64,000 bases of DNA. Source: Microbacterium hydrocarbonoxydans. Lineage in GTDB: Bacteria; Actinomycetota; Actinomycetes; Actinomycetales; Microbacteriaceae. The DNA lies in contig NZ_JAMBOY010000001.1 of NCBI RefSeq assembly GCF_023715885.1, positions 558,001 through 622,000 on the forward strand, read 5' to 3'. This document shows positions 1-64,000 of this stretch, piece by piece. Below the pieces are notes generated by a model that searched no databases, was not told the origin of the DNA, and saw only the letters and a list, made by a program, of their open reading frames with translations. The position numbers and the translations under genes are program-made. Numbering within the stretch: the stretch's first letter is position 1; each line of letters opens with the position of its first letter.

Positions 1-16
1 ACGCTGTCTGCGAGAC

Positions 17-250
17 TCACTCTTCGACCCGCAGATCGTCGGGGGCGTCGCCGCTGTGCTGGGACCCCTCGTCTTCCGGAGCCAGGTCGCCCTGCCCGTC
101 CTCACCGATCTCGGCCTCGAGCGGCTCGTCGCCCTGCGTCTCGGGCTGCTCGGTGTCGGTCGGGAAGGTGCCGTCGGTCGGGTCCTCCGTGCGCGGCACG
201 CCGGGCATCTCCGGCTCGAAGCTGTTCGCGAATGCGTCGATGTTCGTCAT
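17..250 (-). CDS. Small acidic hypothetical protein
   Basis: A 77-residue, strongly acidic and Pro/Glu/Asp-rich protein with no membrane segment or recognisable domain; it is probably largely disordered. The ATG at 250 is preferred over a start 33 bases upstream because AGGAGG lies five bases before it. It is divergent from the aldo/keto reductase at 406, leaving about 155 bases for both promoters. I do not recognise the family. The Shine-Dalgarno sequence and high-GC codon use make it a credible gene. Confidence 0.6.
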   Translation of the reverse strand: MTNIDAFANSFEPEMPGVPRTEDPTDGTFPTDTEQPETQGDEPLEAEIGEDGQGDLAPEDEGSQHSGDAPDDLRVEE

Positions 251-405
251 GGAGTCCTCCTGTGTGGGTTGGCGGACGTCCATGGTGACGCGGACCGAGG
301 GCGAACGCAGGACGGTTGACAGCCGCGTCGCCCGGCTGTATCCCGGCCGACACCTCGGTGCGGCGCATAGTCTTGCCGATACACGACGAGGATGAGGAGA
401 GACGG

Positions 406-1395
406 ATGCTCGAGGCGAAGGACAGCGTGAGACTCGGCGGTTCAGGGCTGAAGATCTCCCCCGTGGTGCTCGGATGCATGAGCTTCGGCGTTCCGGACCG
501 CGGGGCGCACCCGTGGTCGCTCGACGAGGAGGCGAGTCGTCCGCTGATCCGGCACGCGCTCGAGACCGGGATCACGACGTTCGACACGGCCGACGTGTAC
601 TCCGACGGCACCAGCGAGGAGATCGTCGGACGGGCCCTCGCCGACTTCGCGCGCCGAGACGAGATCGAGATCGCCACGAAGGTGCACGGCCGCATGGGGC
701 CCGCTGCCAATCAGGCTGGGCTCAGCCGCGCGCACATCATGAGTGGCATCGACGCGAGCCTGCGGCGCCTCGGCACCGACTACGTCGACCTGTACCAGAT
801 CCACCGCTGGGACCCCGATACGCCCATCGAGGAGACCATGGAGGCTTTGAACGACGTCGTGCGCTCGGGCAAGGCGCGGTACATCGGCGCGTCGTCGATG
901 TGGACCTGGCAGTTCGCGACCGCCCAGCACGTCGCACTCCAGAACGGGTGGACGCCGTTCGTCTCGATGCAGGACCAGTACAACCTGCTGCAGCGCGAGG
1001 AGGAGCGCGAGATGCACCCGTACTGCCTCGACTCCGGGGTCGGCGTGCTGCCCTGGTCGCCGCTCGCCCGCGGACGCATGACCCGCGACTGGGACGACAC
1101 GACGGCCAGGACCGAGTCGGATGCGTTCGGCGCGACGCTCTACCGGAGCGAGGAGCGGTCGAACCGCACGATCGTCGAGGCCGTCGCGCGCGTCGCCGAG
1201 GCCCGCGGCGTCTCACGCGCGCAGATCGCGCTCGCCTGGGTCGCTCAGCAGGATGCCGTGACCGCGCCGATCGTCGGCGCGACGCGCGTCGGGCACATCG
1301 ACGACGCGGTGGCCTCCGTCGGCATCCGTCTCGAGGAGTCCGAGGTCGAGGCGCTGGAAGCCGCCTACACGCCCCGCGCACCCGAGGGGTTCTGA
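406..1395 (+). CDS. Aldo/keto reductase
   Basis: A 329-residue NADPH-dependent aldo/keto reductase with the AKR tetrad visible: Asp and Tyr in FDTADVYSDG, Lys in EIATKVHG and His in YQIHRWD. The C-terminal cofactor part (IVGATRVGHIDDAV) is complete. It resembles the cytosolic YajO/Tas-like subgroup that reduces small carbonyl compounds; the substrate cannot be read from sequence. The ATG at 406 has GAGGAGA about six bases upstream, and the reading frame before it looks like leader rather than protein. It is transcribed alone, convergent with the UPF0303 gene 18 bases downstream. Confidence 0.9.
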   Translation: MLEAKDSVRLGGSGLKISPVVLGCMSFGVPDRGAHPWSLDEEASRPLIRHALETGITTFDTADVYSDGTSEEIVGRALADFARRDEIEIATKVHGRMGPAANQAGLSRAHIMSGIDASLRRLGTDYVDLYQIHRWDPDTPIEETMEALNDVVRSGKARYIGASSMWTWQFATAQHVALQNGWTPFVSMQDQYNLLQREEEREMHPYCLDSGVGVLPWSPLARGRMTRDWDDTTARTESDAFGATLYRSEERSNRTIVEAVARVAEARGVSRAQIALAWVAQQDAVTAPIVGATRVGHIDDAVASVGIRLEESEVEALEAAYTPRAPEGF

Positions 1396-1413
1396 GCGGG
1401 GCTCCGCCCGCGG

Positions 1414-1893
1414 TCAGTCGCGCTGCGCGGACGCCAGCTCTCGCAAGGCGTCGGCGACGAGCGCGTGGTCATCGGCCGACGGCAGACCCGACACGGTCGC
1501 CACGGCCACGACGCCCACGCCGCGAACACGCACCGGGACGGCTCCGCCGGCGACGGCGTACGTCGCGGCATCCAGCCATCCCGGCTCCATCGGGTCACGT
1601 CCCCCCGCTGCCACACGCGCTTCGAGCAGCGCCGTGCTGGTCTCGAAGCGCAGCGCGGTCGCCGCCTTCTTCGCGACCCACGAGTCGTTGTCGGCCGTCG
1701 CGCCGGGGAGCGAGGCGTGGAAGAGCACCCCGAAGGCGGTGCGGATGTCGATCGCGATCGGCGCCGACTCCGCCAGTCCGCGCTCGGCGATCGCGCGGCC
1801 GAGCGCCCACGCGTCGGCCCTGTCGAATCGGTCGAGCTCGAGCTCCGAGTGCTCCTCCTCGAGGCGGCTGAGCCATGCGTCGTCTGTCATCAT
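1414..1893 (-). CDS. UPF0303/HbpS-like (heme-degrading domain) protein
   Basis: A 159-residue protein of the UPF0303 (YBR137W-like) group within the HbpS/heme_degrading fold. The conserved features are an N-terminal acidic helix (EEEHSELELDRFDRADAW), an IAIDIR strand, and the central WVAKKAATALRFETST segment. The C-terminal GGAVPVRVRGVGVVAVATVSGLP strand pair is typical of HbpS folds. Function in bacteria is unproven; the fold suggests small-molecule or heme binding. The start at 1893 has AAGGA six bases upstream, and a second ATG lies at 1890. It is divergent from mug. Confidence 0.8.
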   Translation of the reverse strand: MMTDDAWLSRLEEEHSELELDRFDRADAWALGRAIAERGLAESAPIAIDIRTAFGVLFHASLPGATADNDSWVAKKAATALRFETSTALLEARVAAGGRDPMEPGWLDAATYAVAGGAVPVRVRGVGVVAVATVSGLPSADDHALVADALRELASAQRD

Positions 1894-1948
1894 CGTCGAT
1901 CCTTCCGTGGCGAGGGTGCTCCCCCAGTCTGCCGCCCCTGGTCGGGCG

Positions 1949-1961
1949 TAGAGTCCGAGTG
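1949..1961 (+). promoter_or_regulatory. Leaderless-type -10 element of mug
   Basis: TAGAGT at 1949-1954 is followed by six bases and then the GTG start at 1961, and no Shine-Dalgarno sequence is present. A TANNNT -10 box six or seven bases before the start codon puts the transcription start on the start codon itself, the usual actinobacterial leaderless arrangement. It recurs at several other genes in the window. Confidence 0.5.
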
Positions 1962-2527
1962 TGCCCGATCCTCGACCCGCCCTGATCATGCCGCCGCTCA
2001 TCGACGAACGGACGCGGCTGCTGTTCGTCGGCATCAACCCCGGGCTGCGTTCGGCCGAGGTCGCCGCACCCTTCGCGCACCGCAGCAACCGGTTCTGGAA
2101 GGCGCTGCATGCCGCCGGCATCCTCGACCGGGTCGTCGATGCGTATGACGGCGTGACGCCGCCCGATCGCGAGCACATCCTCGCGCGCGGCGTCGGGGTC
2201 AGCACGCTCGTGCAGCGGGCGACCCGCGCCGCCGACGAGCTCGCCCCGGAGGAGCTGGTCGCCGGGGTCGACGACCTGCGGCACCTCGTGGCCGAGCACG
2301 ACCTCGCGGTGGTCGCGATGCTCGGCATCGGCGCCTACCGCACCGGTTTCGGGCGTCGGAAGGCCCGCCAGGGCGTGCAGGAGGAGACGCTGGGCGGCGC
2401 CGAGCTGCGAGTGCTGCCCAATCCGAGCGGGCTGAACGCCGGGTCGACGCTCGCCGACCTCGCGACCGCTTTCCGCGAGGCGGCGGTCGCCGCGGGGATC
2501 GTCGACGGAGAGGACCCTTCGCCATGA
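1961..2527 (+). CDS. mug: G/U mismatch-specific DNA glycosylase
   Basis: A 188-residue member of the Mug/TDG uracil-DNA glycosylase family, which removes uracil or ethenocytosine opposite guanine. Both family motifs are present: GINPG with its catalytic Asn (near residue 28) and the intercalating-loop motif NPSGLNAG (near residue 150). FAHRSNRFWKALH between them is also characteristic. The GTG at 1961 lacks a Shine-Dalgarno sequence but fits a leaderless start; an internal ATG at 1988 is the alternative. The stop overlaps the next gene's ATG by four bases, so the two are translationally coupled. Confidence 0.92.
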   Translation: MPDPRPALIMPPLIDERTRLLFVGINPGLRSAEVAAPFAHRSNRFWKALHAAGILDRVVDAYDGVTPPDREHILARGVGVSTLVQRATRAADELAPEELVAGVDDLRHLVAEHDLAVVAMLGIGAYRTGFGRRKARQGVQEETLGGAELRVLPNPSGLNAGSTLADLATAFREAAVAAGIVDGEDPSP

Positions 2528-3249
2528 CCGACGCGGATGCCGAGCTCCGTGCCCTGCAGTCACGGGCCTACGGACGGGATGCCGACATCGCCCGCGACCC
2601 CGAGGCGATGAGGCGCCTCGCCGACCTCGAAGCGCCGCAGCCCGTCGAGCCGTCGGTCGCCGTCGTACCTCCGTCGGCGACGCCCGTGTCAGCATCGGAG
2701 GCGGCGCCGTCCACGGCTGCGGAATCCATCGAACCCGAGGCCGAGCCGCGACTCGGGTTCTTCGATCCACGCCCGCGCGCGGCATGGATCGCCGTCGCGT
2801 GCGCGGCCGTCGCGGTCGTGGCCGCCGTCTCGGCGTCCGTCGCCACGGCCGTCACCGCGGCCGCTCGTCCTGTCGAGCCGGGACTCGTCGACACGATCGC
2901 CGTCGATCCCGGCGCCGACTGGTGGGACGCCCTCGGCGAGCGCACCGACGGATCGGTGCTCTTCGAGGACTGGTACGGGCTGACGTTCGTGCGCAACGAG
3001 GGCTGGAGCGAGATCGACGACCAGCGGTGCCTTCTGGGAGTGCCGACCGAGACCGTCCGGTCCGCATCGAACGGTTTCACAGCGATCGGAATGGAGTGCT
3101 CCGCCGGCGCGTTCCCGGCATCCCTCCAGATCATCGTCGATGCCGGACAGCCCGATGCGTTGCGCGACCGGTTCCCCGAGGGCGCGGCCCTGAAGTTCAC
3201 GCTGCGCGGCGACACGGTCGAGGTGCGCGCCGACAGTCAGGACGGATGA
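2524..3249 (+). CDS. Single-pass membrane protein of unknown function
   Basis: A 241-residue protein with an N-terminal cytoplasmic stretch (about residues 1-85) containing repeated Ala/Pro/Val/Glu. One long Ala/Val membrane helix follows (about 88-115), then a C-terminal extracytoplasmic domain of about 120 residues. The outer domain has two cysteines (QRCLLG and MECSAG) that could form a disulphide. The family is not recognised. Its start overlaps the mug stop (ATGA), so it is probably co-expressed with mug. The domain layout resembles small putative substrate-binding or anchored proteins, but no function is assigned. Confidence 0.75.
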   Translation: MTDADAELRALQSRAYGRDADIARDPEAMRRLADLEAPQPVEPSVAVVPPSATPVSASEAAPSTAAESIEPEAEPRLGFFDPRPRAAWIAVACAAVAVVAAVSASVATAVTAAARPVEPGLVDTIAVDPGADWWDALGERTDGSVLFEDWYGLTFVRNEGWSEIDDQRCLLGVPTETVRSASNGFTAIGMECSAGAFPASLQIIVDAGQPDALRDRFPEGAALKFTLRGDTVEVRADSQDG

Positions 3250-3304
3250 TGACGTTCCGCGACAGCAGTTGTCAACGTCTGGCCCCTGCGTCCGGGGTGG
3301 CTTC

Positions 3305-4153
<849 letters not shown>

Positions 4154-4175
4154 TCGAGCCCGCGATCCACTGAGG

Positions 4176-4213
4176 AGGGGCGGATGCCGGGTGAGCGCCC
4201 GGCATCCGCCCCT
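4176..4213. terminator. Bidirectional hairpin terminator
   Basis: A perfect 16-bp inverted repeat (AGGGGCGGATGCCGGG at 4176-4191 and its complement at 4198-4213) with a six-base loop. It lies between two convergent genes, so it can terminate both. A weak CTT-rich end follows on the plus strand. Its core GGCGGATGC recurs in the hairpin at 58301. Confidence 0.85.
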
Positions 4214-4227
4214 TCCCGGATCCGCCC

Positions 4228-4494
4228 TCAGGCGCTCAGCGACCCGAGGCTGCCGAAGATCAGTCGCGGACTCGCGTCCGTGTGCAGCACCGTGAAGAGG
4301 GTGCGCGTGCAAGACCGGCAGCGCACGATCGCGGCGCTGTCGTCGAGCTCGACGACGGCCTCGGCCAGACAGGCCTCGCTGCCGCATCCGTCGCACGTGC
4401 CGCGGAGCCCGGTGACGTCGATGCCGAGGATGTCGAGCACCTGACCGGCGATGGCATTGCCGTCCACGCGGGCGGCGGGGTGATCGTGACTCAT
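4228..4494 (-). CDS. DUF6510-type zinc-ribbon protein
   Basis: An 88-residue protein with two CxxC pairs (TCDGCGSEAC near residue 35 and RCRSCTRTL near residue 59), consistent with a zinc ribbon, and an N-terminal helical segment. It matches the small actinobacterial DUF6510 proteins found next to this oxidoreductase pair. The start at 4494 has GGAGG six bases upstream and overlaps the stop of the ferredoxin-reductase-like gene by one base. It is therefore the third gene of a coupled operon. A role in assembly or electron transfer for the upstream molybdoenzyme is an inference from position only. Confidence 0.8.
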   Translation of the reverse strand: MSHDHPAARVDGNAIAGQVLDILGIDVTGLRGTCDGCGSEACLAEAVVELDDSAAIVRCRSCTRTLFTVLHTDASPRLIFGSLGSLSA

Positions 4495-5213
4495 CAGCTG
4501 CCTCCGAACCTCTCGGTGCGCACGCGGTCGGGCTCGTGCCCGAGCTGCACGAGGATGCTCGACACGTGCTCGACGAATCCGGTGGGCCCGCAGACGAACA
4601 CGAGGGGCCGTCGGTCCGCCGGCCAGACGGCGTCGGCGACGGCATCCGCGTCGAGCCTTCCCGCCCTGCCGTTCCACCCGGGAGGAGCCGACCGCGTGTA
4701 CGCCCAGCGCACGCCGACCCCCGCGTCGTCGGCCGCCAGTTCGGCCCCGAACATCGCATCGTCCGCACTGCGGACGGAGTACAGCAGGCGCATCGACGAT
4801 CCGGCGCCCGCCGCCTTCGCCGCACGCGCCATCGCGACCAGCGGGACGATGCCCGATCCGCCGGCGATCAGCTGCACCGGACCTTCTTGATCCGGCCGCC
4901 ACACGAAGAAGCGGCCCAGCGGACCCTTGACCTCGAGCTCGTCGCCGACCATCACGTCACGGACGAGATAGGGCGACACCTCTCCGGTCGGGATCTCGTC
5001 GACCCCGAGCTCGATGACCGTCGAATCCCCGGACGACGCGAGCGAGTACGAGCGCACGGCCTGATAGCCGTCTTCGGCGGTCAGCCGCACGTCGACGTGC
5101 TGGCCTGGATCGCTCCCGGGCCAGTCGGACACGTCGAGCAGGATGCTGCGCGACGACGCCGTCTGCTCCGTGACGCCGACCACACGCGCCGGCCGCCAGC
5201 CGGCGACGATCAC
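4494..5213 (-). CDS. FAD/NAD(P)-binding oxidoreductase (ferredoxin-NADP reductase-like)
   Basis: A 239-residue flavoprotein reductase without an iron-sulphur domain. The FAD-binding RSYSLASS motif is near residue 55, the NAD(P) motif GGSGIVPLVAMARA near residue 117 and the C-terminal CGPTGFVEHV near residue 205. The GTG start at 5213 overlaps the TGA of the preceding molybdopterin protein. It probably passes electrons from NAD(P)H to that protein, since such pairs are common in actinobacteria. The electron donor and acceptor are not determined by sequence alone. Confidence 0.88.
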   Translation of the reverse strand: MIVAGWRPARVVGVTEQTASSRSILLDVSDWPGSDPGQHVDVRLTAEDGYQAVRSYSLASSGDSTVIELGVDEIPTGEVSPYLVRDVMVGDELEVKGPLGRFFVWRPDQEGPVQLIAGGSGIVPLVAMARAAKAAGAGSSMRLLYSVRSADDAMFGAELAADDAGVGVRWAYTRSAPPGWNGRAGRLDADAVADAVWPADRRPLVFVCGPTGFVEHVSSILVQLGHEPDRVRTERFGGS

Positions 5214-5803
5214 CAATAGCGCTCCTCGGTCCAAGGATCGCCGTGCATGTTGTAGCCGTTCTGCTCCCAGAATCCGGGGGCGTCCTCGTCCATGAGGGTG
5301 AGACCCCTGACCCACTTGGCGCTCTTCCAGAAGTAGAGGTGCGGCACGATCAGCCTGGCCGGTCCCCCATGCTCGGGGTCGAGCGGCTCGCCCTCGAATT
5401 CCGAGACGACCCACGCCTGTCCGCCGAGCAGGTCGTCGAGCGGAATGTTCGTGGTGTACCCGCCGTAGGAATGGGCCATCGCATACGACGCACTCGTGTC
5501 GATGCCGGCCAGCAGGGTGTCGAGCGACACACCGCGCCAGTGCGTGCCGAGCTTCGACCAACGGGTGACGCAGTGGATGTCGGTGTGCACATCTTCGAGG
5601 GGCAGCGCGTGCAGCTCGTTCCAGGTCCAAGACGTCAGGGCGCCGCTCTCGTCTCGGATGCCGAAGCTCCACTCCGACGTGTCGATCCGCGGCGTGGGGC
5701 CGGCTGAGAGGACAGGGAAGTCCTCGGTGAGGTACTGCCCGGGAGGGAGGTTCGGCTCGCTCTCCCGCCGCCGCCCGCCGAATCCTCGCGAGATCACAGC
5801 CAT
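5210..5803 (-). CDS. Molybdopterin-dependent oxidoreductase (sulfite oxidase/YedY-like)
   Basis: A 197-residue member of the sulfite oxidase/MsrP molybdopterin fold, with the Mo-ligating cysteine in HCVTRWSK (C78). The family motifs HSYGGYTTN, EHGGPARLIVP and YFWKSAKW all follow. No Tat signal or membrane segment is present, so this is a cytoplasmic form unlike periplasmic MsrP. It is the first gene of a three-gene operon with the flavin reductase and the zinc-ribbon protein. The start at 5803 follows GGAGAGGA. The likely reaction is reduction of a sulfoxide or N-oxide substrate; which one is unknown. Confidence 0.9.
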   Translation of the reverse strand: MAVISRGFGGRRRESEPNLPPGQYLTEDFPVLSAGPTPRIDTSEWSFGIRDESGALTSWTWNELHALPLEDVHTDIHCVTRWSKLGTHWRGVSLDTLLAGIDTSASYAMAHSYGGYTTNIPLDDLLGGQAWVVSEFEGEPLDPEHGGPARLIVPHLYFWKSAKWVRGLTLMDEDAPGFWEQNGYNMHGDPWTEERYW

Positions 5804-5976
5804 TCGTCATCCTCTCCCGTACACATGGCGCCAGCTTGGCCCGATATACCGGTCTTGCGCAAGCGCAGCGCCGGAGTCGCAGGGCCCCGGTGCCGTCCCG
5901 GCCGCGCGGGCGGTTGCCCGCATACACTCGAGGGAGTCGCGTCGCGAGTCCGGGCGCGAAGTTCGAAGGTGAGATC

Positions 5977-6573
5977 GTGCCGCTGTCCGAGACGTCCGGA
6001 GGCCCCGACGACGTGGAGCTCCTGTATCGACTCTCGCGCGGCGACGAACCGGCGTACCGTCTGCTGCACGACAGACATCAGGCGACGGTCTTCCGCATCG
6101 CTCTCCTCCTGACGGACACGGTGAGGGATGCCGAAGAGGTCGCCGCGACGGCGTTCCTCGAACTGTGGCGAAGACGAGCCAGGGTCCGCCTCGTGCGCAC
6201 CTCGGTGCTGCCGTGGCTGCTGGTCGCCACGTGCACCGCGGCGACCGACGCGCTGCGATCACGGCGACGATACCGCCGCCTGCTCCGCAGGATTCCCGCG
6301 GACGGCGGGGCGTCGGATCACGCGGAAGCGGTCGCGCGGGCCGTCGACGCGCTGAAGCTCCCCGACGGCCTCGGCACGGGTCTGAGAGAACTCGGCCGCC
6401 GCGATTCCCGCATCGCGGTCCTGTGCCTCGTGCATGGGCTGACCGCCTCCGACGCGGCGCTCGTCCTCCGCTCTCCGGAGCCCGCCGTGTTGTCGCGTCT
6501 GACCCGCGTGCGCCGGAGGCTGCGGCGAGCGCCGCACCGGTACCCGTCGGCCGTCGAGGAGGCGAACGCATGA
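5977..6573 (+). CDS. ECF-type RNA polymerase sigma factor
   Basis: A 198-residue sigma-70-like protein. Region 2 spans about residues 15-80 (ELLYRLSRGDEPAYRLLHDRH, then DAEEVAATAFLELWRR), and a divergent region 4 spans about 135-190 (VLCLVHGLTASDAALVLRSPEP, with a basic C-terminus). The GTG at 5977 has AAGGTGAG upstream and avoids a low-complexity N-terminal extension. The stop overlaps the start of a single-pass membrane protein, the usual sigma/anti-sigma pairing. Region 4 is less canonical than in most ECFs, so promoter recognition may be unusual. TACACT at 5923 could be its own -10 box. Confidence 0.8.
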   Translation: MPLSETSGGPDDVELLYRLSRGDEPAYRLLHDRHQATVFRIALLLTDTVRDAEEVAATAFLELWRRRARVRLVRTSVLPWLLVATCTAATDALRSRRRYRRLLRRIPADGGASDHAEAVARAVDALKLPDGLGTGLRELGRRDSRIAVLCLVHGLTASDAALVLRSPEPAVLSRLTRVRRRLRRAPHRYPSAVEEANA

Positions 6574-7082
6574 CTCGATCGGACGGCAGGATGCCGCACC
6601 ACGACGAGGTCCAGGAACTCCTCGTCGAGCAGATGCGCCGCGATCTCGCTCGACCCGTGTGGTGGAAGACGCTCTGGGGCCGCCTGACCATCGCGGGCGG
6701 GGTGGTCGCTGTGGCAGGGGTCGCCGTCGCAGGTGTCGTGCTGCTCGACGAGCGACCCGTCACCGAGACGAGCATCGTGCACTGCCTCGAAGGCCCGTAT
6801 CGCAACCCCGACGGCACCCTGTCGGGGGCGGCGGCGAGTGTCGCCACCCCCGACGGCGTCCTCGCGATCGAAGACGCGGAGGCCATGTGCGTTCAGATGT
6901 GGGAGGCGGGCGCGTTCGAGGAGAACGACCCGCTGTCCGCCACTCCGACGCCCGGCACGGCGCCGGCGGAGTTCACCACCTGCGTCACGGATGAGGGCGA
7001 GGCAGCCGTGGTTCCCGGGATCATCGAGTGCTCGGTCCTTCGGCTGCATCCCTACCGACCCGCAGAGCCGATCGACGGGTAG
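6570..7082 (+). CDS. Single-pass membrane protein, probable anti-sigma partner
   Basis: A 170-residue protein with a short cytoplasmic N-terminus (about 1-32, HHDEVQELLVEQMRRDLARP), one Val/Ala-rich membrane helix (about 40-62) and an outer domain. Four cysteines (IVHCLEG, AMCVQMW, TTCVTDEG, IECSVLR) could give two disulphides. It overlaps the ECF gene by four bases and has AGGAGG seven bases before its ATG. The anti-sigma assignment rests on this pairing and topology; no zinc-binding anti-sigma motif (HxxxCxxC) is seen. Confidence 0.65.
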   Translation: MTRSDGRMPHHDEVQELLVEQMRRDLARPVWWKTLWGRLTIAGGVVAVAGVAVAGVVLLDERPVTETSIVHCLEGPYRNPDGTLSGAAASVATPDGVLAIEDAEAMCVQMWEAGAFEENDPLSATPTPGTAPAEFTTCVTDEGEAAVVPGIIECSVLRLHPYRPAEPIDG

Positions 7083-7124
7083 CGCTGACGGCTCGCGGAG
7101 CCCGAGGGCCGCAGCCGCGGTGGC

Positions 7125-8135
7125 TCAGTGAGCGACCTCAGCCCACGTTCGGGTGCGCAGCGACTCGTCGATGGCGTCGAGGACGCGTGCGGCGGAGACC
7201 GCCTCCTCGATGCCGATGCGGCTCGGCAGGTCGAACTCCACCATCTGGAGGAAGTAGTCGAACTGCTGTGGGACCACACCGTCCAGACGCCCGTCGAGCT
7301 CGGGATCGAGCATGGTGTTGGGCAGGCGGAACTCGTCCAGCGTGTCGAGGGAGACGCCCTCTGCGGTGACGTCCACCTTGATGTTGCCGTCGGTGCCGTA
7401 GAGGTCGAACTGGGAGGCGAGTCCGCTCGGGGTGGATTCCGGCAGCACCCAGGAGATCTCGATCGTGCCGACGGCACCGTTCTCGAGTTCCGCGAGGATG
7501 AGAGCGACATCCACGCCGTCCTTGCTTGCGGCCGGGAGCACCTTCGCCGCGGTCGTCGCCGAGACGCGCACGATGGGACTGCCCGAGATCCACTGCACCA
7601 GGTCGATGTCGTGGATGCCCTGATACATGTAGATCGGCGAGGCGCCGTTGTTCGCGAAGCCGACGCTGCGGGGAACGATGCGGGCGGCGCGGAAGTGCAC
7701 GGGCTCTCCCACCGCCCCCGCGGCCACGGTCTTCGCCGCTGAGCGGAAGCGAGGGTCGTGACGAAGAACGTGCCCGACGAGGACCTTGGATTCGGTGGCT
7801 TCGGCGGCGGCGTCGGCGATGGCGCGCGCGCCCTCCAGGGTGTCCGCCAGCGGCTTCTCGACGAGCACGTGCAGACCGGCCTGCAGAGCCTCGACCGTCA
7901 CCCCGACGTGGAGCCTGTCCGGCACGGCGATGATGACTCCGTCGAGGGCGACGTCCTCGCGGGCGGCGTTGAGCGTCGGATACCAGGGCGCGCCGTACTG
8001 CTGGGCGACGCGGCGCCCGCTCTCCTCGAACGGGTCGACGACCGCGGCCAGGGTGGCGCGGGGATTCTCCGCGACGATGCGACAGTGCACCTGGCCCATA
8101 CGGCCGGCGCCGACGACGGCGATGTTGGTGGTCAT
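7125..8135 (-). CDS. Gfo/Idh/MocA family oxidoreductase
   Basis: A 336-residue NAD(P)-dependent oxidoreductase. The Rossmann motif GAGRMGQVH is at residues 9-17, the catalytic-lysine motif EKPLADT is near residue 94, and the C-terminal sheet domain is complete. It is the last gene of the amino-sugar operon and overlaps nanE by four bases. One well-characterised family branch (YjhC/NanOx) oxidises 2,7-anhydro-sialic acid to free sialic acid. That role would suit a neighbour of NanE, but without a lyase gene in the cluster it remains a hypothesis. Inositol or other sugar oxidation is equally possible from sequence. Confidence 0.88.
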   Translation of the reverse strand: MTTNIAVVGAGRMGQVHCRIVAENPRATLAAVVDPFEESGRRVAQQYGAPWYPTLNAAREDVALDGVIIAVPDRLHVGVTVEALQAGLHVLVEKPLADTLEGARAIADAAAEATESKVLVGHVLRHDPRFRSAAKTVAAGAVGEPVHFRAARIVPRSVGFANNGASPIYMYQGIHDIDLVQWISGSPIVRVSATTAAKVLPAASKDGVDVALILAELENGAVGTIEISWVLPESTPSGLASQFDLYGTDGNIKVDVTAEGVSLDTLDEFRLPNTMLDPELDGRLDGVVPQQFDYFLQMVEFDLPSRIGIEEAVSAARVLDAIDESLRTRTWAEVAH

Positions 8136-8824
8136 GCTGATGCTCCCTTCGTGAGCGTGGGCACGGCAGCCAGATAGCGCTTGGTCAGCGCCATGGGCTC
8201 CGTGATGGATGTTCCGACGACGACCGCGAACGCCCCGGCGTCGAATGCCGCCCGCAACTCGTCTGGGGACTTGATGCGTCCTTCGGCGATGACGGGTGTG
8301 GGAAGAGCAGCGAGCCGACCGACCAGCGCGATGTCGGGATCACCGTTGCGATTCTGCGGAACGCTCGTGTAGCCGGAGAGGGTGGTGCCGACAAGCTCCG
8401 CGCCGAGGTCCGCAGCATGGGTGCCCGCCTCGAAGCCGTCGACGTCGGCCATGACAGGGGCGCCGAGCTCACGGACGGCGGGCAGCAGGGTGTCCACGTG
8501 CGGGAACTCCCCTCTGGCGCGCAGCGTCGCGTCCAGAGCGACGATATCCGCCCCGGCATCCAGGAGCATCTTCGCCCGGTCGACCGTGGGCGTGATCCAC
8601 TGGACGCCGTCCTCCACCACCTTCTCCAAGCCGATGATCGGAACGTCGACGCGCGCGCGCACGGCGGCCACGTGCTCTGCACTGTTGATGCGCACGGCCG
8701 AAGCGCCGGCGAGGACCGCGGCTTCGGCGATGGCGGCGATGATTCCCGGATCGCGCAACGGCGACCCGTCCGGCGCTTGACAGGACACGATGAGGTGTCC
8801 GCGTAGCGTCTCGAGGTCGAGCAT
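8132..8824 (-). CDS. nanE: Putative N-acetylmannosamine-6-phosphate 2-epimerase
   Basis: A 230-residue TIM-barrel protein of the NanE family, converting ManNAc-6-P to GlcNAc-6-P. Family features in order are LIVSCQAPDGSPL at the N-terminus, SAVRINSAEH, PIIGLEKV, GADIVALDAT with the catalytic-region Asp, MADVDGFEAG, TTLSGYTS and IAEGRIKSP. The ATG follows a GGAG inside the end of the kinase gene. Its product feeds GlcNAc-6-P into the same operon's NagB, but the NagA deacetylase needed between them is not encoded here and must come from elsewhere. Confidence 0.92.
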   Translation of the reverse strand: MLDLETLRGHLIVSCQAPDGSPLRDPGIIAAIAEAAVLAGASAVRINSAEHVAAVRARVDVPIIGLEKVVEDGVQWITPTVDRAKMLLDAGADIVALDATLRARGEFPHVDTLLPAVRELGAPVMADVDGFEAGTHAADLGAELVGTTLSGYTSVPQNRNGDPDIALVGRLAALPTPVIAEGRIKSPDELRAAFDAGAFAVVVGTSITEPMALTKRYLAAVPTLTKGASA

Positions 8825-8826
8825 TC

Positions 8827-9729
8827 TTACTCCTTCACTGCGATGAGACCGGCGAACGCCGATCGGATAGTCACGTCCTCCGCGATCACGCGCGCTCCCT
8901 CGAGCGCCGCGTCGGCGCGGACCAGAAGCTCGTCGACCGGCACGTCGGCGCGGCCGAGCGCCGCACGGATCTCGTCCACGAACAACGGCGACCGCACCAG
9001 GCCACCCGTCAGGCCGACGGGTCCGACTGCGATGCGCGCGGCACGGATGGTCCGGGCGAGTTCGGTGGCTGCGGCGCGCACGATGCCGACGGCGACGGCA
9101 TCTCCCTCGCCCGCGGCCGCCAGGACATCGGGGGCGAACTCGGCTACGTACTTCGGCGGCGGCGTCGAGCCCATCGCCTGTATATAGATGTCGGATGCCG
9201 AGCCGAGGCGGCGGGCACGATCGGAGAGCGTCGTCGGCCCTCCGCGCCCGTCCTGCGCGTCGAGCGCCGCCTGCAGGCCTCTCTGCCCGATCCAGAATCC
9301 GCTTCCGAAGTCGCCGAGCAGGTATCCACGGGCGTCGATGCGGCGGGGAGCGGTATCGGCTCCGATGCCGAGCGCCGCCGTTCCGGTGCCGCAGATCGCG
9401 ACGGTTCCGAGGCGCGTGCCGACGGTGCCGAGGAACGCCGTCACAGCATCCGCTGCGACCACGACGCGCCGAGCGCCGAGGGAATCCTGCAGCAACGCGG
9501 CGAGAGTCGCCGGCGCATCCGATCCCTCGACGAAGCCCGAGAGTCCCACTCCGATGCGCGCGGGACGAGCCGCCGTCGGCACCCGTTCACTGATGCGATG
9601 CGCGAGCGTGCGCACCTGATCGTCGTCGGTCAGCGCGGTGACACCGAGGGAAGTGTCGACCACGTCGCCGTCGTCGACGCGCAGGCGGAAGCCGGTCTGA
9701 CCGATGTCCACCGCGAGTGTGCCGCTCAT
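8827..9729 (-). CDS. BadF/BadG-type N-acetylhexosamine kinase
   Basis: A 300-residue sugar kinase of the BadF/BadG/BcrA ATPase fold (human GlcNAc-kinase type, not ROK). The phosphate-1 motif is at the N-terminus (AVDIGQTGFRLRV), the phosphate-2/adenosine motif is CGTGTAALGIG, and GDFGSGFWIGQRGLQAAL is typical of GlcNAc kinases. Position between nagB and nanE suggests phosphorylation of ManNAc or GlcNAc taken up by the adjacent ABC importer. It overlaps nagB by four bases. Substrate preference between ManNAc and GlcNAc is not decidable here. Confidence 0.87.
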   Translation of the reverse strand: MSGTLAVDIGQTGFRLRVDDGDVVDTSLGVTALTDDDQVRTLAHRISERVPTAARPARIGVGLSGFVEGSDAPATLAALLQDSLGARRVVVAADAVTAFLGTVGTRLGTVAICGTGTAALGIGADTAPRRIDARGYLLGDFGSGFWIGQRGLQAALDAQDGRGGPTTLSDRARRLGSASDIYIQAMGSTPPPKYVAEFAPDVLAAAGEGDAVAVGIVRAAATELARTIRAARIAVGPVGLTGGLVRSPLFVDEIRAALGRADVPVDELLVRADAALEGARVIAEDVTIRSAFAGLIAVKE

Positions 9730-10478
9730 AGGACACCCTCCTCACGGGCGGCACGCGAGGCGAGCTGCGATGCGGCGGCCCGGTCGAGGAACCAGGCGAC
9801 GTCGGGATGCTCGCGCAGCACGCTCGCAGGCACGTCCTCGGTGCGCGGTCCCTCCATCGCGGCGGCGACCGCGGCGGCCTTCGCGTCGCCGGATGCCACG
9901 ACCACCAGGCGACGGGCTTCCATGATGGTCCCGATGCCCTGGGTGACGCTGCGCCGCGGGACGTCGTCGGGAGAGTCGAAGAAGCGGGAGTTGGCCTCAC
10001 GGGTCGCGGGGGCGAGGTCGACGACCCGCGTGCGCGACCGGAACGACGATCCCGGCTCGTTGAACCCGATGTGGCCGTTTCGACCGATGCCGAGGATCTG
10101 CAGATCGATGCCGCCGTGCGCGGCGATGAGACCGTCGTACGCCTCGGGCCTGTGTCCGTCGGGCAGGTGCACGCGAGCGGACGGGACCCCGAGCGGCACC
10201 GCGATCTCGCGCTCGACGACCGCGCGGTAGCTCTCGGGATGGCCGGCCGGCAGTCCGATGTACTCGTCGAGCGCGAACAGTGTCACCTCGGAGAGGTCGA
10301 GTCGGCGCCGTGCCATCTCGCCGTAGACGGGACTCGGCGACGACCCGGTGGCGACGCCCAGGTTGCGCAGCCGGCCTGCGCGGAGCAGCTCCTCGATGAC
10401 GTCGACGGTCGCAGAAGCCGCAGCAGCGGCCGTCGGATAGGTCGCCGCGACGGTCTTGCGCAGCGCGACGTCGGTCAC
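9726..10478 (-). CDS. nagB: Glucosamine-6-phosphate deaminase
   Basis: A 250-residue NagB converting glucosamine-6-P to fructose-6-P and ammonia. Visible motifs are LGVATGSSPSPVYGEM, the catalytic base region FALDEYIGL, and GIGRNGHIGFNEPGSSF, which has the B. subtilis-like Asn variant at the position held by Asp in E. coli NagB. ASGDAKAAAVAAAMEG follows. The GTG at 10478 overlaps the permease stop. It is the glycolytic exit point of the operon, and the length is typical of the short monomeric-type enzymes. Confidence 0.94.
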   Translation of the reverse strand: MTDVALRKTVAATYPTAAAAASATVDVIEELLRAGRLRNLGVATGSSPSPVYGEMARRRLDLSEVTLFALDEYIGLPAGHPESYRAVVEREIAVPLGVPSARVHLPDGHRPEAYDGLIAAHGGIDLQILGIGRNGHIGFNEPGSSFRSRTRVVDLAPATREANSRFFDSPDDVPRRSVTQGIGTIMEARRLVVVASGDAKAAAVAAAMEGPRTEDVPASVLREHPDVAWFLDRAAASQLASRAAREEGVL

Positions 10479-11308
10479 TTGACCCCTCCGAACGAGAGGC
10501 CGCGGGCCATGTGCTTGCGGACGAGGATCGCGAAGATGACGATCGGCAGCGCGCCGATGACACCTGCGGCGGTGAGACGGGCCCAGTTCGTTCCGAAGAA
10601 GCTGAGGAAGCCGGCGATCGTGACCGGGACGGTCTGGCTGTCGCCGCTGGTGAGCACGAGCGCGTACAGGAACTCGTTCCACGACTGGATGAGGGCGAGG
10701 ACGAAGGTCGCGAACGCCGCGCCCCAGACATTGGGGAGCACGCACTGGAAGAGGGTGCGCCACTCGCCGAGACCGTCGATCATCGCCGCCTCCCGGATCT
10801 CGCGGGGGAAAGCGACGAGGAAGGAGCGGAAGATGAGGACGGCGAGAAGGATCGCGTAGAACGAGTGCACGATGGTCAGCCCGACCGGATTGCCGGTGAG
10901 GCCGATTCCGAAGAAGGCCCGGTAGAACGGCGTCAGCGTGAGGACAGGCGGAACCGTCGTCAGCAGCAGGATGCCGAGCGTGACGCGGGCGGACCACGCC
11001 GACTCGGGAGGCCACACCTGGGTCGTCAGGTACGCGAGCGGCAGACCGACGAGGATGCCCACGAGGCTGCTGATCACCGCGACGAGGGTGCTGACGACCA
11101 TCGCCTGGCCCATTCCACCGTCGACCCAGGCGCTGACGTAGCTGCCGAACTGGGGGACGAAGAACCACACCGGCTCTCGACTGAAGGCGTCGACGTCGCT
11201 CTTGAGTGAGGTGCTGACCAGCCACACCACGGGCAGGATGCACCAGATGACGAAGACGTAGACCGCGACGACGCGGAGGGTGTGCAGGATGTTGCGACGC
11301 GTTCTCAT
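10475..11308 (-). CDS. Carbohydrate ABC transporter permease (MalG type)
   Basis: A 277-residue inner-membrane permease with six predicted helices, the first at about residues 13-33. The ATPase-contacting EAA loop (IREAAMIDGLGEWRTLF) lies near residue 180. It pairs with the MalF-type permease whose stop it overlaps by four bases, and with the lipoprotein upstream. It imports an amino sugar or oligosaccharide. No ATPase gene lies in the operon, so a shared MsiK-like ATPase encoded elsewhere is expected. Confidence 0.93.
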   Translation of the reverse strand: MRTRRNILHTLRVVAVYVFVIWCILPVVWLVSTSLKSDVDAFSREPVWFFVPQFGSYVSAWVDGGMGQAMVVSTLVAVISSLVGILVGLPLAYLTTQVWPPESAWSARVTLGILLLTTVPPVLTLTPFYRAFFGIGLTGNPVGLTIVHSFYAILLAVLIFRSFLVAFPREIREAAMIDGLGEWRTLFQCVLPNVWGAAFATFVLALIQSWNEFLYALVLTSGDSQTVPVTIAGFLSFFGTNWARLTAAGVIGALPIVIFAILVRKHMARGLSFGGVK

Positions 11309-12273
11309 CGACGTGCCTTCCAGATTCGCAGCCCCATGAGGCGAGTGGCGGTGGGGAACAGGACGATCAGCACGACGAGGGAGACCAGGGCGCCGACGGT
11401 GGTGGCGTACCCGATGTCGAACGTCTCGAAGCCGAGTCGGTAGACGTAGTTGCTGATGGCGAGGGTCGAGGTGCCGGGGCCGCCCTTCGTCATCGTGTTC
11501 ACGATCGCGAAGGTCTTGACGGCGTCGATGACGCGCAGGAGCACGACGATCGACAGCACCGGGGCCAGCATCGGCAGGGTGACGTTCCAGAGCAGTCGGA
11601 ACCCGCCTGCGCCGTCGAGCTGGGCAGCCTCGAACGGAGACGGATCGAGTGACTCCAACCCCGCGAGGACGATGATGACGACGAAGGGCGTGTTCTGCCA
11701 GACCTCTACGAGGATGACGGCGCCGAGCGCCGTGGCCGGATCCGCGAGGAAGGCGTGGCCGCCGATGCCCACCGTGTCGAGGAACCAGTTGATGAAGCCG
11801 GACGTCGGGTCCATGAGCAGACGCCACATCAGGCCGGCGACGACCGGGGTCAGCACCATCGGGATGAGGATGAGTGCTCGCAGCACCCCCTTGCCCGGGA
11901 TCCGCCCGTGCAGGGCGAGTGCGATCGACACCCCGAGCACGAGCTCGATGGCCACGCCCGCGACGACGTAGATGAGGGTGACGCGGATCGATCCGAGCAG
12001 GGTCTGGTCCGACAGCGCCCTGGCGACGTTGTCCCATCCGACGAAGATGTTCTCGCTTCCGGGGCGGAGCAGGTTCTCCGCATGGGTGACGAGGCTCGCG
12101 CCCTGCATGACGATGATGACGAGCAGCGGAACGATGACGATCAGTGCGGGAAGAGCCAGGCTCGCCTGAGCGAGCCGCGGGCGGAGGGACTTGCGCCGCG
12201 GGGAACGCCGGAACGGAGGGTCCGAGACTGCGCTTTCGGCATCGGGACGTGGGGGCGTCATGAGCTTCGTCAT
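11305..12273 (-). CDS. Carbohydrate ABC transporter permease (MalF type)
   Basis: A 322-residue permease with a cytoplasmic, basic N-terminus (about 1-30), then six to seven membrane helices. The EAA motif (SPFEAAQLDGAGGFRLLWNV) lies near residue 205. It forms the transport channel with the MalG-type partner immediately downstream. The start at 12273 is chosen because GGAAG lies upstream; an ATG at 12261 is a possible alternative. It follows the substrate-binding lipoprotein after a 32-base gap. Confidence 0.93.
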   Translation of the reverse strand: MTKLMTPPRPDAESAVSDPPFRRSPRRKSLRPRLAQASLALPALIVIVPLLVIIVMQGASLVTHAENLLRPGSENIFVGWDNVARALSDQTLLGSIRVTLIYVVAGVAIELVLGVSIALALHGRIPGKGVLRALILIPMVLTPVVAGLMWRLLMDPTSGFINWFLDTVGIGGHAFLADPATALGAVILVEVWQNTPFVVIIVLAGLESLDPSPFEAAQLDGAGGFRLLWNVTLPMLAPVLSIVVLLRVIDAVKTFAIVNTMTKGGPGTSTLAISNYVYRLGFETFDIGYATTVGALVSLVVLIVLFPTATRLMGLRIWKARR

Positions 12274-12305
12274 CGTCTTGTTCTTCCGTTCCGGCGTTCG
12301 TTCTC

Positions 12306-13652
12306 TCAGCCGAGCTGAGCCTGGAGCGCTTCCTGCGCGGCGTTCAGAGCCTCTTCGGCATCCGCTTCCCCGGCGAGGGTCCGCGAGAGTGCCTGACCCA
12401 CCTCGGTGATGATGGCGTTGGCGTCGGTGCCCGCGGGGAGGTAGTCGACGTTGCCGGTCGCCAGCTGCTCGAGCAGAGCGTCCTTGAACGCGCCGTACTT
12501 CTCGTCGTAGACCGGGCTCTCCAGCACCGCGTTGAGCGTGACGCCCACGGCTTCGGTGTTCTCGACGGCGTTCGTCTGGACCTCCTCACTCGTCGCCCAG
12601 GCCATGAACTTGTAGGCGGCGTCCTTCTTCTGCGAGAACGAGCTGAGGTACAGGGCGTGCACGTTCAGCGAGTTGTCGGTATTGCCGCTCGTGGGCGGAT
12701 CCGAGATCGCATAGGGGATCGGCGCATACCCGACCTTGCCTGCGATGACGCTCGCCTCGGCGTCCTCATTGAACGGACCGTTGGCGGTCGCGTCGATGGT
12801 CATCGCCGCGTTCCCCTGGGTGAAGGCGATGCGGTTCTGCTCCCAGTCGAAGTTGCCGACGCCGGACGGACCGTAGTTCTTCAGCAGATCGGCCCAGAAC
12901 TGCGCGGCCTCGACGGATTCCGGTGAGTTCACGGCGAGCTCGTCGCCGTCGTAGAAGTCGCCCCCGAACGCGCGCAGGAATCCGGCCCAGGGGTAGACGC
13001 TCTGGATGCCGGGGGCGCCGCGCAGCGTGATACCGGCGACATCTCCGCCGGAGCCCTCGCTGATCGTCTTCGCGGCTGCCTCCAGCTCCTCCATCGTCTG
13101 AGGCGGGCCGTCGATGCCGTACTGCTCGAAGAGGTCGGTGCGGTACATCAGCCAGGTGCTCTCGCCGTAGACGGGGAGGCCGAAGGTCGCGCCGTCCTTC
13201 TGCATGGGAGCGAGATACGGCTCGTAGAACTCGTCGAATCCGACGAAGTCCTCCCCCTCCGCCTCGTGCTCGGTGAGGTCGTCGATGTAGCCGGACTCGA
13301 AGTACCCGGTGCCGTACGTGTTGTCTGTGAACACGACGTCGTAGTCGCTGGACTTCTGGCTGAAGTTCAGCAGGATCTTGGCGGCCTGATCGCTGTAGGG
13401 CACGGTCTCGATATTGACCTTGATGCCGGTCTGCTCCTCGAACTCCGGGAGCAGCTCCTTCCAGTTGTCGGTGTACGAGATGTCCTCTGCCAGGACATTG
13501 ATGGTGACGCCGGATGCGTCACCCCCGTCGCCCGAGCCGGATGGTGCGCAAGCAGTCATGCTCCCGGCTGCCGTCGCGAGGCCGGCGACGCCGACGCCGA
13601 TTCGGACGGCGAGCCGTGGTGCACGCGAGCGGGCGGTTGTTGCAGCGCTCAT
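12306..13652 (-). CDS. Extracellular sugar-binding lipoprotein of ABC importer
   Basis: A 448-residue solute-binding protein. It has a basic N-terminus, a hydrophobic stretch at about residues 18-33 and a lipobox SMTAC whose cysteine (near residue 36) would be lipidated. A Gly/Ser linker and a family-1 solute-binding domain follow (DNWKELLPEFEEQTGIKV, DYDVVFTDNTYG, GLPVYGESTWLMYRTD, then QGNAAMTIDATANG). It is the first gene of the seven-gene operon. The start at 13652 has GGAGGA five bases upstream. The ligand is probably an N-acetylated amino sugar or sialoside, judging from the catabolic genes downstream. Confidence 0.93.
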   Translation of the reverse strand: MSAATTARSRAPRLAVRIGVGVAGLATAAGSMTACAPSGSGDGGDASGVTINVLAEDISYTDNWKELLPEFEEQTGIKVNIETVPYSDQAAKILLNFSQKSSDYDVVFTDNTYGTGYFESGYIDDLTEHEAEGEDFVGFDEFYEPYLAPMQKDGATFGLPVYGESTWLMYRTDLFEQYGIDGPPQTMEELEAAAKTISEGSGGDVAGITLRGAPGIQSVYPWAGFLRAFGGDFYDGDELAVNSPESVEAAQFWADLLKNYGPSGVGNFDWEQNRIAFTQGNAAMTIDATANGPFNEDAEASVIAGKVGYAPIPYAISDPPTSGNTDNSLNVHALYLSSFSQKKDAAYKFMAWATSEEVQTNAVENTEAVGVTLNAVLESPVYDEKYGAFKDALLEQLATGNVDYLPAGTDANAIITEVGQALSRTLAGEADAEEALNAAQEALQAQLG

Positions 13653-13701
13653 GGAATCCTCCGTTGGAATGTGGTGCGTTCGGGTGTGGTCTTGATTACC
13701 A

Positions 13702-13731
13702 TAGGGTAGAGATAGCACCCTAGGGTTACAA
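13702..13731 (-). promoter_or_regulatory. Amino-sugar operon promoter with overlapping GntR-type operator
   Basis: On the minus strand, TTGTAA (13731-13726), a 17-base spacer and TACCCT (13708-13703) form a plausible -35/-10 pair about 50 bases before the lipoprotein ATG. The inverted repeat TAGGGT-N9-ACCCTA (13702-13722) covers most of the spacer and the -10 box. The perfect palindrome ACCCTAGGGT (13717-13726) adjoins the -35 box. A repressor here would directly block RNA polymerase, and the divergent GntR gene is the obvious candidate. Confidence 0.65.
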
Positions 13732-13834
13732 GGAAGTTACATGGTTGGATGAAGATGCGCAACGACTTCTTGGATCGAATGCATGACGAGAAGCGTGATA
13801 GTCATGAACCTGACCATCCGCGAAAGGAGGGGAC

Positions 13835-14533
13835 GTGGCCGCGAAATACGAGCTCGTGATGAAAGAGCTCTCAGCGGAGATCGCGGGAATGCGAGCGGGT
13901 GATCAGCTGCCGACCGAACAGCAGCTCGCCGCACGCTTCAACGTCTCCTCGATGACCGTGCGCCGCGCACTCGAAGCGCTCACCCACGCGAAGCGGATCG
14001 TGGGGATCCGCGGCAAGGGAACCTTCGTCGCAGAGCCGGCACTCACGAAGAGGATGACGCTGGCGTCGTTCACGGAGTCGATGCGCGCGGCGGGGCGCAC
14101 CGCGCGCGCCGAGGTCCTGTCGGCGGGCATCGCACCGGCCTCGGCCGACGTCGCCGACGGGCTCGGACTCGAAAGCGCAGCCTCGGTGTACACGGTCGAG
14201 CGGTTGCGATTCGGCGACGACACCCCCTTGAGCATCGACCGATCCCAGCTCCCGGCAGAGCTGTTCCCGAACCTTCTGGGCAACGACCTCACCGGCTCGC
14301 TCTACGAGATCCTCCGACGGCGGTATGACGTGCACCTCACCCGGGCCTCGTCACGCGTGGCCGCCGTGCTGCCGACAGAGCGTGAGGCAGAACTGCTCGG
14401 GATCACGGCGGATCAGCCCTGTCTGCGCGTCGTCGCGCGCGGAAGCCTCGGCGACGGGCGAGTGGTCGAGGTCACCCGGTCGATCTACCGAGGAGACCTG
14501 TACGAGCTGCTCATCGAGCCGGAAGACACCTGA
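13835..14533 (+). CDS. GntR-family (HutC/UTRA) transcriptional regulator
   Basis: A 232-residue repressor. The N-terminal winged helix (about 1-70) contains LPTEQQLAARFNVSSMTVRRALEAL and the wing residues RIVGIRGKGTFVAEP. A UTRA effector-binding domain (about 85-228) follows, with SVYTVERLRFGDDTPLSIDRSQLP. The GTG at 13835 has AAAGGAGG four bases upstream. It is divergent from the amino-sugar operon, with a candidate operator in the gap. By analogy with DasR, NagR and NanR it probably senses a phosphorylated amino sugar; the ligand is unknown. Confidence 0.92.
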   Translation: MAAKYELVMKELSAEIAGMRAGDQLPTEQQLAARFNVSSMTVRRALEALTHAKRIVGIRGKGTFVAEPALTKRMTLASFTESMRAAGRTARAEVLSAGIAPASADVADGLGLESAASVYTVERLRFGDDTPLSIDRSQLPAELFPNLLGNDLTGSLYEILRRRYDVHLTRASSRVAAVLPTEREAELLGITADQPCLRVVARGSLGDGRVVEVTRSIYRGDLYELLIEPEDT

Positions 14534-14546
14534 GTCTCCTCCATGA

Positions 14547-15074
14547 CTACCGTCGCCCTCCGACGGTGTCGCTGTGCGCTGCATCCAGTGCGACACGCAG
14601 CCTGTCTCGCGCCCGAGACAGACGTGAGCGGGCGGTGGAGGCGTTGATGCCGAGGATCGCGGCCGCCTCGTCCGAGGAGAAGCCGTCCCAATAGGTGAGC
14701 CGTACGAGTTCTGCATCACTGTGAGAGAGGGATCGCAGGGCGAGCTGCACATCGAGCGCAGTATCGTCCCATTCCGGTGGCGCCCAGGTACGCGCATCCT
14801 GCACCAGTCGCTCGACCGCGGCCGAGCGACGCGAAAGCGAACGTCGAGTGCCGCGCAGGATGTTGTTCGCTGTCGCGAACAGCCACATCCTGCCCTCGGT
14901 GGGGTCGCCCGGAACTCGGCGACGAAGTTTCCATGTGAGGAACAGCAGCTCGCCGACGGCCTCGGCAGCCTCGGCGTTGTTGAGAAGACGACGCTGGAAG
15001 TAGGCCATGAGGTCGTCGATGTTGACTCGCACGAGCGCGTCGATCCGCGCCCGCAGATCCTCCGGGCCGCTCAC
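14547..15074 (-). CDS. ECF-type RNA polymerase sigma factor
   Basis: A 175-residue sigma factor with region 2 (about 10-75, NIDDLMAYFQRRLLNNAEAAEAV and FLTWKLRRRV) and region 4 (about 115-165, ELVRLTYWDGFSSDEAAAIL, then NASTARSRLSRARDRL, a clear HTH). The GTG at 15074 overlaps the TGA of the upstream membrane protein and has GAGGG six bases before it. The ATG at 15080 is an alternative lacking spacing. The partner membrane protein is transcribed first, the reverse of the usual sigma-then-anti-sigma order. This pair opens the accessory region. Confidence 0.85.
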   Translation of the reverse strand: MSGPEDLRARIDALVRVNIDDLMAYFQRRLLNNAEAAEAVGELLFLTWKLRRRVPGDPTEGRMWLFATANNILRGTRRSLSRRSAAVERLVQDARTWAPPEWDDTALDVQLALRSLSHSDAELVRLTYWDGFSSDEAAAILGINASTARSRLSRARDRLRVALDAAHSDTVGGRR

Positions 15075-15661
15075 TGGCATCCCTCGGCCTGGCTGAACAG
15101 GCTGACGTACCCCTCGTCGCCGTCCGCAGAGAATCCTCGAGCCTCCAGCTCGGCGAAGAGCAGGCCGGCAACGGTCTGGTGCATCGCCGACTGCGCGATG
15201 TCCTCGTCGGTGTAGTGGAAGACACCCGGCGTGCCGTCGTCGTACGGCTGGTCGTTCTCCGCCTCGAGTTCGGCTCTCGCCGCCGATGTGTCGAGGGAGT
15301 CCAGGTCGAGTCCGGACACGAACTGTCGCGCCTGCAACACCACCTCCGCGTCGGGGGCTGCACCGTCCGGCTTCACGACGAGGCCGGCGAAGCAGGTCTG
15401 GCCGCTCGGCCCGGGGATCTCGTACACGGCATCGGCCGTCCAGCCCCAGGGCGTCTGCGTACCGTTTCCCGCCACCGCGACGGTCCCGCCGCCGATAAGC
15501 GCCAAGGAGGCGGTCGCGGCGGCCACCCACGCCCGCGACCGGCGACGGCGTCGCCGTCGTGCGTCGTCGAGCACCAGCATCCCGTGCTCGGCTAGTGCGA
15601 CACCGCTCGCGATGCGTGGGGCGGCCGAGCGGAGTCGCGCGTCGAGATCGACCTCGTTCAT
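15071..15661 (-). CDS. Single-pass membrane protein, probable anti-sigma regulator
   Basis: A 196-residue protein. An N-terminal cytoplasmic segment (about 1-40) ends in a run of arginines, followed by one membrane helix (about 44-65) and an outer domain of about 130 residues. Two cysteines (QTCFAG, EGCQ) lie in the outer domain, the last one at the very C-terminus. It is co-transcribed with the ECF gene downstream. The start at 15661 follows AAGGGA. The N-terminal part resembles proteins that hold ECF factors at the membrane, but no zinc-binding anti-sigma motif is visible, so the role is inferred from context. Confidence 0.65.
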   Translation of the reverse strand: MNEVDLDARLRSAAPRIASGVALAEHGMLVLDDARRRRRRRSRAWVAAATASLALIGGGTVAVAGNGTQTPWGWTADAVYEIPGPSGQTCFAGLVVKPDGAAPDAEVVLQARQFVSGLDLDSLDTSAARAELEAENDQPYDDGTPGVFHYTDEDIAQSAMHQTVAGLLFAELEARGFSADGDEGYVSLFSQAEGCQ

Positions 15662-15812
15662 GGAAGAGTCCCTTCTGAGAGAAGCATCACCCAGTACATG
15701 GCCGCTCGGGCGACAACTGTCCATCGCATCTCGAACTTCGCGGCACCGACGCGGTTGGGGGTCCCTGGAGCGATGCAGGCGAACGCCTTCTGCACCGCTG
15801 CAGAACAGATGT

Positions 15813-15841
15813 GTAAGGAACTCGCTGCACGCGCAAAAAGG
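15813..15841 (+). promoter_or_regulatory. Spaced motif copy A (GTAAGGAA-N11-CGCAAAAAGG)
   Basis: One of four copies in this region of GTAAGGAW, exactly 11 bases, then CGCAARRRGG. This copy points toward the truncated peptide gene that follows on the plus strand. The purine-rich end could act as a ribosome binding site, the whole as an ECF promoter or as a regulator site; the sequence alone does not decide. Confidence 0.55.
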
Positions 15842-15842
15842 T

Positions 15843-16043
15843 GCGCAGTGGACGGTACGCACTTCGACGGCCACTCACGGAGCTGCCGCATCTTACGGCT
15901 CGGCCATTGGCTACGGATGCGTTAACACCAACCTCACGGGTTGGAGCGTCAACACGAAGGGCTACATGAACAAGGGCGCCGTCATCTATGAGACGCCTTA
16001 CGTGACGGACAGCTTCGGCCTAGCGCAGAACTGCGGTCGATAG
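15843..16043 (+). pseudogene. 5'-truncated small secreted-peptide gene
   Basis: An open frame of about 66 codons ending at TAG 16041-16043. It has credible protein character (HGAAASYGSAIGYGCV, NTKGYMNKGAV, then YETPYVTDSFGLAQNCG) but no in-frame ATG, GTG or TTG near a ribosome binding site, and no signal peptide. Two cysteines (GYGC and QNCGR) bracket a Gly/Asn/Tyr-rich core of the kind seen in small secreted actinobacterial proteins. GC is lower than in flanking genes. Motif copy A lies directly upstream. I read it as the 3' remnant of a secreted-peptide gene; an intact gene with an unusual start is less likely. Confidence 0.4.
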
Positions 16044-16091
16044 ACCGTCTCGGGGGCGAGCAGCCATGCGCAGCTCGCCCCCACCCGGGAA

Positions 16092-17066
16092 TCAGTCCCC
16101 TGCGCTCCACGGCACGTTGTCGTCGATACGCACCGATACAGTGTCGAGGCGGTCGTCGTTGAACAACTGTCGGAAAAGTGGCTGGGCGGCAGCAACGACG
16201 AGCGAGTCAGGAAAGAGGGCCTGCAGCCGGGGGCGATGCCACACGAGGTTATCGAAGGGGTTCACGAGCACGGCGCGCGCCGTTGCGTCCCCCCCTACTA
16301 CTGGGCTGTCCGCCAAGACCCATACGGGAGCATCCCATCGATGAACGCGACCTTGCTCAGCTCCGATGTCATGGAGCGCACGGGTGACGGATTCTTCCCG
16401 CAGCCGCAGGTAGTCAGCAACGTCATCGGCGGTCGCGACGCCGAGGCACCTCAGCGCATCGGCTACCACGCGGCGGAGCCCGCCCGCGGGGTCAACAGTG
16501 GCGTTGAGTACTTGCGCGGGCAGCGCGCGTTCAGGCAGGTCGAAGAGCCTGTGCCAGTTTCGTCGACGAACGCACACGATGTCGCCGGTCCACACCATGT
16601 GCTCGAGCGCTTCTTTCGTCGGCCCCCACGACCAGCCGTTGCTCCGACTGTCGTCCCCTCGAAGCTGCTTCAGGGTGAGCGGCCCTTCCGCCTGCAGCCG
16701 GTCAGGGCGGCGCGCACGCTATCGGAGGGTGCCCAGTCGAAGTTCTGGTCGCGGATGGACGCGCGCCGGAACTCCCGATGCGGCCAGCGCTTCACCGTCA
16801 CCAGAGAGGCGGCGTGAACGGGAGCTTCGAACACCATCGCCATGTCCGCACCCCACAGGTCGTCATCGACCTGCGCCCCGGTGCGGTCCGGGACCCGCGA
16901 GGACAGGGTCATCGCGTGCGCCCGACCCGCCACCGCGATGGCGTCCAGCTGAATCACCCCGAGGTGGTTTACCGCATCAGCGACCGTGACGAACCGCGAG
17001 TGGATGCCGGACGCCGCGACGGCACGGCGTCGCGCTTCCGTCTCCGTCAGATCGATGTCGATGATG
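16092..17066 (-). pseudogene. AlkZ/YcaQ-like DNA glycosylase gene with frameshift
   Basis: Two adjacent minus-strand frames join into one protein of the winged-helix AlkZ/YcaQ family (crosslink-repair glycosylases). The first half holds TETEARRRAVAASGIHSRF, VNHLGVIQLDAIAVAGRAH (the family QxD site) and WPHREFRRASIRDQNFDW. The second holds GWSWGPTKEALEHMVWTGD and VNPFDNLVWHRPRLQALF. The switch occurs at about 16703, where restoring one base gives AALDRLQAEGPLTLKQLRG. No usable start codon is in frame: where ATG is expected, five bases after GGAGG, the sequence reads ATC. Either a real pseudogene or two sequencing errors; decay is more likely. Confidence 0.75.
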
Positions 17067-17115
17067 TCCTCCGAACACGAGCGTGCGCTGCCATCCCACC
17101 ACGTCTTCCGTCACG

Positions 17116-18267
17116 CTACGCTCTCAAGAGCTCGCTCGGAGAGACCCGTGTCGCAGCCCATGCGGGGATCAGCGCGCTCACACAGCCGAGGACCGCGGCG
17201 GCTGCGGGAAGGACAAGCAGTGCGGTCGGAAGGTAGAACAAGGGGTAGGAGGCTGCGCTCACGCCCGCCGCGACGAGCGTCCCGAGGAGGAAGCCAACGA
17301 TGCCGCCGAGAAGACCGACGATGGTTCCCTCCACCACGATCTGACCGGACACGAACGAGCGTGTATAGCCGAGTGCCAAGTAGAGTCCCATCTCGCGTCG
17401 ACGCTCGGTCAATGAGGCGAATGTCGTGGCGGCGAGGGTGAGAAACCCTGTGGCCCCGGCGATGAGTCCGATGAGTCCGGTGAGGTTGTTGCCTCGGCTC
17501 AGGATCTCGGCACGCAGCTCCTGCGCGCTTGGTGAGCTGAGAACGGTCACCGTCTCCGGCGCGGACGGTGCCAGGGCGAGGGCGATCTGCTGCTGTAAGC
17601 GTCCGGTGACGTTTCCCTCGGTCTCTATCGTGAGGACGCGGTTGTCGGGGAGATAGCCAGCGGCCCGTGCGGAAGCAGGTGGAAACACGACACTCGCTGA
17701 TATCCACGCCTCGTCGCTCGCGATGATGCCGAGAACGGTGAACCGCTTCCCGTCGATGAGCACCGAGCCCGCGGACACATCCAGGTAGTCGAGTTCTCGC
17801 GCAACCCGGGAACCGAGGTACACGGCACCCACATCGTCCGAGACGACCCCATCCGCGCCGAGGCCTCCCGTCTTCACTGTCGCAGCGCCCGTGCGCAACC
17901 CGCTCGGTGTCCCTACGCCGAATGCTGATTCAACGGTGCGGTCGGTCGTTGGGTTGGTGACGACGACGGAACCATTCGTCCGGTCTGGCGGCACAAGCGT
18001 GCCCGCATCACGTATCTGAGGTTGGTCGCTGAGCGCAGCAAGGAGCGTGGCTTCGCCGGCATCCCAGAACGTCGCTGGTAGGAGCACCGTCACACGTGAG
18101 CTGGTGGCTGAGTCCAACCGCGCAGTGACGGCTTCGGAGGATCCGACGGCGAGGGACGAGGGGATCACGATGGCGGCGACGCCGGCTCCGACAACGACGA
18201 GGGACATGAGGTTTCGTCTCCACCGCCGCAGGACGGACTTCACCGCAAGTCGAATGCTGCCTCTCAT
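17116..18267 (-). CDS. MacB/FtsX-type ABC transporter permease
   Basis: A 383-residue permease. One N-terminal membrane helix (about 20-42) is followed by a large extracytoplasmic MacB_PCD-like domain (about 50-245), then three C-terminal helices of the FtsX domain (about 260-375). RRREMGLYLALGYTRSFVSGQIVVEG is the usual FtsX cytoplasmic coupling segment (split here as RRREMGLYLALGY and RSFVSGQIVVEG). It is the last gene of the five-gene operon and overlaps its ATPase by four bases. MacB-type permeases move or sense substrates outside the membrane rather than importing them. Confidence 0.9.
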   Translation of the reverse strand: MRGSIRLAVKSVLRRWRRNLMSLVVVGAGVAAIVIPSSLAVGSSEAVTARLDSATSSRVTVLLPATFWDAGEATLLAALSDQPQIRDAGTLVPPDRTNGSVVVTNPTTDRTVESAFGVGTPSGLRTGAATVKTGGLGADGVVSDDVGAVYLGSRVARELDYLDVSAGSVLIDGKRFTVLGIIASDEAWISASVVFPPASARAAGYLPDNRVLTIETEGNVTGRLQQQIALALAPSAPETVTVLSSPSAQELRAEILSRGNNLTGLIGLIAGATGFLTLAATTFASLTERRREMGLYLALGYTRSFVSGQIVVEGTIVGLLGGIVGFLLGTLVAAGVSAASYPLFYLPTALLVLPAAAAVLGCVSALIPAWAATRVSPSELLRA

Positions 18268-18944
18268 CCTGCGGCGCTCTCAGCGAGCCCGTCACGCACG
18301 TTGATTCGTCGGTCGCAGCGCGCTGCCAGGGACTCATCATGGGTGACGATGACGACGGCAGTTGTCGGCGAGACGGAGGCGAGCAGGGCATCGACGACGA
18401 TTGCTCCGTTTGCGCTATCGAGGTTTCCGGTCGGTTCGTCACAGAGAAGGAGGCGCGGATCGCGGACGAGCGCCCGGGCGATAGCCACTCGCTGCTGCTC
18501 TCCCCCGGAGAGCGTCTTCGGAAACGCGCGGGCATGACTGCTGAGTCCGAGGGCGGCGAGTTGCCTGTCAACTCGCGTGCGCCGCTCCCTGGTCTCGTGG
18601 TGGTCGTGCAGGCCCAGCATGACGTTCTCTTCCACGGTCAGATGCGGCACGAGATGGAAAGCCTGAAAGATGAACGAGATCTCTCCGCGCCGGGCGGCAG
18701 CAGCTTCCTTCGAACTAGGGGCCATGGCATCCCGACCAAGAATGCGGAGCTCGCCATCGGTGGGAGTTTCCAGCATCCCGAGCATGCTCAACAGCGTCGT
18801 TTTCCCGGATCCGCTCGGTCCGACAATCGCGACGGACGTCCCCGCTTCGATGGTGAAGGTCGCCGACTTGACACCCTGCGCCCCGGGTTCGAATATACGG
18901 CGCGCACCCTCGGCGGCGACGACCACGGTGGACTCTTCACCCAA
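18264..18944 (-). CDS. MacB/LolD-type ABC transporter ATP-binding protein
   Basis: A 226-residue ATPase with Walker A (GPSGSGKTT, near residue 42), Q-loop (FIFQAFHLVPHLTVEENV), signature (LSGGEQQRVAIARAL), Walker B (LLLCDEPTGNLDS) and the switch His (VTHDES). It matches the LolD/MacB class. The first in-frame start is TTG at 18944, inside the end of the adaptor gene; GTG at 18926 is an alternative that would shorten the N-terminus by six residues. It powers the FtsX-type permease encoded directly downstream. Confidence 0.93.
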   Translation of the reverse strand: MGEESTVVVAAEGARRIFEPGAQGVKSATFTIEAGTSVAIVGPSGSGKTTLLSMLGMLETPTDGELRILGRDAMAPSSKEAAAARRGEISFIFQAFHLVPHLTVEENVMLGLHDHHETRERRTRVDRQLAALGLSSHARAFPKTLSGGEQQRVAIARALVRDPRLLLCDEPTGNLDSANGAIVVDALLASVSPTTAVVIVTHDESLAARCDRRINVRDGLAESAAG

Positions 18945-20061
18945 GGAGGACGACCTTCATCCCGTCAACGATTCCGTCGCCGCTGATGGCGCAGTAGCCG
19001 CCCGCGCAGAGCGTGACCTCCACGGGGTGGTCATGGTCCGTGTCGGCGTTCGAAGACGATTCCCGGATGAAGGTCTTCCCCCCGGCCGTCTCTCGAATCG
19101 CAGTGGATGGAACGCGGAGGGCATCGTCGGGCGACGTGTCGATGACGACCTCGGCTGTTTCCGCAAGGTCGGCGCGAACGTCGTCGGGGACCTCGCTCAA
19201 CGAATACCAGCGTTGAGGATCGGACTCGTCGGAGCCGTCGGGGGTCTCCTCGACATCTGCGCGTACGGAGGTGGGTTCTCCGATGGTGGCGGCGACGTCG
19301 GCGCCAGACCCTGTGCTCAAGGCGATGGGGAGCCCGGTGAGTTCCTGGTCGCTGTCACTGGCGATGGTGACGGCGACGCTCTGCGAGTTCAGCGTGCATT
19401 TCAGACTGTCCGCCGGCTGACCGACACGGCCGCATTCACTGCCCACGTCCACGGGGGTGGCGGCGGCAAAGACATACCGGGATAGGGGAAGGCCGGTGTC
19501 CCGCCAGTTCTGTGCCGGCGTCCCGTCAGCTGTGACGACGGTGAGGTTGCGGCTCTTGTAGTGCTCGAACAACGCACCGGCTGTGGACGGGCCGAAGACG
19601 CCAGCCTTGTCGTTGACGGTGAGACCGGCGCGGCGGAGGTAGTCCTGCAGCTGTGTGACGTCGCTACCCTCCGCACCTTGCGCCAGGCTCCGGTACGCGG
19701 GAACGGCACCTTGAATGACGATGACGGGTTGTTCGCTGATGCTGAGCAGCACACCGCCGTCATCGACCGAGGCGGGTGCCTCACCCGTGACGATCCCAGT
19801 ACCGAACTGCGTCGGCGGGATGTCGAGTGTGGCGAGCGGTGTCAAGTGGACCTCAACAGACAGCGTCTTCTGCACCGGTCCTGTCTCTATCGAGGCGACG
19901 ACATCGGCTGGCTTCTGCTCGGTCGCTTGCGTGGCCTGGTAGTTGCCGACTCCGATGACAGTCAGCACACCCACCGATGCGACCGCGATAAGAAGCGCGG
20001 TGACGACGGCGCTGACGCTGACGAGGACGGATGCGCGTGCTCGATGCTTCATGTCAGCCAT
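18937..20061 (-). CDS. Peptidoglycan-binding, HlyD-like adaptor protein
   Basis: A 374-residue protein with an N-terminal membrane anchor (about 12-38). A beta-rich segment is followed by a PG_binding_1 domain (about 125-175, GAEGSDVTQLQDYLRRAGL, then VFGPSTAGALFEHYK) and a C-terminal membrane-fusion-protein-like region (about 230-374) ending with a disulphide-prone pair (TLCAGGYCAISGDG). It fits the MacA-like adaptor slot beside a MacB-type transporter, adapted to a thick cell wall. The ATG at 20061 overlaps the lipoprotein stop by eight bases; ATG at 20052 is the alternative. Neither has a clear Shine-Dalgarno sequence, so translation is probably coupled. Confidence 0.82.
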   Translation of the reverse strand: MADMKHRARASVLVSVSAVVTALLIAVASVGVLTVIGVGNYQATQATEQKPADVVASIETGPVQKTLSVEVHLTPLATLDIPPTQFGTGIVTGEAPASVDDGGVLLSISEQPVIVIQGAVPAYRSLAQGAEGSDVTQLQDYLRRAGLTVNDKAGVFGPSTAGALFEHYKSRNLTVVTADGTPAQNWRDTGLPLSRYVFAAATPVDVGSECGRVGQPADSLKCTLNSQSVAVTIASDSDQELTGLPIALSTGSGADVAATIGEPTSVRADVEETPDGSDESDPQRWYSLSEVPDDVRADLAETAEVVIDTSPDDALRVPSTAIRETAGGKTFIRESSSNADTDHDHPVEVTLCAGGYCAISGDGIVDGMKVVLLG

Positions 20062-20971
20062 TGATGATGTCGACGGCGCGCTCCTGAACGAGCCTCAGTT
20101 CCTCTTGCATGGCCAGGAGCCTGCCTTCGTTGGCTTTCAGCCAGTCGGCGGATTCGGCGGCGAACGCAGCGGCGACAGTGTCGCGCAGGTTGACCTCCGC
20201 CTGGCAGTCGAAGTCGGCAACGGCGAGATCTTGCTCATCCTTTCCGGGCTGCTCGCCCGGCGCCCGGTACGCTCCGAACAACTCCTCAGCGAGGGCGGGC
20301 ACGTCGAAGTCGTCGACGGTGTAGCCCTTGGCGTCCATGCACTTCTCGTAGTCGGGGGCAAGCGCTGACACTTGGGCGTCGCGTTCGTTTCCCGCGTCAC
20401 CTGCGGTGGTCAAGTACTCGTTCACGAGTCCCGTGAAAGCGAGAGCGGACTCCACAGACCCGTACAGCTCCGTCTGTGCTTCCGCGATGCACCCTACCTT
20501 CGAAGTGGAAAGCTTCATTCCGTTATCGAGGCTCACTTCGATCTGCTCTGAGCCGTCGGGACCGAAGAGGGCACTGTAATACTTCTGCCGGTCGCTCTCT
20601 GTCAACGATTCCTCCCATTCGCTGACGACGTTCTTACCGTCGCTGATGGTGGTCGCGTAGCCGGTGCGCTTGGCTTCGTCGGCAGAAGTGAACAGGTTGG
20701 AGAGGCCGTAAGAGAGTGGCGTGGACTGGGCGGCATCGGAATCGAACGGCATGTTGAGCCCGGCAGCGCGGACGCATTCTTGCACCCTGAGCGCCTGGGC
20801 GATGCTGATCTCCGGAGGGAACGCCGTGAGCGTAGAGGCTGCCTCGAGGGTATCGCCGGAGATGTCGCCTGCGTCCGACGACCCGGTGCAGCTGGTGAGC
20901 AGAAGGGCCGAGCTCAGGCCCGCAATCACGAGAAGATTGCGAACCTGAGCCCGAGAGTTGTAGTGCGTCAT
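20054..20971 (-). CDS. Lipoprotein with four conserved-type cysteines
   Basis: A 305-residue secreted lipoprotein with signal sequence and lipobox LLLTSC (Cys near residue 28). The mature part has four spaced cysteines in short helical motifs (QECVRAAGLN, GCIAEAQTELYG, YEKCMDAKGY, DFDCQAEVNLRD), suggesting two disulphides linking helices, and an otherwise Ala/Glu-rich composition. Similar Cys-x2-3-Ala-x-Gly lipoproteins accompany PG-binding/MacB operons in other actinobacteria, as far as I recall. It starts nine bases after the I36-like gene without a clear ribosome binding site. Function is unknown; substrate capture or immunity for the secreted protein are options. Confidence 0.75.
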   Translation of the reverse strand: MTHYNSRAQVRNLLVIAGLSSALLLTSCTGSSDAGDISGDTLEAASTLTAFPPEISIAQALRVQECVRAAGLNMPFDSDAAQSTPLSYGLSNLFTSADEAKRTGYATTISDGKNVVSEWEESLTESDRQKYYSALFGPDGSEQIEVSLDNGMKLSTSKVGCIAEAQTELYGSVESALAFTGLVNEYLTTAGDAGNERDAQVSALAPDYEKCMDAKGYTVDDFDVPALAEELFGAYRAPGEQPGKDEQDLAVADFDCQAEVNLRDTVAAAFAAESADWLKANEGRLLAMQEELRLVQERAVDIING

Positions 20972-20980
20972 GTGAGGATG

Positions 20981-21322
20981 TCAGGCGCTGCGGTAGTGGT
21001 CGATCTTGTTGTTGTTGCCGCTGAAGCTGCTGACGCTCGCGCCGGCAGGGATGTAGGCCAGCGTCTCCTCCTGACCGAACGCGGTGTTGTTCTTCGCGTT
21101 GTAGTTCCTGCTGGTCTTGTTCTGCGCGGAGTTGGTGACGTCGTCCGGCACCTCGACGAAGGTGCCGTTACCACCCTGCCAGGTGGTCCCGCCGTAGCTG
21201 TTGGCGTCGTAAGAGCACATGTTGCCGGTGTTGCACGTCGCCGCGTGGGCGGGGGCAACTCCGAGGCCAATCATGAGGGCGGCGGCTGCGGCAGCAACGA
21301 CGGCGCCGGTCTTCTTCTTCAC
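20981..21322 (-). CDS. Small secreted protein, peptidase inhibitor I36-like
   Basis: A 113-residue secreted protein with a classical signal peptide (KKK, an Ala/Leu-rich core, cleavage after AHA near residue 27). The mature domain of about 86 residues begins with the I36-like Cys knot motif (TCNTGNMCSYDANSYGGTTW) and continues with an Asn/Gly-rich beta domain. The family includes the Streptomyces metalloproteinase inhibitor SMI. The GTG at 21322 has AAGGAG seven bases upstream. It is the first gene of the operon with the lipoprotein, adaptor and MacB transporter. Inhibition of a protease is a family-level guess; a lectin-like or antimicrobial role is also possible. Confidence 0.8.
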   Translation of the reverse strand: MKKKTGAVVAAAAAALMIGLGVAPAHAATCNTGNMCSYDANSYGGTTWQGGNGTFVEVPDDVTNSAQNKTSRNYNAKNNTAFGQEETLAYIPAGASVSSFSGNNNKIDHYRSA

Positions 21323-21810
21323 AGTGGTTCTCCTTGAACTCGATGCTATGAGTGGATGAGGCCTCGCGACATGTCTAACGGCGCGCTCACAAGCCGTCTG
21401 TCGGCCGTTTGGGGGACACGACGTCCGTCCTTTCGCCGTCTCTCTATCGCCGGACGCCGGATGATTCGAGCAAATCCCTGTTCATCGCAGATTTGTCTGA
21501 GTCGACCTACCGCTTCCCGCCTGAGTGAAAGAGCAAGCCGTCGCCACTCGAGAGAAAAGGTCGGTAAGGATTCGCCAGTTCACGCAAGAGGTCGCGAGGC
21601 GGGCGGAGGCCTTGACGCACGTTCGAGGACCAGCGTTCGACCGGCGCGGTCGCTGTCGCCCCGTCGCGGCGCGAACCGAAGACAGTGAACTCCAACACTT
21701 GGGGGATTGACCTCGAGAAGCGCGGGATGCCATCACCCCGCCCCCTGTCCCTGTCGGAGCCAGGTCATGCCCCGAATACAGCCCGCGAGGGAAGGTGGAT
21801 CCCTGGAGTG
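21323..21810. other. 488-bp gap without a supported gene
   Basis: Open frames on both strands here are short, overlap each other and lack ribosome binding sites and normal codon use, so none is called. The gap must hold the promoter of the I36-like operon (minus strand), though no convincing -35/-10 pair was found. It contains motif copy D at 21564-21592 on the plus strand, which faces no intact gene. Confidence 0.5.
21564..21592 (+). promoter_or_regulatory. Spaced motif copy D (GTAAGGAT-N11-CGCAAGAGGT)
   Basis: Fourth copy of the GTAAGGAW-N11-CGCAARRRGG motif, differing in the last base. It lies in the gene-free stretch upstream of the I36-like operon but on the opposite strand, and no open frame follows it within normal distance. 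Confidence 0.5.
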
Positions 21811-22785
21811 CTATCCGATGTCCCAGAGCGTGTAACCCACAACGCCGGCGGGGATGAAGTCCTGGGCCACGGTCAGTTCATTCTCGATACCTACGATCCG
21901 ACCGGTGTCGCGAGAGATGAGAACGGTGTCCTGATAAGTCGTCGTTGGGTCCGAGACCCGCAACCCGACGACGCCACGTCCGAGCCTGTCCGTCGACTCC
22001 CCCAGAACGGCGACGCTCCCAGCGTCGATAAGACGGTCGATGAGGACGGCATGCTGCTCGTCAGTGAGCGTCCAGTAGCTCAGCAGACGTCCGATGACGA
22101 CGAGGATCTCGCCGGAAGACGCGGACGCCGTCGCCCCGAGGCTGATGAGGGCTCTCTCCACCGATTCGCGTGATCCGTCACGCAGGCTCACGACGTCCGC
22201 CGGGATCTTCAAGTCCTCAGGAGCGGTGACCAGTTCCGTGATGGTCTCGCCCGGTTGGTACGGGCTCGGCTCGATGCCCTCCGGTCGGACGCCATCAGGC
22301 CAGAAAGGCTCGCCCGCGACGATGGTGCTGCGGGACCCGGTCTCCGGCGACCACTCGAAAGTAACGATCTGAGGGACAGACTCGACGCGCTTTTTCGCCA
22401 GATCGATATCCCATCCCCACACCAGCGAGGAGACACTGCGCTCCTGTTCCACAGAAGCGCCGGACTCGAGGTGTTCCTGCGCCTCCTGGACAACCGCGGC
22501 CAGCGGTTGAGGGTTCACGAATCGCAACGGCGGTGGTGTGAGCGCGACAGCCTGCTGTGTGGGGGCGAGGGCGTTCGTGGCGATGACGACGACGGCGATG
22601 ATGGCGGTGACTGCGACAGCGAGACGTCCCCACGCCCAGCCCTGCCGCTCTCGCGCTGGCGCATGTGTGCCCCGGATGATGTTTTCCCGCACGGCAATCG
22701 CCTGTGCGGTCAGCCCGTCGGCGCGCGTCGTGGAGGGGTTCGCGGCCCGAAAGAGCCGGTCGATTTCCTCGTCCGGGATGTTCAC
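21811..22785 (-). CDS. CU044_5270-like membrane protein, sigma-factor partner
   Basis: A 324-residue protein with a cytoplasmic N-terminus (about 1-48, DEEIDRLFRAANPSTTRADG), one membrane helix (about 52-72) and a large outer domain starting LTPPPLRFV. This layout is shared by CU044_5270 family proteins, which regularly follow ECF sigma genes. The GTG at 22785 overlaps the sigma stop and has GGGAGGG before it. The outer domain contains ESGASVEQERSVSSLVWGWD and QPGETITELV, reminiscent of sensor domains linked to small-molecule or envelope signals. An anti-sigma function is inferred from the pairing. Confidence 0.75.
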   Translation of the reverse strand: MNIPDEEIDRLFRAANPSTTRADGLTAQAIAVRENIIRGTHAPARERQGWAWGRLAVAVTAIIAVVVIATNALAPTQQAVALTPPPLRFVNPQPLAAVVQEAQEHLESGASVEQERSVSSLVWGWDIDLAKKRVESVPQIVTFEWSPETGSRSTIVAGEPFWPDGVRPEGIEPSPYQPGETITELVTAPEDLKIPADVVSLRDGSRESVERALISLGATASASSGEILVVIGRLLSYWTLTDEQHAVLIDRLIDAGSVAVLGESTDRLGRGVVGLRVSDPTTTYQDTVLISRDTGRIVGIENELTVAQDFIPAGVVGYTLWDIG

Positions 22786-23390
22786 GATCTGCCCTCCCTC
22801 GACTCCAACTGTGCACGGAGTTTTGCTCGTGCGCGAGTGAGGGTGGTCCATACGGCCGGCTGGCTCGAACGAAGGACATCGGCGATCTCACCGGCGCTGA
22901 GCTCATCCCAGTAGGTGAGAACCACCACCTGTCGCTCTCGGGCGTTCAACGTCTTCATTGCCTGGCGCAGTGCGAGCGCGTCGAGCGGATGGATCGTGTC
23001 CGCGGCGTTCCGCAACCCTCGCGTCAGAGCTTCCATCGCGCGTCCACGCGAGTGCGCCTTGCGGTCGACATCGCGAAGCTTGTTGTCGGCCGTGCGGATG
23101 AACCACCGCAGGCTCATCGGCTTGTCGGCCTCCAGCTTCTTCCACGCGACAACGAACACCTCAGCCGCGATCTCGTTGACCTCTTCGCCGTTGTCGAGAT
23201 AGCACTCCAGATGCCGATGCACCTTCGGCCAGTATTCGTCGAACAACGTCCGGAACACCGCCGCCTTGTTCGGCGCCGACTCCTCTGCGGCACGGCGTGC
23301 ACTGATCAACGGAGACTGTTCGGCGGCGGCGAAAACAGCAAGGAGGTTCTCCGTGAACCCCCGTGGCATCACTGCAACCGCCTCACTCAT
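22782..23390 (-). CDS. ECF-type RNA polymerase sigma factor
   Basis: A 202-residue sigma factor with region 2 (about 43-110, TLFDEYWPKVHRHLECYL, then EVFVVAWKKLE and LRWFIRTADNKLRDV) and region 4 (about 145-195, ARERQVVVLTYWDELSAGEI and a HTH through LTRARAKLR). An N-terminal extension of about 40 residues precedes region 2. It starts 24 bases after the second I36-like gene on the same strand, so secreted protein, sigma factor and its membrane partner may form one transcript. It is the best candidate to drive the repeated motif in this region. Confidence 0.85.
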   Translation of the reverse strand: MSEAVAVMPRGFTENLLAVFAAAEQSPLISARRAAEESAPNKAAVFRTLFDEYWPKVHRHLECYLDNGEEVNEIAAEVFVVAWKKLEADKPMSLRWFIRTADNKLRDVDRKAHSRGRAMEALTRGLRNAADTIHPLDALALRQAMKTLNARERQVVVLTYWDELSAGEIADVLRSSQPAVWTTLTRARAKLRAQLESREGRS

Positions 23391-23414
23391 CGCCGTGCAC
23401 TCAGGCTAACTCGC

Positions 23415-23867
23415 TTAGAGGGTGCAAAGGAGGTTGGTCGTACCGGCCCCAACATCGGTTGCGCTGTTCGGACCGGCGGTGCCGAGCACGGTAGCGGCGG
23501 AGTTCCGCGCGCGGACCAGTCCCGAACTGCGTCCGTTCGCGATGGACCCAACGGTCCGAAGCGCGGAGGTGCTCACGTTTGTGCAGACGGAGAACGTCAG
23601 CTTCGAGCCGCTCATCCCTGTGCCGCTGTACGCACAATACGTTCCCGTCGCGCAGTTCCCCACGGCACGGGCCGAGGTCGCCCCGGTGGTGAGCGTCATA
23701 CCGAGGTCCGGCCACACCACCTTGTTGTCGCTCACGGCGACACCGCCGGGCACTGCGTCCATCGCGTACTCGACATCCGGATGGAGATCCTCGGATGCGT
23801 GCGCGGCGGCAGGAGTCAATGTCGCGGCGAGGAGCACTGCGACAGCAACGCTGAGAATTCTCTTCAT
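23415..23867 (-). CDS. Secreted I36-like protein ahead of ECF sigma operon
   Basis: A 150-residue secreted protein with signal peptide (KRILSVAVAVLLAATLTPA, cleavage after AHA near residue 24), a propeptide-like segment (about 25-65) and a C-terminal cysteine-rich domain. That domain holds GNCATGTYCAYSGTGMSGSK and FSVCTNVSTSALRTVGSIA, with a last cysteine two residues from the end (LLCTL). The CxxGxxCxY pattern is shared with the 113-residue protein 2 kb downstream. The ATG at 23867 follows GGAGACACC. It could be the signal or effector governed by the ECF system behind it; no activity can be inferred with confidence. Confidence 0.75.
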   Translation of the reverse strand: MKRILSVAVAVLLAATLTPAAAHASEDLHPDVEYAMDAVPGGVAVSDNKVVWPDLGMTLTTGATSARAVGNCATGTYCAYSGTGMSGSKLTFSVCTNVSTSALRTVGSIANGRSSGLVRARNSAATVLGTAGPNSATDVGAGTTNLLCTL

Positions 23868-23977
23868 GGTGTCTCCGAAGACGATGGCGGTGCACCGCGT
23901 CGATACGCGGGTCAGGGCGTGAGCGCACCTGCGACCTCAGTATCTGTTGCAGGGTGTGGGGCACTGGAGGCGAACGA

Positions 23978-24006
23978 CCTCCTTGCGGCACCCGCGAATT
24001 CCTTAC
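23978..24006 (-). promoter_or_regulatory. Spaced motif copy C (GTAAGGAA-N11-CGCAAGGAGG)
   Basis: Minus-strand copy about 110 bases upstream of the I36-like/ECF operon and in the same orientation. It is the copy best placed to be an autoregulated ECF promoter or regulator site. The end AAGGAGG also looks like a ribosome binding site, but no good open frame follows it. Confidence 0.55.
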
Positions 24007-24159
24007 AGACTTCCTCGAACGTGGTCATCTATCCGGCTGGCGGAACCCACGGAAAGAGGGGTTTGAGGAATGGAAGGACGCCGAACAAACATTCTGTGTG
24101 GGTCGACGAACGGCATGGCCGGGGTGACCATGGGCCTGACCAGGATCGCGATACAGGCG

Positions 24160-24188
24160 CCCCTTTGCGCGTGCAGGTGATTCCTTAC
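24160..24188 (-). promoter_or_regulatory. Spaced motif copy B (GTAAGGAA-N11-CGCAAAGGGG)
   Basis: Second minus-strand copy, 182 bases upstream of copy C. It shares TGCACG in the spacer with copy A. A 42-codon open frame starts with ATG at about 24131 but ends at copy C and shows no domain. The rest of the 400-bp stretch from 23868 to 24273 holds no gene I can support. Confidence 0.5.
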
Positions 24189-24273
24189 ACGCCTCAGGGA
24201 GCGCCACTCAGTCATCCTCGACGACTGGTAGCTTCATGCGCTTATGTCCGGGCACCTAACGACTGGGGAGATC

Positions 24274-24435
24274 ATGTACTTTCGCATCGTCAACGACGCC
24301 GGCAGCAACCCGACCTGGAAGCTCTATAGCTCCAACGGTCAGCTCGTAGCCTGGGCGGGCGAGAGCTTCTGCCCGCAACCGTTGGAGCACTCGCTCCGCC
24401 GGCATAGTCGGCATCACTCGTATGCAATCGAATAG
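24274..24435 (+). pseudogene. DUF1508-like (YegP) gene, probably frameshifted
   Basis: A 53-codon frame. It begins with a clear DUF1508 repeat start (MYFRIVNDAGSNPTWKLYSS, then NGQLVAWAGESF) and then loses family similarity. In the next frame the sequence after GESF continues ARNRWSTRSAGIVGITRMQ, which looks like the missing second half, so a frameshift at about 24370 is likely. The ATG at 24274 has GGGGAG three bases upstream. DUF1508 proteins are normally about 55-110 residues with one or two repeats; their role is unknown. A plausible hairpin (GCCCCT/AGGGGC near 24451) follows. Confidence 0.5.
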
Positions 24436-24534
24436 TTTGACCAGCCGGCCCCTCAAGGGGCTATTCGTCGTGCGTCGAAACTGCGGCGAGCGCGAGACAA
24501 GTAATCGGATCGTCCTTGCAGCCCAAAAACGAAG

Positions 24535-24570
24535 CGGCGGCCGCCTCATTTCTCAATGAGGAAGCCGCCG
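24535..24570 (-). terminator. Hairpin downstream of tRNA-Leu
   Basis: A two-part stem: CGGCGGC (24535-24541) with GCCGCCG (24564-24570), enclosing CTCATT (24545-24550) with AATGAG (24555-24560). A smaller hairpin TTCACG-N6-CGTGAA at 24592-24609 lies nearer the tRNA 3' end. Either could end the tRNA-Leu transcript. The 183 bases from 24436 to 24618 contain nothing else recognisable. Confidence 0.55.
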
Positions 24571-24618
24571 AACTCGCATTTCATGAACTGATTCACGGTT
24601 TTTCGTGAACACGCCGTG

Positions 24619-24701
24619 TGCGCGAGGGGGGACTTGAACCCCCACGTCCATACGGACACTGGCACCTGAAGCCAGCGCGTCTACCATTCCGCCACTCGCG
24701 C
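24619..24701 (-). tRNA. leuT: tRNA-Leu (CAG)
   Basis: An 83-nt cloverleaf read on the minus strand. The acceptor pairs GCGCGAG with CTCGCGC, the anticodon stem is CTGGC/GCCAG with loop TTCAGGT (anticodon CAG), a class II variable arm is present, and the T-loop GTTCAAGTC is closed by five G-C pairs. The discriminator A is at 24619 and CCA is not encoded. It lies directly upstream of fhaA on the opposite strand, as in many actinobacteria. Its 3' end faces the accessory region. Confidence 0.95.
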
Positions 24702-24904
24702 GAGTCGTCTCGTTCCGAGGAACTCAACTTCGCAAGGCTATCACGCGCTCCACCCCCGCACGAAACCGGCCACAGCACGACGCTCCCCCGCGCGCTCGCT
24801 CCCGATACAGGCGTCCGAATCGCGCCGGAAGACCCCTCGGAACGGCGTACTTCCAGAACACCTGGCTACGATGTCCCTACCGGTCGGCATGCCAGAGGAG
24901 CCCA

Positions 24905-25627
24905 GTGGGACTACTTGACAGCTTTGAGAAGGGTCTCGAGCGCGCTGTGAACAGCGCCTTCGCGAAGACCTTCCGCAGCGGCATCCAGCCCGTGGAGATC
25001 GCTTCGGCGCTTCGGCGCGAGGCGGACACCAAGGCGGCTGTGGTCAGTCGCGACCGCATCCTCACGCCCAACAGCTATGTGGTGCGCCTGAGCACCGATG
25101 ATGCCGAGCGGATGCGGGGACTCGGCGGTGCGCTGACCGATGAGCTGCACGCGCTGCTGACCAAGCACGCGAAGTCGCAGGGCTACAGCTTCGCCGGCCC
25201 CCTCTCGATCTCCCTCGAGTCCGACGACATCCCCACCGGCACCGTGCGCGTCAGTTCCGGCACCGTCGAGGGCCGAGTCAACTGGCAGGCCGTGATCGAC
25301 GTCGACGGACGTCGCCACTCGCTCACCCGGGCCCGCACGGTGATCGGCCGCGGCTCCGACGCCGACATCACGATCGCGGATGCCGGGTCGAGCCGCAAGC
25401 ACGTCGAGGTGCTGTGGGACGGCGAGCGCGCCATGATGCGCGACCTCGGCTCCACGAACGGCACGAAGGTCAACGGATCGAAGGTCAGGGAGGCCGCTCT
25501 GCCCTCCGACACGACTCTCACGATCGGCCGAACCGACCTCGTCTTCCGTATCGTGCCGGTCGCGGCACCCTCGCGCCCTGCGCGCCCGCGCGACGACGAC
25601 GCGACCCGCGCCTTCGGAGCGATCTGA
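24905..25627 (+). CDS. fhaA: FhaA: DUF3662 and FHA domain protein
   Basis: A 240-residue protein with an N-terminal DUF3662 domain (about 1-110, LLDSFEKGLERAVNSAFAKT) and a C-terminal FHA domain (about 145-225). The FHA phosphothreonine-binding residues lie in IGRGSDADI, SSRKHVEV and LGSTNGTKVNG. FhaA binds phosphorylated partners of PknA/PknB, such as the lipid II flippase MviN, and helps set the pace of peptidoglycan synthesis. The GTG at 24905 has AGAGGAG four bases upstream, and TACGAT at 24867 may be the operon -10 box. It opens the seven-gene fhaA-pknB cluster. Confidence 0.95.
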   Translation: MGLLDSFEKGLERAVNSAFAKTFRSGIQPVEIASALRREADTKAAVVSRDRILTPNSYVVRLSTDDAERMRGLGGALTDELHALLTKHAKSQGYSFAGPLSISLESDDIPTGTVRVSSGTVEGRVNWQAVIDVDGRRHSLTRARTVIGRGSDADITIADAGSSRKHVEVLWDGERAMMRDLGSTNGTKVNGSKVREAALPSDTTLTIGRTDLVFRIVPVAAPSRPARPRDDDATRAFGAI

Positions 25628-26151
25628 TGACCACGCCCAGTGAGCTCGTCCTCCTCCTCATGCGCATCGGCTTCCTGGTGCTGCTGTGGTTCTTCGTGTT
25701 CGGCGTCGTCTACTCGCTGCGCGCCGACCTGTTCGGCATGAAGGTGCGCAAGCTCCCGGCAGACGGCGACGCGTCCGCGGCATCCCCCTCCACTCCCCCG
25801 GCACCGGCCAAGCGCCCGTCGTCGGCGAAGGCGAGCACCGGACCGGCGACCGTCGCGACGGCGAAGCGCCTCGTGATCACGTCGGGCCCGAAGGCGGGTC
25901 TCGAACTGCCGTTGGGCACCGACACCCTCACCATCGGCCGCTCGAGCGAGTGCGCGCTCGTGATCCGCGACGACTACACGTCCAGCCACCACGCACGCCT
26001 GCTGCTGCGCGGCGACGCCTGGGCGATCCAGGATCTCGAATCCACGAACGGCACCTTCGTCGCCGGCAACCGGGTCACGGGCGGACCCGTCGCCCTCGGC
26101 CTCGGCGTTCCCATCAAGGTGGGCGCCACGACCTTCGAGCTGCGAGCCTGA
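25627..26151 (+). CDS. fhaB: FhaB (FipA-type): membrane-anchored FHA protein
   Basis: A 174-residue protein with one N-terminal membrane helix (about 6-30), an Ala/Pro/Ser linker (about 48-80) and a C-terminal FHA domain (about 95-170). Phosphothreonine-binding motifs IGRSSECAL, TSSHHARLL and LESTNGTFVAG are intact. Its ATG overlaps the fhaA stop (TGATG). In mycobacteria the orthologue links PknA/PknB phosphorylation to division proteins. Domain order and position leave little doubt. Confidence 0.95.
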   Translation: MTTPSELVLLLMRIGFLVLLWFFVFGVVYSLRADLFGMKVRKLPADGDASAASPSTPPAPAKRPSSAKASTGPATVATAKRLVITSGPKAGLELPLGTDTLTIGRSSECALVIRDDYTSSHHARLLLRGDAWAIQDLESTNGTFVAGNRVTGGPVALGLGVPIKVGATTFELRA

Positions 26152-26157
26152 CTCCGG

Positions 26158-27453
26158 ATGGTCTTCGAGGGCTCGAGCGCCGCGATCTCCCATACGGGCA
26201 AGGTCCGCTCCAACAACCAGGACTCCGGGTATTCCGGGGCGAACCTGTTCGTCGTCGCCGACGGCATGGGCGGGCACGCCGGCGGTGACGTCGCGTCGAG
26301 CATCGCGATCTCGCGCATGCAGCCCCTCGACCAGCCGTACGCATCGACCGACGACGCGCAGGCGTCGCTGCAGGCGGCCGCGACGACCGCCGCCGTCGAC
26401 CTGATCCGCGCCGCGAAGGACCGCCCCGAGCTGGCGGGCCTCGGCACGACCCTCAGCGCGATCATCATGGTCGACGACTACGCCGTCATCGGCCACATCG
26501 GCGACTCGCGCATCTATCTCTACCGCGACGACGCGCTCACGCAGATCACGGCCGACCACACCTTCGTGCAGCGGCTCGTCGACTCGGGCCGCATCACTCC
26601 CGAAGAGGCCCGCTATCACCCGCGGCGCTCGGTGCTGATGCGCGTGCTCAGCGACATGGACTCCGACCCCGAGCTCGACATGTTCGTCATGCACACGCAG
26701 CCCGGCGACCGCTGGCTGCTGTGCTCCGACGGTCTCTCGGGCGTCGTCGACGAGGCGCACATCCTCAAGGCGATGCGCCTCGGCCTCCCGCCCGGCCGCA
26801 CGGCCGACAACCTGCTCAAGCAGGCGCTCGACGGCGGAGCCCCCGACAACGTCACGATCGTGCTGGTCGAGGTCGGCGGAGCGCACGCGATGCACTCCGG
26901 CACGGCGACCATCGTCGGCTCGGCCTCGAATCCCGCGAACATCACTGTTCCGCCCGTGCGCGCCCCGCGCAGCAGCTGGCTGCACCCGGTTCGCCAGGCC
27001 GCGAACGACCCCAGCCACTTCGAGCCCTCGTCCGAGTACCTCGAGGAGCTCATCGAAGAGGATCGCCGCCGCGCCAAACGCCGTCGCCTCGGCTGGATCG
27101 CCGGGATGCTGGTGGTCCTCGCCGCGCTCGCCTTCGCCGCCTTCGCGGCCTACAGCTGGACGCAGACCCGCTACTTCGTCGGCGCCGACGAGGACAGCGT
27201 CGTGATCTACCAGGGCGTGCAGCAGAACATCGGTCCGATCACGCTGTCGACGCCGATCCAGGACACCGACATCCTCCTGGCGAATCTGCCCCCGTACCAG
27301 CGCGACTCCGTCGAGCGCACGATCACGGCCCGATCGCTGTCGGATGCCGAGGCCATCGTGGCTCGTCTGCAGGCGGGAGCCGACCGCGTCACCGGCGAGA
27401 CCCCGCTGCCCACTCCCGTGCCCACGCCGACGACGACGGAGGGCGAGGGATGA
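26158..27453 (+). CDS. pstP: PstP: PP2C-type Ser/Thr protein phosphatase
   Basis: A 431-residue PPM phosphatase. The cytoplasmic catalytic domain (about 5-240) has the metal-binding motifs RSNNQDSG, VVADGMGGHAGG (Asp35), GDSRIYLYRDD, LLCSDGLSG and GAPDNVTIVLVE. A linker, one membrane helix (about 306-330) and an outer region of about 95 residues ending in a Pro/Thr-rich tail follow. It reverses PknA/PknB phosphorylation and acts on cell-wall regulators. It starts six bases after fhaB and overlaps rodA by four bases. Confidence 0.96.
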   Translation: MVFEGSSAAISHTGKVRSNNQDSGYSGANLFVVADGMGGHAGGDVASSIAISRMQPLDQPYASTDDAQASLQAAATTAAVDLIRAAKDRPELAGLGTTLSAIIMVDDYAVIGHIGDSRIYLYRDDALTQITADHTFVQRLVDSGRITPEEARYHPRRSVLMRVLSDMDSDPELDMFVMHTQPGDRWLLCSDGLSGVVDEAHILKAMRLGLPPGRTADNLLKQALDGGAPDNVTIVLVEVGGAHAMHSGTATIVGSASNPANITVPPVRAPRSSWLHPVRQAANDPSHFEPSSEYLEELIEEDRRRAKRRRLGWIAGMLVVLAALAFAAFAAYSWTQTRYFVGADEDSVVIYQGVQQNIGPITLSTPIQDTDILLANLPPYQRDSVERTITARSLSDAEAIVARLQAGADRVTGETPLPTPVPTPTTTEGEG

Positions 27454-28835
27454 GCACCGACGTCCAGGCCGACACCACCGTCATCAAGGCGCTCCGCCGA
27501 CTCCGGATGCCGCAGACGCAGCGCAACCGGGAGTTCTGGCTGCTGCTGTTCGCGGTCGTCCTCAGCGGCGCATCGCTCACGCTCGTCCAGCTCGGCGCCC
27601 TCGGACTGATCGACCCGATGATCCTCGCGATCGGCGGCGGCCTCGCCGTGCTGGCGTTCGCCGTGCACTTCGTGCTGCGCGCCGTGGCATCCGACGCCGA
27701 CCCGTTCGTGCTCCCGATCGCGACGCTGCTCACGGGTCTGGGCATCGCGATGATCTACCGCATCGACATCGCGAAGGCGCTGACCGGCTGGAACGCCTAC
27801 TCCACCAAGCAACTCGCGTGGACGGCCATCTCACTCGCCGGCGCGATCACGGTCGTGATCATGCTGCGCAACTACCGGGTGCTGTTCCGGTACACCTACA
27901 TCTTCGGCCTCACCGGCATCCTGCTGCTCCTGCTGCCGTTCGTCCCCGGCCTGCGCATCCCTGACGCGAACGCCCAGGTTTGGGTGTCGCTGGGCGGCAT
28001 GTTCGCCTTCCAGCCTGGCGAGCTCGCCAAGATCTGCCTCGCGATCTTCTTCGCCGGCTATCTCGTGCGCACGCGCGAGAGCCTCACCTCGGTCGGCACC
28101 AAGGCGCTCGGCATCACCTGGCCGCGCATGCGCGAGCTCGGACCCGTGCTCGTGGTGTGGGCGATCTCGCTCGGCATCATCGTGATCCAGCGCGACCTCG
28201 GCACCGGAACCCTGATCTTCGGCATGTTCGTCGCGATGCTCTACGTCGCCACCGGCAAGACGAGCTGGGTCCTGATCGGCCTCGCGCTCGTCGCCGCGGG
28301 CGTCGCCGTCGCGACGCAGATCCTCAGCTACGTGCAGGGGCGTTTCACGAACTGGCTGTTCCTGTTCGACCCCGACAAGGTCGACCCGGACGGCGCGGGA
28401 TACCAGCCGATGCAGGGACTCTTCGGGCTCGCCCACGGCGGCCTCCTCGGCACCGGCTGGGGTCAGGGCCGCCCCGAGGTCACTCCCCTCGCCCACAGCG
28501 ACTACATCATCACGAGCCTCGGCGAGGAGATCGGCCTCATCGGCCTCTTCGCGATCCTCTGCCTCTACATGGTGTTCATCAGCCGCGGCATCCGCATCGG
28601 CCTCGCCGGGCAGGACGACTTCGGCAAGCTGCTCGCCACCGGCCTTGCGTTCACGATCGCGCTGCAGGTGTTCATCATGGTGGGCGGTGTGACCCGCGTC
28701 ATCCCGCTGACCGGTCTGACGACGCCGTTCCTCGCGGCCGGCGGATCGTCGCTCGTGGCGAACTGGCTCATCGTGGCGATCCTGCTGCGCATCTCCGACG
28801 GCGTGCGCAGCCAACCGAGGACGGTGATCGGCTGA
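27450..28835 (+). CDS. rodA: RodA-type SEDS peptidoglycan glycosyltransferase
   Basis: A 461-residue integral membrane protein of the SEDS (FtsW/RodA/SpoVE) family with about 12 predicted helices. Conserved features are the catalytic Asp region (VIQRDLGTGTLIFGMF), QPMQGLFGLAHGGLLGTGWG, DYIITSLGEEIGLIG and the C-terminal LTGLTTPFLAAGGSS. It polymerises lipid II glycan strands for elongation together with the class B PBP encoded next. The start ATG overlaps the pstP stop. Genomic position, not sequence alone, favours RodA over FtsW. Confidence 0.95.
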   Translation: MSTDVQADTTVIKALRRLRMPQTQRNREFWLLLFAVVLSGASLTLVQLGALGLIDPMILAIGGGLAVLAFAVHFVLRAVASDADPFVLPIATLLTGLGIAMIYRIDIAKALTGWNAYSTKQLAWTAISLAGAITVVIMLRNYRVLFRYTYIFGLTGILLLLLPFVPGLRIPDANAQVWVSLGGMFAFQPGELAKICLAIFFAGYLVRTRESLTSVGTKALGITWPRMRELGPVLVVWAISLGIIVIQRDLGTGTLIFGMFVAMLYVATGKTSWVLIGLALVAAGVAVATQILSYVQGRFTNWLFLFDPDKVDPDGAGYQPMQGLFGLAHGGLLGTGWGQGRPEVTPLAHSDYIITSLGEEIGLIGLFAILCLYMVFISRGIRIGLAGQDDFGKLLATGLAFTIALQVFIMVGGVTRVIPLTGLTTPFLAAGGSSLVANWLIVAILLRISDGVRSQPRTVIG

Positions 28836-28836
28836 C

Positions 28837-30294
28837 ATGACCAAGGAGCTCCGCCGCCTGAGCATCGTGATGCTCTTCATGTTCCTGTCGCTGTTCGCCG
28901 CGACCAGCTGGATCCAGGTCGTCCAGGCCGATTCCCTCGGGCAGAACAGCAACAACCGCCGCACGCTGCTCGACAGCTACGAGATCCAGCGCGGGTCGAT
29001 CATCGTCGACGGCGTCGCGATCGCGACCTCGGTGCCGTCCGACGACAAGTACCAGTTCCAGCGCGTCTACACCGACGGCGCGATGTGGGAGCCGGTGACC
29101 GGCTACTTCAACCCGGCGCTGCAGTCGGCGACCGGCATCGAGCGAGCGCTGAACGCCGACCTCTCCGGAACAGGATCGAGCGCGTTCTTCTCCGAGATCG
29201 AGCGCATCCTCTCCGGGCAGCCGCAGGCCGGTTTCAGCGCCCAGCTCACGCTCGACGCCGCGGCTCAGAAGGCCGCCTACGATGCCCTGCAGGGGCTCGA
29301 GGGCGCCGTGATCGCGATCGAGCCGAGCACCGGCCGCATCCTGGCCATGGTCTCGACGCCCGGCTTCGACACCAACACGCTCGCCACGCACGACGCGGAC
29401 GCCGCGAACGCGACCTACGATCAGCTCGACGCCGACCCGGCGAAGCCCCTGTCGAACCGCGCGATCGCCGGCGACCTGAACCCGCCGGGGTCGACGTTCA
29501 AGCTCGTGGTCGCGGCCGCGGCCTACGCCTCCGGCGAGTACACGCCCGACTCCGCGCTGCCGAATCCGGCGCGGTATCAGCTGCCCGGCTCGAACAACAC
29601 CGTCGCGAACGCCTGGGGCGGAACCTGCGGCGGCGGCGAGACCGTCACGATCTCCGAGGCCATCCGTCTCAGCTGCAACATCCCGATGGCGGAGCTGGCT
29701 GTGCAACTCGGCGACGACCGCATCCGCGAGATGGCGGAGAAGTTCGGTTTCAACCAGAGCTTCTCCACACCGCTCGAGTCCACCGCGTCGAGCTACCCGC
29801 GGGCGCTTGACGACGCGCAGACCGCGCTCACCGGGTTCGGGCAGGGCAAGGTCATCGCCACTCCCCTGCAGATGGCCATGGTCGCCGCGGGGATCGCGAA
29901 CGACGGGGTCGTCATGAACCCGCGCCTGATCGACTCGGTTATCGGCAACGACCTCTCGGTCGTGCGCTCCTACGACGACACCGAATTCGGTCGTGCGCTG
30001 GAGGCGGATGTGGCCGATCAGGTGACGGCGTCCATGGTCGCCAGCGTCTCAAACGGCGCAGCGCAGGGTGCAAGAATAGACGGGGTCGACGTGGCCGGTA
30101 AGACCGGCACGACCGAGAACGGGAACGACAGGCCGTACACGCTGTGGTTCACCGGTTTCGCGCCGGCGGACGACCCGACGGTCGCAGTAACGGTCCTCGT
30201 CGAAGACGGCGGCGGACAGGGGCAGTCAGGATCCGGCGACACCATCGCCGCCCCGATTGCAAAGAAGGTCATAGAGGCGGTGCTGGGCAGATGA
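28837..30294 (+). CDS. pbpA: PbpA: class B penicillin-binding protein
   Basis: A 485-residue transpeptidase with an N-terminal membrane anchor (about 8-25) and a short dimerisation region. The transpeptidase domain has the active-site triads STFK (S219, K222), SCN (279-281) and KTG (422-424). It crosslinks peptidoglycan outside the membrane as the partner of RodA. The ATG lies one base after the rodA stop, and its own stop overlaps pknA by four bases. The size matches mycobacterial PbpA. Confidence 0.96.
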   Translation: MTKELRRLSIVMLFMFLSLFAATSWIQVVQADSLGQNSNNRRTLLDSYEIQRGSIIVDGVAIATSVPSDDKYQFQRVYTDGAMWEPVTGYFNPALQSATGIERALNADLSGTGSSAFFSEIERILSGQPQAGFSAQLTLDAAAQKAAYDALQGLEGAVIAIEPSTGRILAMVSTPGFDTNTLATHDADAANATYDQLDADPAKPLSNRAIAGDLNPPGSTFKLVVAAAAYASGEYTPDSALPNPARYQLPGSNNTVANAWGGTCGGGETVTISEAIRLSCNIPMAELAVQLGDDRIREMAEKFGFNQSFSTPLESTASSYPRALDDAQTALTGFGQGKVIATPLQMAMVAAGIANDGVVMNPRLIDSVIGNDLSVVRSYDDTEFGRALEADVADQVTASMVASVSNGAAQGARIDGVDVAGKTGTTENGNDRPYTLWFTGFAPADDPTVAVTVLVEDGGGQGQSGSGDTIAAPIAKKVIEAVLGR

Positions 30295-32012
30295 GACCGA
30301 CGCAGGGTGTGTCGTTCGGTGGTCGCTACGAGCTGCAGTCGCGAATCGCGATCGGCGGCATGGGCGAGGTGTGGGAGGCGACGGATCACGTCATCGGACG
30401 CACCGTCGCGATCAAGATCCTCAAGGACGAGTACATGGGGGACCCCGGTTTCCTCGAGCGGTTCCGCGCCGAGGCGCGCCACGCCGCACTCGTCAACCAC
30501 GAGGGCATCGCCAGCGTGTTCGACTACGGCGAGGAGAACGGCAGCGCCTACCTCGTCATGGAGCTCGTCCCCGGCGAGGCCCTGTCGACGATCCTCGAGC
30601 GCGACGGCTCGCTGAGCGCCGACAAGACGCTCGACATCGTCGCGCAGACGGCATCCGCCCTCCAGGCCGCGCACGCGGCGGGCCTCGTGCACCGCGACAT
30701 CAAGCCCGGCAACCTGCTGATCACACCGGACGGCCGCGTGAAGATCACCGACTTCGGTATTGCGCGCATCGCCGACCAGGTGCCGCTCACCGCGACCGGC
30801 CAGGTCATGGGCACCGTGCAGTACCTGTCGCCCGAGCAGGCTTCCGGCCACCCGGCCTCCCCCGCGACCGACATCTACTCGCTCGGCATCGTCGCCTACG
30901 AGTCCCTCGCCGGCAAGCGTCCGTTCACGGGCGAGTCGCAGGTCGCGATCGCGATGGCTCAGATCAACGAGCAGCCGCCGCCGCTGCCGCCTACCGTGCC
31001 GATCCCCGTGCAGAACCTCGTCATGGCGATGATCGCGAAGAAGCCGGCCGACCGGCCGTCGTCCGCGGCGACCGTCGCCCGCGCCGCTCAGGCCCTGCGC
31101 CGCGGCGACCTGAACTCCGCCGCGATCGCCGTCCCGGCCATCGCCACCGGCGGAGTGGCGGCAGACGACGCGACCCGACTGCTCACGGCATCCGGCGACG
31201 TCGGAGCCACGCGCGTCCTCCCCACCACCGCTCAGGTCCCCACCGAGGCGGCCGCGGAAGAGGAGGCCGAGAAGAAGAAGCGCAGCCGGTGGACGTGGCC
31301 TCTCGTCGCGCTCATCGCTCTGCTCGTCATCGTTCTCGGAGGCACGATCTGGGCTCTGATGAACCAGGGCGACGGAAAGGACGCCGACCCCACGCCCTCT
31401 CCGTCGATCTCTTCGGCTCCCCCGCAGACGCCGACGCCCACGCCGACCCCGACCGACACGTCGGTCAACGTCGACTCGCTGGGCCTCGTGGGTCTGTCGT
31501 GCCAGGAGGCACTGAACACAGCGACGCAGGCGGGACTCGTCCCTCAGTGCCGCGTCGGCAACACGCCTGCCCCGTCTGACGACCTCGTCGATGTGGTCGA
31601 GACCGTCGACCCGCGCGGAACCCTCGAGAAGGGCGACGCCATCACGCTCATCACCTACGCGCCCCGCGTCGAGATCGGCGCACCCGGTTCTGCCCCCAGC
31701 CTGTCGGGCACGCCGGTCGCGGGTCAGCAGATCCAGTTGAACTGGACAGCTTTCCCGTGCCCGTCGGGCACGGGTCCGATCAACGCGTATGAAGTGACGA
31801 TCACCAACGCCACGTTCTCCGACGGCTCGACGACCCGCAACTTCCCGCCGAGCCCCCAGAACACGCAGATCACCCCGGCCAACGACCCGGCTCTGCAGGT
31901 CACGGCCACGTATCGGGCGTTCTGCGGCGACCGCCCATCGGGCAACTCACCTCAGCTCACCGCTCAGATCACTCCGGCCGAGGGCGCCGGCGGCGAGGAC
32001 ACAGGGGATTAG
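30291..32012 (+). CDS. pknA: PknA: Ser/Thr protein kinase with unusual ectodomain
   Basis: A 573-residue Hanks-type kinase. The kinase domain (about 13-275) has IAIGGMGEVWEA, Lys42, HRDIKPGN (Asp136) and the DFG motif at 154-156. An Ala-rich juxtamembrane region and one membrane helix (about 335-357) follow, then a Pro/Thr linker. The ectodomain holds a PASTA-like domain (about 392-458, LGLVGLSCQEALNTATQAGL) and a C-terminal beta-sandwich that looks FN3-like (about 462-565, SLSGTPVAGQQIQLNWTAF). Mycobacterial PknA lacks such an ectodomain. The assignment as PknA rests on position before pknB; both kinases act on cell-wall and division proteins. Confidence 0.93.
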   Translation: MRPTQGVSFGGRYELQSRIAIGGMGEVWEATDHVIGRTVAIKILKDEYMGDPGFLERFRAEARHAALVNHEGIASVFDYGEENGSAYLVMELVPGEALSTILERDGSLSADKTLDIVAQTASALQAAHAAGLVHRDIKPGNLLITPDGRVKITDFGIARIADQVPLTATGQVMGTVQYLSPEQASGHPASPATDIYSLGIVAYESLAGKRPFTGESQVAIAMAQINEQPPPLPPTVPIPVQNLVMAMIAKKPADRPSSAATVARAAQALRRGDLNSAAIAVPAIATGGVAADDATRLLTASGDVGATRVLPTTAQVPTEAAAEEEAEKKKRSRWTWPLVALIALLVIVLGGTIWALMNQGDGKDADPTPSPSISSAPPQTPTPTPTPTDTSVNVDSLGLVGLSCQEALNTATQAGLVPQCRVGNTPAPSDDLVDVVETVDPRGTLEKGDAITLITYAPRVEIGAPGSAPSLSGTPVAGQQIQLNWTAFPCPSGTGPINAYEVTITNATFSDGSTTRNFPPSPQNTQITPANDPALQVTATYRAFCGDRPSGNSPQLTAQITPAEGAGGEDTGD

Positions 32013-32067
32013 GGGTTTCCACGCCGTAGGCTGAGCACTTCATCAGGTCGTATCAGGGGGTCAGTAC

Positions 32068-33771
32068 GTGTCGACAGAGCCACGCGTTCTCGCGGGTCGC
32101 TACCGCGTCGACGAGCTCATCGGGCATGGCGGGATGGCCAAGGTCTACCGCGGGTACGATCTGACGCTCGGTCGCGCGATCGCGATCAAGATCCTCGACG
32201 CCGATCTCGCCCGAGACACCGCGTTCCGCACGCGCTTCCGCCTGGAGGCCCAGTCCGCATCGCGTATGTCGCACCCGTCGATCGTGCGGGTGTACGACGC
32301 GGGCGACCCGTCGAGCAGCACCGGCGACGGGTCGGGTGAGCCTCCGTACATCATCATGGAGCTCATCAGCGGCACCCTGCTGAAAGACATCATCGCGCGC
32401 GGACCGGTCCCGGTCGAGGAAGCGGTGCGGTACGTCGACGGCATCCTCGAGGCTCTCGATTACTCGCATCGGGCCGGCGTCGTGCACCGCGACATCAAAC
32501 CGGGCAACGTCATGGTCACCGACAGGGGCCAGGTCAAGGTCATGGACTTCGGCATCGCGCGCGCGGTGTCCGACTCCTCCTCGACCGTCGCCGAGACGAC
32601 CCAGATCATCGGCACCGCCGCCTACTTCTCTCCCGAGCAGGCGAAGGGCGAGCCCGTCGACGCGCGCGCCGATCTCTACTCCACCGGTGTCGTGCTGTAC
32701 GAGCTGCTCACCGGGCGCCAGCCGTTCCGCGGGGAGTCTCCGGTCGCGGTCGCCTATCAGCACGTCAGCGAGACCCCGGTCCCGCCGACGGAGGTCAACG
32801 AGGACGCTCCGCCCTCCCTCGACCCCATCGTGCTGCGCGCGCTCGCGAAGGATCCGTACCAGCGCTACCCGGACGCCGCGCACTTCCGCGCCGCGCTCGA
32901 CGCGGCCGTCTCCGGACAGGCACCCAGCCGCAAGGAGATCGGCGCGCTGACCAGCGAGCTGTACGGCCCGAGTCCCCGCCAGGCGCAGGAGACCGCGCGG
33001 TCGCTGCGGCAGCTCAGCACCGACACCACCATGGCGCGCACGCAGTCCGGTCCCCCGGTCGCATGGATCTGGGCCGGCGTCGCATTGCTCGCCGTCCTGC
33101 TCGCCTCGGTGCTGTTCTGGGTGTGGACCATCAGCATGCGGCCCGACGACATCCCGTCGAGCTCCCGCACGGTGCCCGACCTCGTGAACGTGTCCTCCGA
33201 GCGCGCGCAGGAAGACCTGAACGAGCTCGACCTCACCGCGAAGCTCGTGCTCGAACCGAGCAACGACATCGCCGAGGGCAACGTCACCCGCACCGATCCC
33301 GAGGGCGGAACGACCGTGAGCGAGGGCGATTCCATCACCGTGTACGTCTCCTCCGGCAAGGAGACGGTCGTCGTGCCGACGCTCGAGGGCCTGTCTCTCG
33401 CCGCGGCGCGAGACGCGCTGACCCAGGCCGGCCTCGAGCTCGGCACCGTGATCCAGCGGAACGACAAGGGCCTCGCCGCCGACACCGTCATGGAGGCGAG
33501 CGAGGCGGCTGACGCCGAGGTCGCACCGAAGACGGTCGTGAACCTCGTGGTCGCCAGCGGACGGGTGACCCTGACCGACGTCTCCGGCTGGACGATGGAT
33601 GCCGCGACCGCCGAGCTCGAACGGATCGGCCTCACCGCCAGCCCCGTCGAGCTCACCGACTGCCCGCCGACGAACCCGCCCACTGTGGCGTCGATGTCGG
33701 TGGCGCCCGGAGACGTTCCCGTCGGGTCCACGGTCGAACTGCGCTACTGCGCAGCCGCCGCGGGCGGCTGA
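32068..33771 (+). CDS. pknB: PknB: PASTA-domain Ser/Thr protein kinase
   Basis: A 567-residue receptor kinase. The kinase domain (about 12-280) has IGHGGMAKVYRG, Lys41, HRDIKPGN (Asp142) and DFG at 160-162. The activation loop contains several Ser/Thr residues, including ETTQIIGTAAYFSPE. One membrane helix (about 331-355) precedes three PASTA repeats (about 368-430, 434-498 and 501-563). The last repeat has two cysteines (DCPPT and RYCAA) that may form a disulphide. The PASTA domains bind muropeptides or lipid II. Mycobacterial PknB has four repeats, so this one is shorter. GTG start with AGGGGG upstream. Confidence 0.96.
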   Translation: MSTEPRVLAGRYRVDELIGHGGMAKVYRGYDLTLGRAIAIKILDADLARDTAFRTRFRLEAQSASRMSHPSIVRVYDAGDPSSSTGDGSGEPPYIIMELISGTLLKDIIARGPVPVEEAVRYVDGILEALDYSHRAGVVHRDIKPGNVMVTDRGQVKVMDFGIARAVSDSSSTVAETTQIIGTAAYFSPEQAKGEPVDARADLYSTGVVLYELLTGRQPFRGESPVAVAYQHVSETPVPPTEVNEDAPPSLDPIVLRALAKDPYQRYPDAAHFRAALDAAVSGQAPSRKEIGALTSELYGPSPRQAQETARSLRQLSTDTTMARTQSGPPVAWIWAGVALLAVLLASVLFWVWTISMRPDDIPSSSRTVPDLVNVSSERAQEDLNELDLTAKLVLEPSNDIAEGNVTRTDPEGGTTVSEGDSITVYVSSGKETVVVPTLEGLSLAAARDALTQAGLELGTVIQRNDKGLAADTVMEASEAADAEVAPKTVVNLVVASGRVTLTDVSGWTMDAATAELERIGLTASPVELTDCPPTNPPTVASMSVAPGDVPVGSTVELRYCAAAAGG

Positions 33772-33810
33772 CCGCCACCCGCCTCCCCCCGACGTGTCGT
33801 CGACTCAGGG

Positions 33811-33840
33811 GCTCAGCGACCCTCCCCCGGGTCGTTGAGC
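33811..33840. terminator. Hairpin between convergent pknB and trpG
   Basis: GCTCAGCGACCC (33811-33822), loop TCCCCC, then GGGTCGTTGAGC (33829-33840), giving 11 of 12 Watson-Crick pairs plus one G-U. It is followed by GCGAGGAAGCGAAGCGACC and a GAGACGAAACGC tail, which offers a competing stem with GGTCG. It can serve both genes. Confidence 0.7.
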
Positions 33841-33870
33841 GAGGAAGCGAAGCGACCGAGACGAAACGCG

Positions 33871-34506
33871 CTACGCCCGCACGAGCGGATGCAGTCGTTC
33901 GGCGCGGGCTACGGCATCCTCGTCGCCGCACTGCGCGAGCCAGTTCGCGAGCAAGCGATACCCGCCCTCAGTGAGGACGCTCTCGGGGTGGAACTGCACC
34001 CCCACGACGGGCAGGCTCGTATGGGCGACGGCCATCACCGTGCCGGTCTCGGTGCGCGCGGTGACGATCAGAGACGCGGGCAGCGATTCCTCATCGAGGG
34101 CCAGGGAGTGATACCGCCCGGCGGCGAACGGGGACGGGATGCCGTCGAACAGCCCCGATCCGTCGTGAGCGACCTGCGAAACCATGCCGTGCATGAGTTC
34201 CGGCGCCTCGGTCACCGGGCCGCCAAGGGCCTCCCCGATCACCTGATGGCCGAGGCAGACGCCGAGCAGCGGCACGCGCGACGACATGGCGATCCGAGCG
34301 GCGTCGAGGCTCGCTCCCGCATCGGACGGCGTCCCCGGTCCGGGCGACAGCAGGAGGCCGCGGAAACGGGGCAGCAGTCGCTCGAGCTCGGCGGCGTCGA
34401 CAGCATCCGCCTCGACCATCTCGACCTCGGCGCCGAGCTCATTCAGATACCCGACGAGGGTGTGCACGAAGCTGTCGTGGTTGTCCACGACGAGCACCCG
34501 GGTCAT
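33871..34506 (-). CDS. trpG: Glutamine amidotransferase (TrpG/PabA type)
   Basis: A 211-residue class I amidotransferase supplying ammonia for anthranilate or 4-amino-4-deoxychorismate synthesis. Motifs in order are VVDNHDSFVHTLVGYL, LLLSPGPGTPSDAG, the nucleophile in LGVCLGHQVIGEALGG, and the His/Glu pair in GVQFHPESVLTEGG. The ATG overlaps the stop of the 51-residue membrane protein upstream. Its position beside pknB is shared with mycobacteria, where the gene is annotated trpG/pabA. The partner synthase is not in the window. Confidence 0.93.
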   Translation of the reverse strand: MTRVLVVDNHDSFVHTLVGYLNELGAEVEMVEADAVDAAELERLLPRFRGLLLSPGPGTPSDAGASLDAARIAMSSRVPLLGVCLGHQVIGEALGGPVTEAPELMHGMVSQVAHDGSGLFDGIPSPFAAGRYHSLALDEESLPASLIVTARTETGTVMAVAHTSLPVVGVQFHPESVLTEGGYRLLANWLAQCGDEDAVARAERLHPLVRA

Positions 34507-34658
34507 TCGAGGTCGACCTCGCCGGGAGCGATGATGGGGCTGATCCACGGGAACACGAACCAGAACAGCGCGTAGAGCACGGCCGTGACGAGGACGAGCA
34601 CGATGAACAGCTTGACCCACCACGGGCCGGGCAGCAGGCGCCAGAGTGCGGCGTACAT
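34503..34658 (-). CDS. 51-residue single-helix membrane protein
   Basis: A short, easily missed gene: MYAALWRLLPGPWWVKLFIV, one membrane helix (about 15-38) and a C-terminal IIAPGEVDLE tail. GAGAGGAATC precedes the ATG at 34658, and its stop overlaps the trpG ATG by four bases, so it is translated as part of the sortase-trpG operon. Trp/Pro-rich small proteins of this type occupy the same place in related actinobacteria, as far as I recall. The function is unknown; the location among division and cell-wall genes suggests an envelope role. Confidence 0.8.
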   Translation of the reverse strand: MYAALWRLLPGPWWVKLFIVLVLVTAVLYALFWFVFPWISPIIAPGEVDLE

Positions 34659-34679
34659 GATTCCTCTCGGTCCCTTCGG

Positions 34680-35474
34680 TCAGATCGACGGCGCGGCCGG
34701 AGGCGGGGGCGGGTCCGTCAGCGCCTTCGGGGGCCCCTCGGCTCGGGGCTGGAAGCTCTCGAAGACGCCGTAGGCGACGATGCGCTCGGCGAGCGAGTAG
34801 AGCGGGGAGCAGGCGGTGAGGGTGATGTACTGCTCACCGGTCTGCGCTCCGGGGATCTGCGGGACGTCGAGCAGCACGTCGGTCTGCGTCGGCTTCACGT
34901 ACTCGAGCGTGCGGAACCGATAGGTGAACCAGCCGTCGATCGTCTCGACGACGATCGCGTCGCCGATCTGCAGCTTGTCGAGCTGGTTGAACGGCTTGCC
35001 CCAGGTCGTTCGGTGGCCGGCCATCGCGAAGTTGCCGACCTCGCCGGGCATCTTGGAGTTCGTGTAGACGCCGATCCCGAGCTTGTCGAGCGTGCGGGCG
35101 CGGCTGGTGCCGCCGAAGATGCCGACGTTGTACTCGGATCCGAAGCGCGGGATGTGCATCTGCCCCAGCTGCTCGGTGTCGGCGGGACGCGCGGGGATCA
35201 CGGGCTGATACGCCGTGGTGCCGTCCGGCCGCTCGAAGGTCTCGGGCAGTGCGGGGGGCGGGGCCTCGGCCCACTCGCGTGACACCGCGGCGCCCTCGTC
35301 GTTCTTCTGCGCGCTGATGATGATGTCGCCGATCCACATCTGCCACGCGACGAACAGCAGCACGAGCACGCCGGCGGTGAGCAGCAGCTCCCCCAGCACG
35401 CTCGTGAAGGTGGCGCGCGATCGAGGGCGACGGCTGCGGCCACGTCGCTCCCCCGAGACGACGGATGCGGTCAT
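34680..35474 (-). CDS. srtE: Class E sortase
   Basis: A 264-residue transpeptidase with an N-terminal membrane helix (about 28-48) and an outer catalytic domain. The triad is visible: His154 in AMAGHRTTWG, Cys222 in LTACSPLYS and Arg231 in AERIVAYG. The TLTACSPLYS motif and the Pro-rich C-terminal tail are typical of class E, which prefers LAxTG substrates. The GH92 protein in this window ends in LAGTG and is a likely substrate. TAGGAT at 35486-35481, six bases before the ATG, suggests leaderless translation. Confidence 0.93.
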   Translation of the reverse strand: MTASVVSGERRGRSRRPRSRATFTSVLGELLLTAGVLVLLFVAWQMWIGDIIISAQKNDEGAAVSREWAEAPPPALPETFERPDGTTAYQPVIPARPADTEQLGQMHIPRFGSEYNVGIFGGTSRARTLDKLGIGVYTNSKMPGEVGNFAMAGHRTTWGKPFNQLDKLQIGDAIVVETIDGWFTYRFRTLEYVKPTQTDVLLDVPQIPGAQTGEQYITLTACSPLYSLAERIVAYGVFESFQPRAEGPPKALTDPPPPPAAPSI

Positions 35475-35548
35475 GGCGAGATCCTATCCCTCCGGCCTGT
35501 GCACAGAGCCGGAAGCCTGCTTTCTCGCGGGAACAAAGGCGACCCGGG

Positions 35549-35561
35549 TACAATGTCGGCA
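35549..35561 (+). promoter_or_regulatory. Leaderless-type -10 element of crgA
   Basis: TACAAT (35549-35554), five of six matches to TATAAT, lies exactly six bases before the crgA ATG, with no Shine-Dalgarno sequence. It is the cleanest example of the leaderless arrangement in the window. Confidence 0.6.
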
Positions 35562-35800
35562 TGGCCCGAGACCCGAAGACCGAAGAGCCCGACGCACCCC
35601 GCGCCGAGGGCGAGTCCGCCCCCAACGCCGTGTGGTTCAAGCCGGTGATGATCGGCTTCATGCTGCTCGGACTCGCCTGGATCCTCGTGTTCTACATCTC
35701 CGGGATGCAGTTCCCGATCCCCGGACTCGACAACTGGAACCTCGCGATCGGTCTCGGCATCGCCCTGATCGGGTTCCTGATGACCACCCGCTGGCGCTAG
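35561..35800 (+). CDS. crgA: CrgA cell-division protein
   Basis: A 79-residue protein with two membrane helices (about 29-48 and 61-75), an acidic N-terminal tail and the conserved WFKPVMIGFMLLGLAWILV and FPIPGLDNWNLAIG segments, ending in TTRWR. CrgA recruits septal proteins (FtsI, FtsQ, CwsA) in mycobacteria and inhibits septation in Streptomyces aerial hyphae. It is monocistronic, divergent from the sortase gene, and ends in a strong terminator. Length and topology match the family. Confidence 0.95.
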   Translation: MARDPKTEEPDAPRAEGESAPNAVWFKPVMIGFMLLGLAWILVFYISGMQFPIPGLDNWNLAIGLGIALIGFLMTTRWR

Positions 35801-35818
35801 ATCGCCCCGCTCACGCAC

Positions 35819-35847
35819 GAAGGCCCCTCGCACCGCGAGGGGCCTTC
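35819..35847 (+). terminator. crgA terminator
   Basis: A perfect 13-bp stem, GAAGGCCCCTCGC (35819-35831) and its complement (35835-35847), with loop ACC and a TTCGTCTCT tail. It is close in sequence to the terminator at 53533. Confidence 0.88.
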
Positions 35848-35877
35848 TTCGTCTCTCCGCTGGGTGTCCGTCCCCAG

Positions 35878-35986
35878 GTCTCCACAGGTCTCCACAAGGT
35901 CACCACAGAGTTATCCACAGGGTTGTTCACACCTGGGGATGAATTACACCCATGTTATTCACACCTGTTAACGAACCTGTTAACAA
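35878..35986. other. DnaA-box cluster in convergent intergenic gap
   Basis: Between the ends of crgA and the rhomboid gene lie TTATCCACA (35911-35919, a perfect consensus DnaA box), TTGTTCACA (35923-35931) and TTATTCACA (35955-35963), all on the plus strand. Weaker TCTCCACA copies lie at 35879-35896. Two CTGTTAAC repeats follow at about 35964-35983. The stretch is much more AT-rich than its surroundings. No promoter is needed here, so the boxes are not gene regulation in the usual sense. A titration, reactivation or accessory origin site is the likely reading; the main oriC should lie beyond base 64000 near dnaA. Confidence 0.6.
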
Positions 35987-35993
35987 CCGCTGA

Positions 35994-36893
35994 TCAGGAG
36001 TAGATCGACGTGATGAGCAGAGGAGGGACGAAGGCGACGACGACGAGGAGGGCGATGGTCACCGCCGCGATGAGCACGATCTGCCACACGCGCTGCTCAC
36101 GGCGCCGCGTGCGCGTGAGGATGAAGGCGAGCAGTGCGCCGACGACCGCGCCGCCGAGATGCGCCTGCCAGGCGATGCCGCCGATGAAGAATCCGACGAC
36201 GAAGTTGATGCCGAGGATCACGAGGATGCCGGTGACGTTCGCACCGATGTGACGCCCGACGATCAGCAGGGCGGCCATGAGGCCGAAGACCGCGCCGGAG
36301 GCACCGACTGTCGCGGTGCCCGGGGCGAGCAGAGCGACCGCGACCGACCCGCCGAGTCCGCTGATGAGGTAGAGCGCGAGGAACCGCACGCGGCCGAGCA
36401 TCGGTTCGAGGCTCTGTCCCAGCATCCAGAGCGCCAGCATGTTCAGCGCGAGGTGGATGAAGCCGCCGTGGGCGAAGACGGCCGTGAGCAGTCGCCATGG
36501 TTCGAACGGCGCGCCGAAGAGCTCGGGGTAGAGGTAGGGCCCGGCGAACAGCAGCTGCTGCGTGATCGCGGGACCCATGCCGGGAACGAGCTGCAGCAGG
36601 CCGATGATCGACGTGATCAGCATCAGCGCGTAGGTCACGGCCGGATTGCCGCTGCGCACTGCGGCCATGGTGGACGAGCGTCCGCCCCAGCGTCGCTCAG
36701 CTCGCTTCTGGGCGGGAGTGCGGTTCTTGCGCTCCTCCTTCATGCACTCCGGGCAGATGACGCCGACCGCCGCCGGGGTCTGGCATTCGCCGCAGATGGT
36801 GCGGAGGCACCGCTGGCAGAGCACGAAGCTCTGCCGATCCGGATGCCGGTAGCAGAAGTTGTCGCGGTTGTCCGCGAACTCAGGCGTGGTCAT
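35994..36893 (-). CDS. Rhomboid family intramembrane serine protease with B-box zinc finger
   Basis: A 299-residue protein. An N-terminal zinc-binding domain (about 12-52) has four CxxC-type pairs (CYRHPDRQ, LCQRCL, CGECQ, CPECMK). About seven membrane helices follow. The rhomboid catalytic Ser199 lies in VGASGAVFG and His245 in AWQAHLGGAVVG, with HxxxN (147-151) for the oxyanion side. It cleaves membrane proteins within the bilayer; targets are unknown. It is upstream of, and convergent with, the DnaA-box gap. Its start has no obvious Shine-Dalgarno sequence. Confidence 0.93.
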   Translation of the reverse strand: MTTPEFADNRDNFCYRHPDRQSFVLCQRCLRTICGECQTPAAVGVICPECMKEERKNRTPAQKRAERRWGGRSSTMAAVRSGNPAVTYALMLITSIIGLLQLVPGMGPAITQQLLFAGPYLYPELFGAPFEPWRLLTAVFAHGGFIHLALNMLALWMLGQSLEPMLGRVRFLALYLISGLGGSVAVALLAPGTATVGASGAVFGLMAALLIVGRHIGANVTGILVILGINFVVGFFIGGIAWQAHLGGAVVGALLAFILTRTRRREQRVWQIVLIAAVTIALLVVVAFVPPLLITSIYS

Positions 36894-36914
36894 CCGGATC
36901 GGCCAGCCTCGGTG

Positions 36915-37472
36915 TCAGGCCGCGACGATGTCGATCGACTGCAGCACGACCGGCTCGATCGGGCGGTCGCCCGCGGCGGTCGGCACGGCTCCGATCGCGG
37001 CGACGACGGCCTTCGAGGCGTCGTCGGCGACCTCGCCGAAGATGGTGTGCTTGCCCTGCAGCCAGGGGGTCGGGTCGGTGGTGATGAAGAACTGCGAGCC
37101 GTTGGTGCCCTCGGCCTTGCCGGTGATCGCGTTGCGGCGCAGACCGGCGTTCGCCATCGCCAGGACGTACGGCTCGTTGAAGTTCAGCTCGGGGTGGATC
37201 TCGTCGTCGAAGTTGTAGCCGGGTCCGCCGACGCCCTGACCGAGGGGGTCGCCGCCCTGGATCATGAAGTTCGGGATGATGCGGTGGAAGATGACGTCCT
37301 TGTACAGAGGACCGTCGCCGGGCTTGCCGGTGGCGGGGTCGGTCCACTCCTGAGTGCCGTCGGCGAGACCGACGAAGTTCTTGACCGTCTTCGGGGCGTG
37401 GTCGCCGAAGAGGTTGATGACGATGTCACCGTGGTTGGTGTGCAGGGTTGCGACGTGAGAAGCGTGAGGCAT
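36915..37472 (-). CDS. ppiA: Peptidyl-prolyl cis-trans isomerase (cyclophilin)
   Basis: A 185-residue cytoplasmic cyclophilin. Active-site segments are FHRIIPNFMIQGGDP, MANAGLRRN (a divergent form of the usual MANAG/A segment), GSQFFITT and WLQGKHTIFGEV. It assists folding at proline bonds. It lies 21 bases upstream of the rhomboid gene on the same strand, the position of ppiA in mycobacteria. The ATG at 37472 is chosen because the protein aligns from MPHASHVATLHTNHGDI, as in orthologues. Confidence 0.94.
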   Translation of the reverse strand: MPHASHVATLHTNHGDIVINLFGDHAPKTVKNFVGLADGTQEWTDPATGKPGDGPLYKDVIFHRIIPNFMIQGGDPLGQGVGGPGYNFDDEIHPELNFNEPYVLAMANAGLRRNAITGKAEGTNGSQFFITTDPTPWLQGKHTIFGEVADDASKAVVAAIGAVPTAAGDRPIEPVVLQSIDIVAA

Positions 37473-37616
37473 GACCTCATTCTCGCAGAGCTTCCCGTGT
37501 GCGAGCCCTGATCTAGCGCTGTTCGTCGCCCGACGCAAGGCCTCGGTGATTCCTCGCCCCTTCCAGGGTGGCGTGGCAAGATGGGGAACCCGTACTCCAA
37601 GCGACAGGAGAGCATC

Positions 37617-38129
37617 GTGAGCATCAGCCGCAAGCGGAAGAAGGAACTGCGTCGTCTCCAGAAGGACGCCAACCAGCTCTGGGAGAATCAGCAGGTCATC
37701 GTCGGACACGCTGCCGATGTGGCGCGCGAGGCGGGGCGTCAGCTCGGCAACTTCGGGCGCGAGCAGGTCGCACCGGCCGTGCAGCACACCTACGACCGCC
37801 GCGTGGCACCGGTCGTCGACCAGGGCGTGCGCTTCGGCAAGCACGTCGTCGACGACAAGGTCGTCCCGATCGTCGGCGGGGTCGTCGGCAGCGCGCTGAC
37901 CGCCTGGGACGTCGCGAACGCGAAGCGTCACGGCATCGAGAAGAAGATCGAGAAGAAGGTTCGCAAGGCCACCAAGCCGCAGAAGAAGGGCCCGGGCATC
38001 GGCTCGGTCATCGCCCTGGTCCTCGGCGCGGCCGCCGCTGTCGGCGTGCTCTACGCCGCCTGGCAGGCCCTCCGCGCCGACGACGAGCTCTGGGTCGCCG
38101 ACGACCCGCTGTCCGCCCCCGAGGCGTGA
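37617..38129 (+). CDS. Tail-anchored-like membrane protein of unknown function
   Basis: A 170-residue protein: a highly basic, helical N-terminal part (ISRKRKKELRRLQKDANQ), a central helical region (about 40-115), a Lys-rich stretch (KKIEKKVRKATKPQKKG), one membrane helix (about 130-152) and an acidic C-terminus. The GTG at 37617 has AGGAG six bases upstream; an upstream ATG at 37581 lacks one. The family is not recognised, but coding quality is clear. The stop overlaps the YbaK-like gene start (GTGA), so the two form an operon. The layout would suit a protein that stretches along and anchors to the membrane. Confidence 0.8.
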   Translation: MSISRKRKKELRRLQKDANQLWENQQVIVGHAADVAREAGRQLGNFGREQVAPAVQHTYDRRVAPVVDQGVRFGKHVVDDKVVPIVGGVVGSALTAWDVANAKRHGIEKKIEKKVRKATKPQKKGPGIGSVIALVLGAAAAVGVLYAAWQALRADDELWVADDPLSAPEA

Positions 38130-38638
38130 CCGACTTCGAGTCCCCGGCCGCCGAGCCGGCGGACGTGCACGCCCGCGTGCGCGCAGCCGCCGCTGCTCGC
38201 GATCTCGACATCGAGATCCGCGAGCGGCCGGCGGCCCGCAGTCTCTTCGAGGCGGCCGAACTGCTCGGCATCCCTCCGGAGGGCATCGTGAAGACCCTTG
38301 TGGTCAAGCGCTCGGACGACACATATCTGTTCGCCCTCGTGCCGGGCGGTCGCTCGATCTCGTGGGGCAAACTCCGCGCCGTCGTCGGGGTGAACAAGCT
38401 GCGACTACCGGAGGCCGAGCTCGCCCTCGCCGCCACCGGCTACGAGCGCGGCACGATCGTGCCGATCGGCAGCACCACGGACTGGCCCGTCTACGCCGAC
38501 GAGACGATCGTCGGTCAGCGCATCGCCATGGGAGCGGGCACGCACGGCTACAGCCTCTTCGTCGACGCCGACGACCTCATCGCCGCGTACGGCGCGACCG
38601 TCGCCGACATCTCCGTGCCGGAGCAGCCCCGCGACTGA
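38126..38638 (+). CDS. YbaK/EbsC-family aminoacyl-tRNA deacylase-like protein
   Basis: A 170-residue YbaK/ProX-type editing-domain protein, which hydrolyses mischarged tRNA such as Cys-tRNA(Pro). Typical features are LLGIPPEGIVKTLVVK with the conserved Lys, FALVPGGRSISWGKL, GVNKLRLPEAE, and GYERGTIVPIG before ETIVGQRIAMGAGTHGYSL. The GTG at 38126 overlaps the preceding stop. Single-domain forms act in trans. The specific tRNA substrate is not determinable here. Confidence 0.9.
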   Translation: MTDFESPAAEPADVHARVRAAAAARDLDIEIRERPAARSLFEAAELLGIPPEGIVKTLVVKRSDDTYLFALVPGGRSISWGKLRAVVGVNKLRLPEAELALAATGYERGTIVPIGSTTDWPVYADETIVGQRIAMGAGTHGYSLFVDADDLIAAYGATVADISVPEQPRD

Positions 38639-38648
38639 GCCCTCTCCG

Positions 38649-39071
38649 TCATATAAGGCCGGCCATGCGCAGCGAGATGTCGACGAGCTTGACCCGTTGC
38701 AAGTCGCCGATCGCCTTCAGCGGGAACCACTCCGCCATGTCGGTCGATCCGTCGGCCTCGTACTGCAGACGTCCGCCCGACACCGTCGCGCGGTACACGA
38801 TGCGCAGGGTGTGCAGCGGCTGATCCGACTTCTGGACGCGCTGCGACGCGGGAATGACGCGCGAGTGGATGCCGAGCAGCTCGCCCACCTTGACGGTGTA
38901 GCCCGTCTCCTCGCGAAGCTCCCGCCGCACCGCCGCTTCCGGGGCCTCGCCGGGCTCGAGTCCGCCGCCGGGCATGGTCCACGCGACACGGCGCCCCTCG
39001 ATCCACCGCGCCAGCAGCACCCGCCCGTCGTCATCGGTGACGACTGCGTATGCCGCGACACGCATGTCCAT
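38649..39071 (-). CDS. NUDIX hydrolase
   Basis: A 140-residue NUDIX protein with a complete box: GGGLEPGEAPEAAVRRELRE followed directly by ETGY. It hydrolyses a nucleoside diphosphate-linked compound; the substrate is unknown. The ATG at 39071 has TAGGGT seven bases upstream on the minus strand (39084-39079), fitting a leaderless start. It is convergent with the YbaK-like gene, ten bases away. Confidence 0.92.
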   Translation of the reverse strand: MDMRVAAYAVVTDDDGRVLLARWIEGRRVAWTMPGGGLEPGEAPEAAVRRELREETGYTVKVGELLGIHSRVIPASQRVQKSDQPLHTLRIVYRATVSGGRLQYEADGSTDMAEWFPLKAIGDLQRVKLVDISLRMAGLI

Positions 39072-39180
39072 GCGTCCCACCCTAACCGCCGGGGAATGAA
39101 CGGCGCCCGTTGGGTCGACGCCGAATCGATCACGAATCGAGAAGCGGCGGTCGACGCTGCCTCCGTAGGGTGAGGTCATC

Positions 39181-39222
39181 ACCGATCACCGATCACCGGT
39201 CACCGGTCACCGGTCACCGGTC
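39181..39222 (+). repeat. Six tandem 7-bp repeats before a DUF1801 gene
   Basis: ACCGATC twice then ACCGGTC four times, without interruption, directly ahead of the ribosome binding site (GAGAGGAG) of the next gene. TAGGGT at 39166-39171 could be the -10 box, which would place the whole repeat in the 5' untranslated region. Slippage here would change leader length or structure without touching the reading frame. Confidence 0.85.
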
Positions 39223-39237
39223 ACGAGAGGAGCCGAT

Positions 39238-39684
39238 ATGGCGAAGAAGGACAGCGGTTTCAGCGCGGAGGAGCGCGAGGCCATGAAAGCGGCGGCGGCC
39301 GACAAGCGCACGGCGCGCTCGCGGGCGAAGAAGTCTCCGGAGGAGGTCAGGGCCGAGGGCGAGGCCGACCTGAAGGCGGCGATCGAGAAGCTCAGCGAGG
39401 AGGATCGGGCGATCGCCGAGGGACTGCACGCGCTCGTCTCAGACGCGGCACCCGACCTCATCCCCCGGACCTATTACGGGATGCCGGCATGGGCCAAGGA
39501 CGGCAAGGTGCTGTGCTTCTTCCAGCCGGCGAGCAAGTTCAAGACACGGTACGGCACCTTCGGATTCGAGCAGCCCGCCAATCTGGACGAGGGAACTCTG
39601 TGGCCGACCGCGTACGCCGTGCTCGAGCTCGACGATGCGAACCGGAAGTTCCTCGCGGAGCGCGTGCGCGCGGCGGTGAGCTGA
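39238..39684 (+). CDS. DUF1801 (YdhG-like, frataxin-fold) protein
   Basis: A 148-residue protein with a basic, helical N-terminal extension (about 1-60, Lys/Arg/Ala/Glu-rich) and a C-terminal DUF1801 domain (about 62-146, LIPRTYYGMPAWAKDGKVLC, then FFQPASKFKTRYGTFGF). The fold is related to bacterial iron-chaperone-like YdhG proteins; the activity is unproven. The ATG at 39238 follows GAGAGGAG seven bases upstream. The heptamer tandem repeat in its leader is the unusual point. Confidence 0.85.
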   Translation: MAKKDSGFSAEEREAMKAAAADKRTARSRAKKSPEEVRAEGEADLKAAIEKLSEEDRAIAEGLHALVSDAAPDLIPRTYYGMPAWAKDGKVLCFFQPASKFKTRYGTFGFEQPANLDEGTLWPTAYAVLELDDANRKFLAERVRAAVS

Positions 39685-39748
39685 ACGACGGGTCGAGCGC
39701 GGTGGCACGGCATTTCGCGACGAACGACGGGACACTAGCGTGGATGCC

Positions 39749-40864
39749 GTGAGCACAACGCCCTTCTCCGCATCCGTGTACGCCGCCCGCCTCGACCGCG
39801 CCTCCGCTCTCGCCGCCGGCGCCGGTCTGGATGCGATCATCGTCGGTCCCGGTCCCGACCTGCAGTACCTCGTCGGCGTGGAGGGCGACACGATCGAGCG
39901 CCTGACGGCCCTCGTGCTCGGGCCGGGCATCGCGCCGACCGTCGTCGTGCCGCGCATGGAGCTCGCGAAGGTGCGCAGCACCGCCGTCGGCGGGCTCGGT
40001 CTCGCCGTCTCCGACTGGGTGGATGGAGACGATGCGCACACTCTGGTCGCCGACGTGATCGCCGGCGCCACCCGCGTCGGGGTGTCGGACGCCCTCCCCG
40101 CCCTCCACGTCATCCCGCTCGCCGACCGCCTCGGTCTGCGCCTCGAGCTCGCGACACCCGTGCTGCGCGAAGGGCGCATGATCAAGGATTCCGATGAGAT
40201 CGCGGAGCTCCGCCGCGCCGGCAGCGCGATCGACGCCGTGCACCGCCGGGTTCCGGAGTGGCTGCGCGCCGGACGCACCGAGCGGGAGGTCGCCGCCGAC
40301 ATCGCCGAGGCGATCGTCGCGGAAGGTCACCGAACAGTCGAGTTCGTGATCGTCGGGTCAGGGCCGAACGGCGCCGACCCGCACCACGAGGTGTCCGACC
40401 GCATGATCGAGGACGGTGACGTCGTCGTGGTCGACATCGGCGGAGCGGTGCCGAGCGGCTACAACTCCGACAGCACCCGCACCTATGTCGTCGGCACGCC
40501 CGACCCGAAGGCAGCCGAGGGCATCGCGGTGCTGGTGCGGGCGCAGCAGGCCGCGGTCGACGCTGTCCGACCGGGCGTCACAGCCGAACAGGTGGATGCC
40601 GCGGCGAGAACCGTACTGGCTGACGCCGGACTCGACGACGCGTTCCTGCACCGCACCGGTCACGGCATCGGCGTCTCCGTGCATGAGGAGCCCTACATCG
40701 CGCCCGGGAACGACCTCGTGCTGCGCGAGGGGATGGCGTTCAGCATCGAACCGGGCATCTACTTCGCCGGGGAATGGGGCTCGCGCATCGAGGACATCGT
40801 CGTGGTGACCGCCGACGGCTGCGAGCGGCTGAACACCGCTCCGCACGGCCTCACTGCCGTCTGA
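39749..40864 (+). CDS. M24 family aminopeptidase (Xaa-Pro type)
   Basis: A 371-residue metallopeptidase with a creatinase-like N-terminal domain (about 1-135) and a pita-bread catalytic domain. The dinuclear metal ligands are in VVVDIGGAVPSGYNSDSTRT (two Asp), HRTGHGIGVSVHEEP (His), FSIEPGIYF (Glu) and SRIEDIVVVT (Glu). It removes an N-terminal residue ahead of proline in peptides. The GTG at 39749 is chosen because TAGCGT (39736-39741) lies seven bases upstream; an in-frame GTG at 39740 would overlap that element. Monocistronic. Confidence 0.92.
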   Translation: MSTTPFSASVYAARLDRASALAAGAGLDAIIVGPGPDLQYLVGVEGDTIERLTALVLGPGIAPTVVVPRMELAKVRSTAVGGLGLAVSDWVDGDDAHTLVADVIAGATRVGVSDALPALHVIPLADRLGLRLELATPVLREGRMIKDSDEIAELRRAGSAIDAVHRRVPEWLRAGRTEREVAADIAEAIVAEGHRTVEFVIVGSGPNGADPHHEVSDRMIEDGDVVVVDIGGAVPSGYNSDSTRTYVVGTPDPKAAEGIAVLVRAQQAAVDAVRPGVTAEQVDAAARTVLADAGLDDAFLHRTGHGIGVSVHEEPYIAPGNDLVLREGMAFSIEPGIYFAGEWGSRIEDIVVVTADGCERLNTAPHGLTAV

Positions 40865-40905
40865 CACGGCGCCTCGCCGCAGCATCCATCCGCTTCACCG
40901 CAGCC

Positions 40906-40981
40906 GTTCGGAAGGAGATACCGCTTCGGAGGGAGGAATCCGTGCAATTCCTCCTTCCGAACGCGATTTCTCCTTCCGAAC
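40906..40981. repeat. Nested double inverted repeat of TTCGGAAGGAG elements
   Basis: Outer arms are at 40906-40920 and 40967-40981 (14 of 15 paired) and inner arms at 40925-40939 and 40947-40961 (14 of 15 paired). The result is a two-tier hairpin of about 76 nt with a seven-base inner loop and short internal gaps. All four arms are variants of one element, GTTCGGAAGGAGA. It lies between two convergent genes, so it could be a terminator, but its size and four-copy make-up are unusual. Confidence 0.8.
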
Positions 40982-40993
40982 AGTCGGTGCGGG

Positions 40994-43900
40994 TCAGATT
41001 TCCTGACGGCGGCGCCGCACGAACAGGACTCCGCCCGCGGCGAGCAGCCCGAGCATCAGCACGATCAGCGCGATCGGCACCGCGCCGCCCGTTCCCGCCA
41101 AGCCGTCGCCCGTCGACGCCGCAGCCGTGACCGTGAGCGCACCCTGGGCGCTGAGACCGGATGCCGTGCCCTGGGCGACCAGCGTGTGCTGACCGACCGG
41201 GGCGTTGGCCGGGATCGTCACCGTCGTACGGAAGGCACCCGACCCGTCAGCCGTGACCTCGGCGAGGCGCACCGGCTCCGAGAAGAGCGTGATCGTGATG
41301 ACCTCGCCGGCGCCGAAGCCGCGCCCGATGAGCTCGACCGTGCCGCCCTGCACCACGCGCGACTGACCGATCACGAGTTCCGCCTGCAGCACCGGGGCGC
41401 TGCGGACGTCGATCGTCAGCGGGGCCGACGTCGACGGGCGGAACGCGGTGTCATCCGACGGGACGAACCGGGCCGTGTAGGTGTGCTGCCCCGAGGTCGC
41501 GATCGTGACGTCGGCCGTGGCGACTCCCGCGGAGACGCCGGCCGAGCCGACCACGGCGTCGCCCTCGAGGAACTCGACCTGACCGGCCGCCCCGGCGGGC
41601 TTCACCGTGGCGATCAGCGGCACGGACTCCCCGGCGACGGGGTCGTCGGAGCCGGACTTCAACGACACCGAGGTGTTCTTCGGAGCCGTCGGATCGCCGA
41701 CGACGAGGAGCGACGCACGCGCCTCGACCTGCGAGACGTCGCCGAGCGCGACGACCGGGTGGTCGCCGTCGACGGCTCCGCTCGGCACCGTGATCGACCC
41801 GCTGATCGATCCGTTCTGCTGAGCCTGTACGAAGACCGGCTGTTCGTCGTCGATGCGCAGCGCGACGTTCTCGCCCGGCGCGAAGCCGGTGCCCGTGATG
41901 GTGACCTTCTCACCCGGTGCCGCCTGCTGCGGCGCCTGGATCTCGGGCTCGTACACCGGCACGGGATCGGCCACGACGATGGTCAGCTGCGTCGCCGCCG
42001 ACTTCACGCCGTCGTCGGCCGTGACCGTCACGGTGTAGCTGCCGGCCTTCGCGTAGGTGTGCGTGCCCTGCACCGCACCATCGGTCACGTCGACCGCGGA
42101 GACCGGGGAGCCGTCGCCCCAGTTGACCACCGCTGACGTCTCGCCGAGACCGCCGGTGACGGTCGCCAGCGTGGCGTCGAACTCCTCACCCGTCACCTGC
42201 TCGTCGACCGTACCGGCCGTGACCGACAGCTCGGCGGCGGCAGCGCGGTCGCCGTCCGACGCGATCGCGAACACGTGCACGCGGCCGTCGTTCAGCGAAC
42301 CCGACTCCTTCGGCATCGTGAGCGACTCGACCACCTTCGGCGCACCGTTCCCGTCGACCGCGAGGGCGATCGGGGCGGTGGCGTAGATCGCCGTGTTCTT
42401 CACGCTCGACTCCGCGCCTGTTCCCGAGAGGCGACCCTCGGAGATCGTGAGCACGGTGTTGCCCTTGTACGGGTTGCCGGATGCACCCACCCAGTCGCCG
42501 AAGCTGATGGTGACGGTCTGGGTGCTGCCGTCGGTGAAGTGCAGCACGGCATCGGAGTCGCGGTTGCTCTCGGTGGCGGTGCCGATGAACGCGATCTGCG
42601 TCGCGGCGGTGCCCAGCGACAGCTTCACCGTCTGACCCTCGCCCGTGATGTTGTCCGGCGCGCCGGCGGGGACGGCGGGCAGATCGTACGTCAGCGTCGT
42701 GCCCGGCACCGTCAGGGTCTGGCCCTGCACGAAGCCGTCGGCGTTGAGCTTGTCGCGGAAGTAGCCGTGGCCCTGAGAGTCGCAGTTCGCGGCGGTGACG
42801 CCGAGGTCGCCGATGCAGACGTTGTTGAAGCCTCCGACCAGAGTCTCATCGCGGAACACCTCGACCGACTCGGTGGCCTGCGCCGCCGCGCCCGACGAGT
42901 CGCGCACGGAGATGACGGCCGAGTAGGTGCCCGGTGCCGAGAACGTGTGCGGGGCGCTGACCTTCCAGCCGCCCAGCTCGTCGCGGGTGAGGGTCACGTC
43001 GTCCGCTGCCTCGCCGTCGCCGTAGTCCACAGTGACGTCGTAGCCCGAGGCGTCGGTCTCGGTGCCGACGATCGTGGCGAGCGATCCCGAGAACTCGGTC
43101 CCGACGGCGACGCGCTGAGGTGCGCCCGCGGCGATCGACAGTCCGTCGGCAGCGGATGCCGAGGCGAACAGCTCGACCTCCGACAGCGCCAGCGGGGAGC
43201 CGCCGCTCTTCACGGCGAGCTTGACGCTCGTGTAACCACCGGCCGTCTGCGTCGTGAACGGCCGTGTCTGCGAGTCCCACGTGAAGGTCTGACCCTCACG
43301 GCTGTCGAGCTCGGTCCACGTCGTGCCGTCGAGCGAGCCGGAGAGCGTCCAGCTCGTGGGAGCCGCAGCCTTCGACGCGCTGGTCAGCGTGTACTGGCCG
43401 ATCGAGACCGGACCCGACTGAGACGTCCACACCAGCTCGGCCGAGTCGCCCGAGAAGGTCACGGTCGAGTTCATGTTGTCGTCGACGAGCGAGCCCACGG
43501 GCGTGCCGTCCGCCGCGGCGAGCGCGCCGCGTCCGGGCTTGGTCGCGTCGACCAGAGTGGTCGGCACTTCGAGCTTCTCGGTGAGGTCCTTGGCACCCCA
43601 CGCCTGTGGCGTCGTGCTCATGGTGAAGTCGAGGGTCCCTCCGGCGCGCAGCAGGTCGCCGTCGAAGGTCGTCTCGGTGATCGGCTGCCCGTTCAGGCTC
43701 ACGCCGCCCACGTAGTCGGCGCCGGCCGATGCTCCCGGTGCGTTCACGACGAGGTCGGTGTCGCCGATCGACAGCGTCGCGCTGTCGAAGAGCGGAGTGC
43801 CGATCGTGTAATCGCCCGAGCCCACCTCGAGCGGATAGAAGCCCAGCGCCGAGAAGACGTACCAGGCCGAGAACTCGCCGTTGTCCTCATCTCCCGGGTA

Positions 43901-46900
43901 GCCCTGGCCGATGTCGGAACCGACGAAGAGGCGGTCCTGGATGTCGCGGATCAGCTCCTGCGCCCCCGACGGGTCGCCGGCCTCGGCGAGCACGTACGGG
44001 ATGTGGTGGGCGATCTGGTTCGACATGCCCAGCATCCCGAGCCGGACGTCGCGTGCTTCGCGCGCCTCATGGATACCGGAGTAGTCGGCCTTCTCGCGTG
44101 TCGTCAGGAAGTCGTGCATCACGTCGAGCAGACCCTGACGGCCGCCGTAGAGGGCGGCGAGGCCGTCGACATCGTGCGGTGCGTGGAATCCGAAGGTCCA
44201 GGCGCTGGCCTCGGTGAAGGCCCCGCCCCACGCCTTCTTGTCGAACTCGGCACCCGAGGTCCATGAGCCGTCGGCGTTCCGCGAGGTGAACGTACCCGCC
44301 TCGGGGTTGAACATCTCGACGTAGTGCTCGGCGCGGGCCTCGAAGTAGGTTGCCTCCTCCTTCAGCTGCTCGACTCGGTCGGCCGGGGTCGCCGGATCCT
44401 CCGAAAGCTTCTTGGCCATCTCGGCGATGCCGAAGTCGTTGATGTAGCCCTCGAGCCCCCACGATGCGCTCTCGTGAGTCGTCGCCTCGGTGTAGCCGAG
44501 GAAGATCGACTGCGCGAGTCCCTTCCGGCCGACGGCGTTGGACGCCGGCAGCACGGTGGCGTTCTTCACGGCGGCGTCGTAGGCCTCGAGTGCGGTGTTC
44601 GTGTCGAGCGCCCCCGCGAGGTAGGCGTCGGCGAACGCGACATCGGAGCTTGTGCCGGTCATGAGGTCGGCGTACCCGGGAGACGACCACCGGGCGACCC
44701 ATCCGCCGTCGCGGTACTGCTGCACGAACCCGTCGACGAGCTCATCGGTCACGTCCGGGTAGAGCAGGGAGTACAGCGGCCAGGCCGTACGGTATGTGTC
44801 CCAGAAGCCGTTGTTGACGTAGACCTTCCCGTCGACGATCTTCGCGTTCGTGCGGGTGTCGCTCGCGCTGCCGCTCGTCGCCGACACCGGACTCGCGTAC
44901 TGGTAGACCGGGTCGGCCTTCGACCCCGTGTTCTCGAACTGCGAGTTCGGGTAGAGGTTCAGGCGGTACAGGCTGGAGTACAGCGTCATGAGCTGGGTGT
45001 CGGTGGCGCCCTTCACGTCGTGGATCACGCCGAGGCGGTCGTTCCACGCGTCGCGCACGGCGGCGTGCGCATCCTCGAACGAGACGCCCTGCAGCTCGAA
45101 CTCGTGGTTCTTCTTCGCCTGATCCTGCGAGATGAACGACGACGACAGCCGCAGCTCGACGGTCTTGTCGCCGCTCGTGTCGAAGGCGGCATAGCGGGCC
45201 GTGCCGTTGCGGTCGCCCTGGGTGGTCGCTCCGGCGTTCAGCGGCGCCTTGTCGAACGTGCCGTACACGAACATGCGCGTGCGTCCCGGCCAGCCGGATC
45301 CGCCGTCGACCCAGCCGGAGACGGTGTCGCCGTTGATCTGGAGCTTCGAGGAGTTCACGAGCTGGTCGATGAGCACGGAGCTCGTGTCGCCGGTGAACTC
45401 GAAACGGTAGATCGCGCCGTGGTCGGTGGCGGTCACGGACGTCTGGATGCCGTTGTCGAACTCGACGCTGTAGATGTCGGGCCGCGCGGTCTCGTTCTCG
45501 TGGTGGAACGCGAGCTTGCGGTCGTTGAGCGACGATGTGGGGTTGCCGTTCGCGGCGGGGAGCACGGCGATCTGGTTGCGGTCGCCCATCCAGATGCTCG
45601 GCTGGTGCGAGAAGCCGATGCCGTTCAGGGCGGGGAGGTTCTGCGCGTTGTTCGCCCGCTGGTACTGGTAGATCGTGCCGACGTTGTCGGCGTTGGTCAT
45701 CGGGGTGATGAAGTTGAAGCCGTTCGGCCACGCGGTCGCCGGCAGGTTGTTGCCGCGCGAGAACCCTCCGGTCGAGTTCGTGCCTCGGCGGGTGTCGACA
45801 TACGACACGAGTCCGTCCGAGGTGTCGAGCTGCTCTGCCGCGCCGATGCTGACATCGTCGAGCCAGCCGCTGAAGGCGGTCGCGCCGGTCGGCACCTCCA
45901 CGCCCTTCACGTCGGTGCCGGGGTGGTCATAGCGGAAGAGGATGTCGTCGATGGTGCGGCCGGCGAAGGAACCGAGGTCGATCGTGACCTTGTTCCACTG
46001 GTTCGGCCACAGCACGTTGGCCTGACCCTGGGCGCGCGCGTTCGCAGCGTATCCGTAGGAGTCGGTGGCGTCGCCGGCCGACAGCGTCGAGCCGTCGTCG
46101 AAGGTCAGGTCGACGGCCACGAAGGTGGCGGCGTAGGTCTGCTCGCCGTCGAGCACGGGGAAGACGAGGTACGAGAGCTCGCTGTCGTCCGCCACATCGA
46201 TCGCGACGTCGTCGTAGAGCACGCTGGTCGAGGACGCGGGACCCGCGTCGAGGTGGCGGCCGACGTACTGCAGCGCCTTGGTGCCGGTGAAGCCGACGCC
46301 GGTCTTGGCGGTGTCGGAGCTCGTCGGGCCGCTGCCGACCTGCAGCATGAGGTCACCGGGGGCGGGGGTCGCGCCGTCGACGGCGATCGGCTCCCAGCCC
46401 GCGAGCTGCACGATGCCGGTGTTCGGCGTACGCGTGGCGAGCACGTCGAGGCGGTAGTAGAGGTACGGCTCGCTGGGCGTCGCGAGCTCGAACGTGCGGG
46501 TCTCGCCGCGGCCGGAGAACTGCTCGCCGGTGCGCTCGTCGACCGTCACCCAGTCGGTGCCGTTCTGCGAGGCCAGCACCCGGAAGTCGCGCGGGTCGCG
46601 TTCGGGCGCGTCGTTGCCCGACGTGAGGGTGTAACGCACCATCGGCTGCGGCGTCGTCAGCTCGTACTGCGCCCAGGCCGCCCGCTCGAAGGCCAACCAT
46701 TTCGACGACGCGTTGCCGTCGGCCAGGAACGACGCGACCTCGTTCGGCGTGTTCTCGGCGGATGCCGTCACCGCGGCCACGTCACCGAGGACGCTGCCCG
46801 GGGCGAAGCGACTGCCGGTCACGTTGACGGGCTGACCGGTGCCGGTGAGGACGGGCGCCGCGTCGCCGGACTCGAACGACGAGACGAAGGTCGTCTCTCC

Positions 46901-47014
46901 GGCCGCTGACGCCGCCATCGGCGTCAGCATGCCGAGCCCGACGGAGACGGCGACACCGGCCGCTGCCCAGGATCGTCTGGCGGATCGGTGGTTCCTCGGG
47001 CTGGGGACCCTCAT
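40994..47014 (-). CDS. GH92 alpha-mannosidase-type glycosidase, sortase-anchored
   Basis: A 2006-residue secreted protein. Domains in order: signal peptide (cleavage near residue 37), an F5/8-type discoidin carbohydrate-binding domain (about 75-190), a second beta-sandwich, and the GH92 catalytic core (about 400-1140). The core starts VSYVDTRRGTNSTGGFSRGN and includes the family motif GDEDNGEFSAWYVFSALGFY. After it come another F5/8 domain, PKD domains (DYGDGEA, NWGDGSP), an NPCBM-like part and Ig-like repeats. The anchor is LAGTG (about 1972-1976), then a hydrophobic helix and RRRR. GH92 enzymes are calcium-dependent exo-alpha-mannosidases, mostly alpha-1,2. GAGGAG precedes the ATG at 47014. 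Confidence 0.93.
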   Translation of the reverse strand: MRVPSPRNHRSARRSWAAAGVAVSVGLGMLTPMAASAAGETTFVSSFESGDAAPVLTGTGQPVNVTGSRFAPGSVLGDVAAVTASAENTPNEVASFLADGNASSKWLAFERAAWAQYELTTPQPMVRYTLTSGNDAPERDPRDFRVLASQNGTDWVTVDERTGEQFSGRGETRTFELATPSEPYLYYRLDVLATRTPNTGIVQLAGWEPIAVDGATPAPGDLMLQVGSGPTSSDTAKTGVGFTGTKALQYVGRHLDAGPASSTSVLYDDVAIDVADDSELSYLVFPVLDGEQTYAATFVAVDLTFDDGSTLSAGDATDSYGYAANARAQGQANVLWPNQWNKVTIDLGSFAGRTIDDILFRYDHPGTDVKGVEVPTGATAFSGWLDDVSIGAAEQLDTSDGLVSYVDTRRGTNSTGGFSRGNNLPATAWPNGFNFITPMTNADNVGTIYQYQRANNAQNLPALNGIGFSHQPSIWMGDRNQIAVLPAANGNPTSSLNDRKLAFHHENETARPDIYSVEFDNGIQTSVTATDHGAIYRFEFTGDTSSVLIDQLVNSSKLQINGDTVSGWVDGGSGWPGRTRMFVYGTFDKAPLNAGATTQGDRNGTARYAAFDTSGDKTVELRLSSSFISQDQAKKNHEFELQGVSFEDAHAAVRDAWNDRLGVIHDVKGATDTQLMTLYSSLYRLNLYPNSQFENTGSKADPVYQYASPVSATSGSASDTRTNAKIVDGKVYVNNGFWDTYRTAWPLYSLLYPDVTDELVDGFVQQYRDGGWVARWSSPGYADLMTGTSSDVAFADAYLAGALDTNTALEAYDAAVKNATVLPASNAVGRKGLAQSIFLGYTEATTHESASWGLEGYINDFGIAEMAKKLSEDPATPADRVEQLKEEATYFEARAEHYVEMFNPEAGTFTSRNADGSWTSGAEFDKKAWGGAFTEASAWTFGFHAPHDVDGLAALYGGRQGLLDVMHDFLTTREKADYSGIHEAREARDVRLGMLGMSNQIAHHIPYVLAEAGDPSGAQELIRDIQDRLFVGSDIGQGYPGDEDNGEFSAWYVFSALGFYPLEVGSGDYTIGTPLFDSATLSIGDTDLVVNAPGASAGADYVGGVSLNGQPITETTFDGDLLRAGGTLDFTMSTTPQAWGAKDLTEKLEVPTTLVDATKPGRGALAAADGTPVGSLVDDNMNSTVTFSGDSAELVWTSQSGPVSIGQYTLTSASKAAAPTSWTLSGSLDGTTWTELDSREGQTFTWDSQTRPFTTQTAGGYTSVKLAVKSGGSPLALSEVELFASASAADGLSIAAGAPQRVAVGTEFSGSLATIVGTETDASGYDVTVDYGDGEAADDVTLTRDELGGWKVSAPHTFSAPGTYSAVISVRDSSGAAAQATESVEVFRDETLVGGFNNVCIGDLGVTAANCDSQGHGYFRDKLNADGFVQGQTLTVPGTTLTYDLPAVPAGAPDNITGEGQTVKLSLGTAATQIAFIGTATESNRDSDAVLHFTDGSTQTVTISFGDWVGASGNPYKGNTVLTISEGRLSGTGAESSVKNTAIYATAPIALAVDGNGAPKVVESLTMPKESGSLNDGRVHVFAIASDGDRAAAAELSVTAGTVDEQVTGEEFDATLATVTGGLGETSAVVNWGDGSPVSAVDVTDGAVQGTHTYAKAGSYTVTVTADDGVKSAATQLTIVVADPVPVYEPEIQAPQQAAPGEKVTITGTGFAPGENVALRIDDEQPVFVQAQQNGSISGSITVPSGAVDGDHPVVALGDVSQVEARASLLVVGDPTAPKNTSVSLKSGSDDPVAGESVPLIATVKPAGAAGQVEFLEGDAVVGSAGVSAGVATADVTIATSGQHTYTARFVPSDDTAFRPSTSAPLTIDVRSAPVLQAELVIGQSRVVQGGTVELIGRGFGAGEVITITLFSEPVRLAEVTADGSGAFRTTVTIPANAPVGQHTLVAQGTASGLSAQGALTVTAAASTGDGLAGTGGAVPIALIVLMLGLLAAGGVLFVRRRRQEI

Positions 47015-47089
47015 GGTTGCTCCTCTAACTCCACTACGGTGTGTCGCTGATGGGGTCCTCACCGACTCCGACGCCGGGATGACCGATAT

Positions 47090-47133
47090 ATGACATCGCT
47101 GTCATACGCTGGACGCTATCACAGCGATCGTGA
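47090..47133. promoter_or_regulatory. Two LacI-type operators between GH92 gene and regulator
   Basis: Palindrome ATGACA-TCGC-TGTCAT at 47090-47105 and a second one, TCAC-AGCGATC-GTGA, at 47119-47133, with centres about 28.5 bp apart (near three helical turns). Both carry the central CG and TGA/TCA half-sites usual for LacI-family operators. The first overlaps TATATC, a possible -10 box for the GH92 gene on the minus strand. Probable targets of the adjacent LacI regulator. Confidence 0.7.
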
Positions 47134-47207
47134 CCGGCGGAAGAGCTCGGTTCCGATCGGCAGCCGCCATAATGAGCTATCCGCGTTCGCGGGCGACAAG
47201 GGGATGC

Positions 47208-48215
47208 ATGACTCGCACAGAGACCGGCGCGACATCGCGCCCGACGCTGGCCCAGGTCGCCGAGCGAGCGGGCGTCAGTCTCAAGACGGCGTCCCGGGCG
47301 CTCGGGGGAGAGTCCTACGTGAGCGAGAAGACACTCGCGAGCGTGCTGTCGGCCGCCGCCGAGCTCGACTACCAGCGCAACGCGGCGGCGAGCCTCCTCG
47401 CGAGCGGACGCCTCGCGGCATCCATCGGCCTCATCACCGGCGACTTCACGAACCCGTTCTACTCCGCGCTCGCGCAGGCCGTCGAAGACGAGATCCGCCC
47501 CCGCGGCATGCACCTCTCGGTCGCGAACTCCCGCGAGTCGGCCGAGCAGGAGCAGCGCGTCGCGCGCGACCTCGCCGACCGGCAGACGACGGCGGTGATC
47601 ACGGTGTCGGCCATGACCGATCACAGCGAGTACGCACAGCTGCAGGCACGCGGCATCCCCGTCGTGTTCGTCGACCGCCCGGCCGAGAACCTCGCCGCCG
47701 ACTCCGTCGTCTTCGACAACCGCGAGGGAGGGCGACTGGCCGCACAGCACCTCCTCGATGCCGGACACCGCCGCATCGCCTTCATCGGCGACTACGCATG
47801 GCTGCCCACGTACCGCGAGCGTCTCGCGGGTATGGGCGACGTGCTCGACCCCGCCGACGCCGATTGGCGCCGCCTGCTCCGCACCGACGCGCACGACGCG
47901 GCATCCTCCCGCGCGTGCATGCGCGAGCTGCTCGCCCTCGGCGAGCCGCCCACCGCCGTCGTGGCGGGCAACAACCGCATCCTGCTCGGTGTCATGGAGA
48001 CGGTCGCCGGGCACCGCGACCGGCCGGCCGTCATCGGCTTCGACGAACCGGAGTGGGCACGGGTGCTCGGGGTGAGCGTCGTGTCGGGAGACATCGAGGC
48101 GCTCGGGCGTCAGGCCGCCCGGCTCGCGGTCGCCCGCCTCAGCGACCGCACGCGCCCCTACGAGAGCGTCACCGTCCCGATGCGGCTCGTCGCGCGGGCA
48201 TCGAGCGGTACCTGA
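47208..48215 (+). CDS. LacI-family transcriptional regulator
   Basis: A 335-residue repressor with an N-terminal HTH and hinge (about 12-62, PTLAQVAERAGVSLKTASRA, then a hinge helix in NAAASLLASGR) and a periplasmic-binding-protein-like effector domain (about 68-330, SIGLITGDFTNPFYSALAQA and GHRRIAFIGDY). CATAAT at 47168-47173 may be its -10 box, downstream of both operators. The ATG at 47208 has AAGGGG four bases upstream. It most likely represses the GH92 gene and possibly itself in response to a mannose-containing sugar; the ligand is unproven. Confidence 0.92.
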   Translation: MTRTETGATSRPTLAQVAERAGVSLKTASRALGGESYVSEKTLASVLSAAAELDYQRNAAASLLASGRLAASIGLITGDFTNPFYSALAQAVEDEIRPRGMHLSVANSRESAEQEQRVARDLADRQTTAVITVSAMTDHSEYAQLQARGIPVVFVDRPAENLAADSVVFDNREGGRLAAQHLLDAGHRRIAFIGDYAWLPTYRERLAGMGDVLDPADADWRRLLRTDAHDAASSRACMRELLALGEPPTAVVAGNNRILLGVMETVAGHRDRPAVIGFDEPEWARVLGVSVVSGDIEALGRQAARLAVARLSDRTRPYESVTVPMRLVARASSGT

Positions 48216-48287
48216 CGTCGGAGTCGACAGCACGCTGCGGGAGTCAAGACCCTGTCGACCGCGGAGCCATCGCGCCAGACTGCCGTC

Positions 48288-48791
48288 ATGCCGAAGGGAA
48301 AAGACACCGCAGACGGCCTGGAACGCACGCCTGACGGCCACCACGTCGTGATCGACGGTCGCAGATGGCGGGCCACCGACCCGAGCATCCCCGACACCTT
48401 CCGGCAGGAGCTCGTCGACGAGCTGATGTCGGCTCGACGAGCGGTGAAGGCATCGGAGCCGGACGCACGCCGACGGGTGAACGACGCGAAGACCGCTCTC
48501 GGCGAGCGCGGCACCCCCTGGTGGGAGGAGCGCTCCGGCGAGGGCTTCGACGAGCGGATCGGTGCCGCCATCCGAACCCTCGTGCGCAAGCGCGCCGGAT
48601 CCTCGATCTGCCCGAGCGACGTCGCCCGCACCGTCGGCGGGGAGTCGTGGCGGAGCCTCATGTCCGATGTGCGACGCGTCACCGCGCAGCTCGCCGACGA
48701 CGAGCAGGTCGTCGTGACGCAGAAGGGATCGGTGGTCAGCATCCGCGACGCACGGGGGCCCGTGCGGATCGTGAGAGGCCCATCCCTCTGA
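48288..48791 (+). CDS. DUF3253 protein with N-terminal 'Tol-like' segment
   Basis: A 167-residue protein. The N-terminal part (about 15-85, VVIDGRRWRATDPSIPDTFR, then LGERGTPWWEE) matches small actinobacterial proteins often mis-named biopolymer transporter Tol. The C-terminal part (about 90-165, IRTLVRKRAGSSICPSDVAR, ending VRIVRGP) is a DUF3253 winged-helix-like domain. This is therefore a fusion of two modules usually found separately. No membrane segment is present. The ATG at 48288 follows CAGACT six bases upstream, weakly leaderless-like. Function unknown; nucleic-acid binding is possible for the C-terminal part. Confidence 0.8.
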   Translation: MPKGKDTADGLERTPDGHHVVIDGRRWRATDPSIPDTFRQELVDELMSARRAVKASEPDARRRVNDAKTALGERGTPWWEERSGEGFDERIGAAIRTLVRKRAGSSICPSDVARTVGGESWRSLMSDVRRVTAQLADDEQVVVTQKGSVVSIRDARGPVRIVRGPSL

Positions 48792-48915
48792 AATCTCGCG
48801 GCGTCATCGGGCGCGCGAGCTTATGCCCCAGGCAGGCGAGGCGTCAATGCCCTGCGGGACAGCCGCAGCGGATCGATAACGTCAGGCACCCCATCGCACC
48901 GTTACGGAGGACATC

Positions 48916-49389
48916 ATGAGCGACACCGCGCGCGCCGAGCGCTACGCAGGAACCCCTGTCCAGAAGACCGCCCTCATCGTGGGCATCGTCTTCCTCCTCG
49001 TCGGCATCGCCGGCTTCATCCCCGGCCTCACGCACTCCGCCGAGCACCTGCACGGCGCGGGCGCCGGCTCCGAAGCTCATCTGCTCGGCGTCTTCCAGGT
49101 GTCGGTGCTGCACAACTTCGTGCACCTCGCCTTCGCGGTCGCCGGCATCGCGCTGGCCGCACGTGCCCGGGCGGCCAGGCTGTACCTGATCGTCGGCGGC
49201 GCGGCCTACCTGGTCGTCTGGATCTACGGCCTCATCGCCGTCGGCAACGACCAGTTGAACTTCATCCCTGTGAACAACGCCGACAACTGGCTGCACCTCG
49301 TTCTCGGCATCGGCATGATCCTGCTCGGCGTGTTCGTCACGCGAGCGCCGCGCGTGCCGGGCAACGACGGGCGCACAGCACGCGCCTGA
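48916..49389 (+). CDS. DUF4383 four-helix membrane protein
   Basis: A 157-residue membrane protein with four predicted helices (about 18-36, 62-84, 88-108 and 122-142) and the family signatures LHNFVHLAFAVAGI and NNADNWLHLVLGIGMI, which place two His residues in helices. GGAGGACATC precedes the ATG at 48916. DUF4383 proteins are common in soil actinobacteria and some are stress-induced; the function is unknown. It is a single gene, convergent with the metallo-beta-lactamase gene. Confidence 0.88.
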   Translation: MSDTARAERYAGTPVQKTALIVGIVFLLVGIAGFIPGLTHSAEHLHGAGAGSEAHLLGVFQVSVLHNFVHLAFAVAGIALAARARAARLYLIVGGAAYLVVWIYGLIAVGNDQLNFIPVNNADNWLHLVLGIGMILLGVFVTRAPRVPGNDGRTARA

Positions 49390-49415
49390 CCATCGGGCGG
49401 GAACCCGAGCCGGGG

Positions 49416-50171
49416 TCAGCGGGCACCGACGCGACGAGCGTGGGTGACAGCGGCCCCGGCTCCGTCATGCCACGGCTCGCCATGACCGGGCAGCAGCGTG
49501 CGGGCGCTCGACGCGAGGAATGCATCGAGATCGCTCAGGGCTCGCCCACTGTCGGCGGTCGCCGCTCCGGCGACGATCCGCGGCCCCGTGCCGCCCGTGT
49601 ACGGGTCGAGGGTGACGATCGCGTCGCCGGTCATCAGTACGTCGAGGTCTTCGAACCAGAATCCGCAGTGGCCGTCGGTATGCCCGGGAGTCCAGAGCGC
49701 GACGGGCCGTCCGGGCGCCTCTACGGCCGTCGCGTGGCGCACGCTCGTCGCCGCCTCGATGCCGCGTACACCCAATGCGCCCTTCGCGGTCATCGCGAGC
49801 AGCGTCGGCACCGCCTTCGGGTAACGGAACGGGTAGGTGATCCGCGCGCGCTCATGGGCATAGCGATACGGATGCCGCGCCAGACGCTGATCCCGCGGAT
49901 GGACGTGCACCGGAGTGCGGCGCTCCGAGACCAGGCGATGAGCGATCCCGACGTGATCGAAGTGCCCATGGGTGAGGATGACGGCGTCGATGTCTCCGCG
50001 ATGGGCTCCGAGGTGCGCGAGGAGATCGTCGAGCAGCGGAAGCGTGCCGGGGAGGCCGGCGTCGACGAGGGTCATTCCCTCGGTCGTGACGACGAGGTAG
50101 CAGTTGACGTTGGCGGTCTCGAGGCGGTACACGCCGTGGGCGATCACGGTCCATCGGCTTCGGATGCTCAT
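49416..50171 (-). CDS. MBL-fold metallo-hydrolase
   Basis: A 251-residue metallo-beta-lactamase fold protein with the metal-binding motif THGHFDHVG near residue 67, a second His in TPGHTDGHCGFWF, an Asp in LMTGDAIVTLD, and LLPGHGEP near the C-terminus. It is cytoplasmic with no signal sequence. The family covers glyoxalase II, lactonases and others; the substrate is unknown. HPRDQRLARHPYRYAHERARI is a basic insert seen in this subgroup (given as HPRDQRLARH and PYRYAHERA). The start has no clear Shine-Dalgarno sequence. Confidence 0.88.
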   Translation of the reverse strand: MSIRSRWTVIAHGVYRLETANVNCYLVVTTEGMTLVDAGLPGTLPLLDDLLAHLGAHRGDIDAVILTHGHFDHVGIAHRLVSERRTPVHVHPRDQRLARHPYRYAHERARITYPFRYPKAVPTLLAMTAKGALGVRGIEAATSVRHATAVEAPGRPVALWTPGHTDGHCGFWFEDLDVLMTGDAIVTLDPYTGGTGPRIVAGAATADSGRALSDLDAFLASSARTLLPGHGEPWHDGAGAAVTHARRVGAR

Positions 50172-50245
50172 CGCACCACGGTGGGCCCGCTGCTTCGCAC
50201 ACGCAGGAGCCTTGCCGGATGCGACTCGCGGTGGTAGCGGTTCGG

Positions 50246-50536
50246 TCAGAGCAGGTCGTAATAGCCGCCGAACGGCGAGTCGATGTCTCCGGTGTCGCGC
50301 GCGTCGAAGGGTACGGTCGCCTCGGTGATCGTCACATGACTGCGGGGCGTGATGAGCACGCTGAGCTTGCGGTTGCCCACCACGACGAGGTCGACGAATG
50401 TGCCTGAGGTGCCCATCGCGGCCTCGATACGGTGCTTCAGATCCGTCAGGTCCTGATCCTGAGCAAGGAGAAAGCCGCGTCCGTTGAAGGTCACCTCGAT
50501 CTGCACCATGGTCTGCACAGTCTCGACGTTACTCAT
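50246..50536 (-). CDS. Hypothetical 96-residue protein
   Basis: A small, soluble, mixed alpha/beta protein beginning MSNVETVQTMVQIEVTFNGR, with an LTDLKHRIEAAMGTSGTFVD helix and a C-terminal FGGYYDLL. The start at 50536 is preferred over one 33 bases upstream because TACGGT (50548-50543 on the minus strand) lies six bases before it, a leaderless arrangement. The family is not recognised. GC and codon use match the surrounding genes. Confidence 0.7.
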   Translation of the reverse strand: MSNVETVQTMVQIEVTFNGRGFLLAQDQDLTDLKHRIEAAMGTSGTFVDLVVVGNRKLSVLITPRSHVTITEATVPFDARDTGDIDSPFGGYYDLL

Positions 50537-50664
50537 GAAAGCACCGTACGCCGCATCGGGGATCGACAAAAGGGGGCTTGCAATCTTGGCTCCTGAGTGC
50601 CAGTAACCCAGCTGATTCCATTCCTGTGAATTTCATGAACCCCAGGTCAGAGTTGTTAACAGCT

Positions 50665-50684
50665 TCATCCACAGCTGTGGATGA
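50665..50684. repeat. 20-bp palindrome of two inverted DnaA-like boxes
   Basis: TCATCCACAG followed immediately by its exact complement CTGTGGATGA. Each arm holds TCATCCACA, one mismatch from the DnaA box TTATCCACA. A GTTAAC lies a few bases to the left, echoing the box-plus-GTTAAC arrangement of the 35.9-kb cluster. It sits between ilvD and a small gene, 44 bases past the ilvD stop, where it could also form a terminator hairpin. Confidence 0.65.
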
Positions 50685-50707
50685 ATCCGCCTCCGTCCGC
50701 CGATTCC

Positions 50708-52612
50708 TCACACCGGAGAGGACACCGAGCGGAGCTCCTGTTCGCGCAGCGCGCGCTCGACGGATTCGACATCGCGCACGGCTCCGCGGTCGGCCGACGT
50801 CGCCATCGTGGCGTATGAACGCAGCGCCGGCGAGACCGCGCGCTGTCGGTCACGCGGGCGATATCCGCCTCCGTCGAGCAGAGCCGCGCGACGACGCTCG
50901 AGCTCCGCCTCGCTGACCTGCAGCGTGAGATCGCGGGTCGGAATGTCGATCGAGATGATGTCTCCGTCCTCGACCAGCGCGATCACACCGCCTGACGCCG
51001 CCTCGGGGGAGACGTGACCGATCGAGAGCCCCGACGTCCCGCCCGAGAAGCGCCCGTCGGTGATGAGGGCGCACAGCTTGCCCAGCCCTCGACCCTTGAG
51101 GAAGGAGGTCGGGTGCAGCATCTCCTGCATCCCGGGTCCGCCCTTCGGCCCCTCATAGCGGATCACGACCACATCCCCCGGCTGCACCTTCTTGCCGAGG
51201 ATCTTCGCGACCGCCTCCTCCTGCGATTCGCAGACGACCGCTGGGCCGGAGAACACGAGGATCGACGGGTCCACACCCGCCGTCTTCACCACCGCGCCGT
51301 CGACGGCGATGTTGCCGCGGAGCACCGCGAGGCCGCCGTCGACCGAGTACGCGTGTTCGGCATCGCGGATGCAGCCGCTCTCGGCATCCGTGTCGAGCTC
51401 GAGCCAGCGCTCGGACTGCGAGAACGCGCTCGAGGATCGCACGCCGCCGGGCGCCGCGTACCAGAGGTCCTTCGCCGCGTCGGAGATCGCGCCGCCGCGG
51501 ATGTCCCATTCCGCGAGCCACGACTCGAGAGAGGGTGAGTGGATCGACGAGACGTCGTCGTTCAGCGCGTCCGCACGACGCAGCTCACCGAGGATGCGGG
51601 GGATTCCCCCTGCGCGGTGCACGTCCTCCATGTAGTACATCCGGCCGTAGGCGGGGTTCGGGGCGATCTTCGCGAGGCACGGCACTCGACGTGAGACGGC
51701 GTCGATCTCGTCGAGACCGAAGGCGACGCCCGCCTCGTGCGCTGCGGCGAGGAGGTGGAGGATCGTGTTCGTCGAGCCGCCCATCGCGATGTCGAGGGCC
51801 ATGGCGTTCTCGAACGCGTTGTAGCTCGCGACGGCGCGGGGGAGCACCGCCGCGTCGTCCTCGTCGTAGAACCGGCGGGTGATCTCGACGGCGACCTGGC
51901 CCGCACGCTCGTACAGCTCGCGGCGGGCGGTGTGGGTGGCGAGCACCGAGCCGTTGCCGGGCAGCGCGAGACCGAGCGCCTCGACGAGACAGTTCATGGA
52001 GTTGGCGGTGAACATCCCCGAGCACGACCCGCACGTCGGGCACGCGTTCTCTTCGATGCGCTGGATGTCGGCATCCGACACCGTGTCGTTCGCCGCCTCG
52101 GAGATCGCGTCGACGAGGTCGAGGGTGCGCACGCTGCCGTCCACGAGCGTGGCACGGCCCGACTCCATCGGACCACCCGACACGAACACGGTCGGGATAT
52201 TGAGGCGGAGCGCGGCCATGAGCATGCCCGGGGTGATCTTGTCGCAGTTCGAGATGCACACCAGCGCGTCGGCCTGGTGCGCATTGACCATGTACTCGAC
52301 CGAGTCGGCGATGAGGTCGCGCGACGGGAGGGAGTACAGCATCCCGCCGTGGCCCATCGCGATGCCGTCGTCGACCGCGATGGTGTTGAACTCGCGGGGG
52401 ATGCCTCCCGCCGCGGTGATCGCGTCGGACACGATGCGACCCACCGGCTGCAGGTGCGTGTGACCGGGGACGAACTCGGTGAAGCTGTTCGCGACGGCGA
52501 TCATCGGCTTGCCGAAGTCGGCGGCGTTCACGCCTGCCGCGCGGAAGAGGGCGCGGGCTCCGGCGGCGTTACGGCCGTGGGTCACGGTTCGGGAGCGAAG
52601 GGGAGTGGGCAT
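50708..52612 (-). CDS. ilvD: Dihydroxy-acid dehydratase
   Basis: A 634-residue IlvD that dehydrates 2,3-dihydroxy-3-methyl(iso)valerate in valine, leucine and isoleucine synthesis. The iron-sulphur cysteines lie in [13 protein letters not shown] and [19 protein letters not shown] (split as [11 protein letters not shown] and NSMNCL). Also present are [18 protein letters not shown] at the N-terminus, [13 protein letters not shown], and [19 protein letters not shown] near the end. The ATG at 52612 fits the usual N-terminus of the family; one at 52639 is possible. It is divergent from the XRE regulator and shares its promoter region. Confidence 0.96.
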
Positions 52613-52654
52613 CCTCCCACCTTCGTTCCTCATCGCCATCCGAGGAAGTCGTCC

Positions 52655-52689
52655 CTGACACTAGTAGTGGGAGCACTAGGTTTATCGGG
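52655..52689 (+). promoter_or_regulatory. XRE-gene promoter with embedded operator half-sites
   Basis: CTGACA (52655-52660), a 16-base spacer and TAGGTT (52677-52682), then six bases to the GTG at 52689: a complete leaderless promoter. Three half-sites alternate across it: CACTA (52659-52663), TAGTG (52665-52669) and CACTA (52674-52678), overlapping both boxes. Autorepression by the XRE protein, and perhaps control of divergent ilvD, is likely. Confidence 0.65.
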
Positions 52690-53513
52690 TGGCCATCGAT
52701 GAACAGCAGCGCAGGGAGCTCGGCGCGTTCCTGCGCGCCCGACGCGAGCAACTGGACCGCACCGGCTACGGGCTCCCTCCGGCCGGGCGTGGCCGGATGA
52801 TCGGGCTCCGCCGTGAGGAGATCTCCTACCTCTCCGGAGTCAGCGTCACCTGGTACACGTGGCTGGAACAGGGTCGCGACATCAATCCTTCGAGGCAGGT
52901 GCTGGATGCCGTCGCCACGACCCTGCACCTCACGGTGGCCGAGCACGACTACGTACTCACCCTCGCCGGCTTCGCACCGCAGCGGCCCGGGGGCGGCGAG
53001 GCCGTCGAGACGGCGCCGGCGCATGTGCAGCGGTTCCTCGACGCGCTCGACGAGCACCCCGCCTACGCGCTCGCGCCGGACTGGGGGATCGCCGGGTGGA
53101 ACGCCGCCTACGAGCGGCTCTACCCGAACGTCGCGAGCGCCCCGCCGGAGGAGCGCAACCTGCTGCGGCTCATCTTCACCGACCCCGCCGTGCGGTCGCT
53201 GCTGGACGACTGGGACGACACCAGTCGGCGGTTTCTCGCGGAGTTCCGGGCGGAGGCGGGTCCGCGACTCGGCGACCCGCGGTACCGCGATCTCATCGGG
53301 CGGCTCGTGCAGGAGAGCGACGACTTCCGCGAACGGTGGGAGAGCCACGGCGTCGGCGGTTTCGAGTCCCGCGAGCGCGTGTTCCAGCATCCGAACCTCG
53401 GCCGCCTCGTCTTCGAGCACCACCAGCTGCGACCCTCGGACCAGACGGACGTGCAGCTGGTCGTCTACACCGCGGATGCCGAGACGCGCCGCCGCTTCGC
53501 GGGCGGAGGCTAG
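52689..53513 (+). CDS. XRE-family regulator with MmyB-like ligand domain
   Basis: A 274-residue regulator. The N-terminal HTH_31-type DNA-binding region (about 3-85) holds RREQLDRTGYGLPPAGRGR, then LRREEISYLSGVSVTWYTWL and EQGRDINPS. The C-terminal MmyB-like domain (about 105-270) holds EHPAYALAPDWGIAGWNAAY. MmyB-type domains are thought to bind fatty acids or similar ligands, and such regulators usually control an adjacent oxidoreductase, absent here. GTG start without a Shine-Dalgarno sequence, immediately after a strong promoter. Divergent from ilvD. Confidence 0.92.
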   Translation: MAIDEQQRRELGAFLRARREQLDRTGYGLPPAGRGRMIGLRREEISYLSGVSVTWYTWLEQGRDINPSRQVLDAVATTLHLTVAEHDYVLTLAGFAPQRPGGGEAVETAPAHVQRFLDALDEHPAYALAPDWGIAGWNAAYERLYPNVASAPPEERNLLRLIFTDPAVRSLLDDWDDTSRRFLAEFRAEAGPRLGDPRYRDLIGRLVQESDDFRERWESHGVGGFESRERVFQHPNLGRLVFEHHQLRPSDQTDVQLVVYTADAETRRRFAGGG

Positions 53514-53532
53514 ATCGGAGCACCGGAGAAAC

Positions 53533-53563
53533 GAGAAGGCCCCGCACTCGGCGGGGCCTTCTC
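53533..53563. terminator. Bidirectional terminator between XRE gene and tRNA-Ala
   Basis: A perfect 13-bp stem, GAGAAGGCCCCGC (53533-53545) and its complement (53551-53563), with loop ACTCG. It lies between a plus-strand gene and minus-strand tRNAs and can end both. Confidence 0.88.
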
Positions 53564-53582
53564 GAACTGTCTCAACACAGTG

Positions 53583-53655
53583 TGGAGCCTAGGAGATTCG
53601 AACTCCTGACATCCTGCTTGCAAAGCAGGCGCTCTACCAACTGAGCTAAGGCCCC
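53583..53655 (-). tRNA. alaT: tRNA-Ala (TGC)
   Basis: A 73-nt cloverleaf on the minus strand. The acceptor starts GGGGCCT and ends AGGCTCC plus discriminator A. The anticodon stem-loop is CCTGC-TTTGCAA-GCAGG (anticodon TGC) and the T-loop is GTTCGAATC. CCA is not encoded. It lies 26 bases downstream of tRNA-Ile, probably in one transcript, and the gyrA-ileT-alaT neighbourhood is conserved in actinobacteria. Confidence 0.96.
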
Positions 53656-53681
53656 GTGAGGGTACTTCTTGAGTTACGGAG

Positions 53682-53755
53682 TGGGGCTACCAGGACTTGA
53701 ACCTGGGACCTCTTCATTATCAGTGAAGCGCTCTAACCGCCTGAGCTATAGCCCC
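53682..53755 (-). tRNA. ileT: tRNA-Ile (GAT)
   Basis: A 74-nt cloverleaf on the minus strand. The acceptor is GGGGCTA paired with TAGCCCC, the anticodon stem-loop is CTTCA-CTGATAA-TGAAG (anticodon GAT), and the T-loop is GTTCAAGTC. The discriminator A is at 53682 and CCA is not encoded. Promoter elements must lie in the 83 bases before the DUF4097 stop; none is clear. Confidence 0.96.
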
Positions 53756-53838
53756 GTCAACCTCCAAGACTTTACCGGAGATTCTCGGAATTACCCAATC
53801 GAGGGCGGGACCCGGGAGAGTCCCGCCCTCGAAAAGGA

Positions 53839-54783
53839 TCACGCGCCCGGACGAATGGTGACGCTGCCCGCGGAGAGCGACACATCGATCGTGCGCGAGC
53901 TGTCCGCGTCGCGGTCGACCTTCGCGTTCAGCGAGCCTGCGCTGACGTCCTCGCCGATCGCGTACGAGGTGTCCGGAACCGTGAGATCGAGGGATCCGGC
54001 GCTGACGTCGATCGTGGTCGACGAGGGTGCGGTGCCTCCGAGGACCACATTCATGTCACCCGCGGAGACGCTGAGGTCGGCCTGGTCGACGCCGTCGAGC
54101 GCGACGTCCGCACGGCCGGCGCTCATCTCGACGGCCAAGCTCTCGGCCGCGCCCTCCACATCGAGCGCTCCCGCGTTGACGGTGAGGTCGAGGGCCCCGA
54201 AGTCGCCGACCACGTCGAGGCTGCCGGCGTCGAGCGTGAGGTCGGCGTCCACGGCATCAGTGCTGAGGTCCTCCGGCAGGGTGAGCACGGCCGACTGGTC
54301 GTCGCCGAACCATCCGCCGAACCACCAGCCCCACTCGAAGTCGGGGCTGCGGACGACGAGCTCATCGCCCTCGCGCTCGAGCGTCCATCCGGGATTCCGG
54401 GAGTTGGTGACGGAGAGCTCCGCCTCGACGACGTCGCCGAACTCGACGCGCATGTTGCCCGCGTCGACGTCGAGATCGATGCTCGTGATGCCCTCCGCAT
54501 CCACCGTCTGCACCGAGTCGCCGCGCTCACCCGAGGTGGAGAGCATCGTGCCGGTCGCGGCGACGGCCGCGGTGGCCCCCGAGCCGAGCAGTGCGATGCC
54601 GCCGACCACCGCGGTGGTGACGAGGATCGCCGCCACCCCGGGTCCGCGCGCCGGGCCGCCGGATCCACCGGTCGGCGGCTCGGCGGCGCCCGGAGGGACC
54701 TCGGCTCCTGCGGCAGGAGGAGGAGTGAGCGGCATCCGCGAGCCCCGAGGGTCGAATGCCGGATCGTGCTGGGGAGTGGTCAT
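53839..54783 (-). CDS. DUF4097-type beta-helix membrane protein
   Basis: A 314-residue protein with a Pro/Gly-rich cytoplasmic N-terminus (about 1-48) and one membrane helix (about 50-76). The outer domain is built of short repeating strands with the pattern SAGDMNVVL, SAGSLDLTV, SAGSLNAKV, SAGSVTIRP, typical of the DUF4097/adhesin-like right-handed fold. It is encoded last in an operon after a NarL-type two-component system and overlaps the response regulator by four bases. Such proteins often accompany envelope-stress systems. The actual ligand or role is unknown. Confidence 0.85.
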   Translation of the reverse strand: MTTPQHDPAFDPRGSRMPLTPPPAAGAEVPPGAAEPPTGGSGGPARGPGVAAILVTTAVVGGIALLGSGATAAVAATGTMLSTSGERGDSVQTVDAEGITSIDLDVDAGNMRVEFGDVVEAELSVTNSRNPGWTLEREGDELVVRSPDFEWGWWFGGWFGDDQSAVLTLPEDLSTDAVDADLTLDAGSLDVVGDFGALDLTVNAGALDVEGAAESLAVEMSAGRADVALDGVDQADLSVSAGDMNVVLGGTAPSSTTIDVSAGSLDLTVPDTSYAIGEDVSAGSLNAKVDRDADSSRTIDVSLSAGSVTIRPGA

Positions 54784-55469
54784 CGTGCGGCTCCTGTCTG
54801 GCCGGTGGGCGGGGTCGTCCCGCCGGTGTTCTCGATGTGGGCGAGGGCGGCGAGCACGCGCCGGTTGCCCGACTCGTCGGGCTCGAACCCGAGTTTCTGG
54901 AAGATGGCAGTGATGTGCTTCTCCACGCTGGCCTCCGAGAGGAAGAGCAACCCGGCGATGGCCTGATTCGACTTCCCCTCGGCGATCAGCGCGAGCACGG
55001 TGCGCTCGCGCTCGGTCAGGCGCATCATCCGGTCGTCCCGGTTGCGTCGGGTGAGCAGCTGCGCCACGACCTCGGGGTCGAGCACGGTCGCACCCTCCGA
55101 GATCCGCTGCACGGATCCGAGGAACTCCGCGACGTCTGCCACCCGGTCCTTGAGCAGGTAGCCGAGCGGGCCGCCCTGGGCGGCGATGAGGTCGGACGCG
55201 TAGCGCTCCTCCACGTACTGCGACAGCACGAGGAGCGGGAGGGACGGATCGGAGGCCCGCAGCTCGAGCGCCGCGCGGATCCCCTCGTCGGTGAATGTCG
55301 GGGGAAGGCGGACGTCGAGGATGCACAGCTCGGGCGCCTCGGCTCGAACCGCCTCGGTGAGACCGTTCGTGTCGGGCAGAGCCGCGACCACGGAGTGGCC
55401 GGCGTCCTCGAGCAGCCGGACGAGTCCCTCGCGAAGCAGGACGGAGTCTTCGCAGATCAGGATGCGCAT
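54780..55469 (-). CDS. LuxR/NarL-family response regulator
   Basis: A 229-residue response regulator. The receiver domain (about 1-120) has acidic pocket residues in ICEDS, phospho-acceptor Asp52 in CILDVRLPP, and conserved Lys in YLLKDRV. The C-terminal LuxR HTH (about 150-210) reads LTERERTVLALIAEGKSNQA, then SEASVEKHITAIFQKLGF. It overlaps the histidine kinase gene by 13 bases and the DUF4097 gene by four. It probably activates the DUF4097 protein and possibly its own operon. Confidence 0.94.
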   Translation of the reverse strand: MRILICEDSVLLREGLVRLLEDAGHSVVAALPDTNGLTEAVRAEAPELCILDVRLPPTFTDEGIRAALELRASDPSLPLLVLSQYVEERYASDLIAAQGGPLGYLLKDRVADVAEFLGSVQRISEGATVLDPEVVAQLLTRRNRDDRMMRLTERERTVLALIAEGKSNQAIAGLLFLSEASVEKHITAIFQKLGFEPDESGNRRVLAALAHIENTGGTTPPTGQTGAAR

Positions 55470-56725
55470 GGCACGTTCACCTCCAGGCTGGTGGGTCCGC
55501 CGGCCGGGCTGTCGAGACGGAACGTCCCGCCCGCGGCGAGGATGCGGTTCGCGATGCCGTCGAGTCCGCCGCCGGGCTGCACCTGCGCGCCGCCCATCCC
55601 GTTGTCTTCGACTCGGGCCCACAGCACTCCGCCCTCGCGTAGCCGCACGGTCACCCGCGCCTCGCTCGCACGGGAGTGCTTGGCGGCGTTCGTGAGCGAC
55701 TCGGCGATGGAGAAGTACACGGCGGCCTCGGCCTCCCTGCTGCAGCGCCCGTCCATCCGCACGTCGAGCTGCACGGGGATGTGCGACCTCCCGGCGAGCG
55801 CCGACAGTGCGGCGTCGAGACCGCGGTCGTCGAGGACGGAGGCGTGGATCCCCCGCGCCAGCTGACGAAGCTCCGTGATGGCCGCCTTGGTCGACGTGTG
55901 CGCTTCGGTGATGAGCTCCTTCGCGGCATCCGGATCGGTGTCGATCTTCTGCTGCGCGAGTCCGAGCGTCATGCCGACCGAGACGAGGCGGGGCTGGACG
56001 CCGTCGTGCAGGTCGCGTTCGATGCGGGTGCGCTCCACGTCGGCCGCGCGCACGGCGCCCTCCCGCTGAGCCGTGCTCGTGCGGACGCGCTCGGTGAGCT
56101 CGGCCTCTTTCGCACGGATCACGATGGAGAGGGAGAGGACGCGGTGGAGCGCGGCGAGGCCGATCATGCCGAACACGCAGACGGCGATTCCCAGGATGCC
56201 GACGAGCGGCGCCCACGGAGCCGTGATGCCCATCCCACCGAATGGCCCGATCACGGTGCCTGCGCCGACCAGCGGAGCGAAGCAGATGGCGATGGACCAG
56301 ACGAGGCCCCAGGCCAAGCGCAGCACGATCCAGCCGAGCACGGCCGAGATGGCGAAGTTCGCGATGGCGCGCCACATGCGACCGTCGATGGACTGCCTGC
56401 CGAGAGCGCGGATCCAGCCCGAGAAGCCCGCACGGTCGCGGGGACGCCAGCGCAGTGGCGCGATGGGCGTGCGGTACAGACCGCTGACGCGGGCGACCTC
56501 GAACCAGCCGACCGCGAACAGCGCGTAGACGAGACCGACCAGCAGAACGATGCCGATGCCGGCGACGAGCAGAAGACCGAGTCCGGCGCTGAGGAGTCCG
56601 GAGAGAGTGGTGAAGATGATCCCGCCGAGCACCCCGACGCCCGCGAGATGGAGCAGTGTGAGGAAGAGGCGCAGCGGCGGCTTCGTGGCCGTGGCCCGGG
56701 AAGGCGTGGCTGTCTGTGTGGTCAT
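55457..56725 (-). CDS. NarL-type sensor histidine kinase
   Basis: A 422-residue kinase. The N-terminal membrane part has five or six helices (about 18-200), with no recognisable extracytoplasmic domain. A HisKA_3 dimerisation region follows, with phospho-acceptor His in ERDLHDGVQPRL (near 245), and a HATPase domain near 325-415 (EDNGMGGAQVQPGGGLDGIA). It belongs to the membrane-sensing, intramembrane class often linked to envelope stress. TACTTT lies six bases before the ATG on the minus strand, a leaderless layout. First gene of a three-gene operon. Confidence 0.93.
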   Translation of the reverse strand: MTTQTATPSRATATKPPLRLFLTLLHLAGVGVLGGIIFTTLSGLLSAGLGLLLVAGIGIVLLVGLVYALFAVGWFEVARVSGLYRTPIAPLRWRPRDRAGFSGWIRALGRQSIDGRMWRAIANFAISAVLGWIVLRLAWGLVWSIAICFAPLVGAGTVIGPFGGMGITAPWAPLVGILGIAVCVFGMIGLAALHRVLSLSIVIRAKEAELTERVRTSTAQREGAVRAADVERTRIERDLHDGVQPRLVSVGMTLGLAQQKIDTDPDAAKELITEAHTSTKAAITELRQLARGIHASVLDDRGLDAALSALAGRSHIPVQLDVRMDGRCSREAEAAVYFSIAESLTNAAKHSRASEARVTVRLREGGVLWARVEDNGMGGAQVQPGGGLDGIANRILAAGGTFRLDSPAGGPTSLEVNVPCAS

Positions 56726-56844
56726 GATTCCAAAGTACGGGCGCGATGATCACGCCGACACCGAGGGAACCGGAGAGACCCGTTCGGGTTTCCCCTACCC
56801 CGGCGAGAGCCGGAATCAATCGTCGGATCTTGGTCGCTCGCTGG

Positions 56845-56892
56845 TATCGTCTGTTTAGCAAAGCAAAATCTCTTCTAGTATTTTGTTTTCTT
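56845..56892 (+). promoter_or_regulatory. AT-rich leader of fic with inverted and direct repeats
   Basis: TATCGT at 56845-56850 is a possible -10 box. CAAAAT (56864-56869) and ATTTTG (56880-56885) form an inverted repeat with a ten-base spacer. ATTTTGTTTTCTT (56880-56892) recurs after the gene at 58268-58280. The stretch is far more AT-rich than anything around it. It may bind a regulator or mark the edge of an inserted segment. Confidence 0.5.
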
Positions 56893-56904
56893 TGGGGGAA
56901 TCAG

Positions 56905-58239
56905 ATGCCGCTTCGCCAGCCCGCGCCATCATTGGCAGACCTCCGCCGACGAGTGCTGGCGGACCCGGAGCGGATGAATGCACTGCTCTTCGCTCCGCCT
57001 CTCGATGATTCGCAGTACTACCACTGGGAGCAGCTGCTGAGGAGAGATTCGCCGTCGGATCTGAGTCATGAGGAGTGGTGGTTCCGACTCAAACTCCAGA
57101 GAAGCTCTCAGATGCGCACCGTGGCTTTGAGAGCCAAGGATGGATCACACTTCACCTTCGCCATGACCGACGAGGTGCTCCAACTGACCGAGGAGATCGG
57201 TCGGCGTGCGGGTGGCAGCGTCCTCGGCGGCGGGGCTGCACTGACACCGGATGGCCGCGACATGTTCGTCGTCCGGTCCCTCGTCGAGGAGTCCATCACC
57301 TCGAGCCAGCTGGAGGGCGCTTCCACGAGCCGACGCGTCGCCGTGGAGCTCCTCAGCACCGGCCGCGATCCCCGGACCAAGTCCGAGCGAATGATCCTGA
57401 ACAACTATCGGGCGATGCAGATCGTGACCGAGTCCTCGTCGGACTCACTCACGCCCATGTGGGTCCTCGACCTGCACGCCATGTTGACTGAGGGAACGCT
57501 CGATGATCCTTCGGACGCCGGCCGTCTCGAGACGCCTGACCACGAGCGCGTCAGCGTGTGGGCCGGGGAGACGCAGGTTCATGTGCCGCCTCCCGCTCAC
57601 GAGCTGCCGCAACGACTCCTCGAACTGACGGCGTTCGCGAACGGGAGCGCGACCGACTCCCCCTACATCCCGCCCATCGTTCGATCCGTCATCATTCATT
57701 TCATGTTCGGATACGACCACTACTTCGCCGACGGGAACGGGCGTATCGCACGGACAGCCTTCTACTGGTCGATGCTCCACAACGGTTACTGGCTTGCCGA
57801 GTATCTGACGATCTCCAAGATCCTTCGTGCCGCCCCGGGCAAGTACGGGGACAGTTACCAGTACACCGAGGATGACGACAACGATCTGACGTACTTCATC
57901 CTTCACCAGCTCCGGGTGATCAAGCGTTCCCTCGACGAGCTCGACGCATACGTCGCCTCTCGGCATCGCGAGTCACTCCGGGTGCAGAACGCACTGAAAG
58001 GTGCCGTCCGGGATTTCAACATGCGTCAGACCCAGATCATCGAGTGGCTCACGAGAGAATCACCGCTGGCCGTCACCGCGACGGAGATCGCCAACAGATA
58101 TCGCGTATCGACACAGACGGCGCGTAACGACCTCACTCACCTCGAGTCGTTCGGGCTCCTCGAACGCGGGCGGGCGAAACACCCGATCGAGTGGAGTCCC
58201 GTTCCGGACCTCGCCACAAGGCTGACCAAACTCGAGTGA
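56905..58239 (+). CDS. Fic-domain protein (AMPylase) with C-terminal winged helix
   Basis: A 444-residue class II Fic protein. It has an N-terminal Fic_N region, the inhibitory helix motif SSQLEG (about 133-138), and a Fic core with HYFADGNGRIAR (272-283), which matches HxFx(D/E)GNGRxxR completely. The C-terminal wHTH (about 385-435) reads LAVTATEIANRYRVSTQTAR. It transfers AMP from ATP to a protein target and is self-inhibited by the N-terminal helix. The wHTH suggests DNA binding or autoregulation. It sits alone between a two-component operon and the gyrase operon, flanked by AT-rich direct repeats, consistent with acquisition as a cassette. Confidence 0.93.
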   Translation: MPLRQPAPSLADLRRRVLADPERMNALLFAPPLDDSQYYHWEQLLRRDSPSDLSHEEWWFRLKLQRSSQMRTVALRAKDGSHFTFAMTDEVLQLTEEIGRRAGGSVLGGGAALTPDGRDMFVVRSLVEESITSSQLEGASTSRRVAVELLSTGRDPRTKSERMILNNYRAMQIVTESSSDSLTPMWVLDLHAMLTEGTLDDPSDAGRLETPDHERVSVWAGETQVHVPPPAHELPQRLLELTAFANGSATDSPYIPPIVRSVIIHFMFGYDHYFADGNGRIARTAFYWSMLHNGYWLAEYLTISKILRAAPGKYGDSYQYTEDDDNDLTYFILHQLRVIKRSLDELDAYVASRHRESLRVQNALKGAVRDFNMRQTQIIEWLTRESPLAVTATEIANRYRVSTQTARNDLTHLESFGLLERGRAKHPIEWSPVPDLATRLTKLE

Positions 58240-58245
58240 TCCGTC

Positions 58246-58280
58246 AGAAAAACAAAAAACTTCACAGATTTTGTTTTCTT
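58246..58280 (+). repeat. AT-rich inverted/direct repeat after fic
   Basis: AGAAAAACAAAA (58246-58257) can pair with TTTTGTTTTCT (58269-58279) with one bulge, giving a hairpin that could terminate fic. The right arm is also a 13-bp direct copy (58268-58280) of the sequence just upstream of fic. Confidence 0.6.
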
Positions 58281-58300
58281 CGTGATTCCAGGAACGCAGA

Positions 58301-58328
58301 AGGGGCGGATGCCGCAGCATCCGCCCCT
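58301..58328 (-). terminator. Terminator of the gyrase-DUF3566 operon
   Basis: A perfect 12-bp stem, AGGGGCGGATGC (58301-58312) and its complement (58317-58328), with loop CGCA, 17 bases past the DUF3566 stop. The core is the same as in the terminator at 4176. Confidence 0.85.
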
Positions 58329-58345
58329 CTCGTCGTTCGTCCGGG

Positions 58346-58746
58346 TCAGTTCGACATGAAGCCGACGAGCAGGCCGCCCGTCACCTTCACAGCGAGGTTG
58401 TAGATGCCGGCGACGACCGCGCCGAGCACCGTGAAGACGATCAGGTTGAGGATCGACACGACAGCCGCGAAGGCCATGACCTGCGGCAGACCGGCGATCT
58501 CCGAGATCCGCACCGAGTTGTCGGTGATGGTGCCGATGAAGTCGTCGGCCTGGGACAGGATGCCCGTCGCCTGCAGCACGAGGTAGATCAGGAAGAACGA
58601 CACCATCGTGACGATCGCGAGCGCGACGGCTCCCAGGAAGGAGAGCTTCACGGCCGACCAGAAGTCGACGTAGACGAGGCGCAGGCGAACCTGCTTGCCG
58701 CCCGTCTTGCGCGTGGACTTCTTCGCCAGCTTGTCGGCTACTGTGC

Positions 58747-58750
<4 letters not shown>
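58346..58750 (-). CDS. DUF3566 membrane protein
   Basis: A 134-residue protein with a basic N-terminus (about 1-22) and two membrane helices (about 32-60 and 92-125). Signature segments are [20 protein letters not shown] and [20 protein letters not shown]. It is the conserved gene directly after gyrA in actinobacteria (Rv0007 position in M. tuberculosis). Its ATG overlaps the gyrA stop by four bases. The mycobacterial relative has been linked to division proteins; a direct function is not established. Confidence 0.92.
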
Positions 58751-61305
<2,555 letters not shown>

Positions 61306-61341
61306 ATGTCTGTTTCGATTCTGTCTTGGCTACCGGACTCC

Positions 61342-61417
61342 GGGATGCCGCTTCGCTCGCAGAGCGGGAACCCTCCCGCTTCGCGGGCCCCTCTCGATGC
61401 TCGCTCCGCGGCATCCC
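61342..61417 (-). ncRNA. Structured spacer between gyrB and gyrA
   Basis: Within the 167-bp gap, GGGATGCCGC (61342-61351) pairs with GCGGCATCCC (61408-61417), enclosing at least one inner hairpin CCCGC-TTC-GCGGG (61375-61387). On the gyrase transcript this would be a multi-branched RNA just ahead of the gyrA leader. It could attenuate, process or separately regulate gyrA expression, or simply be an intergenic repeat. There is no protein-coding signal. Confidence 0.45.
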
Positions 61418-61472
61418 TGCGTCCTCACGTCATGCGTGTCGGCAGCCTCCGATTCGCGTGTGTGTATAAGGG

Positions 61473-63581
<2,109 letters not shown>

Positions 63582-63660
63582 CTAGCGGGCTTTCGATGAG
63601 AAATGCGGCTCAGAGGCCGCGTGTGGCCCTCTGAGCGTGTCAGACCCCTTGCATGGTGCC

Positions 63661-64000
63661 CTACCCGTAGGTATCGCGCGGGCCCCGTCCTGGAACGACT
63701 CTGGGACCCCATTTCCAGGAGGGTACGTCCGGTCCGATGAAGCGGAGGTTCTCGACCCCGGCATCCGGATACCGTCGACCGATCTCGGTGAGGATGGTGC
63801 CGCGCATGTATTGGAGGTTCTTCGCCCAAGCCGTCGAATCGCACTTGACGGTGAGCAGACCCCGCTCGAGCGAGACGGGCTCGGAGTGCTTGGCGGTGTC
63901 GGCACCGGCCAGGTCGCCCCACTGTCGCACGAGATCCTCCCGGGCGAGCGTCGTCTGCCAGCCCGAGTCACGGCTGAGCTTGTCGAGTACGGCTCCGAGC
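63661..64000 (-). CDS. dciA: DciA-like DUF721 protein (5' end outside window)
   Basis: The last 112 residues of a DUF721 protein; the 5' end lies beyond base 64000. Visible segments are LGAVLDKLSRDSGWQTTLA, REDLVRQWGDLAGADTAKHS and LTVKCDSTAWAKNLQYMRG, characteristic of actinobacterial DciA, which helps load the replicative helicase in bacteria lacking DnaC. The C-terminal VPSWKWGPRVVPGRGPRDTY is the usual tail. The position between recF and gyrB is standard. It ends 118 bases before gyrB. Confidence 0.9.
   Translation of the reverse strand, partial: LGAVLDKLSRDSGWQTTLAREDLVRQWGDLAGADTAKHSEPVSLERGLLTVKCDSTAWAKNLQYMRGTILTEIGRRYPDAGVENLRFIGPDVPSWKWGPRVVPGRGPRDTYG

What the first reader, a model, noticed from the sequence alone, without database searches (positions are those of the whole stretch)
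15813..24188. Four exactly spaced copies of GTAAGGAW-N11-CGCAARRRGG confined to the accessory region
Copies lie at 15813-15841 (+), 21564-21592 (+), 23978-24006 (-) and 24160-24188 (-). Both halves and the 11-base gap are kept while the gap sequence changes, which is what a protein-DNA contact pattern leaves behind. Two copies sit upstream of the I36-like/ECF sigma operon in its orientation and one directly before a truncated peptide gene. I infer a promoter or operator class belonging to the local ECF systems. The purine-rich right half could instead be a ribosome binding site, or the motif could mark inserted segments.
Basis: partly seen in the sequence, partly recalled or inferred. Interest (0 to 1): 0.75.

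Follow-up and report, generated by a model that had tools for sequence, protein, structure and literature searches.

The report
Promoter signature of one ECF sigma
Four copies of a 30-base DNA pattern in a Microbacterium genome are likely on-switches read by one nearby regulator (an ECF sigma factor), because in relatives the same pattern sits beside that regulator and often before genes for secreted or membrane proteins, and is almost absent where the regulator is missing.

Summary
The motif is real: four sites in the window (shuffles average 0.13) and no other copy in the genome at up to 2 mismatches. Three copies fit exactly; copy 2 has one mismatch. Its fuller form is RAARAxGTS-TGTMAGGAA-N12-GCAAARRGG.

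It tracks one gene, the ECF sigma at 22782-23390. The window-derived pattern hit 8 of 295 same-genus genomes, all carriers of that sigma; own genome left out, 7 of 17 carriers versus 0 of 277 others (p=5.5e-10). With the matrix frozen, 7 of 7 further carriers had a site upstream on the sigma strand. The other local ECF has no match in 20 of 25 carriers.

Sites also precede exported or membrane proteins (24 of 42 sites, 5.2% of random positions), including peptide-ABC-transporter operons. Most likely this is the sigma's own promoter class, starting about T1+34 (inferred). Copy 3 would be the operon promoter, copy 4 a tandem partner, copy 1 an orphan promoter cut off by a rearrangement. Copy 2 faces back into the operon and is unexplained.

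The parts
23978..24019 (-). Copy 3 with its upstream A-rich block: promoter (inferred) of the I36-like / ECF sigma / anti-sigma operon; T1 = 24007, inferred start about 23973, leader about 106 nt
   Evidence: score 47.5, this copy being in the training set; start codon 140 nt after T1; an upstream sigma-strand site in 24 of 25 sigma-bearing genomes, this one included
24160..24201 (-). Copy 4: tandem copy 182 bp upstream of copy 3, same orientation, lowest score of the four; second promoter or decaying duplicate (inferred)
   Evidence: score 26.6; no start of its own 60-190 nt downstream; tandem sites also in G160 (73 bp apart) and G023 (39 bp)
15800..15841 (+). Copy 1: orphan promoter (inferred); same 30-base core as the site before an intact I36-like/sigma/anti-sigma operon in G292; T1 = 15812
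   Evidence: score 51.6; BLAST homology to G292 (95%) and G180 (87%) stops at 15846 (side-by-side letters)
21551..21592 (+). Copy 2: back-facing site between the exported-peptide gene and the anti-sigma gene, pointing into the anti-sigma 3' end; no protein target found
   Evidence: score 36.1; best - strand score in 21300-21830 is -6.3; divergent site pairs 133-134 bp apart before related transporter operons in G002, G135, G613
23415..23867 (-). Exported I36-like protein, first gene of the operon
   Evidence: Pfam Inhibitor_I36 20.7 bits against cut-off 21.1; 42 homologues
22782..23390 (-). ECF sigma factor whose presence the motif follows
   Evidence: Sigma70_r4_2 1.3e-12; TIGR02937 65.5 bits against 42.9; co-occurrence
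21811..22791 (-). Predicted membrane anti-sigma factor (CU044_5270-like, below that family's cut-off)
   Evidence: NCBIfam NF038083 6.8e-14, 52.4 bits against cut-off 100, for the ORF 21811-22851; follows the sigma in the window-type loci mapped
17116..21322 (-). Exported peptide (20981-21322), lipoprotein-like (20054-20971), HlyD-like/PG-binding (18937-20061), ABC ATPase (18264-18944), FtsX permease (17116-18267): related transporter genes have the motif in front in G002, G135 and G613; here no forward-facing site was found
   Evidence: Pfam (the PG_binding_1 match is below its cut-off; HlyD-like and lipoprotein-like are my labels); maps

Best explanation
The four copies are likely promoters of one class recognised by the ECF sigma factor encoded at 22782-23390, which would thereby switch on its own operon and a small set of genes, often for exported or membrane proteins. 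The association of the motif with this sigma gene, its orientation and distance to genes, and its single spacing are shown by the calls. The -35 element would be TGTMAGG(AA) and the -10 element (G)CAAA, with the start about 34 bases after T1; this assignment is inferred from ECF promoter geometry. Release of the sigma from the predicted membrane anti-sigma factor by an envelope signal is inferred from how such pairs usually work. Copy 3 would be the working operon promoter, copy 4 a tandem second copy, copy 1 a promoter orphaned by a rearrangement, and copy 2 an unexplained back-facing site.
For: (1) Window-derived pattern: 13 sites in 8 of 295 same-genus genomes, reversed control 1 hit; all 8 are among the 18 genomes with a sigma homologue of at least 52% identity. 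Own genome left out: 7/17 versus 0/277, Fisher 5.5e-10. (2) Refined pattern: 26 sites in 17 of 295 genomes, 25 of them in 16 of the 18 sigma genomes, 1 in a genome without it (G101); reversed control 13 hits in 13 genomes; partly circular. (3) Frozen matrix on 7 further sigma genomes: 7 of 7 have a site upstream on the sigma strand, best scores 24.6-42.4. (4) In G196, G261 and G643 no I36-like gene was found and the site directly precedes the sigma, so it follows the sigma rather than that gene. (5) 24 of 42 sites have an exported or membrane ORF starting 60-190 nt downstream, against 157 of 3000 random positions in the fetched loci. (6) 25 sites at one spacing; 2 of these sites also read at +1, none at other shifts from -6 to +6. 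(7) The second local ECF has no match at E<=1e-30 in 20 of 25 sigma genomes. (8) Sigma paralogues of 46-49% identity keep nearly the same presumed sigma-4 recognition helix and have a variant site with much the same left block and GCAATG for GCAAAG.
Against: No transcription start, binding or sigma-knockout data exist here. The -10 lacks the CGT and the -35 the AAC usual for ECF promoters (passages of PMC3426412; PMC8103513). A DNA-binding protein encoded elsewhere and co-inherited with the sigma is not excluded; I compared only the window's own genes between loci. Window copies 1, 2 and 4 have no gene start in the expected place, and the twins facing away from transporter operons have no clear protein target. 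In G052 the site nearest the sigma points away from it, towards a 70-aa protein. A second conserved element 56-64 nt after T1 in 11 of 16 leaders is not accounted for. The spacing test is partly circular, since the training sites were found at one spacing; a scan with the left block alone gives 33 hits, 27 with a right-block score above 3 at that spacing. Of the 7 held-out genomes, G651 is a near copy of G160 and G593 of G261 at the site, and the G604 site had been seen before as L058. The refined pattern misses 2 of 18 carriers (G282, G117) that have weaker sites.
Confidence: 0.84

Rival explanations
1. The motif is the operator of an unlinked DNA-binding regulator (the two blocks look like a direct repeat with a 20-bp period, YGYAARGRR), inherited together with the sigma operon.
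For: Left and right blocks resemble each other, and conservation runs about 38 bp, longer than a usual ECF promoter. Shared genes other than the window's own were not compared between loci.
Against: Sites directly precede the sigma where the I36-like gene is missing. Sigma paralogues have a matching variant site. Among the window's own genes only the sigma and anti-sigma recur at all mapped window-type loci.
Confidence: 0.11
2. The motif is part of a structured leader RNA (riboswitch or attenuator) in front of exported-protein genes.
For: Hairpins follow the motif in several loci (for example GTCCCCCGAAATGGGGGAC), and a second conserved element lies 56-64 nt after T1 in 11 of 16 leaders.
Against: Over 32 sites, 30-nt folding windows show only weak structure (lowest mean z -0.49 at +30 to +60, but also -0.46 upstream at -36 to -6) and none over the motif itself (+0.48 at 0 to +30). 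Rfam gives only sub-threshold matches at copies 2 and 4 (microRNA models, E 3.5 and 1.9).
Confidence: 0.03
3. The copies are ends or repeats of a mobile element; copies 1 and 4 are 34-nt inverted repeats facing inward.
For: Copies 1 and 4 pair over 34 nt at 79%; copy 1 sits at the edge of a strain-specific 8.8-kb segment.
Against: In relatives sites often occur singly before genes, with different flanks. G292 carries the copy 1 sequence with its upstream flank before an intact operon, without the segment. The right edge of the segment is the tRNA-Leu end, about 430 bp beyond copy 4. No shared direct repeat of 9 bp or more was found near the two ends.
Confidence: 0.01
4. The motif is coding: read in one frame it gives CKExxxxAKR.
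For: That frame is open through the motif in most of the 23 copies translated.
Against: In-frame stops lie inside the motif in L031 and L106(-), and just before or after it in many others. Third codon positions are as fixed as the others, and the downstream element changes frame between loci.
Confidence: 0.01

Closest known systems
ECF41 promoters (TGTCACA - N16+-1 - CGTC; PMC3426412, passages read)
   Same: TGTCA/TGTAA-type -35 block, near-fixed spacing, found upstream of the sigma gene or its neighbour gene, group-specific -35.
   Different: Here TGTMAGGAA and CAAA instead of TGTCACA and CGTC. ECF41 sigmas have a large C-terminal regulatory extension; this sigma is 202 aa with only region 2 and 4 matches and has an anti-sigma-like neighbour. 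The predicted regulon has several targets.
Mycobacterium tuberculosis sigma-H promoters (GGAAYA at -34 to -29, optimal 17-bp spacer, GTT; PMC6411747, passages read)
   Same: Geometry: setting T1 at -34 puts A24-A26 where GTT would lie; rigid spacer.
   Different: Both elements differ in sequence.
Autoregulated ECF / anti-sigma modules in general (PMC8103513, passages read)
   Same: Sigma and predicted anti-sigma in one operon behind the sigma's predicted own promoter, with extra targets.
   Different: An exported I36-like protein comes first in the operon in most mapped carriers; sites also lie before peptide-ABC-transporter operons and 70-74-aa proteins with two hydrophobic stretches.

Membership tests
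ECF-sigma-dependent promoter (general) | Two elements at one near-fixed spacing of ECF size | tested here: met
   25 sites at one spacing, 2 of them also readable at +1, none at other shifts (partly circular). TGTMAG-N17-AAA equals the sigma-H spacing.
ECF-sigma-dependent promoter (general) | Present with its sigma and upstream of the sigma operon | tested here: met
   16 of 18 versus 1 of 277 genomes; upstream site on the sigma strand in 24 of 25
ECF-sigma-dependent promoter (general) | Transcription from it needs the sigma factor | not testable with these tools
   needs start mapping and a sigma deletion
Canonical AAC/CGT ECF promoter subtype | AAC in -35 and CGT in -10 | tested here: not met
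   TGTMAGGAA and GCAAARRGG in the matrix of 17 sites
ECF41 promoter class | TGTCACA and CGTC, with an ECF41 sigma | tested here: not met
   motif differs; the sigma is 202 aa with only region 2/4 hits
[quoted passage not shown]
   Pfam r4_2 1.3e-12, r2 7.1e-5 (23 bits, just under its cut-off 24); TIGR02937 above cut-off
CU044_5270 family (gene 21811-22791) | Score above the family cut-off | tested here: not met
   52.4 bits against 100; related but not filed as a member
Peptidase inhibitor family I36 (gene 23415-23867) | Score above the Pfam cut-off | tested here: inconclusive
   20.7 bits against 21.1
Known structured RNA (Rfam) | Match above threshold at the motif or leader | tested here: not met
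   of 7 matches with E<=5 in 13000-26000 only tRNA-Leu passes its gathering score

The most novel reading that the evidence does not exclude
This sigma class carries a built-in brake: sites placed behind the operon and facing back into it (window copy 2; the variant sites behind the paralogous sigma genes in G185, G117, G238, G651 and G040) would make sigma-driven antisense RNA that limits the sigma or anti-sigma message, so that one promoter class both starts and ends the response.
Probability: 0.12. Interest if true: 0.65.

Novelty: new member of a known kind. Interest (0 to 1): 0.45.

Why it matters
It gives a sequence-level prediction of the regulon of an ECF sigma in Microbacterium for which my searches found no study: its own operon, exported proteins, small membrane proteins and peptide-ABC-transporter operons. 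Because the motif is long and rare (four copies in this genome), a handful of start mappings or reporter fusions would settle it. It also offers an unusual -10 (CAAA) for work on how ECF sigma factors choose promoters, with a natural paralogue pair (GCAAAG versus GCAATG) for comparison.

Tried and rejected
Second local ECF (14547-15044) as the reader of the motif: rejected, no match at E<=1e-30 in 20 of 25 carriers. Coding peptide: rejected by in-motif stops. Leader RNA: weak folding signal, no Rfam match above threshold. Inverted repeats of an element: rejected by relatives. A promoter in the second I36 clade: the shared word TGTGGGA turned out to lie in anti-sigma C-terminal codons (my reading of the letters), and word and dyad counts upstream of those sigmas gave nothing I could separate from shared sequence. 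A partner of copy 2 on the - strand: none. A protein target of the outward twins: none clear. Family-level search: 299 genomes, 6 of the same genus; 7 of the 293 of other genera hit once each at 3 mismatches against 16 reversed-control hits, so background only. In the target count the variant-site regions L119 and L166-L169 were left out, the random positions exclude the window, and related genomes are not independent.

Literature: the 10 papers listed of 793 do not hold CU044_5270; one search listed 1 unrelated paper; two searches found 0 papers; (12 of 47 listed), 48, 72 and 73 were seen as listings only. Passages were read of PMC6411747, PMC3426412 and PMC8103513. Absence from print rests on these searches of an open-licence library only. 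The labels HlyD-like, lipoprotein-like and two-helix protein are my own readings; that ECF sigmas are released from anti-sigma factors by a signal is general knowledge.
Full report
OBSERVATION. The pattern GTAAGGAW-N11-CGCAARRRGG is at the four stated places; copies 1, 3 and 4 are exact and copy 2 has one mismatch. Shuffles give 0.13 matches on average at up to 3 mismatches. The whole genome (3,483,679 bases, 27 contigs) holds no further match with 2 or fewer mismatches and seven with 3. A weight matrix built from 17 sites (copy 3 and one from each of 16 relatives) scores the four copies 26.6-51.6 and the next best window position -1.2.

RELATIVES. The window pattern with one extra 5' T, the W relaxed to N and one mismatch allowed finds 13 sites in 8 of 295 same-genus genomes; its reversed control finds 1. 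The genus is Microbacterium: contig lengths tie G125 to Microbacterium sp. 3J1 and G282 to Microbacterium sp. 1.5R. Searching the same 295 genomes with the ECF sigma at 22782-23390 gives 18 genomes with a homologue of at least 52% identity, and all 8 motif genomes are among them. Without the own genome this is 7 of 17 against 0 of 277 (Fisher 5.5e-10). Looking near the 18 sigma genes with up to four mismatches, 17 have the site upstream on the sigma strand; in the eighteenth (G052) it lies upstream but points the other way. Four of the 17 have 4 mismatches, a level that also gives a few chance hits in these loci, but all four lie in the same place and orientation. The twelve next paralogues looked at (L043-L054, 47% identity or less) have no site on the sigma strand; one (L043) has a 4-mismatch site on the other strand.

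REFINED MOTIF. The matrix reads RAARAxGTS TGTMAGGAA ... (A/T at 18) ... GCAAARRGG. As a pattern with up to 3 mismatches it gives 26 sites in 17 of 295 genomes; 25 sites are in 16 of the 18 sigma genomes and one (3 mismatches) in G101, which has no match to the sigma at E<=1e-20. The two carriers missed, G282 and G117, have weaker sites. The reversed control gives 13 hits in 13 genomes. This count is partly circular because the pattern came from those sites. In other genera of the family, 7 of 293 genomes have one 3-mismatch hit each, below the control's 16.

HELD-OUT TEST. A wider search (366 genomes) brought 7 further genomes with sigma matches of 58-79% identity. With the matrix frozen, all 7 have a site upstream on the sigma strand, 268-875 bp before the start of the match, best scores 24.6-42.4. 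Of 528,076 positions in loci without the window-type sigma operon, 4 exceed 8, the highest being 19.0. The seven are not all independent: G651 resembles G160 and G593 resembles G261, and the G604 site was already seen as L058.

TARGETS. Mapping regions of 14-20 kb shows sites (a) before the exported I36-like gene that heads the sigma operon; (b) directly before the sigma where that gene was not found (G196, G261, G643); (c) before a 130-aa exported peptide followed by HlyD-like, ABC and, where the fetched stretch reaches, FtsX genes (G002, G135, G613); (d) before other exported proteins (G022, G135, G160, G023, G613); (e) before 70-74-aa proteins with two hydrophobic stretches (G052 twice, G261, G643). 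By fixed criteria 24 of 42 sites have an exported or membrane ORF starting 60-190 nt downstream, against 157 of 3000 random positions in the fetched loci (binomial p=2.5e-20, relatedness not corrected). The other 18 include three that precede the sigma itself (L112, L114, L173), some whose gene misses a threshold, and sites with no visible target.

GEOMETRY. 25 sites pass at one spacing; two of them, with CCAAA, also read at +1; no other shift from -6 to +6 has any. With the left block alone, 27 of 33 hits have a right-block score above 3 at that spacing. Sigma-H promoters have their -35 at -34 to -29 and an optimal 17-bp spacer (PMC6411747, passages); ECF41 promoters are TGTCACA-N16+-1-CGTC (PMC3426412, passages). 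Setting T1 at -34 makes A24-A26 the -10 and puts the start at about T1+34. This is inference.

WHICH SIGMA. The ECF at 14547-15044 has a match of E<=1e-30 in only 5 of the 25 sigma genomes, own genome included. The presumed sigma-4 recognition helix (mostly VWTTLTRAR) is nearly the same in the window-type sigmas and in the five 46-49% paralogues. Those paralogues' loci have a variant site with much the same left block and GCAATG on the right, which fits recognition of both blocks by the sigma.

THE FOUR COPIES. Copy 3 is 140 nt before the I36-like start. Copy 4 lies 182 bp further up in tandem. Copy 1 has the same 30-base core as the site before an intact I36-like/sigma/anti-sigma operon in G292; BLAST homology to G292 and G180 ends at 15846, 34 bases after T1, and resumes at 24617 at the tRNA-Leu end. 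So 15847-24616 is not shared with these two relatives and copy 1 appears to have lost its operon. Copy 2 faces the anti-sigma 3' end. In three relatives the transporter operon has divergent site pairs 133-134 bp apart whose outward twin has no clear target; copy 2 may be such a twin whose partner is gone (inferred).

VERDICT. An ordinary kind of thing, an autoregulatory ECF promoter class, but one that is unusually well supported by comparison, has an atypical -10, and has an unexplained set of back-facing copies.

Noticed in passing
15847-24616: 8.8-kb segment not shared with G292 and G180, ending at the 3' end of tRNA-Leu(CAG) 24618-24701. G292 has a 60-65%-identical sigma operon in the opposite orientation in this slot. 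No shared direct repeat of 9 bp or more near the ends.
   Followed up: partly
21564-21592; L137-L140 and L043 near the sigma 3' end: Motif copies, or variants, behind sigma or anti-sigma genes that face back into them, with no clear protein target.
   Followed up: partly
about 23928-23946 (-) in the window; leaders of L025-L040, 56-64 nt after T1: A second conserved element, CGGATACTGAGATCGGAGG, downstream of the motif in 11 of 16 leaders; duplicated in L029. Role unknown.
   Followed up: partly
16092-16957: AlkZ-like gene in two pieces (16092-16598 and 16670-16957): looks like a pseudogene.
   Followed up: no
15841-16043: Remnant of a secreted-peptide gene without start or signal peptide; no Pfam match for the long ORF that holds it.
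   Followed up: no
20981-21322: Exported 113-aa peptide at the head of an ABC-transporter operon; only 2 homologues at E<=0.001 found in a search of 5.8 billion proteins.
   Followed up: no
L059-L078: A sister group has the order sigma, anti-sigma, I36-like gene (I36 last) and no site at the operon, in Microbacterium, Agromyces and an unclassified actinomycete; one site scoring 19.0 lies away from the sigma in L059 and one of 9.2 in L063.
   Followed up: partly
24244-24435: Fragment with a weak DUF1508 match (12.8 bits against 22).
   Followed up: no
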